Source of the DNA: Streptomyces spinoverrucosus | Lineage (GTDB): Bacteria; Actinomycetota; Actinomycetes; Streptomycetales; Streptomycetaceae | Reading direction: 5' to 3' | Length of the DNA: 64,000 nucleotides | Assembly (NCBI RefSeq): GCF_015712165.1 | Contig: NZ_JADPZX010000001.1 | Coordinates: 6,708,001 to 6,772,000 of the forward strand | In this document: in pieces, positions 1 to 64,000 of the stretch | Layout: each line of letters begins with the position of its first letter | Numbering within the stretch: position 1 is the stretch's first letter | Translations under genes and position numbers: made by a program | The notes under the pieces: generated by a model | The model's input: only the letters and a program-made list of their open reading frames with translations | Database searches by the model: none | Told to the model about the DNA's origin: nothing

Positions 1-456
1 TGCGCTCAGGGCGTTCTTGGAGCCCTCGCCGCCGAGGTTGCCGTCGAGGAAGGTGCCGAGGGTGAAGGAGAGCTTGTAGTCGCCGTCCTCCATGCCCTTG
101 TTGACGGTCTCGCCGACGGTCTGCTCGAAGGAGGCGCAGGCCGGGCAGCGCGGGTCCTCGTAGAGGTGGACCACGTTGTCGGACTTGGAGTCGCCGACCA
201 GGACCGTGGTGCCGTTCTTGCCGGAGGTGTTGGCGGGGGCGACGACCTTGGCGTCGGCGGCCGCCTCCCACGCGCTGGGCTGGTTGGTCTGGACGACGGC
301 GTAGCCGATGCCGCCGGCCGCGGCGAGGACGCCGACGACCGAGCAGGCCACGATGATCTGGCGCTTGACCTTGGCGCGCTGTGCCTCGCGCTCGCGTTCG
401 GCGCGGAGGCGTTCGCGGGCGGCGGATTTTGCGGCCTGGCTGTTTCGCTTGCTCAT
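1..456 (-). CDS. DsbA-family thioredoxin-fold protein, membrane-anchored (partial at window edge)
   Basis: The visible 152 residues are the N-terminal part; the C-terminus lies beyond the left edge. Residues 1-32 are highly charged (cytoplasmic Lys/Arg-rich stretch), residues about 33-55 form one membrane segment, and a thioredoxin-fold domain follows with the motif DPRCPAC (Cys104 and Cys107) preceded by a strand. This is the layout of extracytoplasmic DsbA-like thiol oxidoreductases of actinobacteria, anchored by an uncleaved N-terminal helix, which act on disulfides of exported proteins. The ATG start at 456 has the charged N-terminus typical of the family. A second gene of the same architecture lies at 27938-28711. 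The fold and topology are well supported; the substrate is unknown. Confidence 0.85.
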   Translation of the reverse strand, partial: MSKRNSQAAKSAARERLRAEREREAQRAKVKRQIIVACSVVGVLAAAGGIGYAVVQTNQPSAWEAAADAKVVAPANTSGKNGTTVLVGDSKSDNVVHLYEDPRCPACASFEQTVGETVNKGMEDGDYKLSFTLGTFLDGNLGGEGSKNALSA

Positions 457-550
457 GATTGTTCTCCGGGTGGATTGCGTACGAATGCTTGATGCCGTCG
501 TGGGCGCGCGCGGCGAAGGGCGCGGCAGGGGGTGTTCGGCGGGTGCGCGT

Positions 551-590
551 GTGTGGTGTGGCTGGTCGCGCAGTTCCCCGAGCCCCTCAG
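551..590 (-). repeat. Dispersed Streptomyces intergenic repeat, copy A
   Basis: Read on the minus strand this stretch contains GGGGAACTGCGCGACCAGCC, which nearly repeats the core at 25630-25650 (one base different). The same core recurs in many Streptomyces intergenic regions as I know them. It lies in the 181-base gap between the DsbA-like gene and the membrane protein gene upstream of it. Nothing else recognisable is in that gap. Confidence 0.6.
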
Positions 591-637
591 GTGCGCTGCG
601 GCGCCGCGCCGATGGAGCGCCCCTGCGTTTGGGCTTC

Positions 638-1330
638 TCAGGCGAAGACGGTTGCGCGCGGTGGCCCTCGGCGGCCCACGGAGTGGGTCAGGAGGAGGTC
701 GCGGGCCGGCGCCGGGCGGTGAGCCGGGCGGGGCAGACGGCGCGGCACCGGGGCCAGGCGTACCGTCACTGCCGCGACCGCCAGCAGCAACGGCCTGAAC
801 GTCGTCGCGGTGGCCGCGCCCAGCAGCTGGGCCAAGGCTCGCTCGCCGCGGCGGAGCCAGGCCGCGGCCAGGAGGCCGACGCCGGCGTGGGCGGCGAGCA
901 GGAGCCAGGCGGTGCGCGGGTCGGCGTGGGCGAGGAGGGTGGCGGCGCGGTCGGGGGCGGTGGTTCCGGTCATACGGGCCAGCGGGGTGCCGACCTCGCC
1001 GGCGCACAGGACGTCCAGACCGACCGAGCGCAGCGGGCCGGCGACCGGGCCGCCGGCGCGGCCGTAGCAGGCGTGCTGGCCGGTGGTGAAGAGTGTGTCG
1101 ACTGCCAGTTCGAGAGGGATCAGCAGTGCGGCGATGCCGCCGAGGCGGCGTTCGCGGCTCCCCGCCAGCGCGTAGGCCACTGCGAAGACGCCGGCGGCCG
1201 CTGCCGCCACCGTGCCCAGCGGCAGCGGGACCCCGGACAGCAGCACGTGCGACGCGGTGCCGAGTGTCACGACGAGTGCCGTGAACAGCGCCGCGCGTAC
1301 GGCTCGGAGCGGGGTCCCTGATATGTCCAT
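638..1330 (-). CDS. Conserved integral membrane protein
   Basis: The 230-residue product has hydrophobic segments at about residues 12-32, 37-57, 63-80, 138-158 and 172-192, and a basic, proline-rich C-terminal tail, so it is a polytopic membrane protein. I recognise no catalytic motif. Two Cys residues in the loop between the third and fourth segments (around residues 88 and 107) could form an extracytoplasmic disulfide. Its ATG at 1330 lies about 80 bases downstream of the DUF2252 gene on the same strand, with a small inverted repeat (AGGGAC ... GTCCCT, 1361-1381) between them, so it may be transcribed separately. The function is unknown. Confidence 0.7.
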   Translation of the reverse strand: MDISGTPLRAVRAALFTALVVTLGTASHVLLSGVPLPLGTVAAAAAGVFAVAYALAGSRERRLGGIAALLIPLELAVDTLFTTGQHACYGRAGGPVAGPLRSVGLDVLCAGEVGTPLARMTGTTAPDRAATLLAHADPRTAWLLLAAHAGVGLLAAAWLRRGERALAQLLGAATATTFRPLLLAVAAVTVRLAPVPRRLPRPAHRPAPARDLLLTHSVGRRGPPRATVFA

Positions 1331-1409
1331 CGCGGGGAGAGTGTGTCACGGACTCCGGTAAGGGACTCCTAAAGGGTCCCTGTGAAGTCCTGGGGCGGTC
1401 GGTGGGCGG

Positions 1410-2762
1410 TCACAGGCCGGGGATCCGGCCGTTGCGGAAGAGGTCGACGAAGATCTGGTGGTCGGCACGCGCGCGTGCCCCGTAGCTGTGCGCGAAGTCG
1501 ACCAGCAGCGGCGCGAGGCCCTCCTCGTCGCCCGCGAGGGCCGCGTCGATGGCCCGCTCGGTGGAGAACGGCACCAGCTCGGAGTGGCCGGAGTCGTCGT
1601 CGGCGGCCGAGTGCATGGTGGCCGTGGCGCGGCCCAGGTCGGCGACGACCGCGGCGATCTCCTCCGGGTCGTCGATGTCGCCCCAGTCGAGGTCGACGGC
1701 GTACGGCGACACCTCGGCGACCAGCTGGCCCGCGCCGTCCAGCTCGGTCCAGCCGAGCCACGGGTCGGCGTGCGCCTGGAGGGCGCGCTGGGAGATCACC
1801 GTGCGGTGGCCCTCGTGCTGGAAGTACTCGCGGATCGCCGGGTCCGTGATGTGCCGGGAGACCGCCGGGGTCTGTGCCTGCTTGACGTAGATCACCACGT
1901 CGTTCTCCAGGGCGTCGCTGTTGCCCTCCAGCAGGATGTTGTACGACGGCAGGCCGGCCGAGCCGATGCCGATGCCGCGGCGGCCGACGACGTCCTTCAC
2001 CCGGTACGAGTCCGGGCGGGCCAGCGAGGACTCCGGGAGCGTCTCCAGGTAGCCGTCGAAGGCGGCGAGCACCTTGTAGCGCGTGGCCGCGTCCAGCTCG
2101 ATGGAGCCGCCGCCCGCGGCGAACCGGCGTTCGAAGTCGCGGATCTCGGTCATCGAGTCCAGCAGCCCGAACCGGGTCAGCGAGCGGGCGACGCGCAGCG
2201 CGTCCAGCAGCGGGCCCTCGGCGGTGTCCAGGGTGAAGGGCGGCACCTCGTCGCTCTTGGCGCCGGTGGCCAGCGCGTGCACGCGCTCGCGGTAGGCGGT
2301 CGCGTAGATCGTCACCAGCTCGGTGATCTGGTCGTCGCTGAGCGCCTTCGCGTACCCGATGAGGGCGATGGAGGCGGCGAAGCGCTTGAGGTCCCAGGTG
2401 AAGGGGCCGACGTACGCCTCGTCGAAGTCATTGACGTTGAAGATCAGCCGGCCGTTCGAGTCCATGTACGTGCCGAAGTTCTCCGCGTGCAGGTCGCCGT
2501 GGATCCACACGCGTGAGGTGCGCTCGTCCAGGAACGGGCCGCTGTATATCCTCCCGCCGTCCCGTCCCGCGTTCCCGGCGTCCAGGTCGTGGTAGAAGAG
2601 GCACGCCGTGCCCCGGTAGAAGGCGAAGGCCGAGGCCGCCATCTTCCGGAACTTCACGCGGAACGCGGCCGGGTCGGCGGCGAGCAGCTCGCCGAAGGCG
2701 GTGTCGAAGACGGCGAGGATCTCCTCGCCGCGTTGCTCGTCGTTGAGCTGCGGGAACGACAT
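1410..2762 (-). CDS. DUF2252 family protein (aminoglycoside-phosphotransferase-like fold)
   Basis: The 450-residue protein carries the signature of DUF2252: WIHGDLHAENFG followed by NVNDFDEA. These resemble the HGDLHxxN and DxD catalytic and metal-binding motifs of kinase-like phosphotransferases, so a nucleotide-dependent phosphotransfer is plausible but no substrate is established for the family. I chose the ATG at 2762 (MSFPQLNDEQRG) because the region upstream in the same frame has no conserved character and runs into the intergenic region shared with dnaE. The gene is divergent from dnaE, and a strong palindrome at 2841-2860 lies closer to this gene. Family assignment is firm; function is open. 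Confidence 0.9.
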   Translation of the reverse strand: MSFPQLNDEQRGEEILAVFDTAFGELLAADPAAFRVKFRKMAASAFAFYRGTACLFYHDLDAGNAGRDGGRIYSGPFLDERTSRVWIHGDLHAENFGTYMDSNGRLIFNVNDFDEAYVGPFTWDLKRFAASIALIGYAKALSDDQITELVTIYATAYRERVHALATGAKSDEVPPFTLDTAEGPLLDALRVARSLTRFGLLDSMTEIRDFERRFAAGGGSIELDAATRYKVLAAFDGYLETLPESSLARPDSYRVKDVVGRRGIGIGSAGLPSYNILLEGNSDALENDVVIYVKQAQTPAVSRHITDPAIREYFQHEGHRTVISQRALQAHADPWLGWTELDGAGQLVAEVSPYAVDLDWGDIDDPEEIAAVVADLGRATATMHSAADDDSGHSELVPFSTERAIDAALAGDEEGLAPLLVDFAHSYGARARADHQIFVDLFRNGRIPGL

Positions 2763-2840
2763 CGCGGGGTGCCTCCTGGTGCGGGGTCGTACGTGACCTG
2801 TGGGACGGATGGTGCGTGCCCGTGGCACGCGGCGTCCGTC

Positions 2841-2860
2841 ACCTTCCAACGTTCGAAGGT
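2841..2860. promoter_or_regulatory. 20-bp near-perfect palindrome between DUF2252 gene and dnaE
   Basis: The sequence ACCTTCCAACGTTCGAAGGT has dyad symmetry at 18 of 20 positions (ACCTTC-N-AACGTT-N-GAAGGT). It lies 79 bases upstream of the DUF2252 start and 173 bases upstream of dnaE. It does not fit the actinobacterial LexA box, which needs four bases between the GAAC and GTTC half-sites. The symmetry and position suggest a dimeric regulator site; the regulator is unknown. Confidence 0.5.
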
Positions 2861-3032
2861 ACGCGGGAGTGCCCGCCCGCCCGTCGCCCGACCACCACCC
2901 CTCATCGGGGCGCTTCGCGCCACAGTATCCATCCAGTGTCAGTCCCGAGGCATAGACTTCGACGCTGTCCCCCAGACTGTCCGCAGCCTGTCGGACCCCC
3001 TTAGTCGTACGTTTTCCTTGGAGGCCGAAACC

Positions 3033-6000
3033 GTGTCGAAGCCGCCGTTCACGCACCTGCACGTCCACACCCAGTACTCGCTGCTGGACGGTGCCGCGCG
3101 GCTCAAGGACATGTTCAACGCGTGCAACGAGATGGGCATGACGCACATCGCCATGTCCGACCACGGCAACCTCCACGGGGCGTACGACTTCTTCCATTCC
3201 GCGAAGAAGGCCGGAATCACCCCGATCATCGGCATCGAGGCGTATGTCGCGCCCGAGTCCCGACGCAACAAGCGCAAGATCCAGTGGGGCCAGCCGCACC
3301 AGAAGCGGGACGACGTCTCCGGTTCCGGCGGTTACACCCACAAGACGATGTGGGCCGTGAACAAGACCGGCCTGCACAACCTCTTCCGGCTGTCCTCGGA
3401 CGCGTACGCCGAGGGCTGGCTCCAGAAGTGGCCCCGGATGGACAAGGAGACCATCGCCCAGTGGTCCGAGGGCATCGTCGCCTCCACCGGCTGCCCGTCC
3501 GGCGAGCTCCAGACCAGGCTGCGCCTCGGTCAGTTCGACGAGGCCCTCAAGGCGGCCGCCGACTACCAGGACATCTTCGGCAAGGACCGCTACTTCCTGG
3601 AGCTGATGGACCACGGCATCGACATCGAGCACCGGGTCCGCGACGGACTGCTGGAGATCGGCAAGAAGCTCGGCATCCCCCCGCTGGTCACCAACGACTC
3701 GCACTACACGTACGCGCACGAGGCGGGCGCCCACGACGCGCTGCTGTGCATCCAGACCGGCAAGAACCTCTCCGACCCCGACCGCTTCAAGTTCGACGGC
3801 ACCGGCTACTACCTGAAGTCCACGGACGAGATGTACGCCATCGACTCCTCGGACGCCTGGCAGGAGGGCTGCGCCAACACGCTCCTGGTCGCCGAGATGG
3901 TCGACACCGCGGGCATGTTCGAGAAGCGCGACCTGATGCCCAAGTTCGACATCCCGGAGGGCTACACCGAGGTCACCTGGTTCCAGGAGGAGGTCCGCCG
4001 CGGCATGGAGCGCCGCTTCCCGGGCGGCGTCCCCGAGGACCGCAGGAAGCAGGCCGAGTACGAGATGGACGTCATCATCTCGATGGGCTTCCCCGGCTAC
4101 TTCCTCGTGGTCGCCGACTTCATCATGTGGGCCAAGAAGCAGGGCATCGCGGTCGGCCCCGGCCGAGGCTCCGCGGCAGGCTCGATCGTCGCCTACGCCA
4201 TGGGCATCACCGACCTCGACCCGATCCCGCACGGCCTGATCTTCGAGCGCTTCCTCAACCCCGAGCGCATCTCGATGCCCGACGTCGACATCGACTTCGA
4301 CGAGCGTCGGCGCGTCGAGGTGATCAGGTACGTGACGGAGAAATACGGCGCCGACAAGGTCGCCATGATCGGCACGTACGGCACCATCAAGGCCAAGAAC
4401 GCGATCAAGGACTCCGCGCGCGTCCTCGGCTACCCGTACGCGATGGGCGACCGGCTCACCAAGGCCATGCCGCCGGACGTCCTCGGCAAGGGCATCCCGC
4501 TCTCCGGCATCACCGACTCCAGCCACCCGCGCTACTCGGAGGCGGGCGAGATCCGGGCGATGTACGAGAACGAGCCGGACGTGAAGAAGGTCATCGACAC
4601 CGCGCGCGGCGTGGAGGGCCTGGTCCGGCAGATGGGTGTGCACGCGGCCGGCGTGATCATGTCCAGCGAGACCATCACCGACCACGTCCCGGTGTGGGTG
4701 AGGCACACCGACGGCGTGACCATCACGCAGTGGGACTACCCGAGCTGTGAGTCGCTCGGCCTGCTGAAGATGGACTTCCTGGGCCTGCGCAACCTGACGA
4801 TCATGGACGACGCCGTGAAGATGGTGAAGTCCAACAAGGGGATCGACATCGATCTCCTCAGCCTCCCGCTGGACGACCCCACGACCTTCGAACTGCTCCA
4901 GCGCGGCGACACCCTCGGCGTCTTCCAGTTCGACGGCGGCCCCATGCGCTCGCTGCTGCGCCTGATGAAGCCGGACAACTTCGAAGACATCTCCGCCGTG
5001 TCGGCCCTGTACCGCCCGGGCCCGATGGGCATGAACTCCCACACCAACTACGCCCTGCGCAAGAACGGCCAGCAGGAGATCACCCCGATCCACCCGGAGC
5101 TGGAGGAGCCGCTCAGGGAAGTCCTGGACGTCACCTACGGCCTGATCGTCTACCAGGAGCAGGTGCAGAAGGCCGCGCAGATCATCGCCGGGTACTCGCT
5201 CGGCGAGGCCGACGTCCTGCGCCGCGTGATGGGCAAGAAGAAGCCCGAGGAGTTGGAGAAGAACTTCGTCATCTTCCAGGGCGGCGCCCGCAAGAAGGGC
5301 TTCAGCGACGAGGCCATCCAGGCGCTGTGGGACGTGCTGGTCCCGTTCGCCGGCTACGCGTTCAACAAGGCGCACTCGGCGGCGTACGGACTGGTCTCGT
5401 ACTGGACCGCGTACCTGAAGGCGAACCACCCGGCCGAGTACATGGCCGCGCTGCTCACCTCGGTCAAGGACGACAAGGACAAGTCGGCGGTCTACCTCAA
5501 CGAGTGCCGCCGCATGGGCATCCGGGTGCTGCCGCCGAACGTCAACGAGTCCGAGTCGAACTTCGCCGCGCAGGGCGACGAAGTGATCCTGTTCGGCCTG
5601 TCCGCCGTGCGCAACGTCGGTACGAACGTGGTCGAGTCGATCATCAGGTGCCGCAAGGCGAAGGGGAAGTACGCCTCCTTCCCCGACTACCTCGACAAGG
5701 TCGACGCGGTCGTCTGCAACAAGCGCACCACGGAGTCGCTGATCAAGGCGGGCGCGTTCGACACCATGGGCCACACCCGCAAGGGCCTGACGGCGCAGTA
5801 CGAGCCGATGATCGACAACGTGGTCGCGGTCAAACGCAAGGAGGCGGAAGGGCAGTTCGACCTCTTCGGCGGCATGGGCGAGGAGGCGAGCAGCGAGCCG
5901 GGCTTCGGCCTGGACGTGGAGTTCTCGACCGACGAGTGGGACAAGACCTATCTGCTCGCCCAGGAGCGGGAGATGCTCGGTCTGTACGTCTCCGACCACC

Positions 6001-6572
6001 CGCTCTTCGGCCTGGAGCACGTGCTGTCCGACAAGGCCGACGCGGGCATCGCCCAGCTCACCGGCGGGGACTTCGGCGACGGCGCGGTCGTCACCATCGG
6101 CGGCATCATCTCGGGTCTGCAGCGCAAGATGACCAAGCAGGGCAACGCCTGGGCGATCGCCACGGTGGAGGACCTCGCCGGTTCCATCGAGTGCATGTTC
6201 TTCCCGGCGACGTACCAGTTGGTGTCGACCCAACTCGTCGAGGACGCCGTGGTGTTCGTCAAGGGCCGCCTGGACAAGCGGGAGGACGTGCCGCGGCTGG
6301 TCGCGATGGAGCTGATGGTTCCCGACCTGTCCAACGCGGGCACCAACGCGCCCGTGGTGCTCACCATCCCGGCGGTGAAGGTCACTCCGCCCATGATCAG
6401 CCGGCTCGGTGAGATCCTCACCCACCACAAGGGCGACAGCGAGGTGCGGATCAAGCTCCAGGGTCCGACGAAGACGACCGTCCTGCGGCTGGACCGGCAC
6501 CGGGTGAAGCCGGACCCGGCCTTGTTCGGTGACCTGAAGGTGCTGCTCGGACCGTCCTGCCTGGCGGGCTGA
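3033..6572 (+). CDS. dnaE: DNA polymerase III subunit alpha
   Basis: This is the catalytic subunit of the replicative DNA polymerase, 1179 residues, the usual length for streptomycete DnaE. The N-terminal PHP domain starts with HLHVHTQYSLLDG (residues 7-19). The palm carries the catalytic Asp cluster PDVDIDFDERR near residue 415, preceded by GRGSAAGS. A helix-hairpin-helix region follows, and an OB-fold is near residues 1015-1090 (VVTIGGIISG). The GTG start at 3033 is preceded by GGAGG at 3020-3024 and gives MSKPPFTHLHVH, matching the family N-terminus. The gene stands alone, with a strong terminator at 6595-6624, and is divergent from the DUF2252 gene. Confidence 0.97.
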   Translation: MSKPPFTHLHVHTQYSLLDGAARLKDMFNACNEMGMTHIAMSDHGNLHGAYDFFHSAKKAGITPIIGIEAYVAPESRRNKRKIQWGQPHQKRDDVSGSGGYTHKTMWAVNKTGLHNLFRLSSDAYAEGWLQKWPRMDKETIAQWSEGIVASTGCPSGELQTRLRLGQFDEALKAAADYQDIFGKDRYFLELMDHGIDIEHRVRDGLLEIGKKLGIPPLVTNDSHYTYAHEAGAHDALLCIQTGKNLSDPDRFKFDGTGYYLKSTDEMYAIDSSDAWQEGCANTLLVAEMVDTAGMFEKRDLMPKFDIPEGYTEVTWFQEEVRRGMERRFPGGVPEDRRKQAEYEMDVIISMGFPGYFLVVADFIMWAKKQGIAVGPGRGSAAGSIVAYAMGITDLDPIPHGLIFERFLNPERISMPDVDIDFDERRRVEVIRYVTEKYGADKVAMIGTYGTIKAKNAIKDSARVLGYPYAMGDRLTKAMPPDVLGKGIPLSGITDSSHPRYSEAGEIRAMYENEPDVKKVIDTARGVEGLVRQMGVHAAGVIMSSETITDHVPVWVRHTDGVTITQWDYPSCESLGLLKMDFLGLRNLTIMDDAVKMVKSNKGIDIDLLSLPLDDPTTFELLQRGDTLGVFQFDGGPMRSLLRLMKPDNFEDISAVSALYRPGPMGMNSHTNYALRKNGQQEITPIHPELEEPLREVLDVTYGLIVYQEQVQKAAQIIAGYSLGEADVLRRVMGKKKPEELEKNFVIFQGGARKKGFSDEAIQALWDVLVPFAGYAFNKAHSAAYGLVSYWTAYLKANHPAEYMAALLTSVKDDKDKSAVYLNECRRMGIRVLPPNVNESESNFAAQGDEVILFGLSAVRNVGTNVVESIIRCRKAKGKYASFPDYLDKVDAVVCNKRTTESLIKAGAFDTMGHTRKGLTAQYEPMIDNVVAVKRKEAEGQFDLFGGMGEEASSEPGFGLDVEFSTDEWDKTYLLAQEREMLGLYVSDHPLFGLEHVLSDKADAGIAQLTGGDFGDGAVVTIGGIISGLQRKMTKQGNAWAIATVEDLAGSIECMFFPATYQLVSTQLVEDAVVFVKGRLDKREDVPRLVAMELMVPDLSNAGTNAPVVLTIPAVKVTPPMISRLGEILTHHKGDSEVRIKLQGPTKTTVLRLDRHRVKPDPALFGDLKVLLGPSCLAG

Positions 6573-6594
6573 GCTCGGCTTCCTGATGTGCGCA

Positions 6595-6624
6595 AGGGGC
6601 GCATCCGTTGCCGGATGCGCCCCT
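6595..6624 (+). terminator. Strong hairpin terminator after dnaE
   Basis: A perfect 13-bp stem, AGGGGCGCATCCG paired with CGGATGCGCCCCT, encloses a TTGC loop. It starts 22 bases after the dnaE stop codon and lies just beyond the stop codon of the convergent small gene at 6663-6827, so it can serve both directions. As is common in Streptomyces there is no long T-run. Confidence 0.85.
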
Positions 6625-6662
6625 CGTCATGTGCCTGGGCCGCAACGGCCCTTGTGGTGATG

Positions 6663-6827
6663 TCAGTTGTGGCCGAAGCGCTTCTGCCGGCCCTTGCGGG
6701 CCACGTCTATGGGCGAAGGCTGCGCGGCGTGCTGCTCCGACATCGGCTCCGCCGACGACTGCTCCGGCTGCTGCTGCGCGCGGCTGGTCTGCTGCTGCTT
6801 ACGGTCACGGTTCTTGTTCTTGGCCAT
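6663..6827 (-). CDS. Small conserved hydrophilic protein (54 aa)
   Basis: A 54-residue protein starting MAKNKNRDRKQQQTS, rich in Lys, Arg and Gln, with a central Ser/Glu/Gln-rich linker and ending in DVARKGRQKRFGHN. It has no membrane segment or enzyme motif. A good ribosome binding site (GGAGGCAGATCACC before ATG) supports translation. It is convergent with dnaE, and the terminator at 6595-6624 lies just after its stop. The basic ends suggest nucleic-acid or ribosome association, but that is inference; I recognise it only as a Streptomyces-type small protein. Confidence 0.7.
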   Translation of the reverse strand: MAKNKNRDRKQQQTSRAQQQPEQSSAEPMSEQHAAQPSPIDVARKGRQKRFGHN

Positions 6828-7053
6828 GGTGATCTGCCTCCTGTGGGGGATCTAGGGGCCAGGGCCGGGACCAGATTCACATAGGCTGACAACGGATGCA
6901 TGTCGGACAATTACCGTCCGTGACAGGGCTTGTCGGAGTGCGAAGGGCGCGCGAATCCCACAAACGCCACGCCGAAGATCGAGTTCCGGCCGTTAACCCC
7001 CGCGCGGTCGGGCAGACTCGAAGGAAGCCCGAAGCAAACCTCCCGGGAAGAGG

Positions 7054-8280
7054 GTGAGTCGCGTGGACCGCTGCGTCGTCCTGGTGGACGCCGGGTATCT
7101 GCTGGGGGCCGCCGCCAGTCTCCTCGCCGGGGAGCCTTCGCGGTCCCGCATCACCGTGGACCACACCGCCCTGATCCAGGGGCTGCGTGAACGCGCCGAG
7201 TCCGACACGGAACGGCCGCTGCTGCGCATCTACTGGTTCGACGGCGCCCCCGACCGTGTCCCGCAGCCCGAGCACCGCAGGCTGCGTGTGATGCCCCGGG
7301 TCACGGTCCGGCTCGGCGCGCTCACCCGCAGCGACGGCCGCTGGAACCAGAAGGGCGTCGACGCCGCGATGCACGCCGAGCTCACCGAGCTGGCCCGCAA
7401 CCGCGCCTGCTCCGACATCGTCCTGGTGACCGGTGACGGCGATCTGCTGCCGGGCATGATGGCCGCCAAGGAGCACGGGGTCGCCGTACACCTGTGGGCG
7501 GTGCAGGCCGCCGACGGGGACTACAACCAGTCCGAGGACCTGGTCGCCGAGGCCGACGAGCGGCGCGTGCTCGACCGGACGTGGATCACCAAGGCCGTAC
7601 GCGCCAAGGAGCTGGGCGGGATCTGCGCGCCGCCGCCCGCGCCGCGCCCGGAGATCGCCGCGATCCTGTCCGCGCCGCTGCCCGACTCCACGCTCGCCCC
7701 CGCCGCCGAGCGGGCCGCCGAGCAGCCGCCGCGGGCAGCGCCCGTCGCCGCGCAGAACGGCGCCGAGGAGCGGGTGCCGGCGCCGAAGGGCGTGCCGACG
7801 CCCAAGGACCTCGCCGCGCTCCGGGCGCACGGCCCACAGGCCACGCAGCCCACCACCGCGACCCTGCGCTGGTCCTCCGACAAGGGCTGGGTGGACCGGC
7901 CCGGCGTCGCCGCGGAGCCGCCCGAGGTCGCCTCGATGCCGACGCTGGCGCAGCTCACCACGGCGGAGCAGCGGTGGGCCGACCGGGAGGAGGACATCAC
8001 GACCGTCGGCGGAGACCCGTACGAGGTCGGACAGGTGTTCGCGCGGCGGTGGATGTCGCGGCTCGGTGACCAGAGCCACCTGCAGAAGCTGTCCGGGATG
8101 TACCCCCGCGTCCCGCACCGGATCGACGGGGAGCTGCTGCGGTACGCCGCCCGCTTCGGGCTGCTCGCCCACAAGGACGACCAGATCGACGAGCACGACC
8201 GGTACGCGATCCGGGCCGGGTTCTGGCGGGAGATCGACGTGCGGACGGCGGCCGAACCGGCTCCTGCCGGGGAGCAGTGA
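7054..8280 (+). CDS. NYN domain-containing protein (putative RNase)
   Basis: The 408-residue product begins with an NYN domain of the PIN-like fold, with acidic residues at the expected strands: LVDAGY (Asp9), YWFDG (near residue 64), KGVDAAMHAEL (near 109) and LVTGDGDLLPG (near 129). These acidic positions bind metal and cut RNA in the family. The C-terminal half has a Pro/Ala-rich linker followed by a helical domain of unknown role (about residues 290-400) with the WADREEDI and RYAARFGLL segments. The GTG start at 7054 is preceded by GGGAAGAGG. It is probably cytoplasmic; RNA targets are unknown. Confidence 0.85.
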   Translation: MSRVDRCVVLVDAGYLLGAAASLLAGEPSRSRITVDHTALIQGLRERAESDTERPLLRIYWFDGAPDRVPQPEHRRLRVMPRVTVRLGALTRSDGRWNQKGVDAAMHAELTELARNRACSDIVLVTGDGDLLPGMMAAKEHGVAVHLWAVQAADGDYNQSEDLVAEADERRVLDRTWITKAVRAKELGGICAPPPAPRPEIAAILSAPLPDSTLAPAAERAAEQPPRAAPVAAQNGAEERVPAPKGVPTPKDLAALRAHGPQATQPTTATLRWSSDKGWVDRPGVAAEPPEVASMPTLAQLTTAEQRWADREEDITTVGGDPYEVGQVFARRWMSRLGDQSHLQKLSGMYPRVPHRIDGELLRYAARFGLLAHKDDQIDEHDRYAIRAGFWREIDVRTAAEPAPAGEQ

Positions 8281-8359
8281 GGCTGCGCGCGCGGCGCGTT
8301 TCCCCGACCCGATGCTCCTCGGACACGGCCCCAAGGGCGAGCCGGGGTGGCCGACCCCG

Positions 8360-8365
8360 TAGTCT
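8360..8365 (+). promoter_or_regulatory. -10 element (TAGTCT) for leaderless ABC ATPase transcript
   Basis: TAGTCT fits the streptomycete -10 consensus TANNNT and lies 8 bases before the GTG at 8374. There is no purine-rich ribosome site before that GTG, so the transcript probably starts at or next to the start codon. Confidence 0.5.
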
Positions 8366-8373
8366 CGTCCCTT

Positions 8374-9393
8374 GTGAGTACGCGCGCGGCACAGGCCATC
8401 CATGACAGTGGCGAGGTCGTGTGTGCGGTGCGCGGGCTGACCAAGACCTATCCGGCGGTACGGGCCCGGCGCGGGGCGCCCGGCACACCCGAGGTCCGGG
8501 CCACCGACGACGTACGGCTGGATGTGCGCCGGGGTGAGATCTTCGGGCTGCTCGGGCCGAACGGGGCCGGCAAGTCCACCCTCGTGAGGCAGCTGACCGG
8601 GCTGATGCGGCCCGACAGCGGGAGCGTCGAGATCCTCGGCCACGACATCGTGCGCCACCCGGAGCGGGCCTCGCGGATCCTCGCCTACCTCGGGCAGGAG
8701 TCCACCGCCCTCGACGAACTGACGGTGGCCCTCGCCGCCGAGACCACCGGGCGGCTGCGCGGCCTGGACGCGCGGCACGCGCGGGACGAGCGGGACGCCG
8801 TACTGGAGGAGCTGGGGCTCGGCGAGATCGCCGGGCGGCCGCTGAAGAAGCTGTCCGGTGGGCAGCGGCGGCTGGCCTGCGTCGCCGCCGCGCTGGTGGG
8901 GGAGCGGCCGCTGCTCGTGCTGGACGAGCCGACCGCCGCGATGGACCCCGTGGCGCGGCGGGCCGTGTGGGCCGCCGTGGACCGGCGGCGCTCCGAGCGC
9001 GGCACGACCGTCGTGCTGGTCACCCACAACGTCATCGAGGCCGAGACCGTGCTCGACCGGGTCGCCGTCCTGGACCAGGGGCGCGTGATCGCCTGCGACA
9101 CGCCCTCCGGGCTGAAGGAGCAGGTCGCCGGTGAGGTGCGGGTCGACCTGGTGTGGCGGGAGCGGGCGCCGCTGGACGTGCCCGAGGTGGCCGCGCTGCG
9201 GGACCGGGTCGTGGAGTCCGGGCGGCGCTGGACGCTGCGGCTGGCGCCGGAGGAGGCCCGCGCGGTCGTCTCCACGGTCACCGGCGGGGCCGCGTTCGCC
9301 GCGCTGGACGACTTCACGCTGACCACTCCGAGCCTGGAGGACGTGTACATGGCGCTGGGCGGGGCGGCGCGGCAGGGGCTGGTCAGGGCGTGA
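8374..9393 (+). CDS. ABC transporter ATP-binding protein
   Basis: This is the 339-residue ATPase subunit of an ABC-2 type exporter. Walker A is GPNGAGKST (near residue 64), the signature loop is LSGGQRRL and Walker B is LLVLDEPTAAMDP. The H-loop is VLVTHNV. The C-terminal 100 residues form the extension common to drug and lipid exporter ATPases. I chose the GTG at 8374 (MSTRAAQAIHD) over an in-frame GTG at 8347 because a -10 hexamer sits between the two. The permease gene follows at 9472 and the two form one transporter; the substrate cannot be told from sequence. Confidence 0.88.
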   Translation: MSTRAAQAIHDSGEVVCAVRGLTKTYPAVRARRGAPGTPEVRATDDVRLDVRRGEIFGLLGPNGAGKSTLVRQLTGLMRPDSGSVEILGHDIVRHPERASRILAYLGQESTALDELTVALAAETTGRLRGLDARHARDERDAVLEELGLGEIAGRPLKKLSGGQRRLACVAAALVGERPLLVLDEPTAAMDPVARRAVWAAVDRRRSERGTTVVLVTHNVIEAETVLDRVAVLDQGRVIACDTPSGLKEQVAGEVRVDLVWRERAPLDVPEVAALRDRVVESGRRWTLRLAPEEARAVVSTVTGGAAFAALDDFTLTTPSLEDVYMALGGAARQGLVRA

Positions 9394-9471
9394 GCTTGAG
9401 TCGTCCAGCCGTGACATCCGTACGGAACGGGGGAGCGCCGGAGTGAAACCGGGGAAGGGGAACAGCGCGAC

Positions 9472-10293
9472 GTGAGTGTCGTACCCGCAGAAGTGCTGCC
9501 GGGCAGTGTCCTGGCCGCCGACGGAGCGGCCCGGGACGCGGCCGAGCTCGCGCCGCCCGCGCGGCTGTGGCCGTCGCTGGCGGCGGTGTACCGGGCGCAG
9601 CTGTCCCGGGCGCGGGTGGCGCGGATTCCGCTGCTGTTCGTGGCGACCTTCCAGTCCGTCGGCATCATGATCATGATGCGGGGCGTGGTGGACGGCGGGG
9701 GCGAGGCGCAGTCCGTGGTCGCCGGGTCGTCGGTCGTGGTCGTCGCGTTCGTGGCGCTGAACCTGCTCGCCCAGTACTTCGGCCAGCTGAGGGCCAGCGG
9801 CGGGCTCGACCACTACGCCACGCTGCCGGTGCCGCCGGCCGCGGTGGTGCTGGGCGCCGCCGGGGCGTACGCGTCCTTCACCGTGCCGGGGACGCTGGTG
9901 ACCGCCGTCTTCGGGTGCGTGCTGTTCGGGTTGCCGCTGGCCAACCTGTGGATCCTGCTGGCGGTGATTCCGCTCGCCGGGGCCGCGCTGGCCGGGCTCG
10001 GGGCGGCCTGCGGGCTGCTCGCGCCGCGGCCGGAGCTGGCCACGCTGCTGGGGCAGCTGGGGATGTCCGCGGCGCTGCTGCTGGGGGTGCTGCCGCCGGA
10101 GCGGATGCCGGAGATCGTGCGGCTGGCCCGGGATCTGCTGCCGTCGACGTACGGGGTGGAGGCGTTCGCGCGGACCTTCTCGGCGCAGCCCGACTGGGCG
10201 CGGGTGTTCGGGGACCTCGCCGTGTGCGCCGGGGTCGGGGTGATCTCGCTGGCCGTCGCCACCTGGGCGTACCGTCGGGCCGCCGTCCGGTGA
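9472..10293 (+). CDS. ABC-2 type transporter permease
   Basis: The 273-residue product has an N-terminal cytoplasmic stretch (residues 1-45) and six hydrophobic segments from about residue 48 to the end, the ABC-2 membrane layout. The sequence AQYFGQLRASGGLDHYATLPV after the second segment matches the conserved coupling region of such exporters. It starts at GTG with a GGGGAAGGGG ribosome site and follows the cognate ATPase by 78 bases, so the pair is very likely co-transcribed. It probably moves drugs, lipids or peptides outward; the precise substrate is unknown. Confidence 0.85.
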   Translation: MSVVPAEVLPGSVLAADGAARDAAELAPPARLWPSLAAVYRAQLSRARVARIPLLFVATFQSVGIMIMMRGVVDGGGEAQSVVAGSSVVVVAFVALNLLAQYFGQLRASGGLDHYATLPVPPAAVVLGAAGAYASFTVPGTLVTAVFGCVLFGLPLANLWILLAVIPLAGAALAGLGAACGLLAPRPELATLLGQLGMSAALLLGVLPPERMPEIVRLARDLLPSTYGVEAFARTFSAQPDWARVFGDLAVCAGVGVISLAVATWAYRRAAVR

Positions 10294-10327
10294 CGCGTCC
10301 CACGGACGGGCCTGGCACGATGTCAGG

Positions 10328-10986
10328 GTGACAGCACCGTTGACGCCGCCTCCGCCGCCGCATGAACAGTCCTCGCACAGGGCGTGGCCCCCGGCCGGGG
10401 CCGGGGCGGGGCCCGGGACGGGCGCGCATCATCACGCCGTGGATGGGCCAGGGATGAGGACCGAGGTGCGGGAGGCCGCCGTGATCGCGGTGGCTCTGGC
10501 GCTGGGTGGGGCGCTGCTCGGGGTGCTGTGGAACTGGCTGGCGCCGAGTGTGCCGCTGGTCGGTGACGTGATGGACGGTGTGTGGGTCGTCTACTCCGCG
10601 GACACCGAGGGGGAGCAGTCGGTCGGGGTCGACGGAACGTTCACCCTGCTTGCGCTGGCGTTCGGTGTGGTGAGCGCGGTGCTGGTGTTTCTGGCGCGAC
10701 GGCGTGGGGGTGTGCCCCTCGTGGTCGCGCTGGGGGTCGGGGGGCTGCTGGGGTCGTTGCTCGCCTGGCGGGTGGGGGTGTGGCTCGGGCCCGCGCAGGA
10801 TGTGCTGGCGCACGCGAAGGATGTGGGGAAGGGGGTGACGTTCTCGGCGCCGATGAAGTTGGCGGCGAAGGGGGCGTTGCTGGCCTGGTCGTTCTCGGGG
10901 TGCTGGTGCATCTGGGGCTTACGGCGTTGTTCGGGCCTCGGGATCCGGAGCCGGTGGGGTACGGGCCGCACGGAGAGGTTCGGTAG
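10328..10986 (+). pseudogene. DUF2567 family membrane protein, frameshifted near the C-terminus
   Basis: The N-terminal 190 residues form a DUF2567-like membrane protein: a Pro-rich start, a membrane segment at about residues 50-70, a loop with VYSADTEGEQSVGVDG, then two to three further segments. At a G4 run (10897-10900) the frame breaks: frame 1 continues into low-complexity sequence to 11158, while the next frame gives a sensible last helix and tail (VLVHLGLTALFGPRDPEPV ... HGEVR) ending at TAG 10984-10986. One extra G would restore an intact protein of about 219 residues. The deletion is either real or a sequencing error in a G homopolymer. The GTG start lies 6 bases after CACGAT, so the transcript is probably leaderless. 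Confidence 0.7.
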
Positions 10987-11130
10987 CTGTCTGAGGCGTC
11001 CGGCGTCCGTGCGGGGGGGCGTTGCGCAGCCCGGCGCGACGGGTGCCGCTGCGCCCACCCGTGCCGCCCCAGCGGCACGACTGCCCGCAGCTGCGCTCGC
11101 TGCGGAGCAGCCGCGGGCAGCTGATCAGCC

Positions 11131-11223
11131 CGGTGACTACCACGGACCAGCCGGATGACTACCGCGGACCAGCCGGATGATTACGGTCGGCCCAGCTGAC
11201 TACGGCCGACCCAGCCGACTACG
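11131..11223. repeat. Degenerate tandem repeat, about 5 units of 18-22 bp
   Basis: Successive units share a core of the form CAGCC-GATGACTAC: for example GACCAGCCGGATGACTAC, then GACCAGCCGGATGATTAC, then GCCCAGCTGACTAC and ACCCAGCCGACTAC. They lie downstream of the frameshifted DUF2567 gene and could be the decayed 3' end of a repeat-encoding reading frame (QPDDY-like) or a non-coding minisatellite. Confidence 0.55.
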
Positions 11224-11292
11224 ACGGGCGTCGGCCATGGTTCGCTCGGCGTTTTCGTATGCGCCATTTGCGTTTCCGGGTTTTCTTCGACA

Positions 11293-11321
11293 TGCCCTTT
11301 CTCATTAACCGAGAAAGGGCA
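11293..11321. terminator. Hairpin terminator before convergent ybaK
   Basis: TGCCCTTTCTC pairs perfectly with GAGAAAGGGCA over 11 bp around the loop ATTAACC. It lies 14 bases past the ybaK stop and can end transcripts from both directions. Confidence 0.75.
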
Positions 11322-11334
11322 CGCCGTCGAGAGG

Positions 11335-11838
11335 TCACGCGCGGCCGATGGGGGCCAGGGTCGCCTCGGTCAGCTTGGTCAGGTCGTCGGGGGACAGCTC
11401 CACCTCCAGGCCACGGCGGCCCGCCGAGACGCAGATCGTGGCGTGCGCGGAGGCCGAGGCGTCCAGGACCGTGGGGAGTCGCTTGCGCTGGCCCAGGGGC
11501 GAGATGCCGCCCCGGACGTAGCCCGTGGTGCGTTCGGCGAGGGCCGGGTCCGCCATCGTCGCCTTCTTGCCGCCCACCGCCGACGCCAGGGCCTTCAGGT
11601 CGAGCGTGCCCGCCACCGGGACCACCGCCACCGTCAGGGTGCCGTCGACGTCCGCGACCAGGGTCTTGAAGACGCGCTCCGGTGAGACGCCCATCGCCTC
11701 CGCCGCCTCCTCGCCGTAGGAGGGGTGGGACGGGTCGTGGTCGTAGGAGTGGACCGTGAAGTCCACGCCCGCCGCCGTCAGCGCCACCGTCGCGGGCGTG
11801 CCGCCGGACTGCTGGTTCTTCTTCGGCTTCTTTGCCAT
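11335..11838 (-). CDS. ybaK: Cys-tRNA(Pro)/Cys-tRNA(Cys) deacylase YbaK
   Basis: The 167-residue protein belongs to the YbaK/EbsC family, which removes cysteine mischarged onto tRNA(Pro) by prolyl-tRNA synthetase. Family hallmarks are present: VFKTLVADVDG, the VAVVPVAGTLDLKALA segment, the Lys-rich GGKKATMADP and the GGISPLGQRKRLPTVLD motif with the conserved GGISP loop. Length is normal for the family. The ATG at 11838 gives the basic start MAKKPKKNQQ. It is convergent with the DUF2567 gene, and the downstream hairpin acts as a shared terminator. The assignment is secure; in vivo tRNA specificity is inferred from the family. Confidence 0.93.
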   Translation of the reverse strand: MAKKPKKNQQSGGTPATVALTAAGVDFTVHSYDHDPSHPSYGEEAAEAMGVSPERVFKTLVADVDGTLTVAVVPVAGTLDLKALASAVGGKKATMADPALAERTTGYVRGGISPLGQRKRLPTVLDASASAHATICVSAGRRGLEVELSPDDLTKLTEATLAPIGRA

Positions 11839-11868
11839 CCGGGCTGTTCCCCAGCTCAGTTCATCGGG

Positions 11869-12609
11869 TCAGTTCAGGCTCGTCGGCGCGCGCGTCAGAT
11901 CCGACGCCGGCAGTGACGGCAGCGTACGGATGATGGCCGTCTCGGAGCGAAGGAGTTTCAGCTCGTCGCGCAGGCGGGACGCCGTGTCGGGCGCCTGCAG
12001 CAGGCGCTGCTTCGTCGGGATGTCCAGCATCATCGCGGCGGCCACCAGATACGACACCACCGACGGCTCGTCCGGCAGGTCCCCGCCCGTCGACAGCGAC
12101 CGCTCCCGCGCTCCCGCCAGCCGCTTCTGGTACTGCCGGAACGCCCGCAGCACCCCCTCGGCCAGCGCCCCCGCCTCGTCGCCCGGCTCCTCCGCCAACT
12201 CCTCCAGCTCGGCCGTGAGGAACGGCCCCGACGTGTCCACCGACAGCAGCCGCACCCGGGTCGTCCCGGTCGCCAGCACCTCGAACGTGCCGTCGGCCCG
12301 CTCCCGGATCGTCGCCGCGTCGGCCACACAGCCCACACCGTGGAACGCCTTGGCCGGGTCGGCGCCGAACCCGGCCGCCGCCCCCCGCTCGGGCACCGCC
12401 GTCGGGTCGGGCATACCGGGCGCGCTCGGCGCGACCTCGTGGCCGTCGCGGATCGCCACGACGGCGAAGCGGCGCGGTTCGTCCTCGGGGGTCTTCAGGA
12501 GCGTGCGCATCATGGCGCGGTAGCGCTCCTCGAAGATGTTCAACGGGAGCACGAGCCCCGGGAACAGCACCGTGTTCAGGGGGAAGAGCGGCAGCCGGAC
12601 GGTGGTCAC
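11869..12609 (-). CDS. LON peptidase substrate-binding domain-containing protein
   Basis: The 246-residue protein consists of a Lon N-terminal (LON substrate-binding) domain without the AAA+ or protease parts. It opens with VRLPLFPLNTVLFPGLVLPLNIFEERY, the classical signature, and has the GVGCVADAATI and the VVSYLVAAAMML helix region. Stand-alone LON domains are thought to bind substrates or act as adaptors; the activity here is unknown. I chose the GTG at 12609 because the hexamer TAGGCT on the minus strand (12618-12623) lies 8 bases before it, a leaderless pattern, and because the family N-terminus starts here. Confidence 0.88.
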   Translation of the reverse strand: MTTVRLPLFPLNTVLFPGLVLPLNIFEERYRAMMRTLLKTPEDEPRRFAVVAIRDGHEVAPSAPGMPDPTAVPERGAAAGFGADPAKAFHGVGCVADAATIRERADGTFEVLATGTTRVRLLSVDTSGPFLTAELEELAEEPGDEAGALAEGVLRAFRQYQKRLAGARERSLSTGGDLPDEPSVVSYLVAAAMMLDIPTKQRLLQAPDTASRLRDELKLLRSETAIIRTLPSLPASDLTRAPTSLN

Positions 12610-12617
12610 GACGCAAG

Positions 12618-12623
12618 AGCCTA
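12618..12623 (-). promoter_or_regulatory. -10 element (TAGGCT) for leaderless LON-domain transcript
   Basis: On the minus strand TAGGCT matches TANNNT and lies 8 bases before the GTG at 12609, with no ribosome binding site between. Confidence 0.45.
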
Positions 12624-12672
12624 ATGGTCGCCGGACCCTGCCCGTCCGCCCCGCCCCTCCCCGGAGCCCCAC

Positions 12673-14253
12673 TCAGTTGCGCCGCAGCAGCCGTGTCGCC
12701 CCCGCCGCGACCGTCGTGGCGAGGATCCAGCCGAGCAGGACCAGCGCGGCGGCGAGCCACTGCCAGCCGCCGTCCAGATGCCAGACACCCACCTGGCCAA
12801 GATCGATCACCGGCAGCAGCAGATCGAGGGCGAACAGCGCCGGGTTCCACGGCGGCGCACCGGCGCTGCCCCCCGTCCGGGGCCGCCCGGCGCAGGCGAA
12901 GGCCAGCGAGCCGGCCGCCCACAGCACCGCCATCCACACCGCGGCCCGCCCCGGCCGGTACCCGTAGGCCACCGTCAGGTCCTGCGCGTACCCCCAGAAC
13001 TTCCCGGCCGGCGGCAGGGTCTCCCGGCGGCGGCGCTGCTTGGCGAGCAGCACCTCGCGCGCGTCCTCGTCCTCCCCGCCCGCCCGCAGCACGGCGGCGA
13101 GCCGCTCGTACGGCTCCGGGTGGTACTCGGCGGTCGCCGCGGCCACCCACTCCAGCCGCTCCGCCAGCGGGAACGGCCCCTGCGGCACCAGGTTCTCGTA
13201 GGCGAAGCCCGGCATGTGCAGATTGCCGGGGCCGGGCCAGCTGCTCGCCCGGTCGACCAGGTTGACGATCCGCGCGCCGGACAGCACCACCTTGCCGCGC
13301 TGCGGCCGCTCCCCGAGGAAGCGCAGCTCGGGCACCTGCACCCGGCGCAGCGACAGCTCCTGGTCGTCGGTGAGGGTGAACCGGGCGCGCTCCAGGTCGA
13401 CGGCGTCCCCGAACCGGCCGTCGTCCAGCCGCACCCCGCCCTGGCACTCGAACTGCTGGATCCGCGTCCCGCGCGCGGGGGTGCGCCCGGCGAGCTGCGG
13501 GCCGCCGACGCCCGCCGGGGTCAGGTACAGCGTGCGCTCGACGGTCAGCTGCGGGGCGTTCAGCGCGAGCCGGGTGTACGGGTTGCGCAGCCGGGCGCCG
13601 CGCAGGCTCAGCGAGACGCCCACGTTCGCGCTGCGCAGGCTCAGCTCGCCGTGCGACTCCAGCATCTCCGCCTGGAGGTCCTGGCCGACGGTCATGCCGT
13701 CCCCGGCGATCGAGCGGCCGGTGTGGTCCCGGTACACGACGGCCTGGTTGAGCAGCAGGTCCGTACCGATGTGGGCGTCGGTCAACCGGATGCCGTTGTG
13801 GAAGCGGCAGCGCGGCAGATGCAGATCGCCCTCGATGTGCACCCGGGCCGCCTCCAGCCGCGGCACCGAGCAGTTCACCAGCCGCACCGTCCTGAACTGG
13901 GCCTCCGGCATCAGGACCTCCTGCTCGAAGCGGCAGCCGCGCAGCTCGACGTACGGCACCACCGCGCCGCCCGCGAGGTCCAGGCTGCCGCTGACCTGCA
14001 CGCCGGTCAGCTTCAGCGCGGACACCCGGCCCGCGAGCGCGGGCGGGCCGTCCAGGAGCAGCCAGCACACGATGCGCGCCCGCACGGTCCGCTCGGGCCC
14101 CCACGGATGCCCGCCGTGCGGATCGTCGACGAGCGTGTCCCCGCTGCTCAGGTCGTACTCGCTGCCGTTGCGGAAGGCCTGCCACATGCCGGCCTCGGCG
14201 GCGGTCAGATCGTCCGGCAGGTCCCCGTCCCGGATGCCGGCCCCGTCGGTCAC
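12673..14253 (-). CDS. Large repeat-rich protein with C-terminal membrane segments
   Basis: The 526-residue product has a long central region (about residues 75-330) built of short beta-type repeats in which hydrophobic and small residues recur (for example GSLDLAGG, GDLHLPRCRF, GVSLSLRGARL), like pentapeptide-repeat or right-handed beta-helix proteins. The C-terminal third contains a charged helical linker and two to three membrane segments (about 440-460 and 495-520). I recognise no catalytic site. The GTG at 14253 has a GGAGGGGAG ribosome site. It ends 63 bases before the LON-domain gene starts on the same strand and is divergent from the his operon. A scaffold or surface-sensing role is only a guess. 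Confidence 0.75.
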   Translation of the reverse strand: MTDGAGIRDGDLPDDLTAAEAGMWQAFRNGSEYDLSSGDTLVDDPHGGHPWGPERTVRARIVCWLLLDGPPALAGRVSALKLTGVQVSGSLDLAGGAVVPYVELRGCRFEQEVLMPEAQFRTVRLVNCSVPRLEAARVHIEGDLHLPRCRFHNGIRLTDAHIGTDLLLNQAVVYRDHTGRSIAGDGMTVGQDLQAEMLESHGELSLRSANVGVSLSLRGARLRNPYTRLALNAPQLTVERTLYLTPAGVGGPQLAGRTPARGTRIQQFECQGGVRLDDGRFGDAVDLERARFTLTDDQELSLRRVQVPELRFLGERPQRGKVVLSGARIVNLVDRASSWPGPGNLHMPGFAYENLVPQGPFPLAERLEWVAAATAEYHPEPYERLAAVLRAGGEDEDAREVLLAKQRRRRETLPPAGKFWGYAQDLTVAYGYRPGRAAVWMAVLWAAGSLAFACAGRPRTGGSAGAPPWNPALFALDLLLPVIDLGQVGVWHLDGGWQWLAAALVLLGWILATTVAAGATRLLRRN

Positions 14254-14379
14254 GGTGTGCTCTCCCCTCCCCGGCTGCTCAGCGGTTTCGTACTGCCGTT
14301 CATGCCCGCTGAGTGACGCCCCGAACGCTCAACGTGCAGCTGATCTTCAGGGTGCCGGTGCGGGGCGTGAGCGGGGTCT

Positions 14380-14398
14380 CGTATCAGCCACTGATACG
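14380..14398. promoter_or_regulatory. Palindrome upstream of hisD promoter (candidate operator)
   Basis: CGTATCAG and CTGATACG form a perfect 8-bp inverted repeat around CCA. It lies just upstream of where the -35 of the hisD promoter should be, and within the divergent region shared with the membrane protein gene at 14253. This is the typical place of a regulator site for the his operon; the protein that binds it is not known. Confidence 0.5.
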
Positions 14399-14425
14399 CG
14401 CGAACGGCGCCCCGTCCGGGTCTGC

Positions 14426-14431
14426 GAGAAT
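14426..14431 (+). promoter_or_regulatory. -10 element (GAGAAT) of the his operon, leaderless
   Basis: GAGAAT lies 7 bases before the GTG start of hisD at 14439, with no ribosome site between, so transcription probably begins at the start codon. Confidence 0.5.
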
Positions 14432-14438
14432 TGGGTGC

Positions 14439-15764
14439 GTGATCTCCCGAATCGATCTGCGCGGCGACGCCCTCCCGGAGGGCCCCGCCCTGCGCGACCT
14501 GCTGCCCCGAGCCGAGTTCGACGTTCAGGCTGCCCTCGAGAAGGTGCGCCCGATCTGCGAAGCCGTGCATCATCGGGGCGACGCGGCGCTGATCGACTTC
14601 GCCGAGAAGTTCGACGGCGTCAAGCTCGACCAGGTGCGGGTGCCGCCCGCTGCGCTCACCCGCGCGCTTCAGGAGCTCGACCCGGCCGTGCGCGCCGCCC
14701 TGGAGGAGTCCATCCGGCGTGCCCGGCTCGTCCACCGCGAGCAGCGCCGTACGACACACACGACCCAGGTCGTGCCCGGCGGTTCGGTCACCGAGAAGTG
14801 GGTGCCGGTCGAGCGCGTCGGCCTGTACGCGCCGGGCGGCCGCTCGGTCTACCCGTCGTCCGTGGTCATGAACGTCGTGCCCGCGCAGGAGGCCGGCGTC
14901 GAGTCGATCGCGCTCGCCTCTCCGGCGCAGGCCGAGTTCAACGGGCTGCCGCACCCGACGATCCTTGCCGCGTGCGCCCTGCTCGGCGTCGACGAGGTTT
15001 ACGCCGCCGGCGGCGCGACGGCCGTGGCGATGTTCGCGTACGGCACCGAGTCCTGCCCGCCCGCCAACATGGTCACCGGCCCCGGCAACATCTGGGTCGC
15101 CGCCGCCAAGCGCTACTTCACCGGCAAGATCGGCATCGACGCCGAGGCCGGCCCGACCGAGATCGCGATCCTCGCCGACTCCACCGCCGACCCGGTGCAC
15201 GTCGCCTCCGACCTGATCAGCCAGGCCGAGCACGACCCGCTGGCGGCGGCCGTGCTCGTCACCGACTCTCCCGAGCTGGCGGACGCGGTGGAGAAGGAGC
15301 TGGAGCCGCAGGTCGCGGCGACCAAGCACATCGACGACCGGATCGTCCCGGCGCTCAAGGGCAAGCAGTCCGCGATCGTGCTGGTCGACGGCGTCGACGA
15401 GGGCCTGCGGGTGGTCGACGCGTACGGCGCCGAGCACCTGGAGATCCAGACGGCCCAGGCGGCTCAGGTCGCCGACCGGGTGCGCAACGCGGGCGCCATC
15501 TTCATCGGCCCCTGGGCGCCGGTCTCGCTGGGCGACTACGCGGCCGGGTCCAACCACGTCCTGCCCACCGGCGGCTGCGCCTGCCACTCCTCGGGCCTGT
15601 CCGTGCAGTCCTTCCTGCGCGGAATCCACATCGTCGACTACACGAAGGACGCGCTGGCCGAGGTCGCGCATCACGTCGTGACGCTGGCGGAGGCGGAGGA
15701 CCTCCCGGCGCACGGCGCGGCGATCAAGGCACGGTTCGGTTGGAAGGTTCCTGAAGGCAAGTGA
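14439..15764 (+). CDS. hisD: Histidinol dehydrogenase
   Basis: HisD oxidises L-histidinol to L-histidine in two NAD-dependent steps, the last reactions of the pathway. The 441-residue length is normal. Family motifs include the [18 protein letters not shown] segment, [15 protein letters not shown], the PTEIAILAD loop and SQAEHDP with its zinc-ligand and catalytic region; SNHVLPTGG is near the C-terminus. The GTG at 14439 gives [10 protein letters not shown] and is preceded by a -10 hexamer. It is the first gene of the operon and overlaps hisC by four bases (GTGA). Confidence 0.97.
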
Positions 15765-16867
15765 CTGGCATCGACGATCTCCCCGTACGGGACGAGCTGC
15801 GCGGCAAGTCCCCCTACGGCGCGCCCCAGTTGGACGTGCCCGTACGGCTGAACACCAACGAGAACCCGTACCCGCTGCCCGAGCCGCTGGTCGAACGGAT
15901 CGCCGAGCGGGTGCGTGAGGCGGCCCGGAACCTCAACCGCTACCCGGACCGCGACGCGGTCGAGCTGCGCACCAAGCTCGCCGAGTACCTGACGAAGACC
16001 TCCGGCCACGAGGTCGGCCTCGCCAACGTCTGGGCGGCCAACGGCTCCAACGAGGTCATCCAGCAGCTGCTCCAGACGTTCGGCGGACCGGGCCGTACGG
16101 CCATCGGCTTCGAGCCGTCGTACTCGATGCACGGCCTCATCGCGCGCGGGACGGGCACCGGCTGGATCTCCGGTCCCCGGCGTGCGGACTTCACCATCGA
16201 CCTCACCGCCGCCGAGCAGGCGATCGCCGAGCACCGGCCCGACGTCGTCTTCATCACCACCCCCAACAACCCCACCGGCAACGCGGTCTCCCGCGAGACG
16301 GTGGTGGCCCTGTACGAGGCCGCGCAGGCGGCGAAGCCGTCGATGGTCGTGGTCGACGAGGCGTACATCGAGTTCAGCCACGGCGACTCGCTGCTGCCGC
16401 TGCTGGCGGGCCGTCCGCATCTGGTGATCTCCCGGACCATGTCCAAGGCCTTCGGCGCGGCCGGCCTGCGCCTCGGCTATCTCGCCGCGGACCCGGCCGT
16501 CGTCGACGCCGTGCAGCTCGTACGGCTGCCGTACCACCTGTCGGCCGTCACCCAGGCGACCGCCCTGGCCGCCCTGGAGCACACCGACACGCTGCTCGGG
16601 TACGTCGAGCAGCTGAAGGCCGAGCGGGACCGGCTGGTCGCCGAACTGCGCGCGATCGGCTACGCGGTCACGGAGTCCGACGCGAACTTCGTGCAGTTCG
16701 GGCGGTTCCCGGACGCCCACGAGGCCTGGCGGAAGATCCTCGACCGGGGCGTCCTGGTCCGGGACAACGGCGTACCGGGGTGGCTGCGGGTCACCGCCGG
16801 GACGCCGGCTGAAAACGACGCGTTCCTGGACGCGGTCCGTGAGTTGAAGAAGGAGCAGAGCGCATGA
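15761..16867 (+). CDS. hisC: Histidinol-phosphate aminotransferase
   Basis: HisC is a PLP-dependent class I/II aminotransferase that converts imidazole-acetol phosphate to histidinol phosphate using glutamate. The 368-residue product has the [11 protein letters not shown] start, NGSNEVIQ for phosphate and cofactor contact, [15 protein letters not shown] (Asp of the pyridine ring) and the Schiff-base lysine in [17 protein letters not shown]. The GTG start overlaps the hisD stop and its own stop overlaps hisB (ATGA), so the three are translationally coupled. Confidence 0.97.
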
Positions 16868-17457
16868 GCCGCGTAGGACGCGTGGAACGGGTCACGAAGG
16901 AGACGTCGGTCCTCGTCGAGATCGACCTCGACGGCACCGGCAAGGTCGATGTGTCGACAGGGGTCGGTTTCTACGACCACATGCTCGACCAGCTCGGCCG
17001 GCACGGTCTGTTCGACCTGACCGTGAAGACCGAGGGTGATCTGCACATCGACTCGCACCACACCATCGAGGACACCGCCCTCGCGCTCGGCGCGGCCTTC
17101 AAGCAGGCGCTGGGCGACAAGGTGGGGATTTATCGATTCGGCAACTGCACGGTCCCGCTGGACGAGTCCCTGGCCCAGGTGACGGTGGATCTGAGCGGCC
17201 GTCCGTACCTCGTGCACACCGAGCCCGAGAAGATGGCGCCGATGATCGGCGAGTACGACACGACGATGACCCGGCACATCCTGGAGTCGTTCGTCGCCCA
17301 GGCGCAGATCGCGCTGCACGTGCACGTGCCGTACGGGCGCAACGCCCACCACATCGTGGAGTGCCAGTTCAAGGCGCTGGCGCGGGCGCTGCGGTACGCC
17401 TCCGAGCGCGACCCGCGCGCGGCCGGCATCCTCCCGTCGACGAAGGGCGCGCTGTGA
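16864..17457 (+). CDS. hisB: Imidazoleglycerol-phosphate dehydratase
   Basis: This is the monofunctional dehydratase form of HisB (197 residues), without the histidinol-phosphatase domain found in enterobacteria. It carries the two metal-binding His motifs: [14 protein letters not shown] and SHHTIED in the N-terminal half, then [18 protein letters not shown] in the C-terminal half. DLSGRPYL is also typical. ATG at 16864 overlaps the end of hisC by four bases. Because the phosphatase domain is missing, a separate histidinol-phosphatase must exist outside the window. Confidence 0.97.
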
Positions 17458-17618
17458 ACGGCACCTCGACCCTGCTGATCGTCGTCGGCCTCTTCCTGGT
17501 CGGCGGGATCATCTCCTTCGTCAAGCAGAAAATGCCGAAGGGCCTGATCGTGCTGCTCTCCATCGGCGCCGCGATGTGTCTGGTCGCGGGCGTGCTACGG
17601 CTGGAGGTGTGGAATTGA
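17454..17618 (+). CDS. Small membrane protein embedded in the his operon (54 aa)
   Basis: A 54-residue protein with two hydrophobic segments (about residues 6-22 and 31-48) joined by the basic loop KQKMPKG, so a small hairpin-like membrane protein. Its GTG start overlaps the hisB stop (GTGA), and its TGA overlaps the TTG start of hisH, so it is locked into the operon. I recognise no family function. Its coupled position suggests expression at the level of the his enzymes; a role in histidine transport or enzyme localisation would be a guess. Confidence 0.8.
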
Positions 17619-18256
17619 GCAACTCGAAGAGCGTCGTGGTCTTCGACTACGGCTTCGGCAATGTGAGGTCGGCCGAACGCGCCCTCGCGCGCGTGGGTGC
17701 CGACGTCGAGATAACGCGCGACTTCGACAAGGCCATGAACGCGGACGGCCTGCTGGTGCCCGGCGTGGGCGCCTTCGCCGCCTGCATGACGGGTCTGAAG
17801 GAGGCGCGCGGCGACTGGATCGTCGACCGGCGGCTGGCCGGCGGGCGCCCCGTGATGGGCATCTGCGTCGGCATGCAGATCCTCTTCGCCCGGGGCATCG
17901 AGCACGGCGTCGAGACCGAGGGCCTCGACGAGTGGCCCGGCGCGGTCGAGCCGCTGCAGGCCGACATCGTGCCCCACATGGGCTGGAACACCGTGGACGC
18001 GCCGCCCGACTCGGAGCTGTTCGCCGGCCTGGACGCGGACGCGCGCTTCTACTTCGTGCACTCCTACGCCGTCCACGACTGGAACCTTCAGACGCTCAAC
18101 CCGGCGATGACCGCCCCCAAGGTGACCTGGTCGACGCACGGCAAGCCCTTCGTGGCCGCCGTGGAGAACGGCGCCCTGTGGGCCACGCAGTTCCACCCCG
18201 AGAAGTCCGGCGACGCCGGCGCGCAGCTGCTCACCAACTGGATCGGAACCCTGTAG
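17615..18256 (+). CDS. hisH: Imidazole glycerol phosphate synthase subunit HisH (glutamine amidotransferase)
   Basis: HisH is the class I glutaminase subunit that supplies ammonia to HisF. The 213-residue protein has the [11 protein letters not shown] start, PGVGAF for the oxyanion region, the nucleophile in [10 protein letters not shown], and the His and Glu of the triad in [11 protein letters not shown] chose the rare TTG at 17615 because GGAGG at 17603-17607 lies 7 bases before it, while the in-frame GTG at 17609 is too close to that site. The TTG overlaps the stop of the small membrane protein gene. Confidence 0.95.
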
Positions 18257-18260
18257 AGAC

Positions 18261-18986
18261 ATGGCCAAGCTCGAACTCCTCCCCGCCGTCGACGTCCGTG
18301 ACGGCCAGGCGGTCCGCCTCGTGCACGGCGAGTCCGGCACGGAGACCTCCTACGGCTCCCCCCTGGAGGCCGCCCTCGCCTGGCAGCGGGCGGGCGCCGA
18401 GTGGCTGCACCTGGTCGACCTGGACGCCGCCTTCGGCACCGGCGACAACCGCGCGCTGATCGCCGAGGTGACCGAGGCGATGGACATCAAGGTGGAGCTG
18501 TCCGGCGGTATCCGCGACGACGACACCCTCGCCGCCGCCCTCGCCACCGGCTGCACCCGCGTCAACCTCGGCACGGCCGCCCTGGAGACCCCCGAGTGGG
18601 TCGCCAGGGTCATCGCCGAGCACGGCGACAAGATCGCGGTCGGTCTCGACGTACGCGGCACGACCCTGCGCGGCCGTGGCTGGACCCGCGACGGCGGCGA
18701 CCTCTACGAGACGCTGGAGCGCCTCAACAAGGAGGGCTGCGCGCGCTACGTCGTGACCGACATCGCCAAGGACGGCACGCTGCAGGGCCCGAACCTTCAG
18801 CTGCTGAAGAACGTCTGCGCGGCGACGGACCGCCCGGTCGTGGCCTCCGGCGGCGTGTCCTCGCTGGCCGACCTGCGGGCCATCGCCGAGCTCGTGCCGC
18901 TCGGTGTCGAGGGCGCGATCGTCGGGAAGGCCCTGTACGCGAAGGCGTTCACCCTGGAAGAGGCCTTGGAGGCAGTGTCGTCATGA
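18261..18986 (+). CDS. priA: Bifunctional HisA/TrpF isomerase PriA
   Basis: PriA is a (beta/alpha)8-barrel that isomerises both ProFAR (histidine pathway) and phosphoribosyl anthranilate (tryptophan pathway) in actinobacteria. The 241-residue product has the [18 protein letters not shown] start with the catalytic Asp, [23 protein letters not shown] with the second Asp, [14 protein letters not shown] and the phosphate-binding ASGGVSS. These, and the absence of any trpF gene among the trp genes here, support the dual role. It lies in the his operon between hisH (four-base gap) and a RidA-like gene. Confidence 0.95.
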
Positions 18987-19387
18987 CGTCCGATGCCGTA
19001 CGGCGGGTGCAGAGCGGAAGTCCCTGGGAGGAGTCCTTCGGTTCGGCAGGCGCCGTCGCGGCGGGCGACCGCGTCCTGGTGGCGGGCACGACGTCCTTCA
19101 AGGGCACGGTGCTGTACGGGGAGGGCGACCCGTACGAGCAGGCCAAGGTGGCCTTCACCAGCGCGATCGAGGCGATCGGCGAGTTCGGGCTCGGTGTCGG
19201 GTCCGTGATCAGGACCCGGATGTATCTCGCTCATCTGCGGGACGTCGACGAGGTGGGGCGGGCCCACAAGGAGCTGTTCGACTCCGTGCGGCCCGTGACG
19301 ACCCTGCTGGTCGTGGAGGGCTTCGTCGACCCGAGGATCCTGGTCTCAGTGGAAGTGGAAGCATTCAGAGGAGCCGTGAACTCATGA
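18983..19387 (+). CDS. RidA family protein embedded in the his operon
   Basis: The 134-residue product belongs to the RidA/YjgF/UK114 superfamily: it has the [10 protein letters not shown] start, [39 protein letters not shown] and the C-terminal [20 protein letters not shown]. The Arg in VIRTRMY matches the position that binds carboxylates in RidA. RidA enzymes hydrolyse reactive 2-aminoacrylate and other enamines that damage PLP enzymes. ATG at 18983 overlaps the priA stop, and its TGA overlaps the hisF ATG, so it is strictly coupled. Protecting HisC or handling an unstable his intermediate is an inference. Confidence 0.88.
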
Positions 19388-20139
19388 CCCTGGCGGTCCG
19401 AGTCATCCCCTGCCTGGACGTCGACAACGGCCGGGTCGTCAAGGGTGTCAATTTCCAGAACCTGCGCGACGCGGGCGACCCCGTCGAGATGGCGAAGGTG
19501 TACGACGCCGAGGGCGCCGACGAGCTGACGTTCCTGGACATCACCGCGTCCTCCGGCAACCGGGAGACGACGTACGACGTGGTGCGCCGCACCGCCGAGC
19601 AGGTGTTCATCCCGCTCACGGTCGGCGGGGGTGTGCGCACCGCCGAGGACGTGGACCGGCTGCTGCGGGCGGGCGCCGACAAGGTGGGCGTCAACACGGC
19701 CGCGATCGCGCGTCCGGAGCTGATCCGGGAGATCGCGGAGCGGTTCGGCCGGCAGGTGCTGGTGCTGTCCGTGGACGCCCGCCGGACCCCTTCGGGAAGC
19801 TTCGAGGTGACCACGCACGGCGGCCGCAAGGGCACCGGCATCGACGCCGTCGAGTGGGCGCACCGGGCCGCCGAGCTGGGCGCCGGTGAGATCCTGCTCA
19901 ACTCGATGGACGCGGACGGCACCAAGGACGGCTACGACCTGGAGATGATCTCCGCAGTCCGCAAGCACGTCACCGTGCCGGTGATCGCCTCCGGCGGCGC
20001 GGGCAAGCTGGCCGACTTCCCGCCGGCCATCGCGGCCGGCGCGGACGCCGTCCTCGCGGCCTCGGTGTTCCACTTCGGCGATCTGCGCATCGGCGAGGTG
20101 AAGGAGACGCTGCGGGCGGCGGGTCACCTCGTACGGTGA
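19384..20139 (+). CDS. hisF: Imidazole glycerol phosphate synthase subunit HisF (cyclase)
   Basis: HisF takes ammonia from HisH and cyclises PRFAR to imidazole glycerol phosphate and AICAR. The 251-residue barrel has [19 protein letters not shown] with the catalytic Asp near residue 11, [34 protein letters not shown] with the second catalytic Asp, and ASGGAGK. Its ATG overlaps the end of the RidA-like gene. It is the last gene of the his operon; a convergent gene follows 17 bases later. Confidence 0.97.
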
Positions 20140-20156
20140 CGTAGGCCGCCACCGCC

Positions 20157-20792
20157 TCAGATGCCGAGCTGCTTGGCCTCCTCCAGCCGGGCGATGGCGT
20201 CCGCGTCGCCGTCCACGTCCACCTTGGCGGCGCTCTGCCGGCCGTAGACGAACAGCAGCAGCTCCGACGGCTCACCCGTCACCGTGACCACCGGGGTGCC
20301 GCGGTGGGCGACCGCCGTCTGGCCGTCGGGGCGGCGCAGCACCAGGCCCGTCGGAACGCCGCGGCCCATCAGGCGGGCGGTGCGCTCCAGCCGGGACCAC
20401 AGGGCGTCCTGGAAGACCGGGTCGAGCTCGCGGGTCGTCCAGTCGGGCTGGGCGCGGCGGACGTCCTCGGTGTGGACGTAGAACTCGATCGTGTTCGACA
20501 TCTCGTCGATCTGCTTGAGCTGGAAGGGTGAGAAGCGCGGCGGGCCGGTGCGGATGAGCTGGATCAGCTCCTCGTACGGCTTGTCCGTGTACTCCTCCAT
20601 CACCTTCTCCAGGCGTGGCGCGAGCTGCTTGATCAGTATGCCGCCGGCGGCGTCCGGGCGGCGTTCGCGCACCACCACGTGCGCGGCCAGGTCACGGGTC
20701 AGCCAGCCCTCGCACAGGGTGGAGGCGTTCGGACCGGCGGTCTCCAAGAGGTCGGCGAGCAGAAGCCGTTCACGCTTGGCAAAGGTCGACAT
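20157..20792 (-). CDS. TIGR03085 family protein (DinB/maleylpyruvate-isomerase-like)
   Basis: The 211-residue protein matches the actinobacterial TIGR03085 family of metal-binding, DinB-like helical bundles: it starts [20 protein letters not shown], has [21 protein letters not shown] with a metal-ligand His, the [17 protein letters not shown] segment with the second His, and ends with the sterol-carrier-like C-terminal segment ([16 protein letters not shown]). Relatives use mycothiol as thiol cofactor; that this one does is an inference. The ATG at 20792 lies 6 bases after TAGGCT on the minus strand, so the transcript is probably leaderless. It is convergent with hisF and divergent from hisI. 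Confidence 0.82.
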
Positions 20793-20798
20793 GGAGTC

Positions 20799-20804
20799 AG
20801 CCTA
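20799..20804 (-). promoter_or_regulatory. -10 element (TAGGCT) for leaderless TIGR03085 transcript
   Basis: TAGGCT on the minus strand is 6 bases before the ATG at 20792, and no ribosome binding site precedes the start. Confidence 0.5.
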
Positions 20805-20862
20805 CGACCGGGTATCCGTACCGCACAGTGGACAGCGCCCCGGGACTGTCGGTGCGGCGCGG

Positions 20863-20868
20863 CACAAT
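20863..20868 (+). promoter_or_regulatory. -10 element (CACAAT) for leaderless hisI transcript
   Basis: CACAAT lies 6 bases before the ATG of hisI at 20875. The same hexamer at the same distance precedes the DUF2752 gene and kstR2 in this window. Confidence 0.5.
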
Positions 20869-20874
20869 GGCCCC

Positions 20875-21240
20875 ATGACCAGTACGCCGCCGCCCAGCAG
20901 CCTCGACCCCGAGATCGCCACGCGCCTCAAGCGCAGCGCCGACGGGCTCCTGCCCGCCATCGCCCAGCAGTACGACACCGGTGAGGTGCTCATGTTGGGC
21001 TGGATGGACGACGAGGCGCTGCACCGCACGCTGACCACCGGCCGCTGCACGTACTGGTCGCGCAGCCGCCGGGAGTACTGGGTCAAGGGCGACACCTCGG
21101 GACACGTCCAGTACGTGAAGTCCGTGGCCCTGGACTGCGACGCCGACACCGTGCTCGTCAAGGTCGACCAGGTGGGTGCCGCCTGCCACACGGGCGCGCG
21201 CACCTGCTTCGATTCCGACGTCCTGCCGCTGGGTCAGTAG
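20875..21240 (+). CDS. hisI: Phosphoribosyl-AMP cyclohydrolase
   Basis: HisI opens the purine ring of phosphoribosyl-AMP in the third step of histidine synthesis and needs zinc and magnesium. The 121-residue protein is the monofunctional form (no fused pyrophosphohydrolase). Motifs: [30 protein letters not shown], the Mg-binding DCDADT and the zinc cysteines in [15 protein letters not shown] at 20875 follows a CACAAT hexamer by 6 bases. It is separated from the main his operon by the convergent gene at 20157-20792 and lies 11 bases before trpE, so hisI and trpE are likely co-transcribed. Confidence 0.96.
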
Positions 21241-21251
21241 GGTCGGCCGCC

Positions 21252-22730
21252 ATGGACCTCGAGACGTTCCGCAAGCTGGCCACCGACCGCCGCGTCATCC
21301 CCGTCACCCGCAAGCTCCTGGCCGACGGCGACACCCCGGTCGGGCTCTACCGCAAGCTCGCCGCCGAGCGCCCCGGCACCTTCCTGCTGGAGTCCGCGGA
21401 GAACGGCCGCTCCTGGTCCCGCTACTCGTTCGTGGGCGTCCGCAGCGCCGCCACGCTCACCGAGCGGGACGGCCACGTGCACTGGCTGGGCGAGCCCCCC
21501 GTGGGCGTGCCCGTCGAGGGTGACCCGCTGGCCGCCCTGCGCGCCACCGTCGAGGCCCTGCACACGCCCCACCAGGAGGGCATGCCGCCCTTCACCGGCG
21601 GCATGGTCGGCTACCTCGGGTACGACATCGTCCGCCGCCTGGAGAAGATCGGCCCCGGCGACCGGGACGACCTGCGGCTGCCCGAGCTGACCATGCTGCT
21701 GACCAGCGACCTGGCGGTCATGGACCACTGGGAGGGTTCCGTCCTGCTGATCGCCAACGCGATCAACCACAACGACCTCGACACCGGCGTCGACGAGGCC
21801 TACGCCGACGCCGTGGCCCGTCTCGACGCCATGGAGGCCGACCTCACGCGCGCGGTGGCCCAGCCGCCGGCCGTGCTGCCGCCCTCCGAGCTGCCCGAGT
21901 ACAGCGCGCTGTGGGGCGGCCCCGACTTCCAGGAGGCCGTCGAGGACATCAAGGAACGCATCCGGGCCGGCGAGGCCTTCCAGGTCGTGCCCTCGCAGCG
22001 GTTCGAGACGCCCTGCACGGCGAGCGCGCTGGACGTCTACCGGGTGCTGCGGGCGACCAATCCCTCGCCGTACATGTACCTGCTCCGCTTCGACGGCTTC
22101 GACGTCGTCGGCTCCTCGCCCGAGGCGCTGGTCAAGGTCGAGGACGGGCAAGCCATGGTCCACCCCATCGCCGGCACCCGCCCCCGGGGCGCCACCCCGC
22201 AGGACGACCAGGCCCTGGCCGAGGAGCTGCTCGCCGACCCCAAGGAGCGCGCCGAGCACCTGATGCTGGTCGACCTGGGCCGCAACGACCTCGGCCGGGT
22301 CTGCGAGCCCGGCTCGGTGGAGGTCGTCGACTTCATGTCCATCGAGCGGTACTCGCACGTGATGCACATCGTCTCGACCGTGACCGGCCGGGTCGCGGCG
22401 GGCCGCACCGCCTTCGACGTGCTGACGGCCTGCTTCCCGGCGGGCACCCTCTCCGGCGCGCCCAAGCCGCGCGCGATGCAGATCATCGACGAACTGGAGC
22501 CGTCCCGGCGCGGCCTGTACGGCGGCTGCGTCGGCTACCTCGACTTCGCGGGCGACTCCGACACCGCCATCGCCATCCGCACGGCCCTGCTGCGCGACGG
22601 CACGGCGTACGTCCAGGCGGGCGCGGGCATCGTCGCCGACTCCGACCCGCTCGCCGAGGACACGGAGTGCCGCAACAAGGCGGCGGCGGTCCTCCGCGCG
22701 ATCCACACGGCGAACCGGCTCGCACAATAG
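21252..22730 (+). CDS. trpE: Anthranilate synthase component I
   Basis: TrpE converts chorismate to anthranilate with ammonia from a glutaminase partner. The 492-residue protein has the N-terminal [18 protein letters not shown] motif (tryptophan-feedback site, LLES), [10 protein letters not shown], and the chorismate-binding core: [69 protein letters not shown] and [11 protein letters not shown]. It lies 11 bases after hisI, which may couple the two pathways. No trpG or trpD is in the window, and I see no Trp-rich leader peptide before the hisI-trpE unit. Confidence 0.96.
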
Positions 22731-22778
22731 GGCGCTTCTCACGTGAACCCCGGGTGACGGTTCGGGCCGGGGGCAGGC

Positions 22779-22784
22779 GATAGT
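22779..22784 (+). promoter_or_regulatory. -10 element (GATAGT) for leaderless TIGR02234 transcript
   Basis: GATAGT lies 7 bases before GTG 22792. An in-frame GTG at 22783 overlaps this hexamer, so it cannot be the start of a transcript made from it. Confidence 0.45.
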
Positions 22785-22791
22785 GGAGTAC

Positions 22792-23433
22792 GTGACTGCT
22801 GTTCCTCACCCCCGTTCCCAAGGTTCCGGACCCGCGCGTGCCGGTCGGCGGAGTCTTGCCCTGGCCCTGCTGTGCGGTGCGCTCGGCGCGGCCGTGGCGT
22901 TGCTGGCCACCCGTCAGCAGTGGTCGGAGGGCACCGCGACGGTGGCCGGCGGCGCCTTCCCGCTGACCGCCAACGGCAGTGACGTCACCGGCGTCCCCGC
23001 CGCGCTCGCCATAGTGGGCCTGGCCGCGCTCGTCGCCGTCTTCGCCGTCCGCCGGGCCGGCCGCCTCGCGGTGGCCGGGCTGCTCGCGCTGTGCGGCGCC
23101 GGCACCGTCGCCGCCGCCCTGTTCGGCGCCTCCGACAGCTCCGCGCTCGACGAGAAGGCCGCCCAGGCCTCCGGTGACACCTCCGCCACCGTGGACGCCC
23201 TCACCCACACCGCGTGGCCGTACGCCGCGGCCGTGGGCGGCGCCCTCATCCTGCTCGCCGGACTGCTCGCCCTGCGCTACGGCCGCCTGTGGCCCGCGAT
23301 GTCCGGCCGCTACGAGCGAGGCGGCGCCCCCCGCGCACGCCGCAGCGCCCCGTCCGTCGACCCCGACCGGCCCGAGGACCTCTGGAAGGCCCTGGACCGC
23401 GGCGAGGACCCGACGGGCACCGGCCCGGCGTAG
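22792..23433 (+). CDS. TIGR02234 family Trp-region-associated membrane protein
   Basis: The 213-residue product has four hydrophobic segments (about residues 21-40, 65-83, 88-108 and 142-162) with the conserved ATRQQW after the first segment and an acidic C-terminal tail. This is the layout of the TIGR02234 family, found next to tryptophan genes in actinobacteria and sometimes annotated as trp-operon-associated membrane protein. It lies 61 bases after trpE. No activity is established; involvement in tryptophan transport or enzyme anchoring is only suggested by the neighbourhood. I chose the GTG at 22792 because of the -10 hexamer before it. Confidence 0.82.
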   Translation: MTAVPHPRSQGSGPARAGRRSLALALLCGALGAAVALLATRQQWSEGTATVAGGAFPLTANGSDVTGVPAALAIVGLAALVAVFAVRRAGRLAVAGLLALCGAGTVAAALFGASDSSALDEKAAQASGDTSATVDALTHTAWPYAAAVGGALILLAGLLALRYGRLWPAMSGRYERGGAPRARRSAPSVDPDRPEDLWKALDRGEDPTGTGPA

Positions 23434-23570
23434 GCACTGGACCACTGGCCCTGGTGTGGCGAAACAGACGCACCCGGGAGCAGCCCCCCGCGCATGACAC
23501 ACGCGCGCGTACGGGACAATGAACGACGAGCGTCAGGCTCACCCACGCATACGGCAACGAGGAGCAAGCA

Positions 23571-23852
23571 ATGGCGGACAGCAGCCACGGGCACGGTCAC
23601 ACCCCCGCCGCCTGGACCGGTGTCATCATCATCTTCATCGGTTTCTGCGTCGCGGGCGCCTTCATGGTGATGGACAACCCGCTCGGCTTCTGGGGCGGCA
23701 TGGCGATCGTGGTCGCGGGCGGTGTCGTCGGCGGCATCATGCGCGCGATGGGCCTGGGCGCGCCCAAGGCGCACCCCCTCAAGATGACGTCCTCCGCGCC
23801 GCAGCCCACGCGGACCGTGACCACGCGCGAGCCGGTCGCCGCCGAGAGCTGA
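23571..23852 (+). CDS. HGxxPAAW motif-containing small membrane protein
   Basis: The 93-residue protein begins MADSSHGHGHTPAAWTG, the motif that names the family, followed by two membrane segments (about residues 16-35 and 40-60) and a polar tail ending in REPVAAES. The His-rich N-terminus could bind metal, but no role is known. The ATG at 23571 has a GAGGAG ribosome site. It is followed by a strong terminator at 23886-23922. Confidence 0.82.
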   Translation: MADSSHGHGHTPAAWTGVIIIFIGFCVAGAFMVMDNPLGFWGGMAIVVAGGVVGGIMRAMGLGAPKAHPLKMTSSAPQPTRTVTTREPVAAES

Positions 23853-23885
23853 TCCAACCCGTACGGCCTTCCGCCGCGACCTCGT

Positions 23886-23922
23886 CGAGGGGCGGCCCGG
23901 TGCGACGCCGGGCCGCCCCTCG
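23886..23922 (+). terminator. 15-bp stem terminator after the HGxxPAAW gene
   Basis: CGAGGGGCGGCCCGG and CCGGGCCGCCCCTCG pair perfectly over 15 bp around the loop TGCGACG. It lies 33 bases after the stop codon and 24 bases before the next gene's -10 hexamer, so it isolates the next transcript. Confidence 0.85.
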
Positions 23923-23945
23923 CGCGCGTCCGCACCCGGGCCGGG

Positions 23946-23951
23946 CACAAT
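23946..23951 (+). promoter_or_regulatory. -10 element (CACAAT) for leaderless DUF2752 transcript
   Basis: CACAAT lies 7 bases before the ATG at 23959, with no ribosome site between. Confidence 0.5.
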
Positions 23952-23958
23952 GCGGGGC

Positions 23959-24375
23959 ATGAGCGCCGACAGCCGCAGCACCCCCACACGACGGCTGGCC
24001 GCCCCCGTCGGCATCCTCGCGGCCGTCGCCGCCGCCTTCGCCTACGTGGGCGCCGTGGACCCCAACGAACCCGGCCACTACCCCGTCTGCCCGCTACTGC
24101 GCTTCACCGGCCTGTACTGCCCCGGCTGCGGCGGCCTGCGCAGCGCCCACGCCGTCGTGCACGGCGACCTCCCGGCGGCGCTGCACGCCAACGCGATCGC
24201 CGTCGTCGGCTATCTGCTCTTCGCCGTGCTCTGGACCGTCTGGGTGGTCCGCGCGGCCCGCGGCCGACCGCTCCGCCTCGACCTGCGGTCCGTCCACCTG
24301 TGGACGGCGGGCGCGTTGCTGCTGCTCTTCACCGTTGTCCGGAACCTGCCCTTCGGTGGCTGGCTCCACCCTTGA
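23959..24375 (+). CDS. DUF2752 domain-containing membrane protein
   Basis: The 138-residue protein has three membrane segments and the family hallmark CPLLRFTGLYCPGCGGLRSAHAVVHGD, in which the CPGCG pair lies at the membrane surface, followed by the conserved Arg and His. I chose the ATG at 23959 because CACAAT lies 7 bases upstream; the in-frame ATG at 23950 overlaps that hexamer. The biochemical role of DUF2752 is unknown; the paired Cys suggests a redox or metal site. Confidence 0.85.
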   Translation: MSADSRSTPTRRLAAPVGILAAVAAAFAYVGAVDPNEPGHYPVCPLLRFTGLYCPGCGGLRSAHAVVHGDLPAALHANAIAVVGYLLFAVLWTVWVVRAARGRPLRLDLRSVHLWTAGALLLLFTVVRNLPFGGWLHP

Positions 24376-24519
24376 TCAACTGGCGGATGTCCAGGTAGTG
24401 GGACCGGCGTCAACCGGATGCGAGGCCTTCGCCCCGCTCCGGATACCATCGCAGTGACCACCGGTTTTCTTCTGGGAATGCCGCTTTAACAGTCAACCGT
24501 CTGGAAGGGGGCCACTCGC

Positions 24520-25329
24520 GTGAGTGTGCTCGACGAGATCATCGACGGAGTCCGTGCCGACCTCGCGGAGCGGCAGGCGCGCGTGAGCCTCGACGAGCTC
24601 AAGGAGCGCGCGGCGAAGGCCCCCGCCGCCAAGGACGGACTGGCCGCCCTGCGCGGCGAAGGCGTGCAGGTCATCTGCGAGGTCAAGCGGTCCAGCCCCT
24701 CCAAGGGCGCCCTGGCCGCGATCGCCGACCCGGCCGGCCTCGCCGCGGACTACGAGGCGGGCGGCGCGGCCGTCATCTCCGTCCTCACCGAACAGCGCCG
24801 CTTCGGCGGCTCCCTCGCCGACCTGGAGGCGGTCCGCGCGCGCGTGGACATCCCCGTACTGCGCAAGGACTTCATCGTCACCTCGTACCAGCTGTGGGAG
24901 GCCCGGGCGTACGGCGCCGACCTCGCGCTGCTGATCGTCGCGGCCCTCGACCAGCCGGCCCTGGAGTCCCTGATCGAGCGGGCGGTGTCCATCGGGCTCA
25001 CCCCGCTCGTCGAGGTGCACGACGAGGACGAGGTCGACCGCGCGGTCGACGCGGGCGCCAAGCTCATCGGCGTCAACGCGCGCAACCTCAAGACGCTTGA
25101 GGTCGACCGCGGAACCTTCGAGCGGGTCGCCCCGGAGGTCCCGGAGGGCATCGTCAAGGTCGCCGAGTCCGGCATCCGCGGCCCGCACGACCTCATCGCC
25201 TACGCCAACGCGGGCGCCGACGCGGTCCTGGTCGGCGAGTCCCTCGTCACCGGCAAGGACCCCAAGACGGCGGTGTCCGACCTGGTGGCGGCGGGCGCAC
25301 ATCCCGCTCTGCGGCACGGCCGGGGCTGA
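24520..25329 (+). CDS. trpC: Indole-3-glycerol phosphate synthase
   Basis: TrpC closes the indole ring, turning CdRP into indole-3-glycerol phosphate. The 269-residue barrel has [16 protein letters not shown] (catalytic Lys of the first loop), [37 protein letters not shown] (second Lys), [22 protein letters not shown] and SGIRGPHDL with [11 protein letters not shown] at 24520 has GGAAGGGGG upstream. It is monofunctional; the PRAI step must come from PriA. It is first in trpC-trpM-trpB-trpA. A 12-codon open frame (24454-24489) without Trp codons precedes it. Confidence 0.96.
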
Positions 25330-25350
25330 CCCCCGGTAGGCTGAGCGGCG

Positions 25351-25524
25351 ATGACTTCGACGATCACCCTGGCGACCAGGGACCCGTACGCCCGCCTCGC
25401 GCGCGGCTGCAGGCCCCGAGGCTGCCGCGCCCCCGCCCGCCGGGTGCACGGCCGCCGGGTCCGGTATGTGATCGGCGACGAGCCTGGGCAGGTCAACGGC
25501 ATGCGATGGCAGCAGCCGACCTAG
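25351..25524 (+). CDS. trpM: TrpM-like small protein between trpC and trpB (57 aa)
   Basis: The frame from ATG 25351 to TAG 25522-25524 encodes 57 residues: a Thr/Arg-rich start (MTSTITLATRDPYARLAR), a basic centre with two Cys (GCRPRGCRAP), and VRYVIGDEPGQVNGMRW. In Streptomyces coelicolor a small gene at this place, trpM, encodes a short protein reported to modulate tryptophan synthesis and differentiation. Position and size match; I did not align the sequences. It follows trpC by 21 bases and is separated from trpB by a repeat-rich spacer (25525-25727). It contains one Trp, near the C-terminus. Confidence 0.72.
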   Translation: MTSTITLATRDPYARLARGCRPRGCRAPARRVHGRRVRYVIGDEPGQVNGMRWQQPT

Positions 25525-25655
25525 AGGGGCGCGGGGCTCTGTTCGACGTGCGGCTACCGCCGCGCGGGCGCGACCAGCGACGCACGGCTCGCAGCCGACC
25601 GACAACCCCAGCCCTCAAAGGGGTGCGGGGAACTGCGCGACAAGCCACGGACGAT
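25524..25655 (+). repeat. Dispersed Streptomyces intergenic repeat, copy B, in the trpM-trpB spacer
   Basis: Two related units lie in tandem. The first starts AGGGGCGCGGGGCTCTG and runs through GGGCGCGACCAGC (25524-25577); the second starts CTCAAAGGGGTGCGGGGAAC and ends CGACAAGCCACGG (25614-25650). The second unit repeats copy A at 551-590 on the opposite strand. Such units are scattered through Streptomyces intergenic DNA and can fold as G/C-rich hairpins, so they could attenuate or process the trp transcript before trpB. Confidence 0.65.
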
Positions 25656-25727
25656 CTGAGGCCGTACGACCAGCCCCGCCCCCACGGCGATTAGTGTCAT
25701 TCCACACACTCACCGTGAGGCTCAAGC

Positions 25728-27011
25728 ATGCCCAGCAACTTCTTCATCCCCGACCCGGAGGGTCAGGTCCCCAGCCCCGAAGGCTACTTCGGGGCGTTCG
25801 GCGGCAAGTTCATCCCGGAGGCCCTCGTCGCTGCCGTCGACGAGGTCGCCGTCGAGTACGACAAGGCCAAGCACGACCCCGAGTTCGCCCGCGAACTCGA
25901 CGACCTGCTCGTCAACTACACCGGCCGCCCGAGCGCCCTCACCGAGGTGCCCCGGTTCGCCGAACACGCCGGTGGCGCCCGGGTGTTCCTCAAGCGCGAG
26001 GACCTCAACCACACCGGCTCTCACAAGATCAACAACGTGCTCGGCCAGGCCCTGCTCACCAAGCGCATGGGCAAGACCCGCGTGATCGCCGAGACCGGCG
26101 CCGGCCAGCACGGCGTCGCCACGGCCACCGCCTGCGCGCTCTTCGGCCTGGACTGCACGATCTACATGGGCGAGATCGACACCCGGCGCCAGGCCCTGAA
26201 CGTGGCCCGGATGCGCATGCTCGGCGCCGAGGTCATCGCCGTGAAGTCCGGCAGCCGCACGCTGAAGGACGCCATCAACGAGGCCTTCCGCGACTGGGTC
26301 GCCAACGTCGACCACACCCACTACCTCTTCGGCACCGTCGCGGGCCCGCACCCCTTCCCGGCCATGGTCCGCGACTTCCACCGCGTGATCGGCGTCGAGG
26401 CGCGCCGCCAGCTCCTGGAGCGCGCCGGCCGCCTCCCCGACGCCGCCATCGCCTGCGTCGGCGGCGGCTCCAACGCCATCGGCCTGTTCCACGCCTTCAT
26501 CCCGGACGCCGACGTACGCCTCATCGGCTGCGAGCCCGCCGGGCACGGTGTGGAGACCGGTGAGCACGCGGCCACCCTGACCGCCGGCGAGCCCGGCATC
26601 CTGCACGGTTCGCGGTCGTACGTCCTCCAGGACGAGGAAGGCCAGATCACCGAGCCGTACTCGATCTCGGCGGGACTCGACTACCCCGGCATCGGCCCCG
26701 AGCACTCCTACCTCAAGGACACCGGCCGCGGTGAGTACCGCGCCATCACCGACGACGCCGCGATGCAGGCCCTGCGGCTGCTGTCGCGGACCGAGGGAAT
26801 CATCCCGGCCATCGAGAGCGCCCACGCCCTCGCCGGGGCGCTGGAGGTCGGGCGGGAGCTGGGCAAGGACGGGCTGATCGTGGTCAACCTGTCCGGCCGC
26901 GGCGACAAGGACATGGACACCGCCGCCCGCTACTTCGACCTGTACGACACCGACGCCGAGGTCGCCAAGGACGCGTCCGGCACCGCCGAGATCGAGGGGG
27001 ACGCCAAGTGA
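25728..27011 (+). CDS. trpB: Tryptophan synthase beta subunit
   Basis: TrpB condenses indole with L-serine on PLP. The 427-residue protein has [30 protein letters not shown] with the PLP lysine, ETGAGQHG with the catalytic Glu, [10 protein letters not shown] for cofactor phosphate, and NLSGRGDKD at the end. ATG at 25728 is preceded by GTGAGG. About 200 bases, mostly repeats, separate it from trpM, so it may also have its own promoter. The stop overlaps trpA by four bases (GTGA), coupling the two synthase subunits. Confidence 0.97.
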
Positions 27012-27826
27012 GCGGGAACATTCAGCTGCTGAGCGACACCCTCGCCGCGACGAGGTCCGAGGGACGTTCCGCCCTCATCGCCTACCTCCCGGCCGGGTTC
27101 CCGACCGTGGACGGCGGCATCGAGGCGATCAAGGCCGTCCTCGACGGCGGCGCCGACGTCGTGGAGGTCGGGCTGCCGCACAGCGACCCCGTCCTGGACG
27201 GCCCGGTCATCCAGACCGCCGACGACATCGCCCTGCGCGGCGGCGTGAAGATCGCGGACGTCATGCGCACCGTCCGCGAGGCGCACGAGGCCACCGGCAA
27301 GCCGATCCTCGTCATGACCTACTGGAACCCCATCGACCGCTACGGCGTCGAGCGCTTCACCGCCGAGCTCGCGGAAGCGGGCGGCGCCGGCTGCATCCTG
27401 CCCGACCTGCCCGTCCAGGAGTCGGCGCTGTGGCGGGAGCACGCCGAGAAGCACGGCCTGGCGACGGTCTTCGTGGTGGCGCCGAGCAGCAAGGACGAGC
27501 GGCTCGCGCAGATCACCGCGGCGGGCAGCGGTTTCGTGTACGCCGCCTCGCTGATGGGCGTCACGGGCACCCGCGAGTCGGTCGGCGCGCAGGCCCAGGA
27601 CCTGGTCCAGCGGACCCGGGCCACCGGCACCGACCTGCCGGTCTGCGTCGGGCTCGGCGTCTCCAACGCGGCGCAGGCCGCCGAGGTGGCCGGCTTCGCC
27701 GACGGCGTGATCGTCGGCTCGGCCTTCGTCAAGCGGATGCTGGACGCGCCGGACGACGCGGCCGGCGTCGAGGCGGTCCGCGCGCTCGCGGGTGAGCTGG
27801 CGAAGGGCGTGCGCGGACAGGCGTAG
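27008..27826 (+). CDS. trpA: Tryptophan synthase alpha subunit
   Basis: TrpA cleaves indole-3-glycerol phosphate to indole, which is channelled to TrpB. The 272-residue barrel has [34 protein letters not shown] with the catalytic Glu, [11 protein letters not shown] with the catalytic Asp, [15 protein letters not shown] and [18 protein letters not shown] at 27008 overlaps the trpB stop. It ends the operon; a perfect hairpin follows at 27896-27922. Confidence 0.96.
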
Positions 27827-27895
27827 GCGGGCCCGCAATACATACGGGTGCAAAGCGGGAAGTCATACGGGTCCCTCGTACGGGTGGACCTGGGA

Positions 27896-27922
27896 CCGGG
27901 GAGGCGCGGTGCGCCTCCCCGG
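27896..27922 (+). terminator. 12-bp stem terminator after the trp operon
   Basis: CCGGGGAGGCGC and GCGCCTCCCCGG pair perfectly around GGT. It lies 69 bases after trpA and 15 bases before the GTG of the DsbA-like gene. Because a hairpin here would sit inside any longer reading of that gene, it supports the start at 27938. Confidence 0.8.
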
Positions 27923-27937
27923 TTCGTTCTGCGGGGT

Positions 27938-28711
27938 GTGAGCGAGAAGAACCGTGACGGAAAGCGCACCGCCCGGGAGCGGCTGGCGGTCGAGCGTGAG
28001 AAGCAGAAGGCCGCGGAGAAGCGCCGACGGGCGCTGATCGTGAGCGCGGCGGTCGTGGGCGTCCTGGGCCTGGCCGCGGTGATCGGCGTGATCGCCGCGA
28101 ACGCCGGCAAGGACGAAGGCGACAGCGCGGGCCCGGTCGTGGCGCCCTCGGGGGCCAACGGCGAGGACGACCTCGCCATCCCGGTCGGCAAGGACACCGC
28201 CAAGTCGACGCTCACGGTGTGGGAGGACTTCCGCTGCCCGGCCTGCCAGTCCTTCGAGCAGGATTACCGCTCGACGATCCACGAGCTGACGGACGCCGGC
28301 CAGCTGAGAGTGGAGTACCGGCTGGCCACGATCATCGACGGCATGACGCGCGGCAGCGGCTCCCGCAACGCGGCCAACGCCGCCGCCTGTGCACAGGACG
28401 CGGGAAGGTTCACGCCGTACCACGACGTGCTCTACGACAACCAGCCGCCGGAGCCCGACGACGCCTTCGCGGACAACGGCAAGCTGATCGAGCTGGCCGG
28501 GAAGGTCGACGGCCTGGACACGCCCGCGTTCCGCAAGTGCGTCGAGGACGGCACGCACAACAGCTGGGTCGACAAGTCCAACGAGGCCTTCGCCAGGGGC
28601 GGCTTCTCCGGCACGCCGACCGTGCTGCTCAACGGCAAGAACATCTACGAGGACCGGACGATGACGCCCGCGAAGCTGAAGCAGCTGGTGCAGGAGGCCG
28701 CGCGCGGGTGA
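27938..28711 (+). CDS. DsbA-family thioredoxin-fold protein, membrane-anchored
   Basis: From GTG 27938 the product has 257 residues: a highly charged stretch (SEKNRDGKRTARERLAVERE, residues 2-21, to about 35), one membrane segment (about 37-58), a short linker and a DsbA-like domain with the active-site motif EDFRCPACQSF near residue 105. It ends with GTPTVLLNGKNIYED, which includes the cis-Pro loop (GTPT) typical of DsbA proteins. It is probably an extracytoplasmic thiol-disulfide oxidoreductase or mycothiol-linked relative. It shares architecture with the partial gene at 1-456. The upstream in-frame GTG at 27848 is rejected because the trp terminator lies between. Confidence 0.88.
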   Translation: MSEKNRDGKRTARERLAVEREKQKAAEKRRRALIVSAAVVGVLGLAAVIGVIAANAGKDEGDSAGPVVAPSGANGEDDLAIPVGKDTAKSTLTVWEDFRCPACQSFEQDYRSTIHELTDAGQLRVEYRLATIIDGMTRGSGSRNAANAAACAQDAGRFTPYHDVLYDNQPPEPDDAFADNGKLIELAGKVDGLDTPAFRKCVEDGTHNSWVDKSNEAFARGGFSGTPTVLLNGKNIYEDRTMTPAKLKQLVQEAARG

Positions 28712-28792
28712 GCCGCGGGCCGGGCCCGTTATGGAGCCGTAGCCGGGCCGCCCGACAACGGGCCTGCCCGGCACGGTAGCGTCGACCTTGCC

Positions 28793-29761
28793 ATGGAACT
28801 TGCCTACATCCCCAGCCCGTCGCGCGGAGTGCTGTACCTCGGCCCCATCCCGCTGCGCGGTTACGCGTTCTGCATCATCCTCGGCGTCTTCGTGGCCGTG
28901 TGGTACGGCAACAAGCGCTGGATCGCCCGCGGTGGCCGGTCCGGCACTGTGGCCGACATCGCGGTCTGGGCGGTGCCGTTCGGCCTGGTCGGCGGCCGGC
29001 TCTACCACGTGATCACGGACTACGAGCTGTACTTCAGCGAGGGCCGTAACTGGGTGGACGCCTTCAAGATCTGGGAGGGCGGCCTCGGCATCTGGGGCGC
29101 GATCGCGCTGGGCGCGGTCGGCGCGTGGATCGGCTGCCGCCGGCGGGGCATCCCGCTGCCCGCGTACGCCGACGCCGTCGCGCCCGGTATCGCGCTGGCG
29201 CAGGCGATCGGCCGCTGGGGCAACTGGTTCAACCAGGAGCTGTACGGGCGGGAGACCGACCTGCCGTGGGCGCTGCACATCACGTCCACGGCGGACGGGC
29301 GCGTGCCGGGCTACTACCACCCGACGTTCCTGTACGAGTCCCTGTGGTGCATCGGCGTCGCGCTGCTGGTGATCTGGGCCGACCGGCGGTTCAACCTCGG
29401 CCACGGCCGGGCGTTCGCGCTGTACGTCGCCTCGTACTGCGCGGGCCGGTTCTGGATCGAGTACATGCGGGTCGACGACGCCCACCACATCCTCGGCCTG
29501 CGGCTGAACAACTGGACCGCGCTGCTGGTCTTCCTGCTGGCCGTGGTCTACATCGTGCTGTCCGCCAGGAAGCGGCCGGGGCGGGAGGCCGTGGTCGAGC
29601 CGGGCGTCTCCGACGGTGAGGCCGGGTCCAAGGCCGACGGTGCCGGTGACGTCGACGGTGAGGCCGGGTCCAAGGCCGACGCTGCCGATGACGCCGACGG
29701 TGCGGACGTCGAGACCGACGTGGCCGAGGACGAGGCGGGGTCGGCGACCAAGAAGACCTGA
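28793..29761 (+). CDS. lgt: Prolipoprotein diacylglyceryl transferase
   Basis: Lgt transfers diacylglycerol from phosphatidylglycerol to the lipobox cysteine of prolipoproteins at the outer face of the membrane. The 322-residue protein has about seven membrane segments, the signature IGRWGNWFNQELYG, YHPTFLYESLW and the Arg/Glu motif GRFWIEYMRVDD. From about residue 265 an acidic cytoplasmic tail follows, with two near-identical copies of DGEAGSKAD separated by GAGDV, then more Asp/Ala-rich sequence ending KKT. The tail is an extra compared with short Lgt proteins. ATG at 28793 follows a TAGCGT hexamer by 10 bases. Confidence 0.96.
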   Translation: MELAYIPSPSRGVLYLGPIPLRGYAFCIILGVFVAVWYGNKRWIARGGRSGTVADIAVWAVPFGLVGGRLYHVITDYELYFSEGRNWVDAFKIWEGGLGIWGAIALGAVGAWIGCRRRGIPLPAYADAVAPGIALAQAIGRWGNWFNQELYGRETDLPWALHITSTADGRVPGYYHPTFLYESLWCIGVALLVIWADRRFNLGHGRAFALYVASYCAGRFWIEYMRVDDAHHILGLRLNNWTALLVFLLAVVYIVLSARKRPGREAVVEPGVSDGEAGSKADGAGDVDGEAGSKADAADDADGADVETDVAEDEAGSATKKT

Positions 29762-29779
29762 CGGTCGGTCGTACGTCGG

Positions 29780-29812
29780 CGAGGGCGCTCGGAGTTTTTC
29801 CGGGCGCCCTCG
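29780..29812. terminator. Bidirectional terminator between lgt and the convergent operon
   Basis: CGAGGGCGC pairs with GCGCCCTCG, enclosing an inner CGGA/TCCG stem with a T-rich loop. It lies 18 bases after the lgt stop and 17 bases past the last gene of the minus-strand operon. Confidence 0.8.
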
Positions 29813-29828
29813 TTGTGTGTCGGGAAGG

Positions 29829-30653
29829 TCAGTCGCGGTGGGCCAGTGCCAGGGTTCGGGTTGCCTCCGTGACCACCGCCGCGTCGATGAACGTGCCGTC
29901 GGGGAGGGCCTGCGCCGAGCTGTTGGTGGCCGCTGCCTTGACGATGGTCTCGGCCTTCTCGATCTCGTCCTGGGTGGGAAGGTAGGCCCGTTCGATGATC
30001 GGGAGCTGGCGGGGGTGGATGGCGGCTCGGCCCAGGAACCCCAGGGCCCGGCCGTGCGCGCAGGTCGCCGCCAGGCCGTCCAGGTCGCGGACGTCCGGGT
30101 GGACCGACTGGGGCGGCGGGGCGAGGGCCGCCGCCCGCGCCGCGTTGATGATGCGGGAGCGGGGCCAGTCGAGGCCGCTGTCGCAGCGTACGCCGAGGTC
30201 GGCCCGTAGGTCCGCCTCGCCGAGGGAGATGCCGCGCAGGGCCGGGTGGGCGGAGGCGATGGCGTAGGCGTTCTCGATGGCGAGCGCGGATTCCAGCAGC
30301 GCGTACAGGGGTGGTCGGCTGCCGTCGGCGCCTGTTCGTTGCGCCGTGTCCGTGATGTGGCGGGGCGACGTCACCTTCGGCAGGCGCAGGCCCGACACGC
30401 CGGGGAGGGCGGCCAGCGTCTTCAGGTCCGTGTCGGCCCATGGGGTGGCCGGGGCGTTGACGCGGACGTGGACCGGGGTGGGGTGGTCCGGCTCGGAGAG
30501 GAGTTCCGCGGTGGCGGCTCGGGCGTAGTCCTTGCGGTCGGGGGCGACCGCGTCCTCCAGGTCGATCACGACGACGTCGGCGCCCGCGACGAGCGCCTTG
30601 CGCACCACATCGGGGCGGTCTCCGGGGGCGTACAGCCAGGTCAGGGGGGTCAC
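29829..30653 (-). CDS. HpcH/HpaI aldolase / citrate lyase beta (CitE)-like protein
   Basis: The 274-residue barrel begins WLYAPGDRPDVVRKAL, and has VVIDLEDAVAPDRKDYAR, HVRVNA, LRLPKV, LYALLESALAIENA with a metal-ligand Glu, and ISLGEADLRADLG with the metal-ligand Asp, the hallmarks of CitE-like lyases. Relatives cleave or form C-C bonds of malyl-, citramalyl- or related CoA thioesters. Its GTG overlaps the stop of the CoA-transferase gene, so the two are coupled: an acid may be activated with CoA and then cleaved. It is the last gene of the seven-gene operon. The substrate is unknown. Confidence 0.87.
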   Translation of the reverse strand: MTPLTWLYAPGDRPDVVRKALVAGADVVVIDLEDAVAPDRKDYARAATAELLSEPDHPTPVHVRVNAPATPWADTDLKTLAALPGVSGLRLPKVTSPRHITDTAQRTGADGSRPPLYALLESALAIENAYAIASAHPALRGISLGEADLRADLGVRCDSGLDWPRSRIINAARAAALAPPPQSVHPDVRDLDGLAATCAHGRALGFLGRAAIHPRQLPIIERAYLPTQDEIEKAETIVKAAATNSSAQALPDGTFIDAAVVTEATRTLALAHRD

Positions 30654-31864
30654 AGGGCGCCCTCCGCGCGGAGGGCGGCCAGTTCGGCGGGGGTCAGGCC
30701 CAGTTCGCTGAGGACCTCTTCGGTGTCCGCGCCGTGCGGGCGGCCCGCCCAGCGGATGGAGCCGGGGGTGGCGGAGAGGCGGAAGAGGACGTTCTGCATG
30801 CGCAGGGCGCCCAGGTCGGGGTCGTCGACGGTGGTGATGGTGTCCAGGGCCGCGTACTGGGGGTCGGTCATCACGTCCCGTACGTCCTGGATCGGGGCCA
30901 CCGCCGCCTCCGCCTTCTCGAAGGCCGCGAGGACCTCGTCGCGGCTGCGTTCGGCGATCCAGCTGCCGACCGCCTCGTCGAGGACGTCCGCGTGGCGGGC
31001 GCGGTCGGCGCCGGTGGCGAACCAGGGCTCGTCGATCAGGTCGGGCCGGCCGACCAGGCGCATCACGCGTTCGGCGATGGACTGGGCCGAGGTGGAGACC
31101 GCGACCCAGCTGCCGTCGGCCGTGCGGTAGGTGTTGCGCGGGGCGTTGTTCTGGGAGCGGTTGCCGGTGCGGGGCTGGACGTGGCCGAGCTGGTCGTACC
31201 AGATGGGGTGCGGGCCCAGGACCGTGAGGATCGGTTCGATGATCGCCATGTCGACGACCTGTCCCGCGCCGGTCCGGTCGCGGGCGGCGAGGGCGGTCAG
31301 CACGGCGTACGCCGTGGCCAGGCCGGCGATGGAGTCGGCGAGGCCGAAGGGCGGGAGGGTCGGGGGCGCGTCGGGTTCGCCGGTGATCGCGGCGAAGCCG
31401 CTCATCGCCTCGGCGAGGGTGCCGAAGCCGGGGCGGTGGGCGTAGGGGCCGAACTGGCCGAAGGCGGTGACGCGGGTCAGGATCAGGCGGGGGTTGGCGG
31501 CGGAGAGTTCCGGCCAGCCGAGGTCCCACTTCTCCAGGGTGCCGGGGCGGAAGTTCTCGATGACGACGTCCGCGTCGGCGGCCAGGCGGCGCAGGGTGGA
31601 CTGGCCGCCGGGCTTGGAGAGGTCGAGGGTGATCGTGCGCTTGTTGCGGCCGAGGTGTTTCCACCACAGGCCGATGCCGTCCTTGGCGGGTCCGTGGCCC
31701 CGGGACGGGTCCGGTTTCGTGGGGTGCTCGATCTTGATGACGTCCGCGCCGAAGTCACCGAGGAAGGTGGCGGCGAGGGGGCCGGCGAAGAGGGTGGCCA
31801 GGTCCAGGACGCGGAGGCCGGTGAGGGGTGGGGTGTGCGTGGGGGATGAGGTCTGCGTGCTCAT
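30650..31864 (-). CDS. CaiB/BaiF family (class III) CoA-transferase
   Basis: The 404-residue protein carries the class III CoA-transferase features: LRVLDLATLFAGPLAATFLGDFGADVIKIEHP, the RNKRTITLDLSKPGG stretch, VIENFRPGTLEKW and LILTRVTAFGQFGPY. At the position where formyl-CoA transferase has its catalytic Asp (in the Y-D-x3-Q-A context) this protein has Gly (PGFGTLAEAMSG), so the acyl-carrying residue may differ. The family moves CoA between organic acids. ATG 31864 overlaps the ribokinase stop and its own stop overlaps the CitE-like gene. Confidence 0.87.
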   Translation of the reverse strand: MSTQTSSPTHTPPLTGLRVLDLATLFAGPLAATFLGDFGADVIKIEHPTKPDPSRGHGPAKDGIGLWWKHLGRNKRTITLDLSKPGGQSTLRRLAADADVVIENFRPGTLEKWDLGWPELSAANPRLILTRVTAFGQFGPYAHRPGFGTLAEAMSGFAAITGEPDAPPTLPPFGLADSIAGLATAYAVLTALAARDRTGAGQVVDMAIIEPILTVLGPHPIWYDQLGHVQPRTGNRSQNNAPRNTYRTADGSWVAVSTSAQSIAERVMRLVGRPDLIDEPWFATGADRARHADVLDEAVGSWIAERSRDEVLAAFEKAEAAVAPIQDVRDVMTDPQYAALDTITTVDDPDLGALRMQNVLFRLSATPGSIRWAGRPHGADTEEVLSELGLTPAELAALRAEGAL

Positions 31865-32754
31865 TGCGTGAACTGGGCCTCGATTTCTGAGCGGTACGGC
31901 ATGGAGGCGGAGGCGCCTTCGCGCTGGACGGAGAGGGCGGCGGCCGCGGCGGCCCAGGTCAGCGCCTCGCGCATGGGACGGCCCTCGCAGAGGGCGACGG
32001 CGAGGGTGCCGGCGAAGGTGTCGCCTGCGCCGGTGGAGTCCACGGCGGTGACCTGCGGGGCCGGGACGGTCAGCGGCGCGGCGCCGCGGGAGACGTGGAG
32101 GCTGCCCGCCGCACCGAGGGTGACGACCACCTCGGGTACCTGGTCGAGCAGGGCGGTGGCCGCCTCGCGCGGGTCGGGGATGCCGGTGAGGGTGGCCGCC
32201 TCGTGCTCGTTGGGCACCAACAGGTCGACGCGGGTGAGGAGTGCACGGGGCAGCGGCCGGGCGGGAGCGGGGGTGAGGACCGTACGGACGCCGTGGGCCC
32301 GGGCCGTTCGGGCGCCCGCGACGACCGCGGGGAGCGGGATCTCCAGCTGGAGGAGCAGGGCGTCGGCGGAGGAGATCAGGCCCTCGTCGCCCGGCACGAG
32401 GTGGTCGACGGTGCCGTTGGCGCCGGGGACCACGACGATCGCGTTGCCGCCCTCGTCGTCGACCACGATGTGGGCCGTGCCGGAGGGGCCCTCGGTGGTG
32501 CGCAGGTGGTCGGTGTTCACGCCGGAGTGTTCCAGGGTGGCGCGCAGGCGGGTGCCGAACGGGTCGTTGCCGACGGCGCCGATCATCGAGACGGTGGCGC
32601 CCGCGCGGGCGGCGGCGATCGCCTGGTTGGCGCCCTTGCCGCCGGGGATCGTACGGAACTCCCGTCCCGTCACGGTCTCGCCGCGCTGCGGGGCCTTCTC
32701 GACGTACGCGACGAGGTCCATGTTCGTGCTGCCGAGGACGGCGATACGGGTCAT
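31861..32754 (-). CDS. Ribokinase-like PfkB family kinase
   Basis: The 297-residue protein closely follows ribokinase: it starts MTRIAVLGSTNMDLVAYV, has FRTIPGGKGANQAIAAARAGA (the PfkB signature 1 and ribose-binding GGKG.N), SGTAHIVVDDEGGNAIVVVPGAN, and the C-terminal VDSTGAGDTFAGTLAVAL with the catalytic Asp and anion hole. Ribokinase makes ribose 5-phosphate from ribose and ATP. In this operon it is coupled (ATGA) to an ADP-ribosylglycohydrolase-type gene upstream, so released ribose is a plausible substrate; a ribosylated or nucleoside substrate is possible too. Confidence 0.9.
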   Translation of the reverse strand: MTRIAVLGSTNMDLVAYVEKAPQRGETVTGREFRTIPGGKGANQAIAAARAGATVSMIGAVGNDPFGTRLRATLEHSGVNTDHLRTTEGPSGTAHIVVDDEGGNAIVVVPGANGTVDHLVPGDEGLISSADALLLQLEIPLPAVVAGARTARAHGVRTVLTPAPARPLPRALLTRVDLLVPNEHEAATLTGIPDPREAATALLDQVPEVVVTLGAAGSLHVSRGAAPLTVPAPQVTAVDSTGAGDTFAGTLAVALCEGRPMREALTWAAAAAALSVQREGASASMPYRSEIEAQFTQ

Positions 32755-34118
32755 GGGCGGGTCGCCTCCACATGCGTGAGGTGGGCGAGCGTGTCGAAGC
32801 CGGTGCCGTCGAGGTCCGCGATGGAGGTGGCGAGGCGGTTCTTCAGAGGGGTCGTCCAGCGGTCGGGGAGTGCGCTGGGCGTGCCGGTGAGGAGGGCGGC
32901 GATGCTGCCGGCCGTCGCGCCGTTCGAGTCGGTGTCCCAGCCGCCGGACACGGCGCGGCAGATGGCGCCCGTGAAGTCGCCGTTCGCGTGGGTGAGGGCG
33001 GCGGCGATCAGGGCGGTGTTGGGGATGGCGTGGACCCAGTGGTGGGCGGCGTGGTGGGCGTGGAGTTCGTCCACGACCGTGTCGAAGTCGTCGTGGGACT
33101 GCGCCAGTTGAATGGCGTGGCGGACCGCGTTGGCCAGGCGGGAGTGCGGGGGGACGACGGTGAGGCCGGTGCGCAGGCTGGTGTGGACGTCGGCGGTGCC
33201 GGTCGCCGCGGTGGCGATGGTGGCGGCGGTGAACATCGCGGCGTAGACGCCGTTCGCGGTGTGGGTGAGGGTGGCGTCCCGGTGGGCCTGTTCGGCCGCC
33301 GCGGCGGGGTCGCCGGGGTTGGTCCAGCCGTGGACGTCGGCGCGGATGAGGGCGCCGATCCACTCGCGGAAGGGGTTGCGGTGGCGGGCGGTGTGCGGGG
33401 GCTCGATGCCGGTGAGGAGGTTGCGGTAGGCGACGCGTTCCGCGGTGAAGGCGCGGCCGGCGGGGAGTTCGTCGAGCCAGAGGGTGGCCACGTCCGTGGT
33501 GGTGAAGCGTCTGGTGTGCCGCTGGAGCAGGAGGAGGTTGAGCAGGGCGTAGTTGAGGTCGTCGTCCTCGGGCATGCCGTCGATGTTCTCGGCGAGGGAG
33601 GTGTCGGCCGAGCGGCGGTTCCAGGGGTAGGTGTCGAGGAGGGGCTGGGGGACTCCCCGGGCCGTGAAGTAGGCGCTGAGGGGCCAGTTGCCGGTGGCCT
33701 GGGCGAGTTGGCGGATGCCGGTGAGGGGGAGCTTCTCGACCGGCTTGCCCAGCAGACAGCCGACGGCCCGGCCCAGCCAGGCGGCGTGCAGGCGGGACTC
33801 CAGGTCGACCGGGGGTCCGGGCGCGCGGTCCGACGACGGCCAGTTCGGGCACAGGGACTTGATCTTCGCCAGGCCTGTCGGCTCCCGGTCCGCCAGCAGG
33901 CTCGGCAGGTCCGCCAGTTCGTCCAGCAGGTCCTCCGCCAGCTGGCGCAGATAGCGGGAGGCCGGTCCCGGGGAGGCGCCCGCGCGGGTCGGGGCCTCGG
34001 GGCCGCCCGCCGCCTGCCAGCGTTTCTCGATGGCCGTCGGCCGTCGGCCGTCCTGATGTGCCTGGCGGATTTCGTGGCCGATCAGGTCCTCGGGCTGGAC
34101 CCAGGTCAGGCGGAGCAT
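32751..34118 (-). CDS. ADP-ribosylglycohydrolase family protein (paralogue 4, N-terminally extended)
   Basis: The 455-residue product has an extra N-terminal part of about 105 residues before the catalytic domain. The domain shows the two metal-binding motifs of the family in variant form: AWLGRAVGCLLGKPVEK, then MPEDDDLNYALLNLLLL, and GGWDTDSNGATAGSIAALL at the end, keeping the Asp residues that bind the two magnesium ions. This variant (EDDD-NYA rather than TDDT) is found in a subgroup whose substrates are not known. ATG at 34118 overlaps the previous gene by 13 bases, and its stop overlaps the ribokinase start. Confidence 0.87.
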   Translation of the reverse strand: MLRLTWVQPEDLIGHEIRQAHQDGRRPTAIEKRWQAAGGPEAPTRAGASPGPASRYLRQLAEDLLDELADLPSLLADREPTGLAKIKSLCPNWPSSDRAPGPPVDLESRLHAAWLGRAVGCLLGKPVEKLPLTGIRQLAQATGNWPLSAYFTARGVPQPLLDTYPWNRRSADTSLAENIDGMPEDDDLNYALLNLLLLQRHTRRFTTTDVATLWLDELPAGRAFTAERVAYRNLLTGIEPPHTARHRNPFREWIGALIRADVHGWTNPGDPAAAAEQAHRDATLTHTANGVYAAMFTAATIATAATGTADVHTSLRTGLTVVPPHSRLANAVRHAIQLAQSHDDFDTVVDELHAHHAAHHWVHAIPNTALIAAALTHANGDFTGAICRAVSGGWDTDSNGATAGSIAALLTGTPSALPDRWTTPLKNRLATSIADLDGTGFDTLAHLTHVEATRP

Positions 34119-35329
34119 GCGGTGCCTCCCAACGCGGTGAACAACTGCTCGTGGGTACGGCGCCGGCGTACGTCCCGTTTGAAGATCTCGGCTGTGACTT
34201 CGCTGAGCGTTCGCGCCGGTTCCCACAGGTCGAGACGGCTGGCCTCCGCCACCGTCTTCGACCACTCCTCCGGCACCGGCGAGCCCAATGCCCCCGCCAG
34301 GGCGCCCGCCATCGTGGCGATCGAGTCGCAGTCCCGGCCGTAGTTCACCGAACCCAGGACCGCCTGCCGGTAGTCGCCGCCCGCGACCAGCAACATGCCC
34401 AGCGCGATGGGGAGTTCCTCGATCGAGTGCAGCCGGGACGGGCGGCGGGCGCCGAGCGAGGGGGCCCGGTAGTCGGGGCCCACCGTGTCGTACGGGGCAA
34501 CCGCCTCGCGCAGCGCAGCCAGGGCCGACTCGAAGTCGGTGTATCCGGACGCCGTTTCGCACACTGCCTCGATCGCCGCCCGCGTACCGTCCTTCGCCCA
34601 CTCCAGGCTTGCCGTCACGACCGACTCCGGTGTCGCCCCGGGGACGCACGCCGCCGCCACGGCCGCCGCGAAGACGCCCGCCGCCTCGCGGCCGTACGAC
34701 GACTGGTGGGCGCCCGCGACGTCCAGCGCCTCGGTGTACGCGCCCGCCGGGTTGGCCGCGTTGACCAGGCCGACCGGGGCCATGTACATCGCGGCACCGC
34801 AGTTGACGATGTTGCCGACGCCAGCCTCCCGGGGGTCGACGTGACCGTAGTGCAGCCGGGTCACCAGCCACTTCTCCGCCAGGAAGATCCGGTGCAGGGG
34901 AAGGGCCTGCGACTCCAGCTCCGGGATCCAGCGCGGGGTGCCGATCAGGTCCGGGACCAGGTGGTCGGCGACGGCGTAGGCGTCGAGGTGGTCGCGGACC
35001 TGGGCGTAGACCCGTACCAGCGCGTGGGTCATCAACGTGTCGTCGGTGACGTGGCCGTCGCCCTTGTGGTACGGCGCGATGGGGCGGGCGGTGCGCCAGG
35101 CGTCGCCGTTCCAGGGGCCGACGATGCCGTGGACGCGGCCGCCGTGGCGTTCGGCGATCTGGTCGGGGGAGTAGCCCTCGACGGGGCCGCCGAGGGCGTC
35201 GCCGACGGCCGCGCCGACGAGGGCGCCGGTGATTCGGTCGTCGAGGTCGGTCCGGTCGTTGGGGTCGATCCGCTCGTTGCGAGAGTCTGCTCGGCTTTCT
35301 TCTCCTTTGGGGGTCATGAGCCGAATCAT
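34106..35329 (-). CDS. ADP-ribosylglycohydrolase family protein (paralogue 3)
   Basis: The 407-residue protein has a charged N-terminal 35 residues and then a full ADP-ribosylglycohydrolase domain: GALVGAAVGDALGGPVEGY, HVTDDTLMTHAL (metal motif 1) and NYGRDCDSIATMAGALAGAL (metal motif 2). All metal-ligand positions appear intact, so it is probably active, cleaving an N- or O-glycosidic bond to ribose. I chose the ATG at 35329 because its ATGA overlaps the stop of the upstream paralogue as elsewhere in this operon; the in-frame ATG at 35317 is the alternative. Confidence 0.87.
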   Translation of the reverse strand: MIRLMTPKGEESRADSRNERIDPNDRTDLDDRITGALVGAAVGDALGGPVEGYSPDQIAERHGGRVHGIVGPWNGDAWRTARPIAPYHKGDGHVTDDTLMTHALVRVYAQVRDHLDAYAVADHLVPDLIGTPRWIPELESQALPLHRIFLAEKWLVTRLHYGHVDPREAGVGNIVNCGAAMYMAPVGLVNAANPAGAYTEALDVAGAHQSSYGREAAGVFAAAVAAACVPGATPESVVTASLEWAKDGTRAAIEAVCETASGYTDFESALAALREAVAPYDTVGPDYRAPSLGARRPSRLHSIEELPIALGMLLVAGGDYRQAVLGSVNYGRDCDSIATMAGALAGALGSPVPEEWSKTVAEASRLDLWEPARTLSEVTAEIFKRDVRRRRTHEQLFTALGGTACSA

Positions 35330-36630
35330 CCCCCTGGCGGGGCCGGTTGTGCGGCTTCCAGGAGTTCGGCGAGTTCCACGAGGTCGGTGCCGGTGAGGCG
35401 GGGGAGTACGCAGCCGGAGAGATGGCGGCAGGTGTCGCGCCAGGACGCCGGGATCGACTTGCCGCCACCGAGCGTGCCGGTGAGGGCGCCCGCGAGGGCC
35501 GGGGCCGAGTCCGCGACGCGGGAGAGACAGGCCGCCGCGGGGACCGCCTCCGCGATCCGGCCGTGGGCGGCGACGGTGAGCGCGAGGGCGACCGGGACCG
35601 TCTCGGCGGCGGCGATGCCGTAGCTGTAGACGTGGTCCACGATCTGGTGTTCCAGGAGGGGGATCAGCGCGAAGGCGCTGACGGCGTCCGCCGCGAGTCT
35701 CAGGGCGTGGCGGGCGTTGCGGCCGATCTCCGTCTCCTCGGGCAGTTCGGCGAGCGCGGCTGTCACGCAGGTGCGCTGGTTCGCGCCGGCCAGGGCGAGG
35801 GACACGGCGGCGGCCATCGCGCGGGCGCCGTGCACGCCGTCGCCGTCCTGGGTGTAGCGGGCGTCGAACTCGGCGAGGGACGCGGCGAGCGTGGGGTCGC
35901 CCGGGTGAGCGACGGCCAGCACGCAGGCGCGTACGCAGGCCGCGTCGTCGAAGTAGTGCGGGTTGTCGTGGCCGGTGGCGGGCGGGCGCAGGCCGGCGGC
36001 GAGGTTGCCGAGGCCGGCCCGGACGGAGATGCGGGCGCGCAGCGGGAGGACGGCGGACTCGACCTCGGGGGCGCGTTCGGCCGCGGCGGCGACCTCGCTG
36101 GCCACGGCGGTCCAGGTGAGGTCGATGGCGGCGCGTACCCGGCGTTCCCGGCTGAGGTCGCCGAGGGTGGTGTCGTCGCCGGCCCGCAGCACCGCCTCCG
36201 CCGCGAACACCGCCCACTCGGCGTCGTCGGAGGGGCCGAGGCGGAGGGGTTCGGGGGGTTGGTTGAGGGCGATGGGGACGGGGAGGGTGGTGGTCGCGTT
36301 GTGCTCGGCGAAGGTGTCGAGTTCGCGGGTGAGGCGGCGGGTCCATTCGGGCATGCGGGCGGCTCGGTGGCGGGCGGCGGGCCAGCCGGCGGCGTCGCCC
36401 GCGGCGAGGCCCAGTAGGAGGCCTTCGATTCGGGCGCGGGTGCGGGTGCGGGTGGGGTGTTTGTGGGCCTCGACTTCGCCTTCGGCTGGGTGTTTACCAC
36501 CCGCACCGCCCGTGCGGGTTTCGTGGTCGGGTGCGGGTGGCCCCTGTGGGGAGTTCTCGCCGTCGGCGGCCGCGGGATCGAATCGGTCGCGCAGAGTCTT
36601 TGTGTCGTCCCATGGGGGCGGTGGTGTCAT
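35326..36630 (-). CDS. ADP-ribosylglycohydrolase family protein, degenerate active site (paralogue 2)
   Basis: The 434-residue product starts with about 65 residues of Pro/Glu/His-rich low-complexity sequence, then the domain: RIEGLLLGLAAGDAAGWPA, GPSDDAEWAVFAAEAVL in place of T-D-D-T, and VADSAPALAGALTGTLGGG where active relatives have a D-x-D-S/T-x-A motif. The second metal motif has thus lost most of its ligands, so this copy is likely inactive or binds a different cofactor. It overlaps both neighbours by four bases, which keeps it in the operon and argues for a retained, perhaps regulatory or heteromeric, role. Confidence 0.82.
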   Translation of the reverse strand: MTPPPPWDDTKTLRDRFDPAAADGENSPQGPPAPDHETRTGGAGGKHPAEGEVEAHKHPTRTRTRARIEGLLLGLAAGDAAGWPAARHRAARMPEWTRRLTRELDTFAEHNATTTLPVPIALNQPPEPLRLGPSDDAEWAVFAAEAVLRAGDDTTLGDLSRERRVRAAIDLTWTAVASEVAAAAERAPEVESAVLPLRARISVRAGLGNLAAGLRPPATGHDNPHYFDDAACVRACVLAVAHPGDPTLAASLAEFDARYTQDGDGVHGARAMAAAVSLALAGANQRTCVTAALAELPEETEIGRNARHALRLAADAVSAFALIPLLEHQIVDHVYSYGIAAAETVPVALALTVAAHGRIAEAVPAAACLSRVADSAPALAGALTGTLGGGKSIPASWRDTCRHLSGCVLPRLTGTDLVELAELLEAAQPAPPGG

Positions 36631-37631
36631 GACGGCACCTCCGGCGTCAGCAGGTCCGCCACGTCCAGTACGTGGTGGCCGGCCATCGACGGCAGGCAGC
36701 TCCCGCGTGCCGGGCCGATCGGTGCCGCCCACTCCGCCGGGATCGCGGACTCGCCCTGCGTCGCGCCCGCCAGGGCGCCGGCGACGGCGGCGGTCGTGTC
36801 GGCGTCGCGGCCCATGTTGACGGCCGTGAGCACCGCCTCCTTGAAGTCGCCGTCGGCCGCCGCGTACGCGCCGAAGGCGAGGGCGACGGCCTCGGGGGCG
36901 AGGTCGGTCCACGGGTAGCCGCCGATGACCACGGCGGAGCGGACCGCGCGTTCGCCGTGGTGGGCGACGGCGACGGCGCGGCGCAGGGAGCGGGCGGTCC
37001 AGGAGTCGTCCGGTACGACGGCGAGGGCGGAGGCGACCACGGCGATGGGCGGGGCGCCCGCCATCGCCGCCGCGACCCCGGCGGCGACCGCCTGGCCGCC
37101 GTAGATGCCCTCGCCGTCGTGACTGACCGAGCCGTCGATCGCGACCAGGCGGGCCGCTTCGGCGGGGCGGCCCGCGGCGAACACGCCGAAGGGCGCGGCG
37201 CGCATGGCGAGGCCGTCGCTCCAGGCGTGGCGGTGCTGGGCGGAGATGGGCGCGGCGAGGCCGCGGCGGAGGTTCTCCAGGGTGCCGCGCTCGCTGAAGC
37301 CCGCGCCCCGGAACTGGCCCTCGGCGCGGTCCGCGATCCAGGCGTGCCAGGCGGCCTCCGCGTGCGCGGGTGTGAGTGCGGAGCCGTGCCGGGCGAGCAA
37401 CAGGCCCGAGAAGATCGCGTACTCGGTGTCGTCCGTGCCCGACGGGCGGTCGGTGACGTAGCCGGTGATACGGCCCCAGCGGGCGCGGATCTCGGAGGGC
37501 TTCATGTTCTCGGCGGGGGCGCCCAGGGCGTCGCCGACGGCGAGACCGAGCAGGGCGCCGCGGGCCCGGGCGCGGAGTTCGGCGGCGTCCTCGGGGGCCG
37601 GGACCGAGGGAACGCAGGCGATCGATGGCAT
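36627..37631 (-). CDS. ADP-ribosylglycohydrolase family protein (paralogue 1)
   Basis: First gene of the seven-gene operon, 334 residues. It has the classical layout: RARGALLGLAVGDALGAPAE, RPSGTDDTEYAIFSGLLL (metal motif 1), the GIYGGQAVAAGVAAAMAGA mid-segment and NMGRDADTTAAVAGALAGA (metal motif 2), all intact. I chose the ATG at 37631 because GGAGAGG lies upstream at good spacing; a longer reading to 37691 lacks such a site. Family members remove ADP-ribose or ribose from proteins, nucleotides or small molecules. The gene is divergent from the VIT transporter gene. Confidence 0.9.
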   Translation of the reverse strand: MPSIACVPSVPAPEDAAELRARARGALLGLAVGDALGAPAENMKPSEIRARWGRITGYVTDRPSGTDDTEYAIFSGLLLARHGSALTPAHAEAAWHAWIADRAEGQFRGAGFSERGTLENLRRGLAAPISAQHRHAWSDGLAMRAAPFGVFAAGRPAEAARLVAIDGSVSHDGEGIYGGQAVAAGVAAAMAGAPPIAVVASALAVVPDDSWTARSLRRAVAVAHHGERAVRSAVVIGGYPWTDLAPEAVALAFGAYAAADGDFKEAVLTAVNMGRDADTTAAVAGALAGATQGESAIPAEWAAPIGPARGSCLPSMAGHHVLDVADLLTPEVPS

Positions 37632-37820
37632 CGCGGCCTCTCCTCTCAGGGCTCTGCCAGAAGCACCTCGGGGCCTTTCGCTTGAAGGCACCTCTCAAGG
37701 CGCGGAACCCTTTGCGGAACTGTCCCCGGTGCGGTGTGCCGCGCAGCCTCACAGGCCTCAGCGTCACCCGGTCGACATTTGAGCGCCTGCTGATTCTGAT
37801 GAGCGTAGAACGGTAAAACC

Positions 37821-37839
37821 GCAGGTTAGCCCAGCCTTT
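37821..37839. promoter_or_regulatory. Possible iron box upstream of the VIT/CCC1 gene
   Basis: The 19 bases GCAGGTTAGCCCAGCCTTT match the actinobacterial iron-repressor (IdeR/DmdR) consensus at about 12 of 19 positions, with AGGTTAG intact and a weaker second half. It lies 87 bases before the ATG of a likely iron/manganese transporter, which makes the resemblance worth noting, though the match is modest. Confidence 0.3.
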
Positions 37840-37926
37840 CCTTGCTGGCGGGGCTGGAATTCCGGGCGTAGTCTGGCCGTTGTCGAAAAGTAGAACTCGT
37901 CCAAACAAGCCTTTTGGGGGACCGGC

Positions 37927-38658
37927 ATGGCCATCATCGAGACCGAGGCGGCGCTGCACGAGGCGCATCGCGACAACCACACGCACCGGGATGTGAACGG
38001 CGGCTGGCTGCGCCCCGCCGTCTTCGGCGCGATGGACGGTCTGGTCTCCAACCTCGCTCTGATGACCGGTGTCGCGGGCGGTGCGGTCGGTCAGCAGACG
38101 ATCGTCCTGACCGGGCTCGCGGGCCTCGCCGCCGGTGCCTTCTCCATGGCCGCCGGTGAGTACACGTCGGTGGCCTCGCAGCGCGAGCTGGTCGAGGCCG
38201 AGCTGGACGTCGAGCGGCGCGAGCTGCGCAAGCACCCGAAGGACGAGGAGGCCGAGCTCGCCCGGCTCTACGAGACGCGCGGCGTCGAGCCGGCGCTGGC
38301 CCGTGAGGTGGCCCGGCAGCTGTCCAAGGACCCCGAGCGGGCGCTGGAGATCCACGCCCGTGAGGAGCTCGGCGTCGACCCCGGGGATCTGCCGTCGCCG
38401 CTGGTCGCCGCGGTGTCGAGCTTCGGCTCCTTCGCGCTGGGGGCCCTGCTCCCCGTACTGCCCTATCTGCTCGGGGCCACCGCGCTGTGGCCGGCGGTGC
38501 TGCTCGCGCTGCTCGGGCTGTTCGGATGCGGTGCCGTGGTGGCCAAGGTGACCGCGCGGACCTGGTGGTACAGCGGGCTGAGGCAGCTCGCGCTCGGTGG
38601 CGCGGCGGCCGGTGTGACATACGCCCTGGGCAGTTTGTTCGGAACGGCCGTAGGATAA
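37927..38658 (+). CDS. VIT1/CCC1 family iron/manganese transporter
   Basis: The 243-residue protein has the CCC1/VIT fold: an N-terminal amphipathic stretch with His residues (EAHRDNHTHRD), the first helix AVFGAMDGLVSNLALMTGVAGG with the conserved Asp, a second helix ending in SMAAGEYTSVASQRE, a charged Glu-rich cytoplasmic metal-binding helix (about residues 88-150) and three C-terminal helices. Members export or store Fe2+ or Mn2+, so a role in metal detoxification across the cell membrane is likely. ATG at 37927 follows a GGGGGACC ribosome site. A candidate iron box lies upstream. Confidence 0.9.
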   Translation: MAIIETEAALHEAHRDNHTHRDVNGGWLRPAVFGAMDGLVSNLALMTGVAGGAVGQQTIVLTGLAGLAAGAFSMAAGEYTSVASQRELVEAELDVERRELRKHPKDEEAELARLYETRGVEPALAREVARQLSKDPERALEIHAREELGVDPGDLPSPLVAAVSSFGSFALGALLPVLPYLLGATALWPAVLLALLGLFGCGAVVAKVTARTWWYSGLRQLALGGAAAGVTYALGSLFGTAVG

Positions 38659-38696
38659 AGAGGCTCGGACTTATGCGTTGGGCCGCATAAATAGCC

Positions 38697-38723
38697 GTTA
38701 CTTGCTGGTTTCGAGTGCTTAAC
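38697..38723 (-). promoter_or_regulatory. GlnR-box-like site 1
   Basis: Read on the minus strand: GTTAA, six bases, GAAAC, six bases, GTAAC. The GlnR consensus of actinomycetes is gTnAC-n6-GaAAC units repeated at 11-base spacing, so three half-sites fit at 4/5, 5/5 and full match in the right phase. GlnR is the nitrogen regulator, and glutamate synthase is a fitting target. Confidence 0.45.
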
Positions 38724-38806
38724 CACTGGGCATGAGCCGTAAGCGCTGTGGGCAATGAGGCTTGCGGCGCGCCCCCGGGTGAGCGACGCTGCTGTCCGGT
38801 TCTTTT

Positions 38807-38840
38807 GGACCGACGGACATGGATCTGTCCGCTCCGGTCC
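38807..38840 (+). other. Composite hairpin in the gltB leader
   Basis: GGACCG and CGGACA pair with TGTCCG and CCGGTCC around the loop TGGATC, with a one- or two-base bulge between the two stems. It could be an mRNA structure or a partial terminator. Confidence 0.4.
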
Positions 38841-38938
38841 CCACATACCTCCGCCGCCCGTGCGCGGTACCCAAGCCGCGACCTGCGGCGTCCGCATGCT
38901 GGAACGGTGCTTCCGGTTCCCGAGAACCGCTCCATCAT

Positions 38939-38965
38939 GTAACCTGCACGAAATTTTGATCTCAC
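38939..38965 (+). promoter_or_regulatory. GlnR-box-like site 2
   Basis: GTAAC, six bases, GAAAT, six bases, CTCAC on the plus strand, matching gTnAC-n6-GaAAC-n6-gTnAC with one mismatch in each of the last two half-sites. It ends about 60 bases before the gltB start codon. Confidence 0.4.
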
Positions 38966-39024
38966 GCAGAGGGCCAGCGTCGTCCCTCGGCACTTGAACA
39001 TGCCACATGACGACGGGAGAGCCG

Positions 39025-42000
39025 ATGCGTACGCCGCGCCAGCCGTCCCAGCAGACCACGAATGGCCAGAACTGGTCGTTCATGGATGCTCGCCCTGCTG
39101 CGCAGGGTATGTACGACCCCCGCAACGAGCACGACGCCTGTGGCGTCGGCTTTGTGGCCACCCTCACCGGTGAGGCGAGCCATGCGCTGGTCGAGCAGGC
39201 GCTCACGGTGCTGCGCAACCTGGAGCACCGTGGGGCCACCGGCTCCGAGCCGGACTCCGGTGACGGCGCGGGCATCCTCGCCCAGGTGCCGGACGCCTTC
39301 TTCCGTGAGGTGGCCGGATTCGATCTACCACAGGCCGGTGGCTACGCCGTCGGTATCGCCTTCCTGCCGGAGGACGGCACCGACGAGGCCGTCTCACAGA
39401 TCGAGACGGTCGCGGCCGACGAGGGCCTGACCGTCCTCGGCTGGCGCGAGGTCCCCGTCGCCCCCGAACTGCTCGGCGCCACCGCCCGCTCGACGATGCC
39501 CGCCTTCCGGCAGCTGTTCGTCACCGACGGCTCGTCGGAGGGCATCGCGCTCGACCGCAAGGCCTTCGTGCTGCGCAAGCGCGCCGAGCGCGAGGCCGGC
39601 GTCTACTTCCCGTCGCTGTCCGCGCGGACGATCGTCTACAAGGGCATGCTGACCACGGGCCAGCTGGAGCCCTTCTTCCCGGACCTGTCCGACCGCCGCT
39701 TCGCCTCCGCGATCGCGCTCGTGCACTCCCGGTTCTCCACGAACACGTTCCCGTCGTGGCCGCTGGCGCACCCGTACCGCTTCGTCGCGCACAACGGTGA
39801 GATCAACACCGTCATGGGCAACCGCAACTGGATGCGGGCCCGTGAGTCCCAGCTGTACTCCGAGCTGTTCGGCTCCCCGGAGAAGCTGGAGCGGATCTTC
39901 CCGATCTGCACCCCCGCCGCGTCCGACTCCGCGTCCTTCGACGAGGTGCTCGAACTGCTGCACCTCGGCGGCCGTTCGCTCCCGCACTCGGTGCTGATGA
40001 TGATCCCCGAGGCGTGGGAGAACCACGACTCCATGGACCCGGCCCGGCGCGCCTTCTACCAGTTCCACTCCACGATGATGGAGCCCTGGGACGGCCCGGC
40101 CTGCGTCACCTTCACCGACGGCACCCAGGTCGGCGCCGTTCTCGACCGCAACGGCCTGCGCCCCGGCCGCTACTGGGTCACCGACGACGGCCTCGTCGTC
40201 CTCGGCTCCGAGGTCGGCGTCCTCGACATCGACCCCTCCAAGGTCGTCCGCAAGGGCCGCCTGCAGCCCGGCCGCATGTTCCTCGTCGACACCGCCGAGC
40301 ACCGGATCATCGAGGACGACGAGATCAAGGCGACCCTCGCCGCCGAGCAGCCCTACGCCGACTGGCTGGACGCCGGCGAGATCGAGCTGGGCGACCTGCC
40401 CGAGCGCGAGCACATCGTGCACACCCACGCCTCGGTCACCCGCCGCCAGCAGACCTTCGGCTACACCGAGGAGGAGCTGCGCGTCATCCTGGCGCCGATG
40501 TCCAAGACCGGCGCCGAGCCGATCGGTTCGATGGGCACCGACTCGCCGATCGCGGCCCTCTCCGACCGCCCGCGGCTGCTCTTCGACTACTTCACCCAGC
40601 TGTTCGCGCAGGTCACCAACCCGCCGCTGGACGCCATCCGCGAGGAGCTGGTCACCTCGCTGCGCAGCTCCCTCGGCCCGCAGGGCAACCTGCTGGAGCC
40701 GACGGCCGCCTCCTGCCGCAGCGTCGTGCTGCCCTTCCCGGTGATCGACAACGACGAGCTGGCCAAGCTCATCCACATCAACGCCGACGGCGACATGCCC
40801 GGCATGAAGGCCGCCACGCTCTCCGGCCTCTACCGGGTCAGCGGCGGCGGTGACGCGCTCGCCGCGCGCATCGAGGAGATCTGCGCCGAGGCCGACGCCG
40901 CCATCGACAACGGCGCCCGCCTGATCGTGCTCTCCGACCGCCACTCGGACGCCGAGCACGCACCGATCCCGTCGCTGCTGCTCACCGCGGCCGTCCACCA
41001 CCACCTCATCCGCACCAAGCAGCGCACCCACGTGGGTCTGCTGGTCGAGGCCGGTGACGTCCGCGAGGTCCACCACGTCGCCCTGCTCATCGGCTACGGC
41101 GCCGCCGCCGTGAACCCGTACCTGGCGATGGAGTCCGTCGAGGACCTCGTCCGCGCGGGCACCTTCCTCTCGGACATCGAGCCCGAGAAGGCCATCCGCA
41201 ACCTGATCTACGCGCTCGGCAAGGGCGTCCTGAAGGTCATGTCCAAGATGGGCATCTCGACGGTCGCCTCCTACCGCGGCGCCCAGGTCTTCGAGGCCGT
41301 CGGTCTCGACGAGGCCTTCGTCGAGAAGTACTTCAACGGCACCGCCACCAAGATCGGCGGCGTCGGCATCGACGTCATCGCCAAGGAGGTCGCCGCCCGG
41401 CACGCCAAGGCGTACCCGGCGAGTGGCATCGCCCCGGCGCACCGAGCCCTCGAAATAGGCGGCGAGTACCAGTGGCGCCGCGAGGGCGAGCCGCACCTGT
41501 TCGACCCGGAGACGGTCTTCCGCCTCCAGCACTCCACGCGCACCGGCCGCTACGACATCTTCAAGAAGTACACCGAGCGTGTGAACGAGCAGTCCGAGCG
41601 CCTGATGACGCTGCGCGGCCTGTTCGGCTTCAAGTCCGACCGGCAGCCGATCTCCGTCGACGAGGTCGAGCCGGTCAGCGAGATCGTCAAGCGCTTCTCC
41701 ACGGGGGCCATGTCGTACGGCTCGATCTCGCGCGAGGCGCACGAGACGCTCGCCATCGCCATGAACCAGCTGGGCGGCAAGTCCAACACCGGTGAGGGCG
41801 GCGAGGACCCGGAGCGTCTGTACGACCCCGCTCGCCGGTCGTCCATCAAGCAGGTGGCGTCGGGCCGCTTCGGCGTGACCTCCGAGTACCTGGTCAACTC
41901 GGACGACATCCAGATCAAGATGGCCCAGGGCGCCAAGCCCGGCGAGGGCGGCCAGCTGCCCGGCCACAAGGTGTACCCGTGGGTGGCGAAGACCCGGCAC

Positions 42001-43620
42001 TCGACGCCGGGCGTGGGGCTCATCTCCCCGCCGCCGCACCACGACATCTACTCCATCGAGGACCTGGCCCAGCTGATCCACGACCTGAAGAACGCCAACC
42101 CCCAGGCGCGCATTCACGTCAAGCTGGTCTCCGAGGTCGGCGTCGGCACCGTCGCCGCGGGTGTGTCCAAGGCGCACGCGGACGTGGTGCTCATCTCCGG
42201 GCACGACGGTGGTACGGGTGCGTCCCCGCTGACGTCGCTGAAGCACGCCGGTGGCCCTTGGGAGCTCGGCCTCGCCGAGACCCAGCAGACGCTGCTGCTC
42301 AACGGCCTGCGCGACCGGATCGTCGTGCAGACCGACGGCCAGCTGAAGACCGGCCGTGACGTGGTCATTGCCGCGCTGCTGGGCGCCGAGGAGTTCGGTT
42401 TCGCGACCGCGCCGCTCGTCGTCTCCGGCTGCGTCATGATGCGCGTCTGCCACCTGGACACCTGCCCGGTCGGCATCGCCACCCAGAACCCGACGCTGCG
42501 CGACCGGTTCACCGGCAAGGCCGAGTTCGTCGTGAACTTCTTCCAGTTCATCGCCGAGGAGGTCCGCGAGATCCTCGCGGAGCTGGGCTTCCGCTCCATC
42601 GAGGAGGCCGTCGGCCACGCCGAGACCCTCGACGTCACCCGGGCCGTCGACCACTGGAAGGCGCAGGGCCTGGACCTGGAGCCGCTGTTCCACGTGCCCG
42701 AGCTGCCCGAGGGCGCGGTGCGCCACCAGGTCGTCGCGCAGGACCACGGCCTGGAGAAGGCGCTCGACAACGAGCTGATCAAGCTCGCCGCCGACGCGCT
42801 GAACGCCTCCTCCGTGGAGGACGCCCAGCCGGTGCGCGCCCAGGTCGCCATCCGCAACATCAACCGCACGGTCGGCACCATGCTCGGCCACGAGGTGACG
42901 AAGAAGTTCGGCGGCGCGGGTCTGCCCGACGACACCATCGACATCACCTTCACCGGCTCCGCCGGCCAGTCCTTCGGCGCCTTCGTGCCGCGCGGCGTCA
43001 CGCTGCGCCTGGAGGGCGACGCCAACGACTACGTCGGCAAGGGCCTGTCGGGCGGCCGTGTGATCGTCCGCCCGGACCGGAACGCGGACCACCTCGCCGA
43101 GTACAGCGTCATCGCGGGCAACACCCTCGCGTACGGCGCGACCGGCGGCGAGATGTTCCTGCGCGGCAAGGTCGGCGAGCGCTTCTGCGTCCGCAACTCC
43201 GGCGCGCTGGTCGTCTCCGAGGGCGTGGGCGACCACGGCTGCGAGTACATGACCGGCGGTCAGGCGGTGGTGCTCGGCGAGACGGGCCGCAACTTCGCGG
43301 CCGGTATGTCGGGCGGTGTCGCGTACGTCGTCGACCTGGACCGCGACAACGTCAACGTCGGCAACCTCAACGCGGTCGAGGCGCTCGACGACACCGACAA
43401 GCAGTGGCTGCACGACGTGGTCCGCCGCCACCAGGAGGAGACCGGTTCCACGGTCGCCGAGAAGCTCCTGGCCGAGTGGGACACGGCGGTCGAGCGCTTC
43501 AGCAAGATCATCCCCAGCACGTACAAGGCAGTGCTCGCCGCCAAGGACGCCGCCGAGCGAGCCGGTCTCTCCGAGTCCGAGACCCACGAGAAGATGATGG
43601 AGGCGGCGATCAATGGCTGA
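39025..43620 (+). CDS. gltB: Glutamate synthase (NADPH) large subunit
   Basis: GltB makes glutamate from 2-oxoglutarate and glutamine-derived ammonia. The 1531-residue product has the class II amidotransferase domain, with the nucleophile Cys in [13 protein letters not shown] near residue 32, so a short propeptide is likely removed. The FMN barrel carries [10 protein letters not shown] and [23 protein letters not shown], and the 3Fe-4S cysteines are in [21 protein letters not shown] beta-helix domain ends the protein. I chose ATG 39025 (MRTPRQPSQ) because GGGAGAG lies just before it; ATG 39007 is the alternative. It overlaps gltD by eight bases. Confidence 0.96.
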
Positions 43621-45073
43621 CCCGAAGGGCTTTCTGAACCACGGCCGCGAGGTCGCCAAGTCCCGCCCGGTCGAGGAGCGCGTCAAGGACTGGAACGAGG
43701 TCTACGTCCCCGGCTCCCTGCTGCCGATCATCAGCAAGCAGGCCAGCCGCTGCATGGACTGCGGTATCCCGTTCTGCCACAACGGCTGCCCGCTGGGGAA
43801 CCTGATCCCCGAGTGGAACGACTACGCCTACCGCGAGGACTGGGGCGCCGCGTCGGAGCGCCTGCACGCCACGAACAACTTCCCGGAGTTCACGGGCCGC
43901 CTGTGCCCCGCTCCGTGCGAGTCGGCGTGTGTGCTCGGCATCAACCAGCCGCCGGTCACCATCAAGAACGTCGAGGTCTCGATCATCGACAAGGCGTGGG
44001 AGACCGGGGACGTCGCCCCGCAGATCCCGGAGCGCCTGTCCGGCAAGACGGTCGCGGTCATCGGCTCGGGCCCGGCGGGTCTGGCCGCCGCCCAGCAGCT
44101 GACCCGCGCCGGCCACACGGTCGCCGTCTACGAGCGCGCGGACCGCGTCGGAGGCCTCCTCCGGTACGGCATCCCCGAGTTCAAGATGGAGAAGCGGCAC
44201 ATCAACCGCCGTATCGAGCAGATGCGCGCGGAGGGCACCCGCTTCCGCACCGGCATCGAGATCGGCCGCGACCTCAAGGCGACCGACCTGAAGAAGCGGT
44301 ACGACGCGATCGTCATCGCCGCCGGCGCCACCACGGCCCGTGACCTCCCGGTCCCCGGCCGCGAGCTCAAGGGCATCTACCAGGCCATGGAGTACCTGCC
44401 CCTGGCCAACAAGGTGCAGGAGGGCGACTACGTCTCCCCGCCGATCTCGGCCGAGGGCAAGCACGTCGTCGTCATCGGCGGCGGCGACACCGGCGCCGAC
44501 TGCGTGGGCACCGCCCACCGCCAGGGCGCGGCCTCCGTCACGCAGCTGGAGATCATGCCGAGGCCGGGCGAGGACCGTGCCGCGCACCAGCCGTGGCCGA
44601 CCTTCCCGATGCTGTACAAGGTCACCTCCGCGCACGAGGAGGGCGGCGAGCGGGTCTACTCCGTCTCGACGACCCACTTCGAGGGCGACGAGGACGGCAA
44701 CGTGCAGTGGCTGCACCTCACCGAGGTGGAGTTCGTCGAGGGCAAGCTGACCCCGAAGCCGGGCACCGAGCGCAAGATCCCGGCCCAGCTGGTCACCCTC
44801 GCCATGGGCTTCACCGGCACCGACCGCGAGAACGGCCTGGTCGACCAGTTCGGCCTGGACCTCGACGAGCGCGGCAACATCGCCCGCGACGCCGACTTCC
44901 AGACCAACGTGCCGGGCGTGTTCGTGGCGGGTGACGCGGGCCGTGGCCAGTCGCTGATCGTGTGGGCGATCGCGGAGGGCCGCTCGGCCGCCCGCGGCGT
45001 CGACCGCTTCCTCACGGGAGCCAGCGACCTGCCGGCCCCGATCCGTCCGACGGACCGCGCGCTGATGGTCTGA
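43613..45073 (+). CDS. gltD: Glutamate synthase (NADPH) small subunit
   Basis: GltD takes electrons from NADPH and passes them via FAD and two 4Fe-4S clusters to GltB. The 486-residue protein has the N-terminal cluster cysteines ([22 protein letters not shown] and [11 protein letters not shown]), the FAD-binding [15 protein letters not shown], the NADPH-binding [15 protein letters not shown], and [17 protein letters not shown] at the end. ATG 43613 lies inside the end of gltB. A strong terminator follows at 45120-45165. Confidence 0.96.
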
Positions 45074-45119
45074 TCCGACTCAACAAGCGTCCCGTACAAA
45101 GGCGTACGGAACACCAGGT

Positions 45120-45165
45120 GGCGCCTGCCCGACCAGTCCCCGACCGGACCGACTGGGCAGGCGCC
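45120..45165. terminator. Terminator between gltD and the rhomboid gene
   Basis: GGCGCCTGCCC pairs perfectly with GGGCAGGCGCC (11 bp), with a further inner GGTC/GACC-type structure in the loop. It lies between two convergent genes and can serve both. Confidence 0.78.
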
Positions 45166-45176
45166 GCCGTTTGGTC

Positions 45177-46082
45177 TCAGGCCAGTGCCGTGACCTTGCC
45201 GAGCGCGAGGGCCACCAGCAGCGCGAGCAGCGCCACGCACGCCCCGGCCTGCACCAGTGTGCGCCGGCCGCGCGGCGCGTACGCCAGCGCCAGCGCCACC
45301 GCCCCGCCCGCCAGCAGCCCGCCCAGGTGCCCCTGCCAGGACGTGAGCCCTGCCGAGATCAGCAGCCACAGCAGCAGGCCCGCCATGAAGCGGTTGACGG
45401 CGTTCATGTCGGCGCCCAGGCGGCGGGCCATGACGTAGTACGCGGCGCCGAGGCCGAAGATCGCGCCGGAGGCGCCGACCGTGAGGGCGTCGGGGGCGAG
45501 CAGGAGGACCAGGACGGAGCCGCCGAGGGCGGACAGGAGGTAGAGGGAGACGTAGCGCACGCGGCCGAGTTGGTGCTCCACCACGCGGCCGAGGTTCCAC
45601 AGTGCCGCCATGTTCATCACGATGTGCAGGATGCCGAACGTGCCCTCGGTGGGCGGGAGATGCAGGAACGCGCCGGTCAGCAGGCGGTACCACTCGCCGT
45701 CGACCAGGCCCTCCGGCTCGAAGCCCGCCGGGTACACCTCCTGCCACCGGTAGTGCCCGCCGTCCGGGCCGACCAGGCCGGCGCCCAGCATCCCGAGACG
45801 GTCCACGATCTCCGGGCGTACCAACTCGCCGACATAGGCGAGGACGTTCAGCGCGATCAGGGCATACGTCACGACCGGCACCGCCGACACCCGGCCGCCG
45901 ACAACCGTGCGGGTCTGCCTGATCGACCTCGCGCCCTCCTTCACGCACTCGACGCACTGGTGGCCCACGGCCGCCTCGCGCATGCAGTCCGGGCAGATGT
46001 ACCGGTCGCAGCGGGTGCAGCGGACGTAGGACTCCACCTTGGGGTGGCGGTAGCAGGTGGTGACGGTGGACTCGGGTTCCAC
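45177..46082 (-). CDS. Rhomboid family intramembrane serine protease with N-terminal zinc finger
   Basis: The 301-residue protein starts with a B-box-like zinc-binding module (CYRHPKVESYVRCTRCDRYICPDCM followed by GHQCVEC), then about six membrane segments. The rhomboid active site is present: GASGAIFGLG with the nucleophile Ser near residue 204, HIVMNMAALWNLG in the second helix, and the catalytic His in WQGHLGGLLAGG. Rhomboids cut transmembrane substrates inside the membrane. The start is GTG at 46082. It is convergent with gltD and divergent from the cytochrome b gene; its substrate is unknown. Confidence 0.92.
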   Translation of the reverse strand: MEPESTVTTCYRHPKVESYVRCTRCDRYICPDCMREAAVGHQCVECVKEGARSIRQTRTVVGGRVSAVPVVTYALIALNVLAYVGELVRPEIVDRLGMLGAGLVGPDGGHYRWQEVYPAGFEPEGLVDGEWYRLLTGAFLHLPPTEGTFGILHIVMNMAALWNLGRVVEHQLGRVRYVSLYLLSALGGSVLVLLLAPDALTVGASGAIFGLGAAYYVMARRLGADMNAVNRFMAGLLLWLLISAGLTSWQGHLGGLLAGGAVALALAYAPRGRRTLVQAGACVALLALLVALALGKVTALA

Positions 46083-46332
46083 GGCCGGCTCCTCGAAGGG
46101 GGTGGGCGGACGGTGAGCCGGTGGGGTCGGCGGCGAACAAAATAGCGAACGTCGGTGGACGGTGATCGCGGTGGGGCGGGAGTGTCAGTGGCTGGCGGGC
46201 GCCCGGGAGCGGGGAGCGCGCGGACCGGTCGAGACGTACGGACCGGCTGAGATCTTTCGCGAACCTTTGGCTCGAGCGCTCCACCGTGTCACCCTGAGGA
46301 TGATCCGATCCGACGGGGGAGGGCGACGACTC

Positions 46333-47967
46333 ATGAACGGCGCACGGTCGGTGAACACGGCCACCGGCAGGGGGAGTTCCCCGGGACGGGGCGAGAAGCT
46401 GGCCGACTGGGCCGACGGGCGGCTCGGGCTCTACTCGCTCGCCAAGGCCAACATGCGCAAGGTCTTCCCGGACCACTGGTCCTTCATGCTGGGCGAGGTC
46501 TGCCTCTACAGCTTCCTCGTGCTGATCCTCACCGGCGTCTACCTCACGCTGTTCTTCGAGCCGAGCAGCGTAGAGGTGGTCTACGACGGGTCGTACACAC
46601 CGCTCAACGGCATCGTGATGACCCGGGCGTTCGAATCGACCCTGGAGATCAGCTTCGACGTGCGCGGCGGGCTGCTCATCCGGCAGATCCACCACTGGGC
46701 GGCGCTGGTCTTCGTCGCCGGCATGCTCGTGCACATGATGCGGGTGTTCTTCACCGGCGCCTACCGCAAGCCGCGCGAGATCAACTGGGTGTTCGGCTGG
46801 ACCCTGCTGCTGCTCGGCGTCATCACCGGCCTCACCGGCTACTCGCTCCCCGACGACCTGCTCTCCGGCACCGGCCTGCGCTTCGCCCAGGGCGCCATCC
46901 TGTCCGTCCCGATCGTGGGCACGTATCTGGCGTTCTTCCTGTTCGGCGGGGAGTTCCCGGGCCACGACATCATCTCGCGGCTGTTCCCGATCCATGTCCT
47001 GTTGCTGCCCGGGATCATGCTGGGCCTGGTGGTGGCCCATCTGATCCTGGTCTTCTACCACAAGCACACCCAGTACCCCGGCCCCGGCCGCGACCAGAAG
47101 TCGGTCGTCGGCATGCCCTTCCTGCCGGTCTACATGGCCAAGGCCGGCGGCTTCTTCTTCCTGGTCTTCGGCGCGCTCGCGATGCTGGGCGGACTCGCGC
47201 AGATCAACCCCGTCTGGGCGTTCGGGCCGTACCGCGCCGACCTCGTCACCACCGGCGCCCAGCCCGACTGGTACCTCGGCTTCTCCGAGGGCCTGATCCG
47301 GGTGATGCCGGGATGGGAGATCGACCTCGGGGGCCACACCCTCGTCCTCGGTGTCTTCATCCCTTTCGCGCTCTTCCCGCTGATCCTGGCGGCCATCGGC
47401 GTCTATCCCTTCATAGAGGCCTGGATCACCGGGGACAAACGCGAGCACCACATATTGGACCGGCCGCGCAACGCCCCCGTCCGCACCGGCCTCGGCGTCG
47501 CCTGGCTCACCCTCTACGTGGTCTGCCTGATCGGCGGCGGCAACGACATCGTCGCCACCCATCTGCATCTGTCGATCAACGCCATCACCTGGTTCGTCAG
47601 GATCGCGTTCTTCGTCGCGCCGGTGCTGGCGTTCGTCGTCACCAAGCGGATATGCCTGGGCCTGCAACGCCGAGACCGCGAGAAGGTACTGCACGGCCGG
47701 GAGACCGGCACCATCAAACGCCTGCCGCACGGCAAGTACATCGAGGTCCACGAACCGCTCACCCAGGCCCAGCGGCACACCCTCACCCAGCACGAGCAGC
47801 CGCCGCCGTACGAGATCGGACCGCGCGTCGACGCCAACGGCGTCCGGCGCCGCGTCACCGTCTCCCAGCGGGTACGGGCGCGGCTGGCGCGGGCCATGTT
47901 GGGGCCCGACAGCCACATCCCGAAGCCGACCCCGGAGGAGTACCGGGAGATCACGCGCGGGCACTGA
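46333..47967 (+). CDS. Orphan cytochrome b subunit (QcrB-like)
   Basis: The 544-residue protein is a cytochrome b of the actinobacterial bc complex type. Heme ligands are visible as His pairs in RQIHHWAALVFVAGMLVHMMR and PIHVLLLPGIMLGLVVAHL. The quinol-site motif is QPDWYLGFSEG, the actinobacterial form of PEWY, and GPGRDQKSVVG and HHILDRPRNAPVRT are typical of QcrB. I chose ATG 46333 (MNGARSVNTA) because GGGGGAGGG lies nine bases upstream; a longer reading is basic and unlike the family. Normally qcrB follows qcrC and qcrA; none is here, so this looks like a second, stand-alone copy. Confidence 0.88.
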   Translation: MNGARSVNTATGRGSSPGRGEKLADWADGRLGLYSLAKANMRKVFPDHWSFMLGEVCLYSFLVLILTGVYLTLFFEPSSVEVVYDGSYTPLNGIVMTRAFESTLEISFDVRGGLLIRQIHHWAALVFVAGMLVHMMRVFFTGAYRKPREINWVFGWTLLLLGVITGLTGYSLPDDLLSGTGLRFAQGAILSVPIVGTYLAFFLFGGEFPGHDIISRLFPIHVLLLPGIMLGLVVAHLILVFYHKHTQYPGPGRDQKSVVGMPFLPVYMAKAGGFFFLVFGALAMLGGLAQINPVWAFGPYRADLVTTGAQPDWYLGFSEGLIRVMPGWEIDLGGHTLVLGVFIPFALFPLILAAIGVYPFIEAWITGDKREHHILDRPRNAPVRTGLGVAWLTLYVVCLIGGGNDIVATHLHLSINAITWFVRIAFFVAPVLAFVVTKRICLGLQRRDREKVLHGRETGTIKRLPHGKYIEVHEPLTQAQRHTLTQHEQPPPYEIGPRVDANGVRRRVTVSQRVRARLARAMLGPDSHIPKPTPEEYREITRGH

Positions 47968-47980
47968 GGAGTACCGGGGA

Positions 47981-48937
47981 TCACAGGCGGGCACTCAGGA
48001 CCGCGTCCCGGCACTCGTCCGGACCGCCCCAGGCGCCGCGCAGGGCGCGGGCCTTGGTCAGCCACAGGGACAGGTCGTACTCCGCCGTGTAGCCGATCGC
48101 GCCGTGCAGTTGGAGCGCCGTACGGGCCGTAGTGTACGCCGCCTCGCACGCCGTGACCTTGGCGGCGGCCACGTCGGCGGCGCTCATGGTCAGCGCGGCA
48201 CCGAAGAGCAGCGGGCGCGCGAACGCCAGGGCGATCCGAGCGTCGGCCAGCCGGTGCTTGACCGCCTGGAAGGACCCTGTGGGCACGCCGAACTGGGTGC
48301 GCTGCCGGACGTAGGCGACAGTCCGGTCGAGCAGGGCTTCTCCGAGGCCGAGGGCCTGCGCGGCGGTGGCCAGGCGCGCCCAGGTGAGGGCCTGGTCGGT
48401 GGGCGGGGTGGGGGAGAGGAGCTCGCCGCCGGGGAGGAGGGGGGTGAGGCGGCGGGCCGGGTCCAGGGAGGGGCGGGCGGGGGTCGCCGGGCCGGGGGAC
48501 AGACGCAGGCCGTCGGCGGTGAGGGACAGGTGGGTGGTGGCCGCGTCGCCGTCGAGGGCGTACGGGGCGTCCGCCGACGCCAGCGTCGCCATGGTCCCGC
48601 CCGCCGCGAGGGACGGCAGGAAGCGCTTGGCGAGGGCCGGTTCCGTGAGCAGCGCGGCGGCCGTGACCGTCTCCACCAGCGGGCCCGGAACGGCATGTCG
48701 CCCCAACTCGACGAAGGCGACGGCCAGTTCGACCGGGCGGGCGCCCAGCCCGTCGTACTCCTCCGGTATCGCCAGCGCGAACACGCCCGCCTCGGCGATA
48801 CGGGCCCACAGCGCGCGTCCGCCGCAGTGGTCGCCGCGGCTCCAGTCCCGGATGACGGCGGGCGTGTCGGCGGCGGTGAGCAGGGCGTCCAGGGACGCGG
48901 CGAAGGCGCGCTGTTCGGGGTCGAGGAGGAAGCGCAT
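47981..48937 (-). CDS. Acyl-CoA dehydrogenase, short subunit (FadE33-like)
   Basis: The 318-residue protein is an acyl-CoA dehydrogenase fold of reduced length: MRFLLDPEQRAFAASLDALL, FALAIPEEYDGLGARPVELA, RTQFGVPTGSFQAVKHRLADA and LQLHGAIGYTAEYDLSLW. The size and the degenerate middle domain match the small partner of the alpha2-beta2 dehydrogenases of steroid catabolism (mycobacterial FadE33 is also 318 residues as I recall). It is directly downstream of the longer FadE with a one-base overlap (TGATG), so the two probably form one heteromeric enzyme oxidising a bicyclic or side-chain CoA thioester. Confidence 0.82.
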   Translation of the reverse strand: MRFLLDPEQRAFAASLDALLTAADTPAVIRDWSRGDHCGGRALWARIAEAGVFALAIPEEYDGLGARPVELAVAFVELGRHAVPGPLVETVTAAALLTEPALAKRFLPSLAAGGTMATLASADAPYALDGDAATTHLSLTADGLRLSPGPATPARPSLDPARRLTPLLPGGELLSPTPPTDQALTWARLATAAQALGLGEALLDRTVAYVRQRTQFGVPTGSFQAVKHRLADARIALAFARPLLFGAALTMSAADVAAAKVTACEAAYTTARTALQLHGAIGYTAEYDLSLWLTKARALRGAWGGPDECRDAVLSARL

Positions 48938-50076
48938 CAGCGGCGTCCCTTCGGCAGGCCCAGCAGGCGCTCGGCGATGATGTCGCGCTGGATCTCGTTG
49001 GTGCCGGCGTAGATCGGTCCGGCCAGGGCGAAGACGTACGGCTCGGACCACGCCGTGTCCGCCAGCTCACCCTCCGGGCCGAGGAGGTCGAGGGCGGTCT
49101 CGTGCAGCGCGATGTCGTACTCGGACCAGAACACCTTGTTCAGGCTCGACTCCGCGCCGAGCGGCTCCCCGTCGAGGAAGCGGGACGCGGCGGCGTAGGT
49201 GAAGAGCTGGTAGGCGCGGGCGCCGATGAGGGCGTCGGCGACTTTCCGGCGCAGGGCTTCGGGGCTTCCCTTCGCCCGCCAGAGCTCGTGCAGCCGATCG
49301 GCGGAGGCCAGGAAACGGCCGGGGGAGCGGAGCGTGAGGCCGCGTTCGCCGGCCGCTGTCGACATGGCGACACTCCAGCCCTGTCCTGGCTCCCCGACGA
49401 TGTCCTCGTCGGGGACGAAGACGTCGTCCAGGAACAGCTCGGCGAAGGCCGGTTTGCCGTCCAGGCGGGCGATGGGGCGGACCGTGACGCCGGGGGCGCG
49501 CAGGTCGAACATCAGGTACGTCAGGCCCTGATGGGGCCTCGCGGTGTGCTGCTCGCTGCGGAACAGGCCGAAGGCGCGGTCGGCGAAGGGCGCGCGGGAG
49601 GACCAGGTCTTCTGGCCGGACAGCAGCCAGCCGCCGTCGGTGCGGACGGCTCTCGACGTCAGGGACGCGAGGTCCGAACCCGCCTCCGGCTCCGACCAGG
49701 CCTGCGCCCAGATGATGTGACCCGAGGCCATGGTCGGCAGGACGCGTGCCAGCTGCTCCTCGGTGCCGTGGGCGAAGAGGGTGGGCGCGAGGAGATGGAT
49801 GCCGTTCTGGCTGACGCGGGCCGGGGCGGCGGCCGCGTAGTACTCCTCCTCGAAGATCAGCCACCGGACGAGCCCGCTGTCCCGGCCGCCGTACGCCGTC
49901 GGCCAGTCGACCACCGACCAGCGGTTCGCGGCCAGTTCGGCCTCCCACGCCCGGTGGGCGGCGAAGCCCTCCTCGGTCTCCAGGGAGGGGAGGGGAACGG
50001 ACGGCACGTGCGCGTGCAGCCAGCTCCGGGCCTCGGCCCGGAAGGCGTCCTCTTCCTGCGTGAACGCGAGATCCAT
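48937..50076 (-). CDS. fadE30: Acyl-CoA dehydrogenase (FadE30-like)
   Basis: The 379-residue protein has the full acyl-CoA dehydrogenase layout: WSVVDWPTAYGGRDSG, IIWAQAWSEPEAGSDLASL and LSGQKTWSSRAPFADRAF for FAD and substrate, and GPIYAGTNEIQRDIIAERLLG near the end, where Ala replaces the MCAD-type Glu. Length and neighbours (ipdF, kstR2, fadA6) match FadE30, which introduces a double bond into HIP-CoA during degradation of steroid rings C and D. ATG 50076 was chosen as it starts MDLAFTQEEDAFRAEA. The KstR2-like operator at 50093-50109 lies just upstream. Confidence 0.82.
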   Translation of the reverse strand: MDLAFTQEEDAFRAEARSWLHAHVPSVPLPSLETEEGFAAHRAWEAELAANRWSVVDWPTAYGGRDSGLVRWLIFEEEYYAAAAPARVSQNGIHLLAPTLFAHGTEEQLARVLPTMASGHIIWAQAWSEPEAGSDLASLTSRAVRTDGGWLLSGQKTWSSRAPFADRAFGLFRSEQHTARPHQGLTYLMFDLRAPGVTVRPIARLDGKPAFAELFLDDVFVPDEDIVGEPGQGWSVAMSTAAGERGLTLRSPGRFLASADRLHELWRAKGSPEALRRKVADALIGARAYQLFTYAAASRFLDGEPLGAESSLNKVFWSEYDIALHETALDLLGPEGELADTAWSEPYVFALAGPIYAGTNEIQRDIIAERLLGLPKGRR

Positions 50077-50092
50077 CGACGAACAGTCCTTC

Positions 50093-50109
50093 CCTAACAA
50101 GTGTTTGGT
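50093..50109. promoter_or_regulatory. KstR2-like operator 1 (fadE30 / ipdF divergent promoter)
   Basis: On the minus strand the bases read ACCAAACACTTGTTAGG, fitting the published KstR2 motif AnCAAGnnCTTGnT at 11 of 12 defined positions. It is nearly the same as the site at 56176-56192 (one base different). It overlaps the -35 and spacer region of the plus-strand promoter. Confidence 0.7.
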
Positions 50110-50113
50110 AGGT

Positions 50114-50119
50114 TAGCGT
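50114..50119 (+). promoter_or_regulatory. -10 element (TAGCGT) for leaderless ipdF transcript
   Basis: TAGCGT lies 6 bases before the ATG at 50126 and directly beside the KstR2-like operator, so binding there would block the promoter. Confidence 0.45.
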
Positions 50120-50125
50120 GACCCT

Positions 50126-50914
50126 ATGACAGGCGTCGAGAGTCCGGCGTACGTGCCCGGGCACGGGCTGCTGAAAGGCCGCACCGCCGTCATCACGGCC
50201 GCGGCCGGGGCGGGGATCGGCGGGGCGACCGCGCGCCGGTTCCTTCAGGAGGGCGCGCGCGTGCTGATCAGCGACGCCCATGTGCGGCGGCTGAAGGAGT
50301 ACGAGGCCGAGCTGGGGCGGGAGTTCGCCGGGGCGGTGACCGCCGTGCCCTGTGACGTCACGGACGAGGCCCAGGTACGGGAGCTGTTCGCGGCGGCCGT
50401 GCGGGAGCACGGGCGGCTGGACGTCGTCGTCAACAACGCGGGGCTCGGCGGGACCTGCGAGCTGGCCGACATGGCCGACGAGCAGTGGTTCCGGGTGGTC
50501 GACGTGACGCTGAACGGGACGTTCCGGTGTACGCGCGCGGCCCTGCGGCTGTTCCGCGAGGCGGGGCATGGAGGCGTGATCGTCAACAACGCGTCCGTCG
50601 TCGGCTGGCGGGCCCAGGCCGGGCAGGCGCACTACGCCGCCGCGAAGGCCGGCGTGATGGCGCTGACCAGGTGCGCGGCGATGGAGGCCGCCGAGTACGG
50701 GGTGCGGGTCAACGCGGTCGCGCCCAGCCTCGCCATGCACCCGCACCTGGCCAAGGTGACCACCCCCGAACTGCTCGCCGAGCTCACCGCGCGCGAGGCC
50801 TTCGGGCGGTACGCGGAGCCCTGGGAGGTGGCCAACGTGATCGTGTTCCTGGCCTCGGGCTACTCCTCCTATCTGACCGGAGAGGTCGTCTCCGTCAGCA
50901 GCCAACACCCGTAG
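50126..50914 (+). CDS. ipdF: Short-chain dehydrogenase, IpdF-like
   Basis: The 262-residue SDR has the cofactor motif AAAGAGIGGATARRF, the NNAG motif VVVNNAGLGGT, the catalytic Ser region (VNNASVVGWRAQ) and YAAAK (HYAAAKAGVMALTR). The variant GAGIG cofactor loop and length are as in IpdF of the mycobacterial HIP cluster, which oxidises the hydroxyl on the C/D-ring intermediate. It starts the plus-strand operon ipdF-kstR2-fadA6 and faces fadE30 across a KstR2-like operator. Confidence 0.8.
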   Translation: MTGVESPAYVPGHGLLKGRTAVITAAAGAGIGGATARRFLQEGARVLISDAHVRRLKEYEAELGREFAGAVTAVPCDVTDEAQVRELFAAAVREHGRLDVVVNNAGLGGTCELADMADEQWFRVVDVTLNGTFRCTRAALRLFREAGHGGVIVNNASVVGWRAQAGQAHYAAAKAGVMALTRCAAMEAAEYGVRVNAVAPSLAMHPHLAKVTTPELLAELTAREAFGRYAEPWEVANVIVFLASGYSSYLTGEVVSVSSQHP

Positions 50915-50917
50915 GCC

Positions 50918-50923
50918 CACAAT
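50918..50923 (+). promoter_or_regulatory. -10 element (CACAAT) for leaderless kstR2 transcript
   Basis: CACAAT lies 7 bases before the GTG at 50931. It could give kstR2 an own promoter inside the operon. Confidence 0.45.
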
Positions 50924-50930
50924 GGATGCC

Positions 50931-51545
50931 GTGCCGACCAAGAAGAACCCCCAGGTGACCGCCCCCGCACCGGCGCGCCGCCGTGAACTCCTGCGCACCG
51001 CCGCCGAGGTCTTCGCCGAGCAGGGGTACAACGCCACGACCGTCCGGACCATCGCCGACCACGCGGGCATGCTCGCGGGCAGCCTCTACTACCACTTCGA
51101 CTCCAAGGAGTCGATGCTGGAGGAGATCCTGCGCACCTTCCTCGACGAGCTCTGGGACGGCTACGACGCCGTCCTGGACGCCGGGCTCGGGCCGAGAGAG
51201 ACACTGGAGGCGCTGGTCACCGAGTCGTTCCGGGAGATCGACCGGCACCGCGCCGCCGTCGCGATCTACCAGAAGGAGTCCAGGCAGCTGGCTGCGCAGG
51301 AACGGTTCGCGTTCCTCGCCGAGTCGCAGCGCAGGTTCGAAAAGGCGTGGCTGTCCACGCTGGAACGCGGGGTCGCCGACCGGGCCTTCCGGGACGACCT
51401 CGACATCCGGCTCACGTACCGGTTCGTGCGGGACACCGTGTGGGTCGCCGCGTCCTGGTACCGGCCGGGCGGACAGCACAGCCCGGAGGAGATCGCCCGG
51501 CAGTACCTGTCGATGGTGCTGGACGGGATCGCCGTACGCACATAA
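50931..51545 (+). CDS. kstR2: TetR family regulator, KstR2-like
   Basis: The 204-residue protein has an N-terminal TetR helix-turn-helix: RRRELLRTAAEVFAEQGY then TTVRTIADHAGMLAGSLYYHF with DSKESMLEEIL. The C-terminal ligand domain is all-helical. KstR2 represses the genes for rings C and D of steroids and releases DNA upon binding HIP-CoA. The neighbours are exactly those of mycobacterial kstR2, and two operators matching its motif lie in this cluster. I chose the GTG at 50931 (MPTKKNPQ) because of the -10 hexamer before it; the ATG at 50922 overlaps that hexamer. Confidence 0.82.
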   Translation: MPTKKNPQVTAPAPARRRELLRTAAEVFAEQGYNATTVRTIADHAGMLAGSLYYHFDSKESMLEEILRTFLDELWDGYDAVLDAGLGPRETLEALVTESFREIDRHRAAVAIYQKESRQLAAQERFAFLAESQRRFEKAWLSTLERGVADRAFRDDLDIRLTYRFVRDTVWVAASWYRPGGQHSPEEIARQYLSMVLDGIAVRT

Positions 51546-51580
51546 CTCGCAGAAGTCGCACACCTCGCTGGGGAGTCGTC

Positions 51581-52738
51581 ATGGCCGAGGCCTACATCGT
51601 CGAAGCGGTCCGTACGCCCGTCGGGCGACGCGGGGGAGGACTCAGCGCGGTCCACCCGGCCGACCTGGGCGCGCATGTGCTCAGGGAACTCGTCTCGCGG
51701 GCCGGGGTGGATCCGGCGGCCGTCGAGGACGTCGTCTTCGGGTGTCTGGACGCGGTGGGGCCGCAGGCCGGTGACATCGCGCGGACCTGCTGGCTGGCGG
51801 CCGGGCTGCCCGAGGAGGTGCCGGGCGTGACCGTCGACCGGCAGTGCGGGTCCTCGCAGCAGGCCGTGCACTTCGCGGCGCAGGCCGTGCTGTCCGGGAC
51901 GCAGGACCTGGTGGTCGCCGGGGGCGTGCAGAACATGTCGCAGATCCCGATCGCCTACGCCACCCGGCAGGCCGCCGAGCCGCTGGGCTTCACGCAGGGG
52001 CCGTTCGCGGGCAGCGAGGGCTGGCGGGCGCGATACGGGGACCGGCCGGTGAACCAGTTCGCCGGGGCCGAGATGATCGCCGCGAAGTGGGGGATCGGCC
52101 GGGTTGAGCAGGAGGAGTTCGCGCTGCGTTCGCACCAGCGGGCCGTGCGGGCGATCGACGAGGGCCGCTTCGCGCGCGAGACCGTGTCGTACGGGGACGT
52201 GACCGTCGACGAGGGGCCACGGCGGGACACCACGTTGGAGAAGATGGCCGCGCTGAAGCCGGTCATCGACGGCGGCACGGTCACGGCCGCCTGCTCGTCC
52301 CAGGTCTCCGACGGGGCGGCGGCACTGCTGCTGGCCTCGGAGCGGGCGGTGCGCGAGCACGGGCTGACGCCTCGGGCCCGCGTCCACCACCTCTCGGTGC
52401 GCGGCGAGGACCCGATCCGCATGCTGACCGCCCCGATCCCGGCCACCGCCCACGCCCTGAAGAAGACCGGCCTCACCCTCGACGACATCGACCTCGTCGA
52501 GATCAACGAGGCCTTCGCGCCGGTCGTCCTCGCCTGGCTGAAGGAGACCGGCGCCGACCCCGACAAGGTCAACGTCAACGGCGGCGCGATAGCCCTGGGA
52601 CACCCGCTCGGCGCGACCGGCGCGAAGCTGATGACGACACTGCTGCACGAACTGGAGCGCACGGGCGGGCGGTTCGGGCTCCAGACGATGTGCGAGGGTG
52701 GGGGACAGGCCAACGTGACGATCATTGAGCGGGTCTGA
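51581..52738 (+). CDS. fadA6: Acetyl-CoA acetyltransferase (thiolase), FadA6-like
   Basis: The 385-residue thiolase has the first catalytic Cys in VDRQCGSSQQAVHFAAQAV, the NEAFAPV motif with the catalytic His context (EINEAFAP), the GHPLGATGAK motif, and the second Cys in LQTMCEGGGQANVTII. It cleaves a 3-oxoacyl-CoA with free CoA. Length, order after kstR2 and convergent placement to ipdC match FadA6 of the HIP cluster. It starts at ATG 51581, 35 bases after kstR2, and ends 29 bases before the convergent ipdC stop. Confidence 0.85.
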   Translation: MAEAYIVEAVRTPVGRRGGGLSAVHPADLGAHVLRELVSRAGVDPAAVEDVVFGCLDAVGPQAGDIARTCWLAAGLPEEVPGVTVDRQCGSSQQAVHFAAQAVLSGTQDLVVAGGVQNMSQIPIAYATRQAAEPLGFTQGPFAGSEGWRARYGDRPVNQFAGAEMIAAKWGIGRVEQEEFALRSHQRAVRAIDEGRFARETVSYGDVTVDEGPRRDTTLEKMAALKPVIDGGTVTAACSSQVSDGAAALLLASERAVREHGLTPRARVHHLSVRGEDPIRMLTAPIPATAHALKKTGLTLDDIDLVEINEAFAPVVLAWLKETGADPDKVNVNGGAIALGHPLGATGAKLMTTLLHELERTGGRFGLQTMCEGGGQANVTIIERV

Positions 52739-52767
52739 GAGGGGGCGGAGCCTCTTCCGGGACGCGA

Positions 52768-53826
52768 TCACTGGTCGGACCTGAGCGGCTCAAGCGACTT
52801 CAGCACCGCCTCCGCCTCCCCGACGATGCGCTGCACCAGTTCCGCGCACGACGGCAGATCCTCGATCACCCCGGCGACCTGACCGGACGCCATCACCCCG
52901 AGGTCCGTACGGCCCTGCACCATCGCCGATCTGAGCAGCATCGGCGTGTTCGCGGCCAGCAGGACCTGGCCCCAGGTCAGGTCCTTGCCGTGCTTCATGG
53001 CGAGGCCGTCCTGGAGCATACGGCGCCAGGTGAGGCCGGAGATCCTGCGGAAGCCGGCCGCTCGACGGACGGCCCGCAGGAGTCTGCCGGTCCGGCCGGA
53101 TCTCTCCAGGGCGTCGACCAGTTCGGTACGCAGCATGCGGTGGGGCAGGCCGTCGATCGCCGTCGTGACCGTGACGTCCCTGACCGTCGCCGCCAGATAC
53201 CTCGCCTTCACCGCGTCCGGCACCGTCGAGTCCGACGTCAGCAGGAACCGCGTCCCCATGGCGACCCCCGCCGCCCCGTACGCCAGCGCCGCGACCAGCC
53301 CCCGCCCGTCGAAGAAGCCGCCCGCCGCCACGACCGGGATGTCCACGGCATCCACCACCTGCGGCAACAACACCGTCGTCGCGACCTCGCCGGTGTGCCC
53401 GCCACCCTCACCGCCCTGCACGATCACCGCGTCCGCGCCCCACGCCGCGACCTTCTCGGCATGCCGCCGCGCCCCGACGGACGGGATGACGACGACGCCC
53501 GCCTCCTTGAGCGCGGCGATCAGGTCACGGGAGGGCGCGAGGGCGAAGGACGCGACCCGCACCCCCTCCTCGATCATGATCTGCACCCGGTCTGCCGCGT
53601 CCCCCGCGTCCGCGCGCAGGTTCACCCCGAACGGTGCCGTCGTCCGCGCCCCGACCTCCCGTATCGCCGCGCGCAACTGGTCGAGCGTCATCGTGGCCGA
53701 CGCCAGGATGCCCAGCGCTCCCGCGTTCGCCGTCGCCGAGACCAGGCGGGGGCCCGCCACCCAGCCCATCCCGGTCTGCACGATCGGGTGCCGTACGCCG
53801 ACCAGTCTGGTGAACGCCGTCTCCAT
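52768..53826 (-). CDS. ipdC: Nitronate monooxygenase-family flavoprotein, IpdC-like
   Basis: The 352-residue FMN barrel has RHPIVQTGMGWVAGPRLVSATANAGALGILAS, VQGGEGGGHTG (flavin and catalytic His region) and PVVAAGGFFDGRGLVAALAYGAAGVAMGTRFLLT. In general this family is called 2-nitropropane dioxygenase. In the HIP cluster the corresponding protein, IpdC, is a flavin-dependent CoA-ester enzyme acting with IpdAB on ring C. It is last in the operon echA20-ipdA-ipdB-ipdC; its ATG overlaps the ipdB stop by one base. Confidence 0.82.
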   Translation of the reverse strand: METAFTRLVGVRHPIVQTGMGWVAGPRLVSATANAGALGILASATMTLDQLRAAIREVGARTTAPFGVNLRADAGDAADRVQIMIEEGVRVASFALAPSRDLIAALKEAGVVVIPSVGARRHAEKVAAWGADAVIVQGGEGGGHTGEVATTVLLPQVVDAVDIPVVAAGGFFDGRGLVAALAYGAAGVAMGTRFLLTSDSTVPDAVKARYLAATVRDVTVTTAIDGLPHRMLRTELVDALERSGRTGRLLRAVRRAAGFRRISGLTWRRMLQDGLAMKHGKDLTWGQVLLAANTPMLLRSAMVQGRTDLGVMASGQVAGVIEDLPSCAELVQRIVGEAEAVLKSLEPLRSDQ

Positions 53827-54566
53827 CAGATCCGCACCTCCCGCTCCCGGGTGTTCGCCGGGTCGATCACCTCACGGACGAGGCGCAGTTCCTCGGGGGT
53901 CGGTGCACGGGTCTGCGGTACCTCGGCCGGGATCGTCAGCTCGAAGCCGGTCGCTTCCCTGACCTGCTCGACGGTCACCCCCGGATGCAGGGAGGCGACC
54001 CGCATGGAGCGGTCCGGCGTGGCGAAGTCGAAGACGCCGAGGTCCGAGACGACCCGGGCCAGATGGTGGAAGCGGGCCGTTTCCGGATGGCGGGCGGCAC
54101 GGTCGTGGCCGACCCCGCACACCATGTCGACGCGCTCGACGAACACCCGCCGGGAGTGCCGGGGGATCCAGTAACTCGTCGGGTTGTTCAGCGTGTTGAC
54201 CGGCGCCCCGCGCACGCCGAGCAGTTGCCTCGACGGCTTGGCCCAGTCGCCGACGCAGGCGATGTTCTGGTTGCCGTGCCGGTCGATCTGACTGGCGCCC
54301 ATCATCACGTGCCGTCGGCCGCCGGTGACGAGGGTGAGGTGCCGGCGGTACGGCAGCCAGCCCTCGGCGTTGCCGTCGGCGTCCACCAGCGTCGCCTCGC
54401 CGTCGGTGAGCAGCAGGTCGGGGGCGAAGGTGTGCCGGGCGAGCCGGGCGCCGATGGAGGGGATCAGGCCCATGGGGCTCGCGAGGATCTCGCCTGCACC
54501 ACGCCAGGCTTCGGCGCAGGCGAGCACGCAGTACTCGGCGCGGGTGGGTGGGGGCGTCGGGTTCAT
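53826..54566 (-). CDS. ipdB: CoA-transferase-fold subunit beta, IpdB-like
   Basis: The 246-residue protein has the class I CoA-transferase beta fold: EYCVLACAEAWRGAGEILASPMGLIPSIGARLA, LLLTDGEATLV, MMGASQIDRHGNQN and FVERVDMVCGVGH. In IpdAB this fold does not transfer CoA but hydrolyses the ring of COCHEA-CoA, opening steroid ring C. ATG 54566 overlaps the ipdA stop by four bases (ATGA). Its placement between ipdA and ipdC supports the IpdB assignment over a generic 3-oxoacid transferase. Confidence 0.82.
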   Translation of the reverse strand: MNPTPPPTRAEYCVLACAEAWRGAGEILASPMGLIPSIGARLARHTFAPDLLLTDGEATLVDADGNAEGWLPYRRHLTLVTGGRRHVMMGASQIDRHGNQNIACVGDWAKPSRQLLGVRGAPVNTLNNPTSYWIPRHSRRVFVERVDMVCGVGHDRAARHPETARFHHLARVVSDLGVFDFATPDRSMRVASLHPGVTVEQVREATGFELTIPAEVPQTRAPTPEELRLVREVIDPANTREREVRI

Positions 54567-55411
54567 TTCCCCTCCTCGTGCCAGGCCCGGACGGCGGACC
54601 GGTATGCGTGCTCGTCCTCGCCGAGGAAGCGCTCGGCGAACCCCGGCCAGGGTGCGGTGGCGTAGTGCTTCTGGAAGGTCTCGTCCCGTGTGTAGTCCGG
54701 TGCGCAGGACGTGAAGTGGGCGCCGTTCGGGGCCTCGACGACCCCGGTCACCGTGTGCCGCGGGATGAGCAGCGTCTGCGGCGCCGCCTCCTTCGTCAGC
54801 TCGGCCGTGTCCACGATCCGCTCGCAGGAGACGTACGCCGTCTCGGCCGCCGCGCAGAACAGGTCGTCGAAGTACGGGTCGGGGCCCAGATACTGCCCGT
54901 TGCCCCGCCGGTCGGCGCGATTGACGTGGACCAGGGCCGCGTCGAGGCGCAGGGCGGGCATGGCGAGGAGCGTCTCCCCGTCGTCGTACGGCGACGTCAC
55001 CGTGCGCAGGCCGGGGTTGACCCGCATGACGTCCGAGCCGATCCCGGTCCGTACCGGCAGGAAGGGCAGCCGGTTCGCGGCCGCGTGCAGTCCCCACAGG
55101 AACATCGCCTCGTCGATCTCCATCAGCTCCAGCGCCCCGCGCTCCCGGGCCGCGCGATAGTGCGGTTCGAGCGGGATGGAGTCGAGCGTGGCGAAGGCGG
55201 CGACCAGCTTCCGGATCCGGCCGGCGGCGGCCAGCATGCCGACGTCCGGGCCGCCGTACGACACGACGGTCAGATCGGTGATCTCGGACCGGAGCAGTGC
55301 TCTCACCAGTGCCATCGGTTTGCGGCGCGAGCCCCAGCCGCCGATGCCGAGCGTCATGCCGCTCTCCAGCCGGGAGACGACCTCCTGCGCGGTCATCGTC
55401 TTGTCGGTCAC
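54563..55411 (-). CDS. ipdA: CoA-transferase-fold subunit alpha, IpdA-like
   Basis: The 282-residue protein shows the alpha-subunit fold: AQEVVSRLESGMTLGIGGWGSRRKPMALVRALL, SYGGPDVGMLAAAGRI, MEIDEAMFLWGLHAAANRLPFLPVRTGIGSDV and ALVHVNRADRRGNGQYLGPDPYFDDLFC. It pairs with the beta subunit downstream to form the ring-cleaving hydrolase of the HIP pathway. The GTG start at 55411 overlaps the echA20 stop (GTGA). An in-frame ATG lies five codons later (55396) and is the alternative start. Confidence 0.82.
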   Translation of the reverse strand: MTDKTMTAQEVVSRLESGMTLGIGGWGSRRKPMALVRALLRSEITDLTVVSYGGPDVGMLAAAGRIRKLVAAFATLDSIPLEPHYRAARERGALELMEIDEAMFLWGLHAAANRLPFLPVRTGIGSDVMRVNPGLRTVTSPYDDGETLLAMPALRLDAALVHVNRADRRGNGQYLGPDPYFDDLFCAAAETAYVSCERIVDTAELTKEAAPQTLLIPRHTVTGVVEAPNGAHFTSCAPDYTRDETFQKHYATAPWPGFAERFLGEDEHAYRSAVRAWHEEGK

Positions 55412-56154
55412 CGAGTCCCGTCCTTTCCGAAGGTGCTCCGCACCCGGTCCGCCACCCCGCTCACCTCGGCCTCGAAGGTGAACCCCTGCTCGAAGCGGTA
55501 GCTGCGGCGCACGTCGACGGGGTCGATACCGCTGATCGCCGCCTTCGCCAGGCGCAACAGCCGGCCGTCCTTGGCGGCGATCTCGCGAGCCAACTCCAGC
55601 GCCGCTCCGCCCAGTTCCTCGCCGCGTACCACCCGCCACACCGAGCCGTGCGCGTGCAGCTCGGCCGCGCTCGCCGTACGCGAGGTGTAGTACAGCGCGC
55701 GCATGAGGTGCTGGGGGACCAGGCGGGCCAGGTGCGTGGCGGCGCCGAGCGCCCCCCGGTCCAGCTCTGGCAGGCCGAAGGTGGCGTCCTCGCTCGCCAC
55801 GATCGCGTCCGCGTTGCCGACGAGCCCGATGCCGCCGCCCAGACAGAAGCCCCGCACCGCCGCCACGACGGGAACCTCGCACTCGTACACCGCCGCGAAC
55901 GCCTCCGCGCACGCCGAGTTGGCGCCCAGCAGGGCGCTCGGGCCCCCCGCCTGTATCTCCTTGATGTCCACGCCCGCGTTGAAGCCGCGCCCCTCGGCGG
56001 TCAGCACGACACAGCGCACGTCGGGGTCCCGTCCGGCCGCGCGCACGGCGTCGGCCAGGGCGTACCAGCCGTGCACCGGCAGCGCGTTGACCGGGGGGAA
56101 GTCGACCGTGACGACGGAAATCCCCTTTTCCGGGGACGAGGTGGAGACACCCAT
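55408..56154 (-). CDS. echA20: Enoyl-CoA hydratase/isomerase family protein, EchA20-like
   Basis: The 248-residue crotonase-fold protein has VVLTAEGRGFNAGVDIKEIQ and VVAAVRGFCLGGGIGLVGNADAIVAS, the two oxyanion-hole regions, and FGLPELDRGALGAATHLARL. In the HIP cluster EchA20 opens ring D by hydrolysis of a cyclic beta-diketone CoA ester. It is first in the operon with ipdA, ipdB and ipdC. I chose ATG 56154; a longer reading to 56184 would start inside the operator. The gene is divergent from the SDR gene at 56242. Confidence 0.82.
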   Translation of the reverse strand: MGVSTSSPEKGISVVTVDFPPVNALPVHGWYALADAVRAAGRDPDVRCVVLTAEGRGFNAGVDIKEIQAGGPSALLGANSACAEAFAAVYECEVPVVAAVRGFCLGGGIGLVGNADAIVASEDATFGLPELDRGALGAATHLARLVPQHLMRALYYTSRTASAAELHAHGSVWRVVRGEELGGAALELAREIAAKDGRLLRLAKAAISGIDPVDVRRSYRFEQGFTFEAEVSGVADRVRSTFGKDGTR

Positions 56155-56175
56155 GGCCGCATCAACTACCTTTCC

Positions 56176-56192
56176 ACCAAACATTTGTTAGG
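56176..56192. promoter_or_regulatory. KstR2-like operator 2 (echA20 / SDR divergent promoter)
   Basis: The plus strand reads ACCAAACATTTGTTAGG, fitting AnCAAGnnCTTGnT at 10 of 12 defined positions and matching operator 1 at 16 of 17 bases. It lies 22 bases upstream of the echA20 start and 50 bases upstream of the SDR start, between two outward-facing promoters. Confidence 0.68.
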
Positions 56193-56241
56193 TGTTCGAG
56201 GCCTCGAAGCTAGCAGTCGCCGATTCAGCGCGGGAGCCCCT

Positions 56242-57102
56242 GTGGACAAAGCCGCCCTTGTGGATAACTCGCCGGACACCCCGCCTGACGACGCGCCTGA
56301 CAACGCGCCTGACAACGCGCCTGACAACGCGCCTGACAACGCGCCGAACAACCCGCCGCTCCCACAGCTCGACGGCCGGACCGTCGTCGTCACCGGCGGC
56401 ACCCGAGGGGTCGGGGCAGGGATCGCACGCGTGTTCGCCGAGGCCGGTGCCGAGGTCGTCACCTGCGCGCGACGGCCACCCGAAGTCCCCGTCGAGGGCA
56501 GCCGGTTCGTACCCCTCGACCTGCGTGAGCCCGCTGCCGTACGGGACTTCTTCGCCGCGCTGCCCCGGCTGGACGTCCTCGTCAACAACGCCGGCGGCAC
56601 CCCGTACCGGCTGCTCACCGACGTCGACGCCGAGCGCCACGCCCGCGTCGTCGAGCTCAACCTCCTGGCTCCGCTGACCGCGTCGCTCGCCGCCTACGAG
56701 CCGTTGCGGCGGGCGCGGGGGTGCGTGGTGATGATCGGCAGTGTCAGCGGGGGCCGCCCGTCACCCGGGTCGGCCGCGTACGGCGCCGCCAAGGCCGGGC
56801 TGGAGAGTCTCGCCCGCTCGATGGCGGTGGAGTGGGCGCCCCACGTCCGCGTGAACACGCTCCTCGTCGGCATGGTCCACACCGAGCTGTCCCACCTGCA
56901 CTACGGCGGCGACGAGGGCGTCGCCGCCGTCTCCCGCACGGTCCCGCTCGGGCGGCTCGCCACCCCGGCCGACGTCGGGGCGGCCGCCGTGTTCCTCGCG
57001 TCCGACGCCGCCTCGTACATCAGCGGAGCCAGTCTGCACGTGCACGGCGGCGGCGAGCGGCCCGCGTTCCTGGACGCCGCGACCGCCCGCAAGGAGGGAT
57101 GA
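56242..57102 (+). CDS. SDR family oxidoreductase with repeat N-terminus (HIP cluster)
   Basis: The 286-residue product has an unusual N-terminal 40 residues with the repeat DNAP four times (plus DDAP and NNPP), then a classical SDR: VVVTGGTRGVGAGIARVF, VLVNNAGGTPYR, GSVSGGRPSP and YGAAKAGLESLARS. It corresponds in position to the SDR divergent from echA20 in Mycobacterium. The GTG at 56242 has GGGAG five bases upstream; a start after the repeats (for example GTG 56260) is possible. Which intermediate it reduces or oxidises is unknown. Confidence 0.8.
   Translation: MDKAALVDNSPDTPPDDAPDNAPDNAPDNAPDNAPNNPPLPQLDGRTVVVTGGTRGVGAGIARVFAEAGAEVVTCARRPPEVPVEGSRFVPLDLREPAAVRDFFAALPRLDVLVNNAGGTPYRLLTDVDAERHARVVELNLLAPLTASLAAYEPLRRARGCVVMIGSVSGGRPSPGSAAYGAAKAGLESLARSMAVEWAPHVRVNTLLVGMVHTELSHLHYGGDEGVAAVSRTVPLGRLATPADVGAAAVFLASDAASYISGASLHVHGGGERPAFLDAATARKEG
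56284..56355 (+). repeat. Six 12-bp tandem repeats in the SDR gene
   Basis: The unit CCTGACAACGCG occurs four times exactly (56296-56343), flanked by CCTGACGACGCG (56284-56295) and CCGAACAACCCG (56344-56355). It encodes Pro-Asp-Asn-Ala units in the SDR frame, and its length, a multiple of three, keeps the frame when copies are gained or lost. Confidence 0.85.
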
Positions 57103-57103
57103 C

Positions 57104-58015
57104 ATGAGCCGAAGCCGCGAGGGACGGGTCGTCGTCGTGACCGGGGCCGGACGAGGGCTCGGGCGGGCCCACGCGCTCGCCTTCGCCGCCGAGGGGGCAC
57201 GGGTCGTCGTCAACGACCTCGGCGTCGGACTCGACGGCAGGCCCGGCGCCGACAGCCCGGCCGCCCGCGTGGCCGACGAGATCCGCGCGGCGGGCGGCGA
57301 GGCCGTCGCCCACGCCGGCGACATCGCGACCACCGAGGGCGCCGCCGCCCTGATCCGGACCGCCTTGGAGACGTACGGCCGCCTGGACACGCTCGTCAAC
57401 AACGCCGGTTTCCTGCGCGACCGCATGCTCGTCAACCTCGACGAGGACGACTGGGACGACGTCCTGCGCGTTCACCTCAAGGGCCACTTCCTGCCGCTGA
57501 AACACGCCGCCGCGCACTGGCGGGCCGAGGCCAGGGCGGGCCGCACGCCGGAGGCCAGGATCGTCAACACCAGCAGCGGGGCCGGACTGCTGGGCTCTGT
57601 CGGCCAGGGCAACTACAGCGCCGCCAAGGCCGGGATCGTCGGGCTGACCCTGGTCGCGGCGGCCGAACTGGGCCGGTACGGCGTGCAGGTCAACGCCATC
57701 GCCCCGGCGGCGCGTACCCGGATGACGGAGCGGACGTTCGCCGAGACCATGGCGGCGCCGGGCAGCGGATTCGACGCCATGGCACCGGAGAACGTCTCGC
57801 CGCTGGTCGTCTGGCTCGGGTCCGCCGCGAGCGCGGGCGTCACCGGTCGGGTGTTCGAGGCGGAGGGCGGCCGTATCACCGTGATGGAGGGGTGGCGGGC
57901 CGGGCCCACCGCTGACAAGGGTGCGCGGTGGGGCGTGGCCGAACTCGACGCGGTGGTACGAGGGTTGCTGGCCCGGTCGACCGAGCCCGGGCCGGTGTAC
58001 GGCAGCCAGGTGTGA
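57104..58015 (+). CDS. SDR family oxidoreductase (HIP cluster, long form)
   Basis: The 303-residue SDR has VVVTGAGRGLGRAHALAFA, NDLGVGLDG, TLVNNAGFLRDRMLVNLDEDDWDDVLRVHLKGHF, the catalytic Ser (NTSSGAGL) and NYSAAKAGIVGL. The NDLG and LKGHF motifs with a C-terminal extension of about 40 residues mark the long hydroxyacyl-CoA dehydrogenase-like SDRs. Size and order match the second SDR next to echA20 in mycobacteria. ATG 57104 follows the previous stop by one base, with AAGGAGG upstream, so both SDR genes are one operon. Confidence 0.82.
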   Translation: MSRSREGRVVVVTGAGRGLGRAHALAFAAEGARVVVNDLGVGLDGRPGADSPAARVADEIRAAGGEAVAHAGDIATTEGAAALIRTALETYGRLDTLVNNAGFLRDRMLVNLDEDDWDDVLRVHLKGHFLPLKHAAAHWRAEARAGRTPEARIVNTSSGAGLLGSVGQGNYSAAKAGIVGLTLVAAAELGRYGVQVNAIAPAARTRMTERTFAETMAAPGSGFDAMAPENVSPLVVWLGSAASAGVTGRVFEAEGGRITVMEGWRAGPTADKGARWGVAELDAVVRGLLARSTEPGPVYGSQV

Positions 58016-58018
58016 GCG

Positions 58019-58438
58019 TCACGCGGAGCGCGTGAGGTCGTCCGAGTGGACCGGGGACGTGTACGGCAGCCCTCGGGCGTAGCGGTCCAGCTCGTCCAGA
58101 GCCGCGTGGGTCATGCGGTGCAGCTCGTTGCCGAGGGAGCCCGCGATGTGCGGGGTGAGCAGGACGTTGGGCAGGTCGTACAGCGGGGAGGAGCGGGCCA
58201 GGACCTCGGGGTCCGTGACGTCGAGGACCGCGTTCAGGCAGCCGGAGACGAACTCGTCCCGGGCGAGCGCCTCCCCGGTGAGCGGTGGGCAGCCCCAACC
58301 GGTCAGGAGGGCCTCCGCCCTGGCGAGGGCGGCGGTCGCCGCCGGGTCGGCGAAGTCACGTACGACCAGGGACGGATCGGTGTCGGCGATCGTCGTCAGA
58401 CGGTCGAGCGCGGTCCCGTCGAACAGCGCCTCCCGCAC
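58019..58438 (-). pseudogene. Remnant of a D-isomer-specific 2-hydroxyacid dehydrogenase
   Basis: The frame joins an N-terminal segment (LFDGTALDRLTTIADTDPS, FADPAATAALARAEALLTGWGCPPL) directly to the family's C-terminal segment (CLNAVLDVTDPEVLARSSPLYDLPNVLLTPHIAGS). The roughly 170 residues that should lie between, with the Rossmann nucleotide-binding core and catalytic Arg/Glu, are absent. The true N-terminus is also missing. The residual protein of at most 140 residues cannot bind NAD, so this is a deletion remnant. It is convergent with the second SDR of the HIP cluster. Confidence 0.75.
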
Positions 58439-58570
58439 AGGCGGGTCCGTCAGGGATCTGGTTGTGTTGTTCGAGGACGTTCACCGGGGTGGGGTTGCGG
58501 TGGTGGATGATGCCCCGGGCCGGTTGTCGCGCCGCTCCGAAATCGTTGGACACCCTTCGGGTTGGTCGGT

Positions 58571-58576
58571 GAGCAT
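58571..58576 (+). promoter_or_regulatory. Possible -10 element (GAGCAT) before the GNAT gene
   Basis: GAGCAT lies 6 bases before the GTG at 58583; the match to the -10 consensus is partial. Confidence 0.3.
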
Positions 58577-58582
58577 CCGCAG

Positions 58583-59149
58583 GTGACAGATGAAGCCGAT
58601 CACCAGAGGCCGCTCACGCGGAGCCCGAAACGTGTCCGTTTTGTTGAGCTGTCCGGCGGCGCGATGTCCGCTTTGCTCGACGGAGACCTGCCCGGAGCCA
58701 GCAGGATGGCCGGGGTTTTGCTGACCGAGTACTTCGCGACCGACAGAGCACGGTGGTTGTGGCAGTTCCGGCTCGACCAGATGGCCGCCGATCCCGGTCG
58801 TGCGCGGTGGATGGTGCGGCAAGCGATCGTTGGCGACAAGGGGCTCGTCGTCGGACATGCCGGGTTCCACGGACCGCCCGATGAGGCCGGCATGGTCGAG
58901 ATCGGCTACTCAATCGCTCCCGACTTCCGTCGCCAGGGATATGCCCGATCCGCCCTGATCGAGTTGCTTCGCCGGGCAGCAGCGGAAACCTCTGTCACGA
59001 CCGTGCGGGCGACGATCAGCCCCGACAACGTGGCATCCCTGGCCACGATCTCGGGCTTCGGCTTCGTTGAGGTCGGAGAGCAGTGGGATGAGGAGGACGG
59101 TCTCGAACTCGTCTTTGAGGTCCCTGCCCGCCGGGTTCCACCCGCTTGA
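58583..59149 (+). CDS. GNAT family N-acetyltransferase
   Basis: The 188-residue protein has the GNAT core: VVGHAGFHGPPDEAGMVEIGYSIAPDFRRQGYARSALIELL, in which RRQGYA is the acetyl-CoA pyrophosphate loop, and ATISPDNVASLATISGFGFVEVG, the motif B region of RimJ/RimL-like acetyltransferases. The substrate (an amine on a protein or small molecule) cannot be told. I chose the GTG at 58583 (MTDEADHQRPL). It sits in the scar region right of the HIP cluster, between a pseudogene and a transposase remnant. Confidence 0.78.
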   Translation: MTDEADHQRPLTRSPKRVRFVELSGGAMSALLDGDLPGASRMAGVLLTEYFATDRARWLWQFRLDQMAADPGRARWMVRQAIVGDKGLVVGHAGFHGPPDEAGMVEIGYSIAPDFRRQGYARSALIELLRRAAAETSVTTVRATISPDNVASLATISGFGFVEVGEQWDEEDGLELVFEVPARRVPPA

Positions 59150-59666
59150 TGGGAAGGTTCGCCGCCGCAAGTGGGCGTCCGCCCCAGCGGATGTCTTTCT
59201 CGCTGCGCATGCGGATGCGGATGCGGGTGCGTTCGCGGCGCTGAGCGGCCAGGACGTCGGGGTGGCGGGCATTCGCGTTGCGCCACCGCAGGTAGCGGTG
59301 CGGAGCTCGGGTCTGCACGGTGTGGTTGTGGTGATCGGAGTCGGCGATGGTGAACTGCCGCAGCGGGCCGAAGTGCGCCTCGATGTTCGCCCTGCTCAAG
59401 GGCTCCGCCTGGAAAGGCACCGATCCGGGAGGGCAGATCATCGTCGGCTCGGTCGAAAAGGCTCATGCGCCCTCTCTCTTCAACGGGCTGGCCATGGACA
59501 GCGTCTCGGGCCGGGCGATCAGCCGCGGTGCGCAGAAGGGCGAGACCCGCGCGATCCTCCAGGACGATCATCTGCGTGGTCGTTCGATCACCGCCGGTAC
59601 CGCCCTGCTCGCCCAGAGGGGACGCCGGGGGCGGTGCACCGGGCGACGGTGACCCTGGACTGATGC
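59150..59666. other. Gene-poor scar region with probable transposase remnant
   Basis: I see no intact gene. On the minus strand 59160-59441 reads as a fragment (FTIADSDHHNHTVQ, then RYLRWRNANARHPDVLAAQ and a basic tail) that resembles the C-terminal end of DDE transposases of Streptomyces insertion sequences. The rest, 59442-59666, carries no convincing reading frame. No terminal inverted repeats were found. Confidence 0.4.
59160..59441 (-). mobile_element. Probable transposase C-terminal remnant
   Basis: The minus-strand frame contains HTVQTRAPHRYLRWRNANAR and HPDVLAAQRRER, followed by an Arg-rich run. The pattern of an aromatic/basic helix with RWRNANARH is what I associate with the end of insertion-sequence transposases, but the catalytic part is missing and I could not check the family. 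Confidence 0.35.
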
Positions 59667-60563
59667 CTAGGTGTCGCACTCCAACACCGTCCGGCACAAC
59701 GCACACCGCGCCCGCACCCGCCCCCGCACCGGCACCCTGATCCGCTGGTGACACGTGGGGCAGGGGAACGACACCCGCAGCGGGCCCCGGGCGTCGGGGG
59801 TGAAGGCGTACGGAGTACCCGGTGAGCCGGCCGGGGTGTAGTGGCTCTGGGCGTGGCGGCGGTCGCGGGCGTAGCGGCGGCGGCCCGCCCAGCCCGCCGC
59901 GGTGAGTGGCGGCTGCTGCTCGTCGTGGCGGGCCAGGGACATGCCCTTCACATACGCCGTGTACGCCTGCGGGCTGGTGAACCAGATCGACGGGTCCTCG
60001 CCGAACACCAGGGCGCGCTTGGCGAGGACGTACCCGAACTCCTCCGGGGTCAGATAGCCGAGCTTCTGGCTGGAGGCCGCGTCCTCCCGGTAGGCGTCGA
60101 GCAGCAGCCAGCCGGCGCCCAGATACGTCGTCGCCGTGTCCGTGAGGATCTCGTTGTCGCGGGTGCCGGGGAACGACAGGTCCAGGCGGTGCAGATAGAC
60201 GTGCATGATCTCGTGCGCGAGCGCCGCGCCGATGTCCCGGCGATGGGTACGGAAGCGGTCGTTCAGCTCCACGAAGTACTCGGGTCCCGCGGTGAGTTCG
60301 ACGTTCGCCGCGTGGTGCATCTCGCGGAAGCTGACGATCAGGCGGGCGTCCGGCAACCGGTAGTGCCGGACCAGCTCCCGGGCCACGCGCTGGGCGCCCA
60401 GATAGAGGTCGTCGGTGTCGCAGAACGCCACGTCGGCCGGGGGCACGCTGATCGCGAACGTCTGGATCGTGTCGTACGACAGCCGCTTGTACAGCGCGGT
60501 GATGGCGGCCCGCACCGTCTCCAGGTGCGGGTAGCCGTGCTCGACCGGTCCGTCGTTCGCCAC
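59667..60563 (-). CDS. Putative zinc metalloprotease with C-terminal zinc ribbon
   Basis: The 298-residue protein contains HEIMHVYLH (His117, Glu118, His121), an HExxH zinc-protease motif, followed by DNEILTDTATTYLGAGWLLLDAY, in which Glu or Asp could be the third ligand. A second His pair (MHHAANVEL) precedes it. The C-terminus has a zinc ribbon, CPTCHQRIRVPV and CALC. I chose the GTG at 60563 because GGGGG lies upstream at good spacing. It has no signal peptide, so it probably acts in the cytoplasm. It is divergent from the trypsin gene. Confidence 0.78.
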   Translation of the reverse strand: MANDGPVEHGYPHLETVRAAITALYKRLSYDTIQTFAISVPPADVAFCDTDDLYLGAQRVARELVRHYRLPDARLIVSFREMHHAANVELTAGPEYFVELNDRFRTHRRDIGAALAHEIMHVYLHRLDLSFPGTRDNEILTDTATTYLGAGWLLLDAYREDAASSQKLGYLTPEEFGYVLAKRALVFGEDPSIWFTSPQAYTAYVKGMSLARHDEQQPPLTAAGWAGRRRYARDRRHAQSHYTPAGSPGTPYAFTPDARGPLRVSFPCPTCHQRIRVPVRGRVRARCALCRTVLECDT

Positions 60564-60681
60564 GCCGTACCCCCAAGACGCCTTGAACCCGATTCCACTG
60601 TACGAGGGGGAGAGCGGATTTTCGCTCGGCGGGTTCAGTCGTGGGGGCGTGAGATCAGTCCTTGTCCTGGACGCTGTGTGA

Positions 60682-61521
<840 letters not shown>

Positions 61522-61574
61522 GGCCTGTCCGGAGGAGGACGCCGGAAATCCGGTCGTCGGTCAACGCCCCCTGG

Positions 61575-61580
61575 CAGAAT
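61575..61580 (+). promoter_or_regulatory. -10 element (CAGAAT) for leaderless GNAT transcript
   Basis: CAGAAT lies 7 bases before the GTG at 61588, and no ribosome site is present. Confidence 0.45.
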
Positions 61581-61587
61581 CCCGGGC

Positions 61588-62076
61588 GTGACCACCGAAC
61601 AGCACTCCGCGGCCACCGCGTCCCTCCAGGTCGGCGGCAAGGACGACGACCTGGAGCAGCGCCTCGACCAGGAGCTGACCGCGTTCAACACGGCCGCCAC
61701 CGGCGCCGGGGAACCCGACGAGTTCAGCGTCCGGGTCACCGCCGAGGACGGCGAACTGCTCGGCGGACTCACCGGGTGGGTCTGGGGCGGCCTGTGCGGC
61801 GTGGAGATGCTGTGGGTGCGCAGGGACCAGCGGCACACCGGGTGGGGCAGCAAGCTGATGCGGGCCGCCGAGGACGAGGCCGTCCGGCGCGGCTGCACGG
61901 ACATGATCGTCTCCTCGTACACCTTCCAGGCCCCGGACTTCTACCTCAAGCTCGGCTTCCGTGAGGCGGGGCGCCTGCCGGGCGTTCCCGGCGGGCACGA
62001 GGACGTGTACCTGCACAAGGTCATCCGATCCTCATCCGATCCTGAAGGCATCCGACGACAGCCGCCCGCCGCGTAG
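61588..62076 (+). CDS. GNAT family N-acetyltransferase
   Basis: The 162-residue protein has GLTGWVWGGLCGVEMLWVRRDQRHTGWGSKLM, in which RRDQRHTGWG is the acetyl-CoA loop, and SSYTFQAPDFYLKLGFREAGRLPGVPGGHEDVYLHKVI, the typical C-terminal GNAT segment of small-molecule acetyltransferases. The substrate is unknown. The GTG lies 7 bases after CAGAAT. It is followed by the chorismate mutase gene after 11 bases, where a second -10-like hexamer may give that gene its own transcript. Confidence 0.85.
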   Translation: MTTEQHSAATASLQVGGKDDDLEQRLDQELTAFNTAATGAGEPDEFSVRVTAEDGELLGGLTGWVWGGLCGVEMLWVRRDQRHTGWGSKLMRAAEDEAVRRGCTDMIVSSYTFQAPDFYLKLGFREAGRLPGVPGGHEDVYLHKVIRSSSDPEGIRRQPPAA

Positions 62077-62079
62077 GGT
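62074..62079 (+). promoter_or_regulatory. -10 element (TAGGGT) for leaderless chorismate mutase transcript
   Basis: TAGGGT is 8 bases before the ATG at 62088 and overlaps the stop codon of the GNAT gene. Confidence 0.45.
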
Positions 62080-62087
62080 GGGCGCCC

Positions 62088-62438
62088 ATGACCACCAGCA
62101 ACACCACCACCGGTGACGTCGACCCGGCCGTCCGCGAGGAACTCTCCCGGCTGCGCGACAGCATCGACAACATCGACGCGGCCGTCGTCCACATGCTCGC
62201 CGAGCGCTTCAAATGCACCCAGCAGGTCGGCCGCCTCAAGGCCGTGCACCGGCTGCCCCCCGCCGACCCGGCCCGTGAGGCACGGCAGATCGACCGGCTG
62301 CGCGCCCTCGCCGAGAGCGCCAAGCTCGACCCAGGGTTCGCTGAAAAGTTTCTCAATTTCATCATCGGCGAAGTGATCAGGCACCACGAGCGCATCGCCG
62401 AGGACACCGCGAACGGCACCTCGCCGACACTCGGCTGA
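62088..62438 (+). CDS. Chorismate mutase (AroQ class)
   Basis: The 116-residue all-helical protein matches the AroQ fold: VREELSRLRDSIDNIDAAVVHMLAERFKCTQQVGRLKA with the conserved Arg, Asp and Lys of the active site, then LPPADPAREARQIDRL and FAEKFLNFIIGEVIRHHE. It turns chorismate into prephenate for Phe and Tyr synthesis, so it competes with TrpE for chorismate. It has no signal peptide, so it is cytoplasmic, unlike the secreted type. Confidence 0.88.
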   Translation: MTTSNTTTGDVDPAVREELSRLRDSIDNIDAAVVHMLAERFKCTQQVGRLKAVHRLPPADPAREARQIDRLRALAESAKLDPGFAEKFLNFIIGEVIRHHERIAEDTANGTSPTLG

Positions 62439-62574
62439 CCTCGGCGAACCCGACCCGGCACGGGACAGCGCGGCCCGGACGGGGCCGGCCGCGGCGCGCA
62501 CTGATCGTCAACGGGCAACCACTGACCGTCAGTGCCTCGCATACTCTGGTGTCCACGCCGGAGGGAGTTCGGGC

Positions 62575-63117
62575 ATGGGGTCGGACACCAAGATCCTCAT
62601 CGTCGACGACCACGAGGACACGCTGTACGCACTGGAGAGCGCCCTGGCCCCGCTCGGCTACGACCTCGGCCGCGCCACCAGCGGCGACGAGGCCCTGAAA
62701 CAGGTGCTGCGCGGTCGGGTCGGACTGCTGCTGCTCGATGTGCGGATGCCCGGCGTCAGCGGCCTGGACGTGGTGCGCTACCTGCGCCGCCTGGAGCAGA
62801 CCCAGCACATCCCGGTCGTCCTGCTCACCGGCTACGGCCCGGACCACGAACTGACCTCCGCCGCCTTCGGGCTGGGCGTCGCCGACCTCCTCATGAAACC
62901 CGTCGACCCCTGGGCGCTGCGCACCAAGGTCCGCTACCTGTACGACGCCCACCAGCGCCACCAGGCGCTGGAACGCGAGGTCCGCGAACTGCGCGCCCTG
63001 ACCGAGTCCCGAGCGGAACCGAAGACCGAGTCCCGGGCCGAACTGGACAAGCCGGGCGCGCGCCTGCCCGGGCAGCGCGACCGGCGAGGGTCGACGCCGG
63101 CGCAGGACCGCACGTGA
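62575..63117 (+). CDS. Stand-alone response regulator (receiver domain)
   Basis: The 180-residue protein has one receiver domain: acidic pair Asp11/Asp12, phosphoacceptor Asp55 (LLLLDVRMPG), Thr85 and Lys108 (LMKPVDP). After it comes a helical segment and a disordered tail with the repeat TESRAE twice, and no DNA-binding domain. It may relay phosphate or act by protein contact. ATG at 62575 has GGAGGG upstream, and CATACT (62538-62543) lies further up as a possible -10. No histidine kinase gene is nearby. Confidence 0.87.
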   Translation: MGSDTKILIVDDHEDTLYALESALAPLGYDLGRATSGDEALKQVLRGRVGLLLLDVRMPGVSGLDVVRYLRRLEQTQHIPVVLLTGYGPDHELTSAAFGLGVADLLMKPVDPWALRTKVRYLYDAHQRHQALEREVRELRALTESRAEPKTESRAELDKPGARLPGQRDRRGSTPAQDRT

Positions 63118-63162
63118 CCCCGCGAAACGACCCACCCCTGTCCCGCTGTCGGTGCCATCAGG

Positions 63163-63168
63163 CAGCAT
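63163..63168 (+). promoter_or_regulatory. -10 element (CAGCAT) for leaderless pepN transcript
   Basis: CAGCAT lies 7 bases before the ATG at 63176, with no ribosome site between. Confidence 0.4.
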
Positions 63169-63175
63169 GTGATCC

Positions 63176-64000
63176 ATGTCCGTACTCACGCGCGACGAAG
63201 CGCAGACCCGTGCCCAGCTCATCGACGTCCGCCACTACACGATCGATCTCGACCTGACCACCGGTGACGAGACCTTCGACTCCCGTACGGTGATCGGGTT
63301 CACCGCGCGCACGGACGCGGACACCTTCGTCGAGCTGAAACCCGCCGAGCTGCGCTCGGTCACCCTGGACGGACAGCCTCTCGACCCCGAAACCCTCGAC
63401 GGCAACCGCCTGCCCCTGAAGAACCTCACCGCCGGCGACCACGAACTGCGCGTCGACGCCGCCATGCGCTACTCCCGCACCGGCGAGGGCATGCACCGCT
63501 TCACCGACCCCACCGACGGCGAGACATACGTCTACACCCAGCTGTTCCTGGACGACGTCCAACGCGTCTTCGCCGCCTTCGACCAGCCCGACCTGAAGGC
63601 CGTCTTCGAGCTGACGGTGAAGGCCCCCGAGGGCTGGACCGTCCTCGCCAACGGCATCACCGAGCACACCGACGGCGTGTGGAAGGCCGCACCGACCCCG
63701 CCGATCTCCACCTACCTCGTCGCCGTCGCCGCCGGCCCCTGGCACTCCGTGCGCACCGAACACCGCGGCCTGCCCTTCGGCATCCACTGCCGCCGCTCGC
63801 TCGCTCCCCACCTGGACGCGGACGCCGACGAGATCCTCGACGTCACACGCGCCTGCTTCGACCGCTACCACGAGAAGTTCGAGGAGCCCTACCCCTTCGA
63901 CTCCTACGACCAGGCGTTCGTCCCCGAGTTCAACGCCGGCGCCATGGAGAACCCCGGACTGGTGACCTTCCGCGACGAGTTCGTCTACCGGTCCGCCGTC
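63176..64000 (+). CDS. pepN: Aminopeptidase N (partial, 3' end beyond the window)
   Basis: The visible 275 residues are the N-terminal beta domain and the start of the catalytic domain of an M1 aminopeptidase: MSVLTRDEAQTRAQLIDVRHYTIDLDL, FDQPDLKAVFELTV, and FNAGAMENPGLVTF with the GAMEN exopeptidase motif. The HExxH zinc motif lies beyond the right edge. PepN removes N-terminal residues from peptides in the cytoplasm. The ATG is preceded by CAGCAT at 7 bases. The assignment is secure although partial. Confidence 0.94.
   Translation, partial: MSVLTRDEAQTRAQLIDVRHYTIDLDLTTGDETFDSRTVIGFTARTDADTFVELKPAELRSVTLDGQPLDPETLDGNRLPLKNLTAGDHELRVDAAMRYSRTGEGMHRFTDPTDGETYVYTQLFLDDVQRVFAAFDQPDLKAVFELTVKAPEGWTVLANGITEHTDGVWKAAPTPPISTYLVAVAAGPWHSVRTEHRGLPFGIHCRRSLAPHLDADADEILDVTRACFDRYHEKFEEPYPFDSYDQAFVPEFNAGAMENPGLVTFRDEFVYRSAV

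Follow-up and report, generated by a model that had tools for sequence, protein, structure and literature searches.

A predicted C/D-ring-opening gene cluster of the KstR2/ipd type in a Streptomyces genome

Gene content of the block

Streptomyces are thought to be rare degraders of steroids. Of 57 Streptomyces genomes considered in PMC4810484, 55 were reported to be without a predicted steroid pathway. The closest described systems are the KstR2 regulon and HIP clusters of Mycobacterium, Rhodococcus, and Nocardia (Kendall 2010, PMC3068626; Crowe 2017, PMC5380842), whose enzymes have been shown in vitro to turn 5-OH HIC-CoA (a methylhydrindane carboxyl-CoA) into MOODA-CoA (PMC5380842). MOODA is reported to have been accumulated by a streptomycete grown on HIP (Hashimoto and Hayakawa 1977, as cited in PMC5380842). 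Homologous ring C/D enzymes are also listed for the steroid-degrading bacteria Comamonas testosteroni and Steroidobacter denitrificans (PMC5380842, Table 1; PMC6678751); we liken their HIP clusters to the present locus by description only, and Table 1 of PMC5380842 lists no KstR2 for them.

Open reading frames and comparison with the Nocardia farcinica regulon delimited a compact 11-gene block at positions 47981 to 58015 of the window (the whole 64-kb stretch of DNA that was analyzed). The initial annotation had counted ten contiguous KstR2-regulon genes; the block is real, but one gene larger. Each of the 11 proteins had as its best partner one KstR2 regulon member of N. farcinica NCTC 11134 (52 to 68% identity), and pairing with unrelated fatty-acid or aromatic degradation clusters did not occur. 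Gene order and strands were as originally described, with echA20-ipdA-ipdB-ipdC on the minus strand, two short-chain dehydrogenase (SDR) genes divergent from echA20, ipdF-kstR2-fadA6 on the plus strand, and fadA6 convergent to ipdC. Relative order and strands within each sub-block were the same as in N. farcinica, and the block shares with the KstR2 regulon of Mycobacterium, Rhodococcus, and Nocardia, as described in PMC3068626 and PMC5380842, KstR2, the operators, ipdF, fadA6, ipdABC, echA20, fadE31, fadE32, and both SDRs. The agreement in gene order and sequence identity is too close to be due to chance, and the operators add to this. Sequence comparison bears out the first proposal of a Streptomyces KstR2/ipd cluster for the C/D rings; among the best 80 matching loci, IpdA identity was 76 to 90% and 79 were titled Streptomyces.

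Two acyl-CoA dehydrogenase genes lie at one end of the block on the minus strand, one fadE32-like (47981 to 48937; small subunit type, 318 aa) and one fadE31-like (48937 to 50076; large subunit type, 379 aa). They had been labeled FadE33-like and FadE30-like. These labels are ruled out by identity to the N. farcinica proteins (52% to FadE32 versus 33% to FadE33; 64% to FadE31 versus 40% to FadE30) and by an acyl-CoA dehydrogenase (ACAD) tree grouping the two with Nocardia FadE32 and FadE31 (support of 1.0 for each clade). Against the NCBIfam IpdE2 model, the fadE32-like protein scored 149 bits, far under the 450 cut-off.

Three plus-strand genes follow, encoding an IpdF-like short-chain dehydrogenase (50126 to 50914; 262 aa; 68% to N. 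farcinica IpdF), the TetR-family repressor KstR2 (50922 to 51545; 207 aa; 58%), and the thiolase FadA6 (51581 to 52738; 385 aa; 67%). The minus strand then carries ipdC, for a FabK/nitronate-monooxygenase-type flavoprotein (52768 to 53826; 352 aa; 67%), ipdB and ipdA, for the ring C hydrolase beta subunit (53826 to 54566; 246 aa; 57%) and alpha subunit (54563 to 55411; 282 aa; 57%), and echA20, for a crotonase-family ring D hydrolase (55408 to 56154; 248 aa; 67%). On the plus strand, the first SDR is Rv3549c-like (56242 to 57102; 57% to the N. farcinica orthologue), its start being uncertain between GTG 56242 (286 aa) and GTG 56260 (281 aa), and the second is Rv3548c-like (57104 to 58015; 303 aa; 68%). 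NCBIfam gives only generic names to IpdF (PRK07831; 447 bits, cut-off 336), FadA6 (PRK07801; 706 bits, cut-off 591), EchA20 (PRK07938; 390 bits, cut-off 260), and the Rv3548c-like SDR (PRK07791; 490 bits, cut-off 373). The cluster is a marker that generic annotation hides.

The first-ranked solved structures for IpdA (6co6_A; E = 2.2e-96), IpdB (6co6_B; E = 1.3e-89), and KstR2 were mycobacterial or rhodococcal relatives. The best phmmer matches of KstR2 were 2ibd (E = 1.2e-66), which we take to be a Rhodococcus protein, and 4w1u (E = 8e-58); 4w1u and 4w97 are named KstR2. Alignment of IpdAB revealed the marks of a hydrolase, namely, a beta-subunit glycine replacing the transferase glutamate and a conserved alpha-subunit glutamate. 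Gly56 of IpdB (in TDGEA) is matched by the corresponding glycine of the two solved IpdB proteins and, by residue count only, probably corresponds to Gly57 of PMC5380842. Glu101 of IpdA aligned with the glutamate of 6co6, a residue that is alanine in 6coj. On these two residues, a type I CoA-transferase function is rejected.

Predicted operators and a proposed route

According to PMC3068626, the operator of the KstR2 regulon is a 14-bp palindrome, AnCAAGnnCTTGnT, at divergent promoters. Exact fits to AnCAArnnYTTGnT were found twice in the window, as AACAAGTGTTTGGT at 50096 to 50109 in the fadE31/ipdF divergent promoter and as ACCAAACATTTGTT at 56176 to 56189 in the echA20/SDR divergent promoter. 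The two predicted operators differ from the published consensus by one and two transitions. With one mismatch allowed, there were 3 matches in 64 kb versus 0.54 expected, a number reached in 1 of 100 shuffles. A narrower pattern, AACAARNNYTTGNT, matched genome-wide only at the two operators (1 match for its backward control); for alternative bases at the free positions, the scan covered the window and 200 kb of stretches from this genome. Around the fadE31/ipdF operator, 24 of 30 bases equal the M. tuberculosis Rv3560c/Rv3561 electrophoretic mobility shift probe given in PMC3068626; the echA20/SDR site is, outside its 14 bases, unlike the M. tuberculosis probes (15 of 30 bases). The operators are kept in place in relatives (one of the comparisons left out 18 of 80 loci, those shorter than 20.7 kb), both being present in 49 and one in 9 of 58 complete reduced regions, which come mostly from FadE30-negative genomes. 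Four loci (L096, L120, L183, and L204) have no KstR2 between ipdF and fadA6, though both operators are kept there.

All enzymes of the lower HIP pathway from 5-OH HIC-CoA to MOODA-CoA (IpdF, IpdC, EchA20, IpdAB, and FadA6) are encoded in the block, which, as judged from its enzyme set, would be a module for C/D-ring opening that lacks any known upstream steroid pathway. We consider it probable, at roughly 70%, that the block is a reduced, stand-alone KstR2 regulon that opens HIP-like bicyclic acids, the upper steps being encoded elsewhere. By analogy with its orthologue, KstR2 would repress the two divergent promoters until an HIP/HIC-type CoA thioester binds. IpdF and IpdC would convert 5-OH HIC-CoA to HIEC-CoA, after which EchA20 would hydrolyze the five-membered ring and IpdAB the six-membered ring. 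Thiolysis of the product by FadA6 would yield MOODA-CoA, the beta-oxidation of which FadE31-FadE32 would start; the two SDRs are likely part of the same route. Activation and side-chain shortening would fall to enzymes encoded elsewhere. The strain would be unable to run the known 9,10-seco steroid pathway, and its most likely food would be bicyclic acids resembling HIP, such as might be set free by other steroid degraders. The known effector of KstR2 is HIP-CoA, which needs a HIP-CoA synthetase; no gene for one was found in the block, and this counts against the proposed explanation.

Upper pathway and a second locus

Unlike the KstR2 regulon of Mycobacterium, Rhodococcus, and Nocardia, and as seen by region comparison with N. 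farcinica and relatives, the block is without fadD3, fadE30, fadE33, and echA13. Ring A/B enzymes were sought genome-wide. A KshA-like query, a Nocardia Rieske gene whose name was assigned by inspection (it matched no NCBIfam model at E of 1e-60), matched Streptomyces full steroid clusters at ~61% but found nothing in this genome at E ≤ 1e-15. The best HsaA score was 209 bits against a cut-off of 450, and no HsaC match was obtained at E ≤ 1e-60. Both models pass in N. farcinica, and none of 14 control genomes was positive; the HsaC model also finds 50 of 393 class genomes above its cut-off, at a class-wide cut (E ≤ 1e-95) that may miss divergent HsaC. The nearest FadD3 homologues of the genome, unlinked to the block, were 52% and 49% identical to Nocardia FadD3 and 48 to 54% identical to FadD3-like proteins of Streptomyces full clusters; they are not clear orthologues. 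The claim of the initial annotation that the strain can degrade a bicyclic residue stands insofar as it probably opens a methylhydrindane-type bicyclic CoA thioester; the missing FadD3, FadE30/FadE33, and ring A/B enzymes had gone without mention.

Full steroid clusters do occur in a minority of Streptomyces (e.g., G195, L044 and L045; L024, on a plasmid of Streptomyces sp. NBC_00841). Their core is 70 to 86% identical to that of the block (FadE32, 59 to 61%), but they carry FadE30 and EchA13 between ipdF and fadE31, as well as FadD3-like, HsaFG, and KshA-like genes, and G195 also has HsaACD. If the ring A/B enzymes of this strain had diverged beyond recognition, it might degrade whole steroids. 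This reading would agree with the HsaC-type genes of at least 26 of 295 congeners (in at least 10 of these, ipdA lies on the same contig no more than ~22 kb away) and with the FadD3-, FadE30-, and FadE33-like genes of this genome. We regard it as improbable in light of the KshA, HsaA, and HsaC results and the predictions reported in PMC4810484.

FadE30-, FadE33-, FadD3-, thiolase-, and ChsH2-like genes lie together at ~4.872 to 4.905 Mb, 1.85 Mb from the block, in a second locus whose synteny is seen in relatives. Its FadE30-like protein is 63% identical to FadE30 of L045, and its FadE33-like protein scored 211 bits against the IpdE2 model (cut-off 450). Of the 165 ipdA-positive genomes that lack a FadE30 orthologue, 89 had a FadE30-like gene (E ≤ 1e-125, a cut only slightly looser than the 9.2e-128 scored in this genome) versus 0 of 84 ipdA-negative genomes, as raw counts of top candidates that ignore kinship. 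The same kind of count for a FadE33-like gene was 25 of 25 ipdA-positive (several as split or partial matches) versus 1 of 55 ipdA-negative genomes, the single exception (G166) matching over 326 residues. Given this co-occurrence with ipdA, the second locus is the best candidate for activation and the missing upper steps. No AnCAArnnYTTGnT site was found in the three stretches that hold it, so the locus is not marked for KstR2 control. Nor is it simply a replacement for FadE30, since G183 has the second locus together with a retained FadE30. A loss of FadE30 with nothing in its place is weakened by the restriction of the FadE30-like gene to ipdA-positive genomes. Two other beta-oxidation clusters of the genome, at 6.396 to 6.416 Mb and 160 to 220 kb, were also considered as an upper pathway.

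The substrate might instead be another methylhydrindane or bicyclic terpenoid acid, from Streptomyces, plants, or fungi, delivered as an HIC-type CoA thioester by the second locus. The co-occurring thiolase-like and ChsH2-like genes and ACAD pair, not marked for KstR2, fit such a source, as do the nested distributions described below, combined with purifying selection on the ring-opening core. However, KstR2 and the first operator are still close to the mycobacterial ones, and no candidate compound can be named; we hold a non-steroid substrate to be possible but the less likely case. Equally tentative is the idea that the two unlinked loci form one pathway of most ipdA-bearing Streptomyces for a non-steroid bicyclic natural product, with an ancestral steroid pathway keeping its lower half and gaining a new upper half.

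Distribution and evolution in Streptomyces

This kind of cluster had been regarded as proper to mycolic-acid actinobacteria, a restriction that does not hold: at least 211 of 295 Streptomyces genomes carry ipdA, which also occurs in eight other families in the class draw. A FadE30 orthologue was present in at least 46 of the 295 genomes, and HsaC, FadE30, and ipdA formed strictly nested sets; all three counts are lower bounds because only top candidates per genome were scored. We set the orthologue cut for HsaC at ≥330 bits (next score, 290) and that for FadE30 at ≥72% (next, G303 at 65%, classed as a non-orthologue). Some HsaC match at E ≤ 1e-60 was seen in 57 of the 295 genomes, none above the curated 450. 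Among the top candidates, HsaC was below the cut in 185 of the 211 ipdA-positive genomes, and more than half of the sampled Streptomyces appear to resemble this strain in having the ring-opening set without the checked earlier steps.

The ring-opening half is widespread in Streptomyces despite the rarity of predicted steroid pathways. Two accounts offer themselves: Streptomyces may obtain HIP from steroid degraders as a common soil nutrient, or the rings that the genus opens may belong to some other compound. Among the titles listed from open-licence literature, we found no prior report of a Streptomyces HIP cluster that lacks ring A/B genes, which is a weak negative.

As a last alternative, an ancestral steroid pathway may have left the block behind as a non-functional relic. 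One relative (L115) has a truncated FadE30 and a split EchA13, which shows that genes at this place do erode, and ipdA was matched in two pieces in some genomes (e.g., G191, G259, G263, and G305). In this genome, however, all 11 genes are open and the operators are kept, and dN/dS values of 0.05 to 0.37 against four relatives indicate purifying selection on all 11 genes. On a tree of 74 tips (built from 81 regions after removal of 7 in which fewer than six of the seven genes were present), FadE30 underwent 6 changes by Fitch parsimony and 6 losses by Dollo parsimony, so that all six changes can be read as losses. We reject the relic explanation, which we consider very improbable, on the dN/dS and tree evidence: the FadE30-less clade that holds the window comprises 46 tips (support of 1.0) and has kept the core genes.

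Gene content and assignment

Eleven protein genes lie at 47,981 to 58,015 of the window, which spans C1:6,708,001 to 6,772,000 of an 8.85-Mb, five-contig genome. They run as fadE32-like and fadE31-like genes (minus strand); ipdF, kstR2, and fadA6 (plus); ipdC, ipdB, ipdA, and echA20 (minus); and two SDR genes (plus). The yardstick was Nocardia farcinica NCTC 11134, in whose KstR2 region (loci L019 and L023) FadD3, HsaA, and HsaC pass NCBIfam cutoffs; the remaining genes of that region were named by place and comparison. In protein comparisons, every window protein paired best with its expected N. farcinica partner: IpdF at 68%, KstR2 at 58%, FadA6 and IpdC at 67%, IpdB and IpdA at 57%, EchA20 at 67%, and the two SDRs at 57% and 68%. 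The two dehydrogenases had been labeled FadE30-like and FadE33-like in the initial annotation, which is wrong, because the first is 64% to N. farcinica FadE31 versus 40% to FadE30, the second is 52% to FadE32 versus 33% to FadE33, and a tree backs the FadE31 and FadE32 assignments with support of 1.0. The expectation that generic annotation would obscure these genes was borne out: NCBIfam names were generic or absent for the 10 window proteins scanned (all except the Rv3549c-like SDR). IpdA Glu101 aligned with the 6co6 glutamate for which entry 6coj has alanine, IpdB Gly56 aligned with the glycine that the two solved IpdBs share, and dN/dS against four relatives was 0.05 to 0.37 for all 11 genes.

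The frame of the Rv3549c-like SDR opens with an extension that includes repeated Asp-Asn-Ala-Pro, encoded by a 12-base repeat at ~56290 to 56350; since the Nocardia copy aligns only from ~residue 43, the true start is uncertain. Adjoining fadE32 at 46162 to 47967 is a QcrB-like cytochrome b gene (601 amino acids; named by eye from sequence), which holds the same place in many relatives with the reduced cluster (the 11 genes without the additional steroid genes); this kept neighbor is a sign of vertical inheritance, and no functional link is apparent. Elsewhere in the window, a simple codon-position scan called no gene in a 6.9-kb, high-GC stretch at 29762 to 36626.

Candidate KstR2 operators

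Two palindromes, one between fadE31 and ipdF and the other between echA20 and the neighboring SDR gene, are the only exact fits to AnCAArnnYTTGnT within the window; the KstR2 motif published with electrophoretic mobility shift assay support is given as AnCAAGnnCTTGnT (PMC3068626). The first site equals the Mycobacterium tuberculosis Rv3560c/Rv3561 probe at 24/30 bases and the Rv3549c/Rv3550 probe at 20/30. The second equals the Rv3560c/Rv3561 probe at 15/30, and against the Rv3549c/Rv3550 probe its highest score, 16/30, lies outside the palindrome, so this site shows no kinship to the probes beyond the 14 bases. A narrower pattern, AACAARNNYTTGNT, the one spelling used for the genome-wide scan, had two matches, both of them these sites (backward control, one match). 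Judging from these matches, the direct KstR2 regulon may comprise these 11 genes.

A conserved lower pathway half

None of fadD3, fadE30, fadE33, and echA13 is in the block. FadE30 and FadE33 are described as IpdE1 and IpdE2, which dehydrogenate 5-OH-HIP-CoA (PMC8708139), while IpdF, IpdC, EchA20, IpdAB, and FadA6 are reported to convert 5-OH HIC-CoA to MOODA-CoA in vitro (PMC5380842), the proposed substrate of FadE32 or FadE31-FadE32 (PMC6678751). The retained genes are therefore those from 5-OH HIC-CoA downward, and those lost serve HIP activation, HIP side-chain shortening, and 7-hydroxyl handling. Across this genome, a KshA-like Rieske query (a Nocardia gene named by eye, with matches of about 61% in full Streptomyces clusters) had no match at E ≤ 1e-15, no HsaA exceeded its cutoff (best, 209 bits versus 450), and no HsaC was found at E ≤ 1e-60. 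The cluster proposed initially is real, but what it marks is not a rare steroid degrader: it is the conserved lower half of a steroid pathway, in a genus where the upper half is mostly missing. A 1977 record, as cited in PMC5380842, describes a streptomycete that grew on HIP with MOODA accumulating, and of 57 Streptomyces genomes considered by Bergstrand and colleagues, 55 were predicted to lack a steroid pathway (PMC4810484).

Among 295 Streptomyces genomes, ipdA (E ≤ 1e-40) was found in 211, FadE30 (≥72% identity) in 46, and HsaC-type matches (≥330 bits) in 26; none of these 26 reached the curated cutoff of 450, which N. farcinica passes at 577. These sets were nested (26/26 within the 46, and 46/46 within the 211), leaving 165 genomes with ipdA and no FadE30 orthologue. 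Of 393 genomes drawn from across the class, 110 carried ipdA (E ≤ 1e-70) and 54 carried HsaC (E ≤ 1e-95; 50 over the cutoff). HsaC accompanied ipdA in 36/36 ipdA-bearing genomes of family f6, 13/13 of f24, and 1/1 each of f32 and f43, and in 1/31 of Streptomyces, 2/12 of f17, 0/10 of f18, 0/5 of f16, and 0/1 of f14. Streptomyces is thus not alone in this uncoupling, given f17, f18, f16, and f14, although divergent HsaC may escape the cut. Four genomes (G191, G259, G263, and G305) had ipdA matched in two pieces (best E near 1e-80), perhaps an interrupted gene.

We compared 79 Streptomyces regions, the window included, picked mostly from FadE30-negative genomes, so that counts do not represent prevalence; 58 held the complete set of 11 genes with no extra steroid gene. 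Of these, 55 kept the standard order, 49 had both operators, and 9 had one. In the genome collection, 62 loci were 20.7 kb or longer. Of these 62, 46 were complete and reduced, and 44 had both operators, 12 had one, and 6 had neither. Intermediate regions carried FadE30 and EchA13 with no Hsa genes nearby, FadE30 alone, or EchA13 alone. Ongoing loss is suggested by one region (L115), in which FadE30 matched over its residues 177 to 386 only and EchA13 in two pieces only. Seven concatenated proteins gave a 74-tip tree, on which FadE30 was in the region of 10 tips (L115 included) and its presence took six changes (Fitch) or six losses (Dollo). The FadE30-less clade with the window has 46 tips (support, 1.0); a second has 12 tips, with support of only 0.46. 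KstR2 was missing from its usual place in four regions (L096, L120, L183, and L204), where both operators were kept. Plasmid p1 of Streptomyces sp. BHT-5-2 carries an additional KstR2 (L025, 15517 to 16119; 78% to that of the window) ~2.16 Mb from the BHT-5-2 cluster; nothing else in the 30-kb stretch matched the window's genes.

A candidate partner locus and other catabolic clusters

Further dehydrogenase-rich clusters occur in this genome, one of them at about 4.872 to 4.905 Mb. This candidate partner locus has two dehydrogenase genes, one FadE30-like (56% to N. farcinica FadE30) and one FadE33-like (211 bits with the IpdE2 model; cutoff, 450). It also encodes an SDR, a flavin reductase (193 bits with the HsaB model; cutoff, 230), an ECH, a lipid-transfer type of thiolase-like protein, a zinc-ribbon/OB protein of the ChsH2 type, and a FadD3-like ligase. 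Ten relatives were picked for having the FadE30-like gene; across their 40-kb stretches, this gene and the SDR gene were present in 10/10, the FadE33-like and thiolase-like genes in 9/10, and the ChsH2-like and FadD3-like genes in 6/10. With phylogeny ignored, the FadE30-like gene (E ≤ 1e-125) was found in 89 of the 165 genomes that have ipdA but no FadE30 orthologue, and in none of the 84 ipdA-negative genomes. Because this threshold is close to this genome's own score, the FadE33-like gene was tested separately in 80 genomes; again with phylogeny ignored, it was present in 25/25 ipdA-positive genomes, all picked from those without a FadE30-like match (in 7 of the 25 the match was split or partial), and in 1/55 ipdA-negative genomes (G166, 326/394 residues), not counting G028, which had only a 44% match to the FadE33-like gene. 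No AnCAArnnYTTGnT site occurred in the 60 kb around the locus. The locus is also present in G183, which has both FadE30 and HsaC, so an additional upper route is more likely than a replacement.

Two other regions of the genome resemble catabolic clusters. A large island on a 482-kb contig (C2:160000 to 220000; L039 to L041), in which most names were given by eye, holds three FadE30-like (36 to 52%) and three FadE33-like (43 to 44%) dehydrogenases, an ABC-type transporter, CoA ligases, CoA-transferases, and amidohydrolases. A beta-oxidation-like cluster at C1:6396000 to 6416000 (L037) has a FadE30/FadE33-like pair, a FadD3-like ligase (47 to 49%), SDRs, a thiolase, and a MaoC-looking protein, and adjoins an apparent NRPS gene (MaoC and NRPS named by eye).
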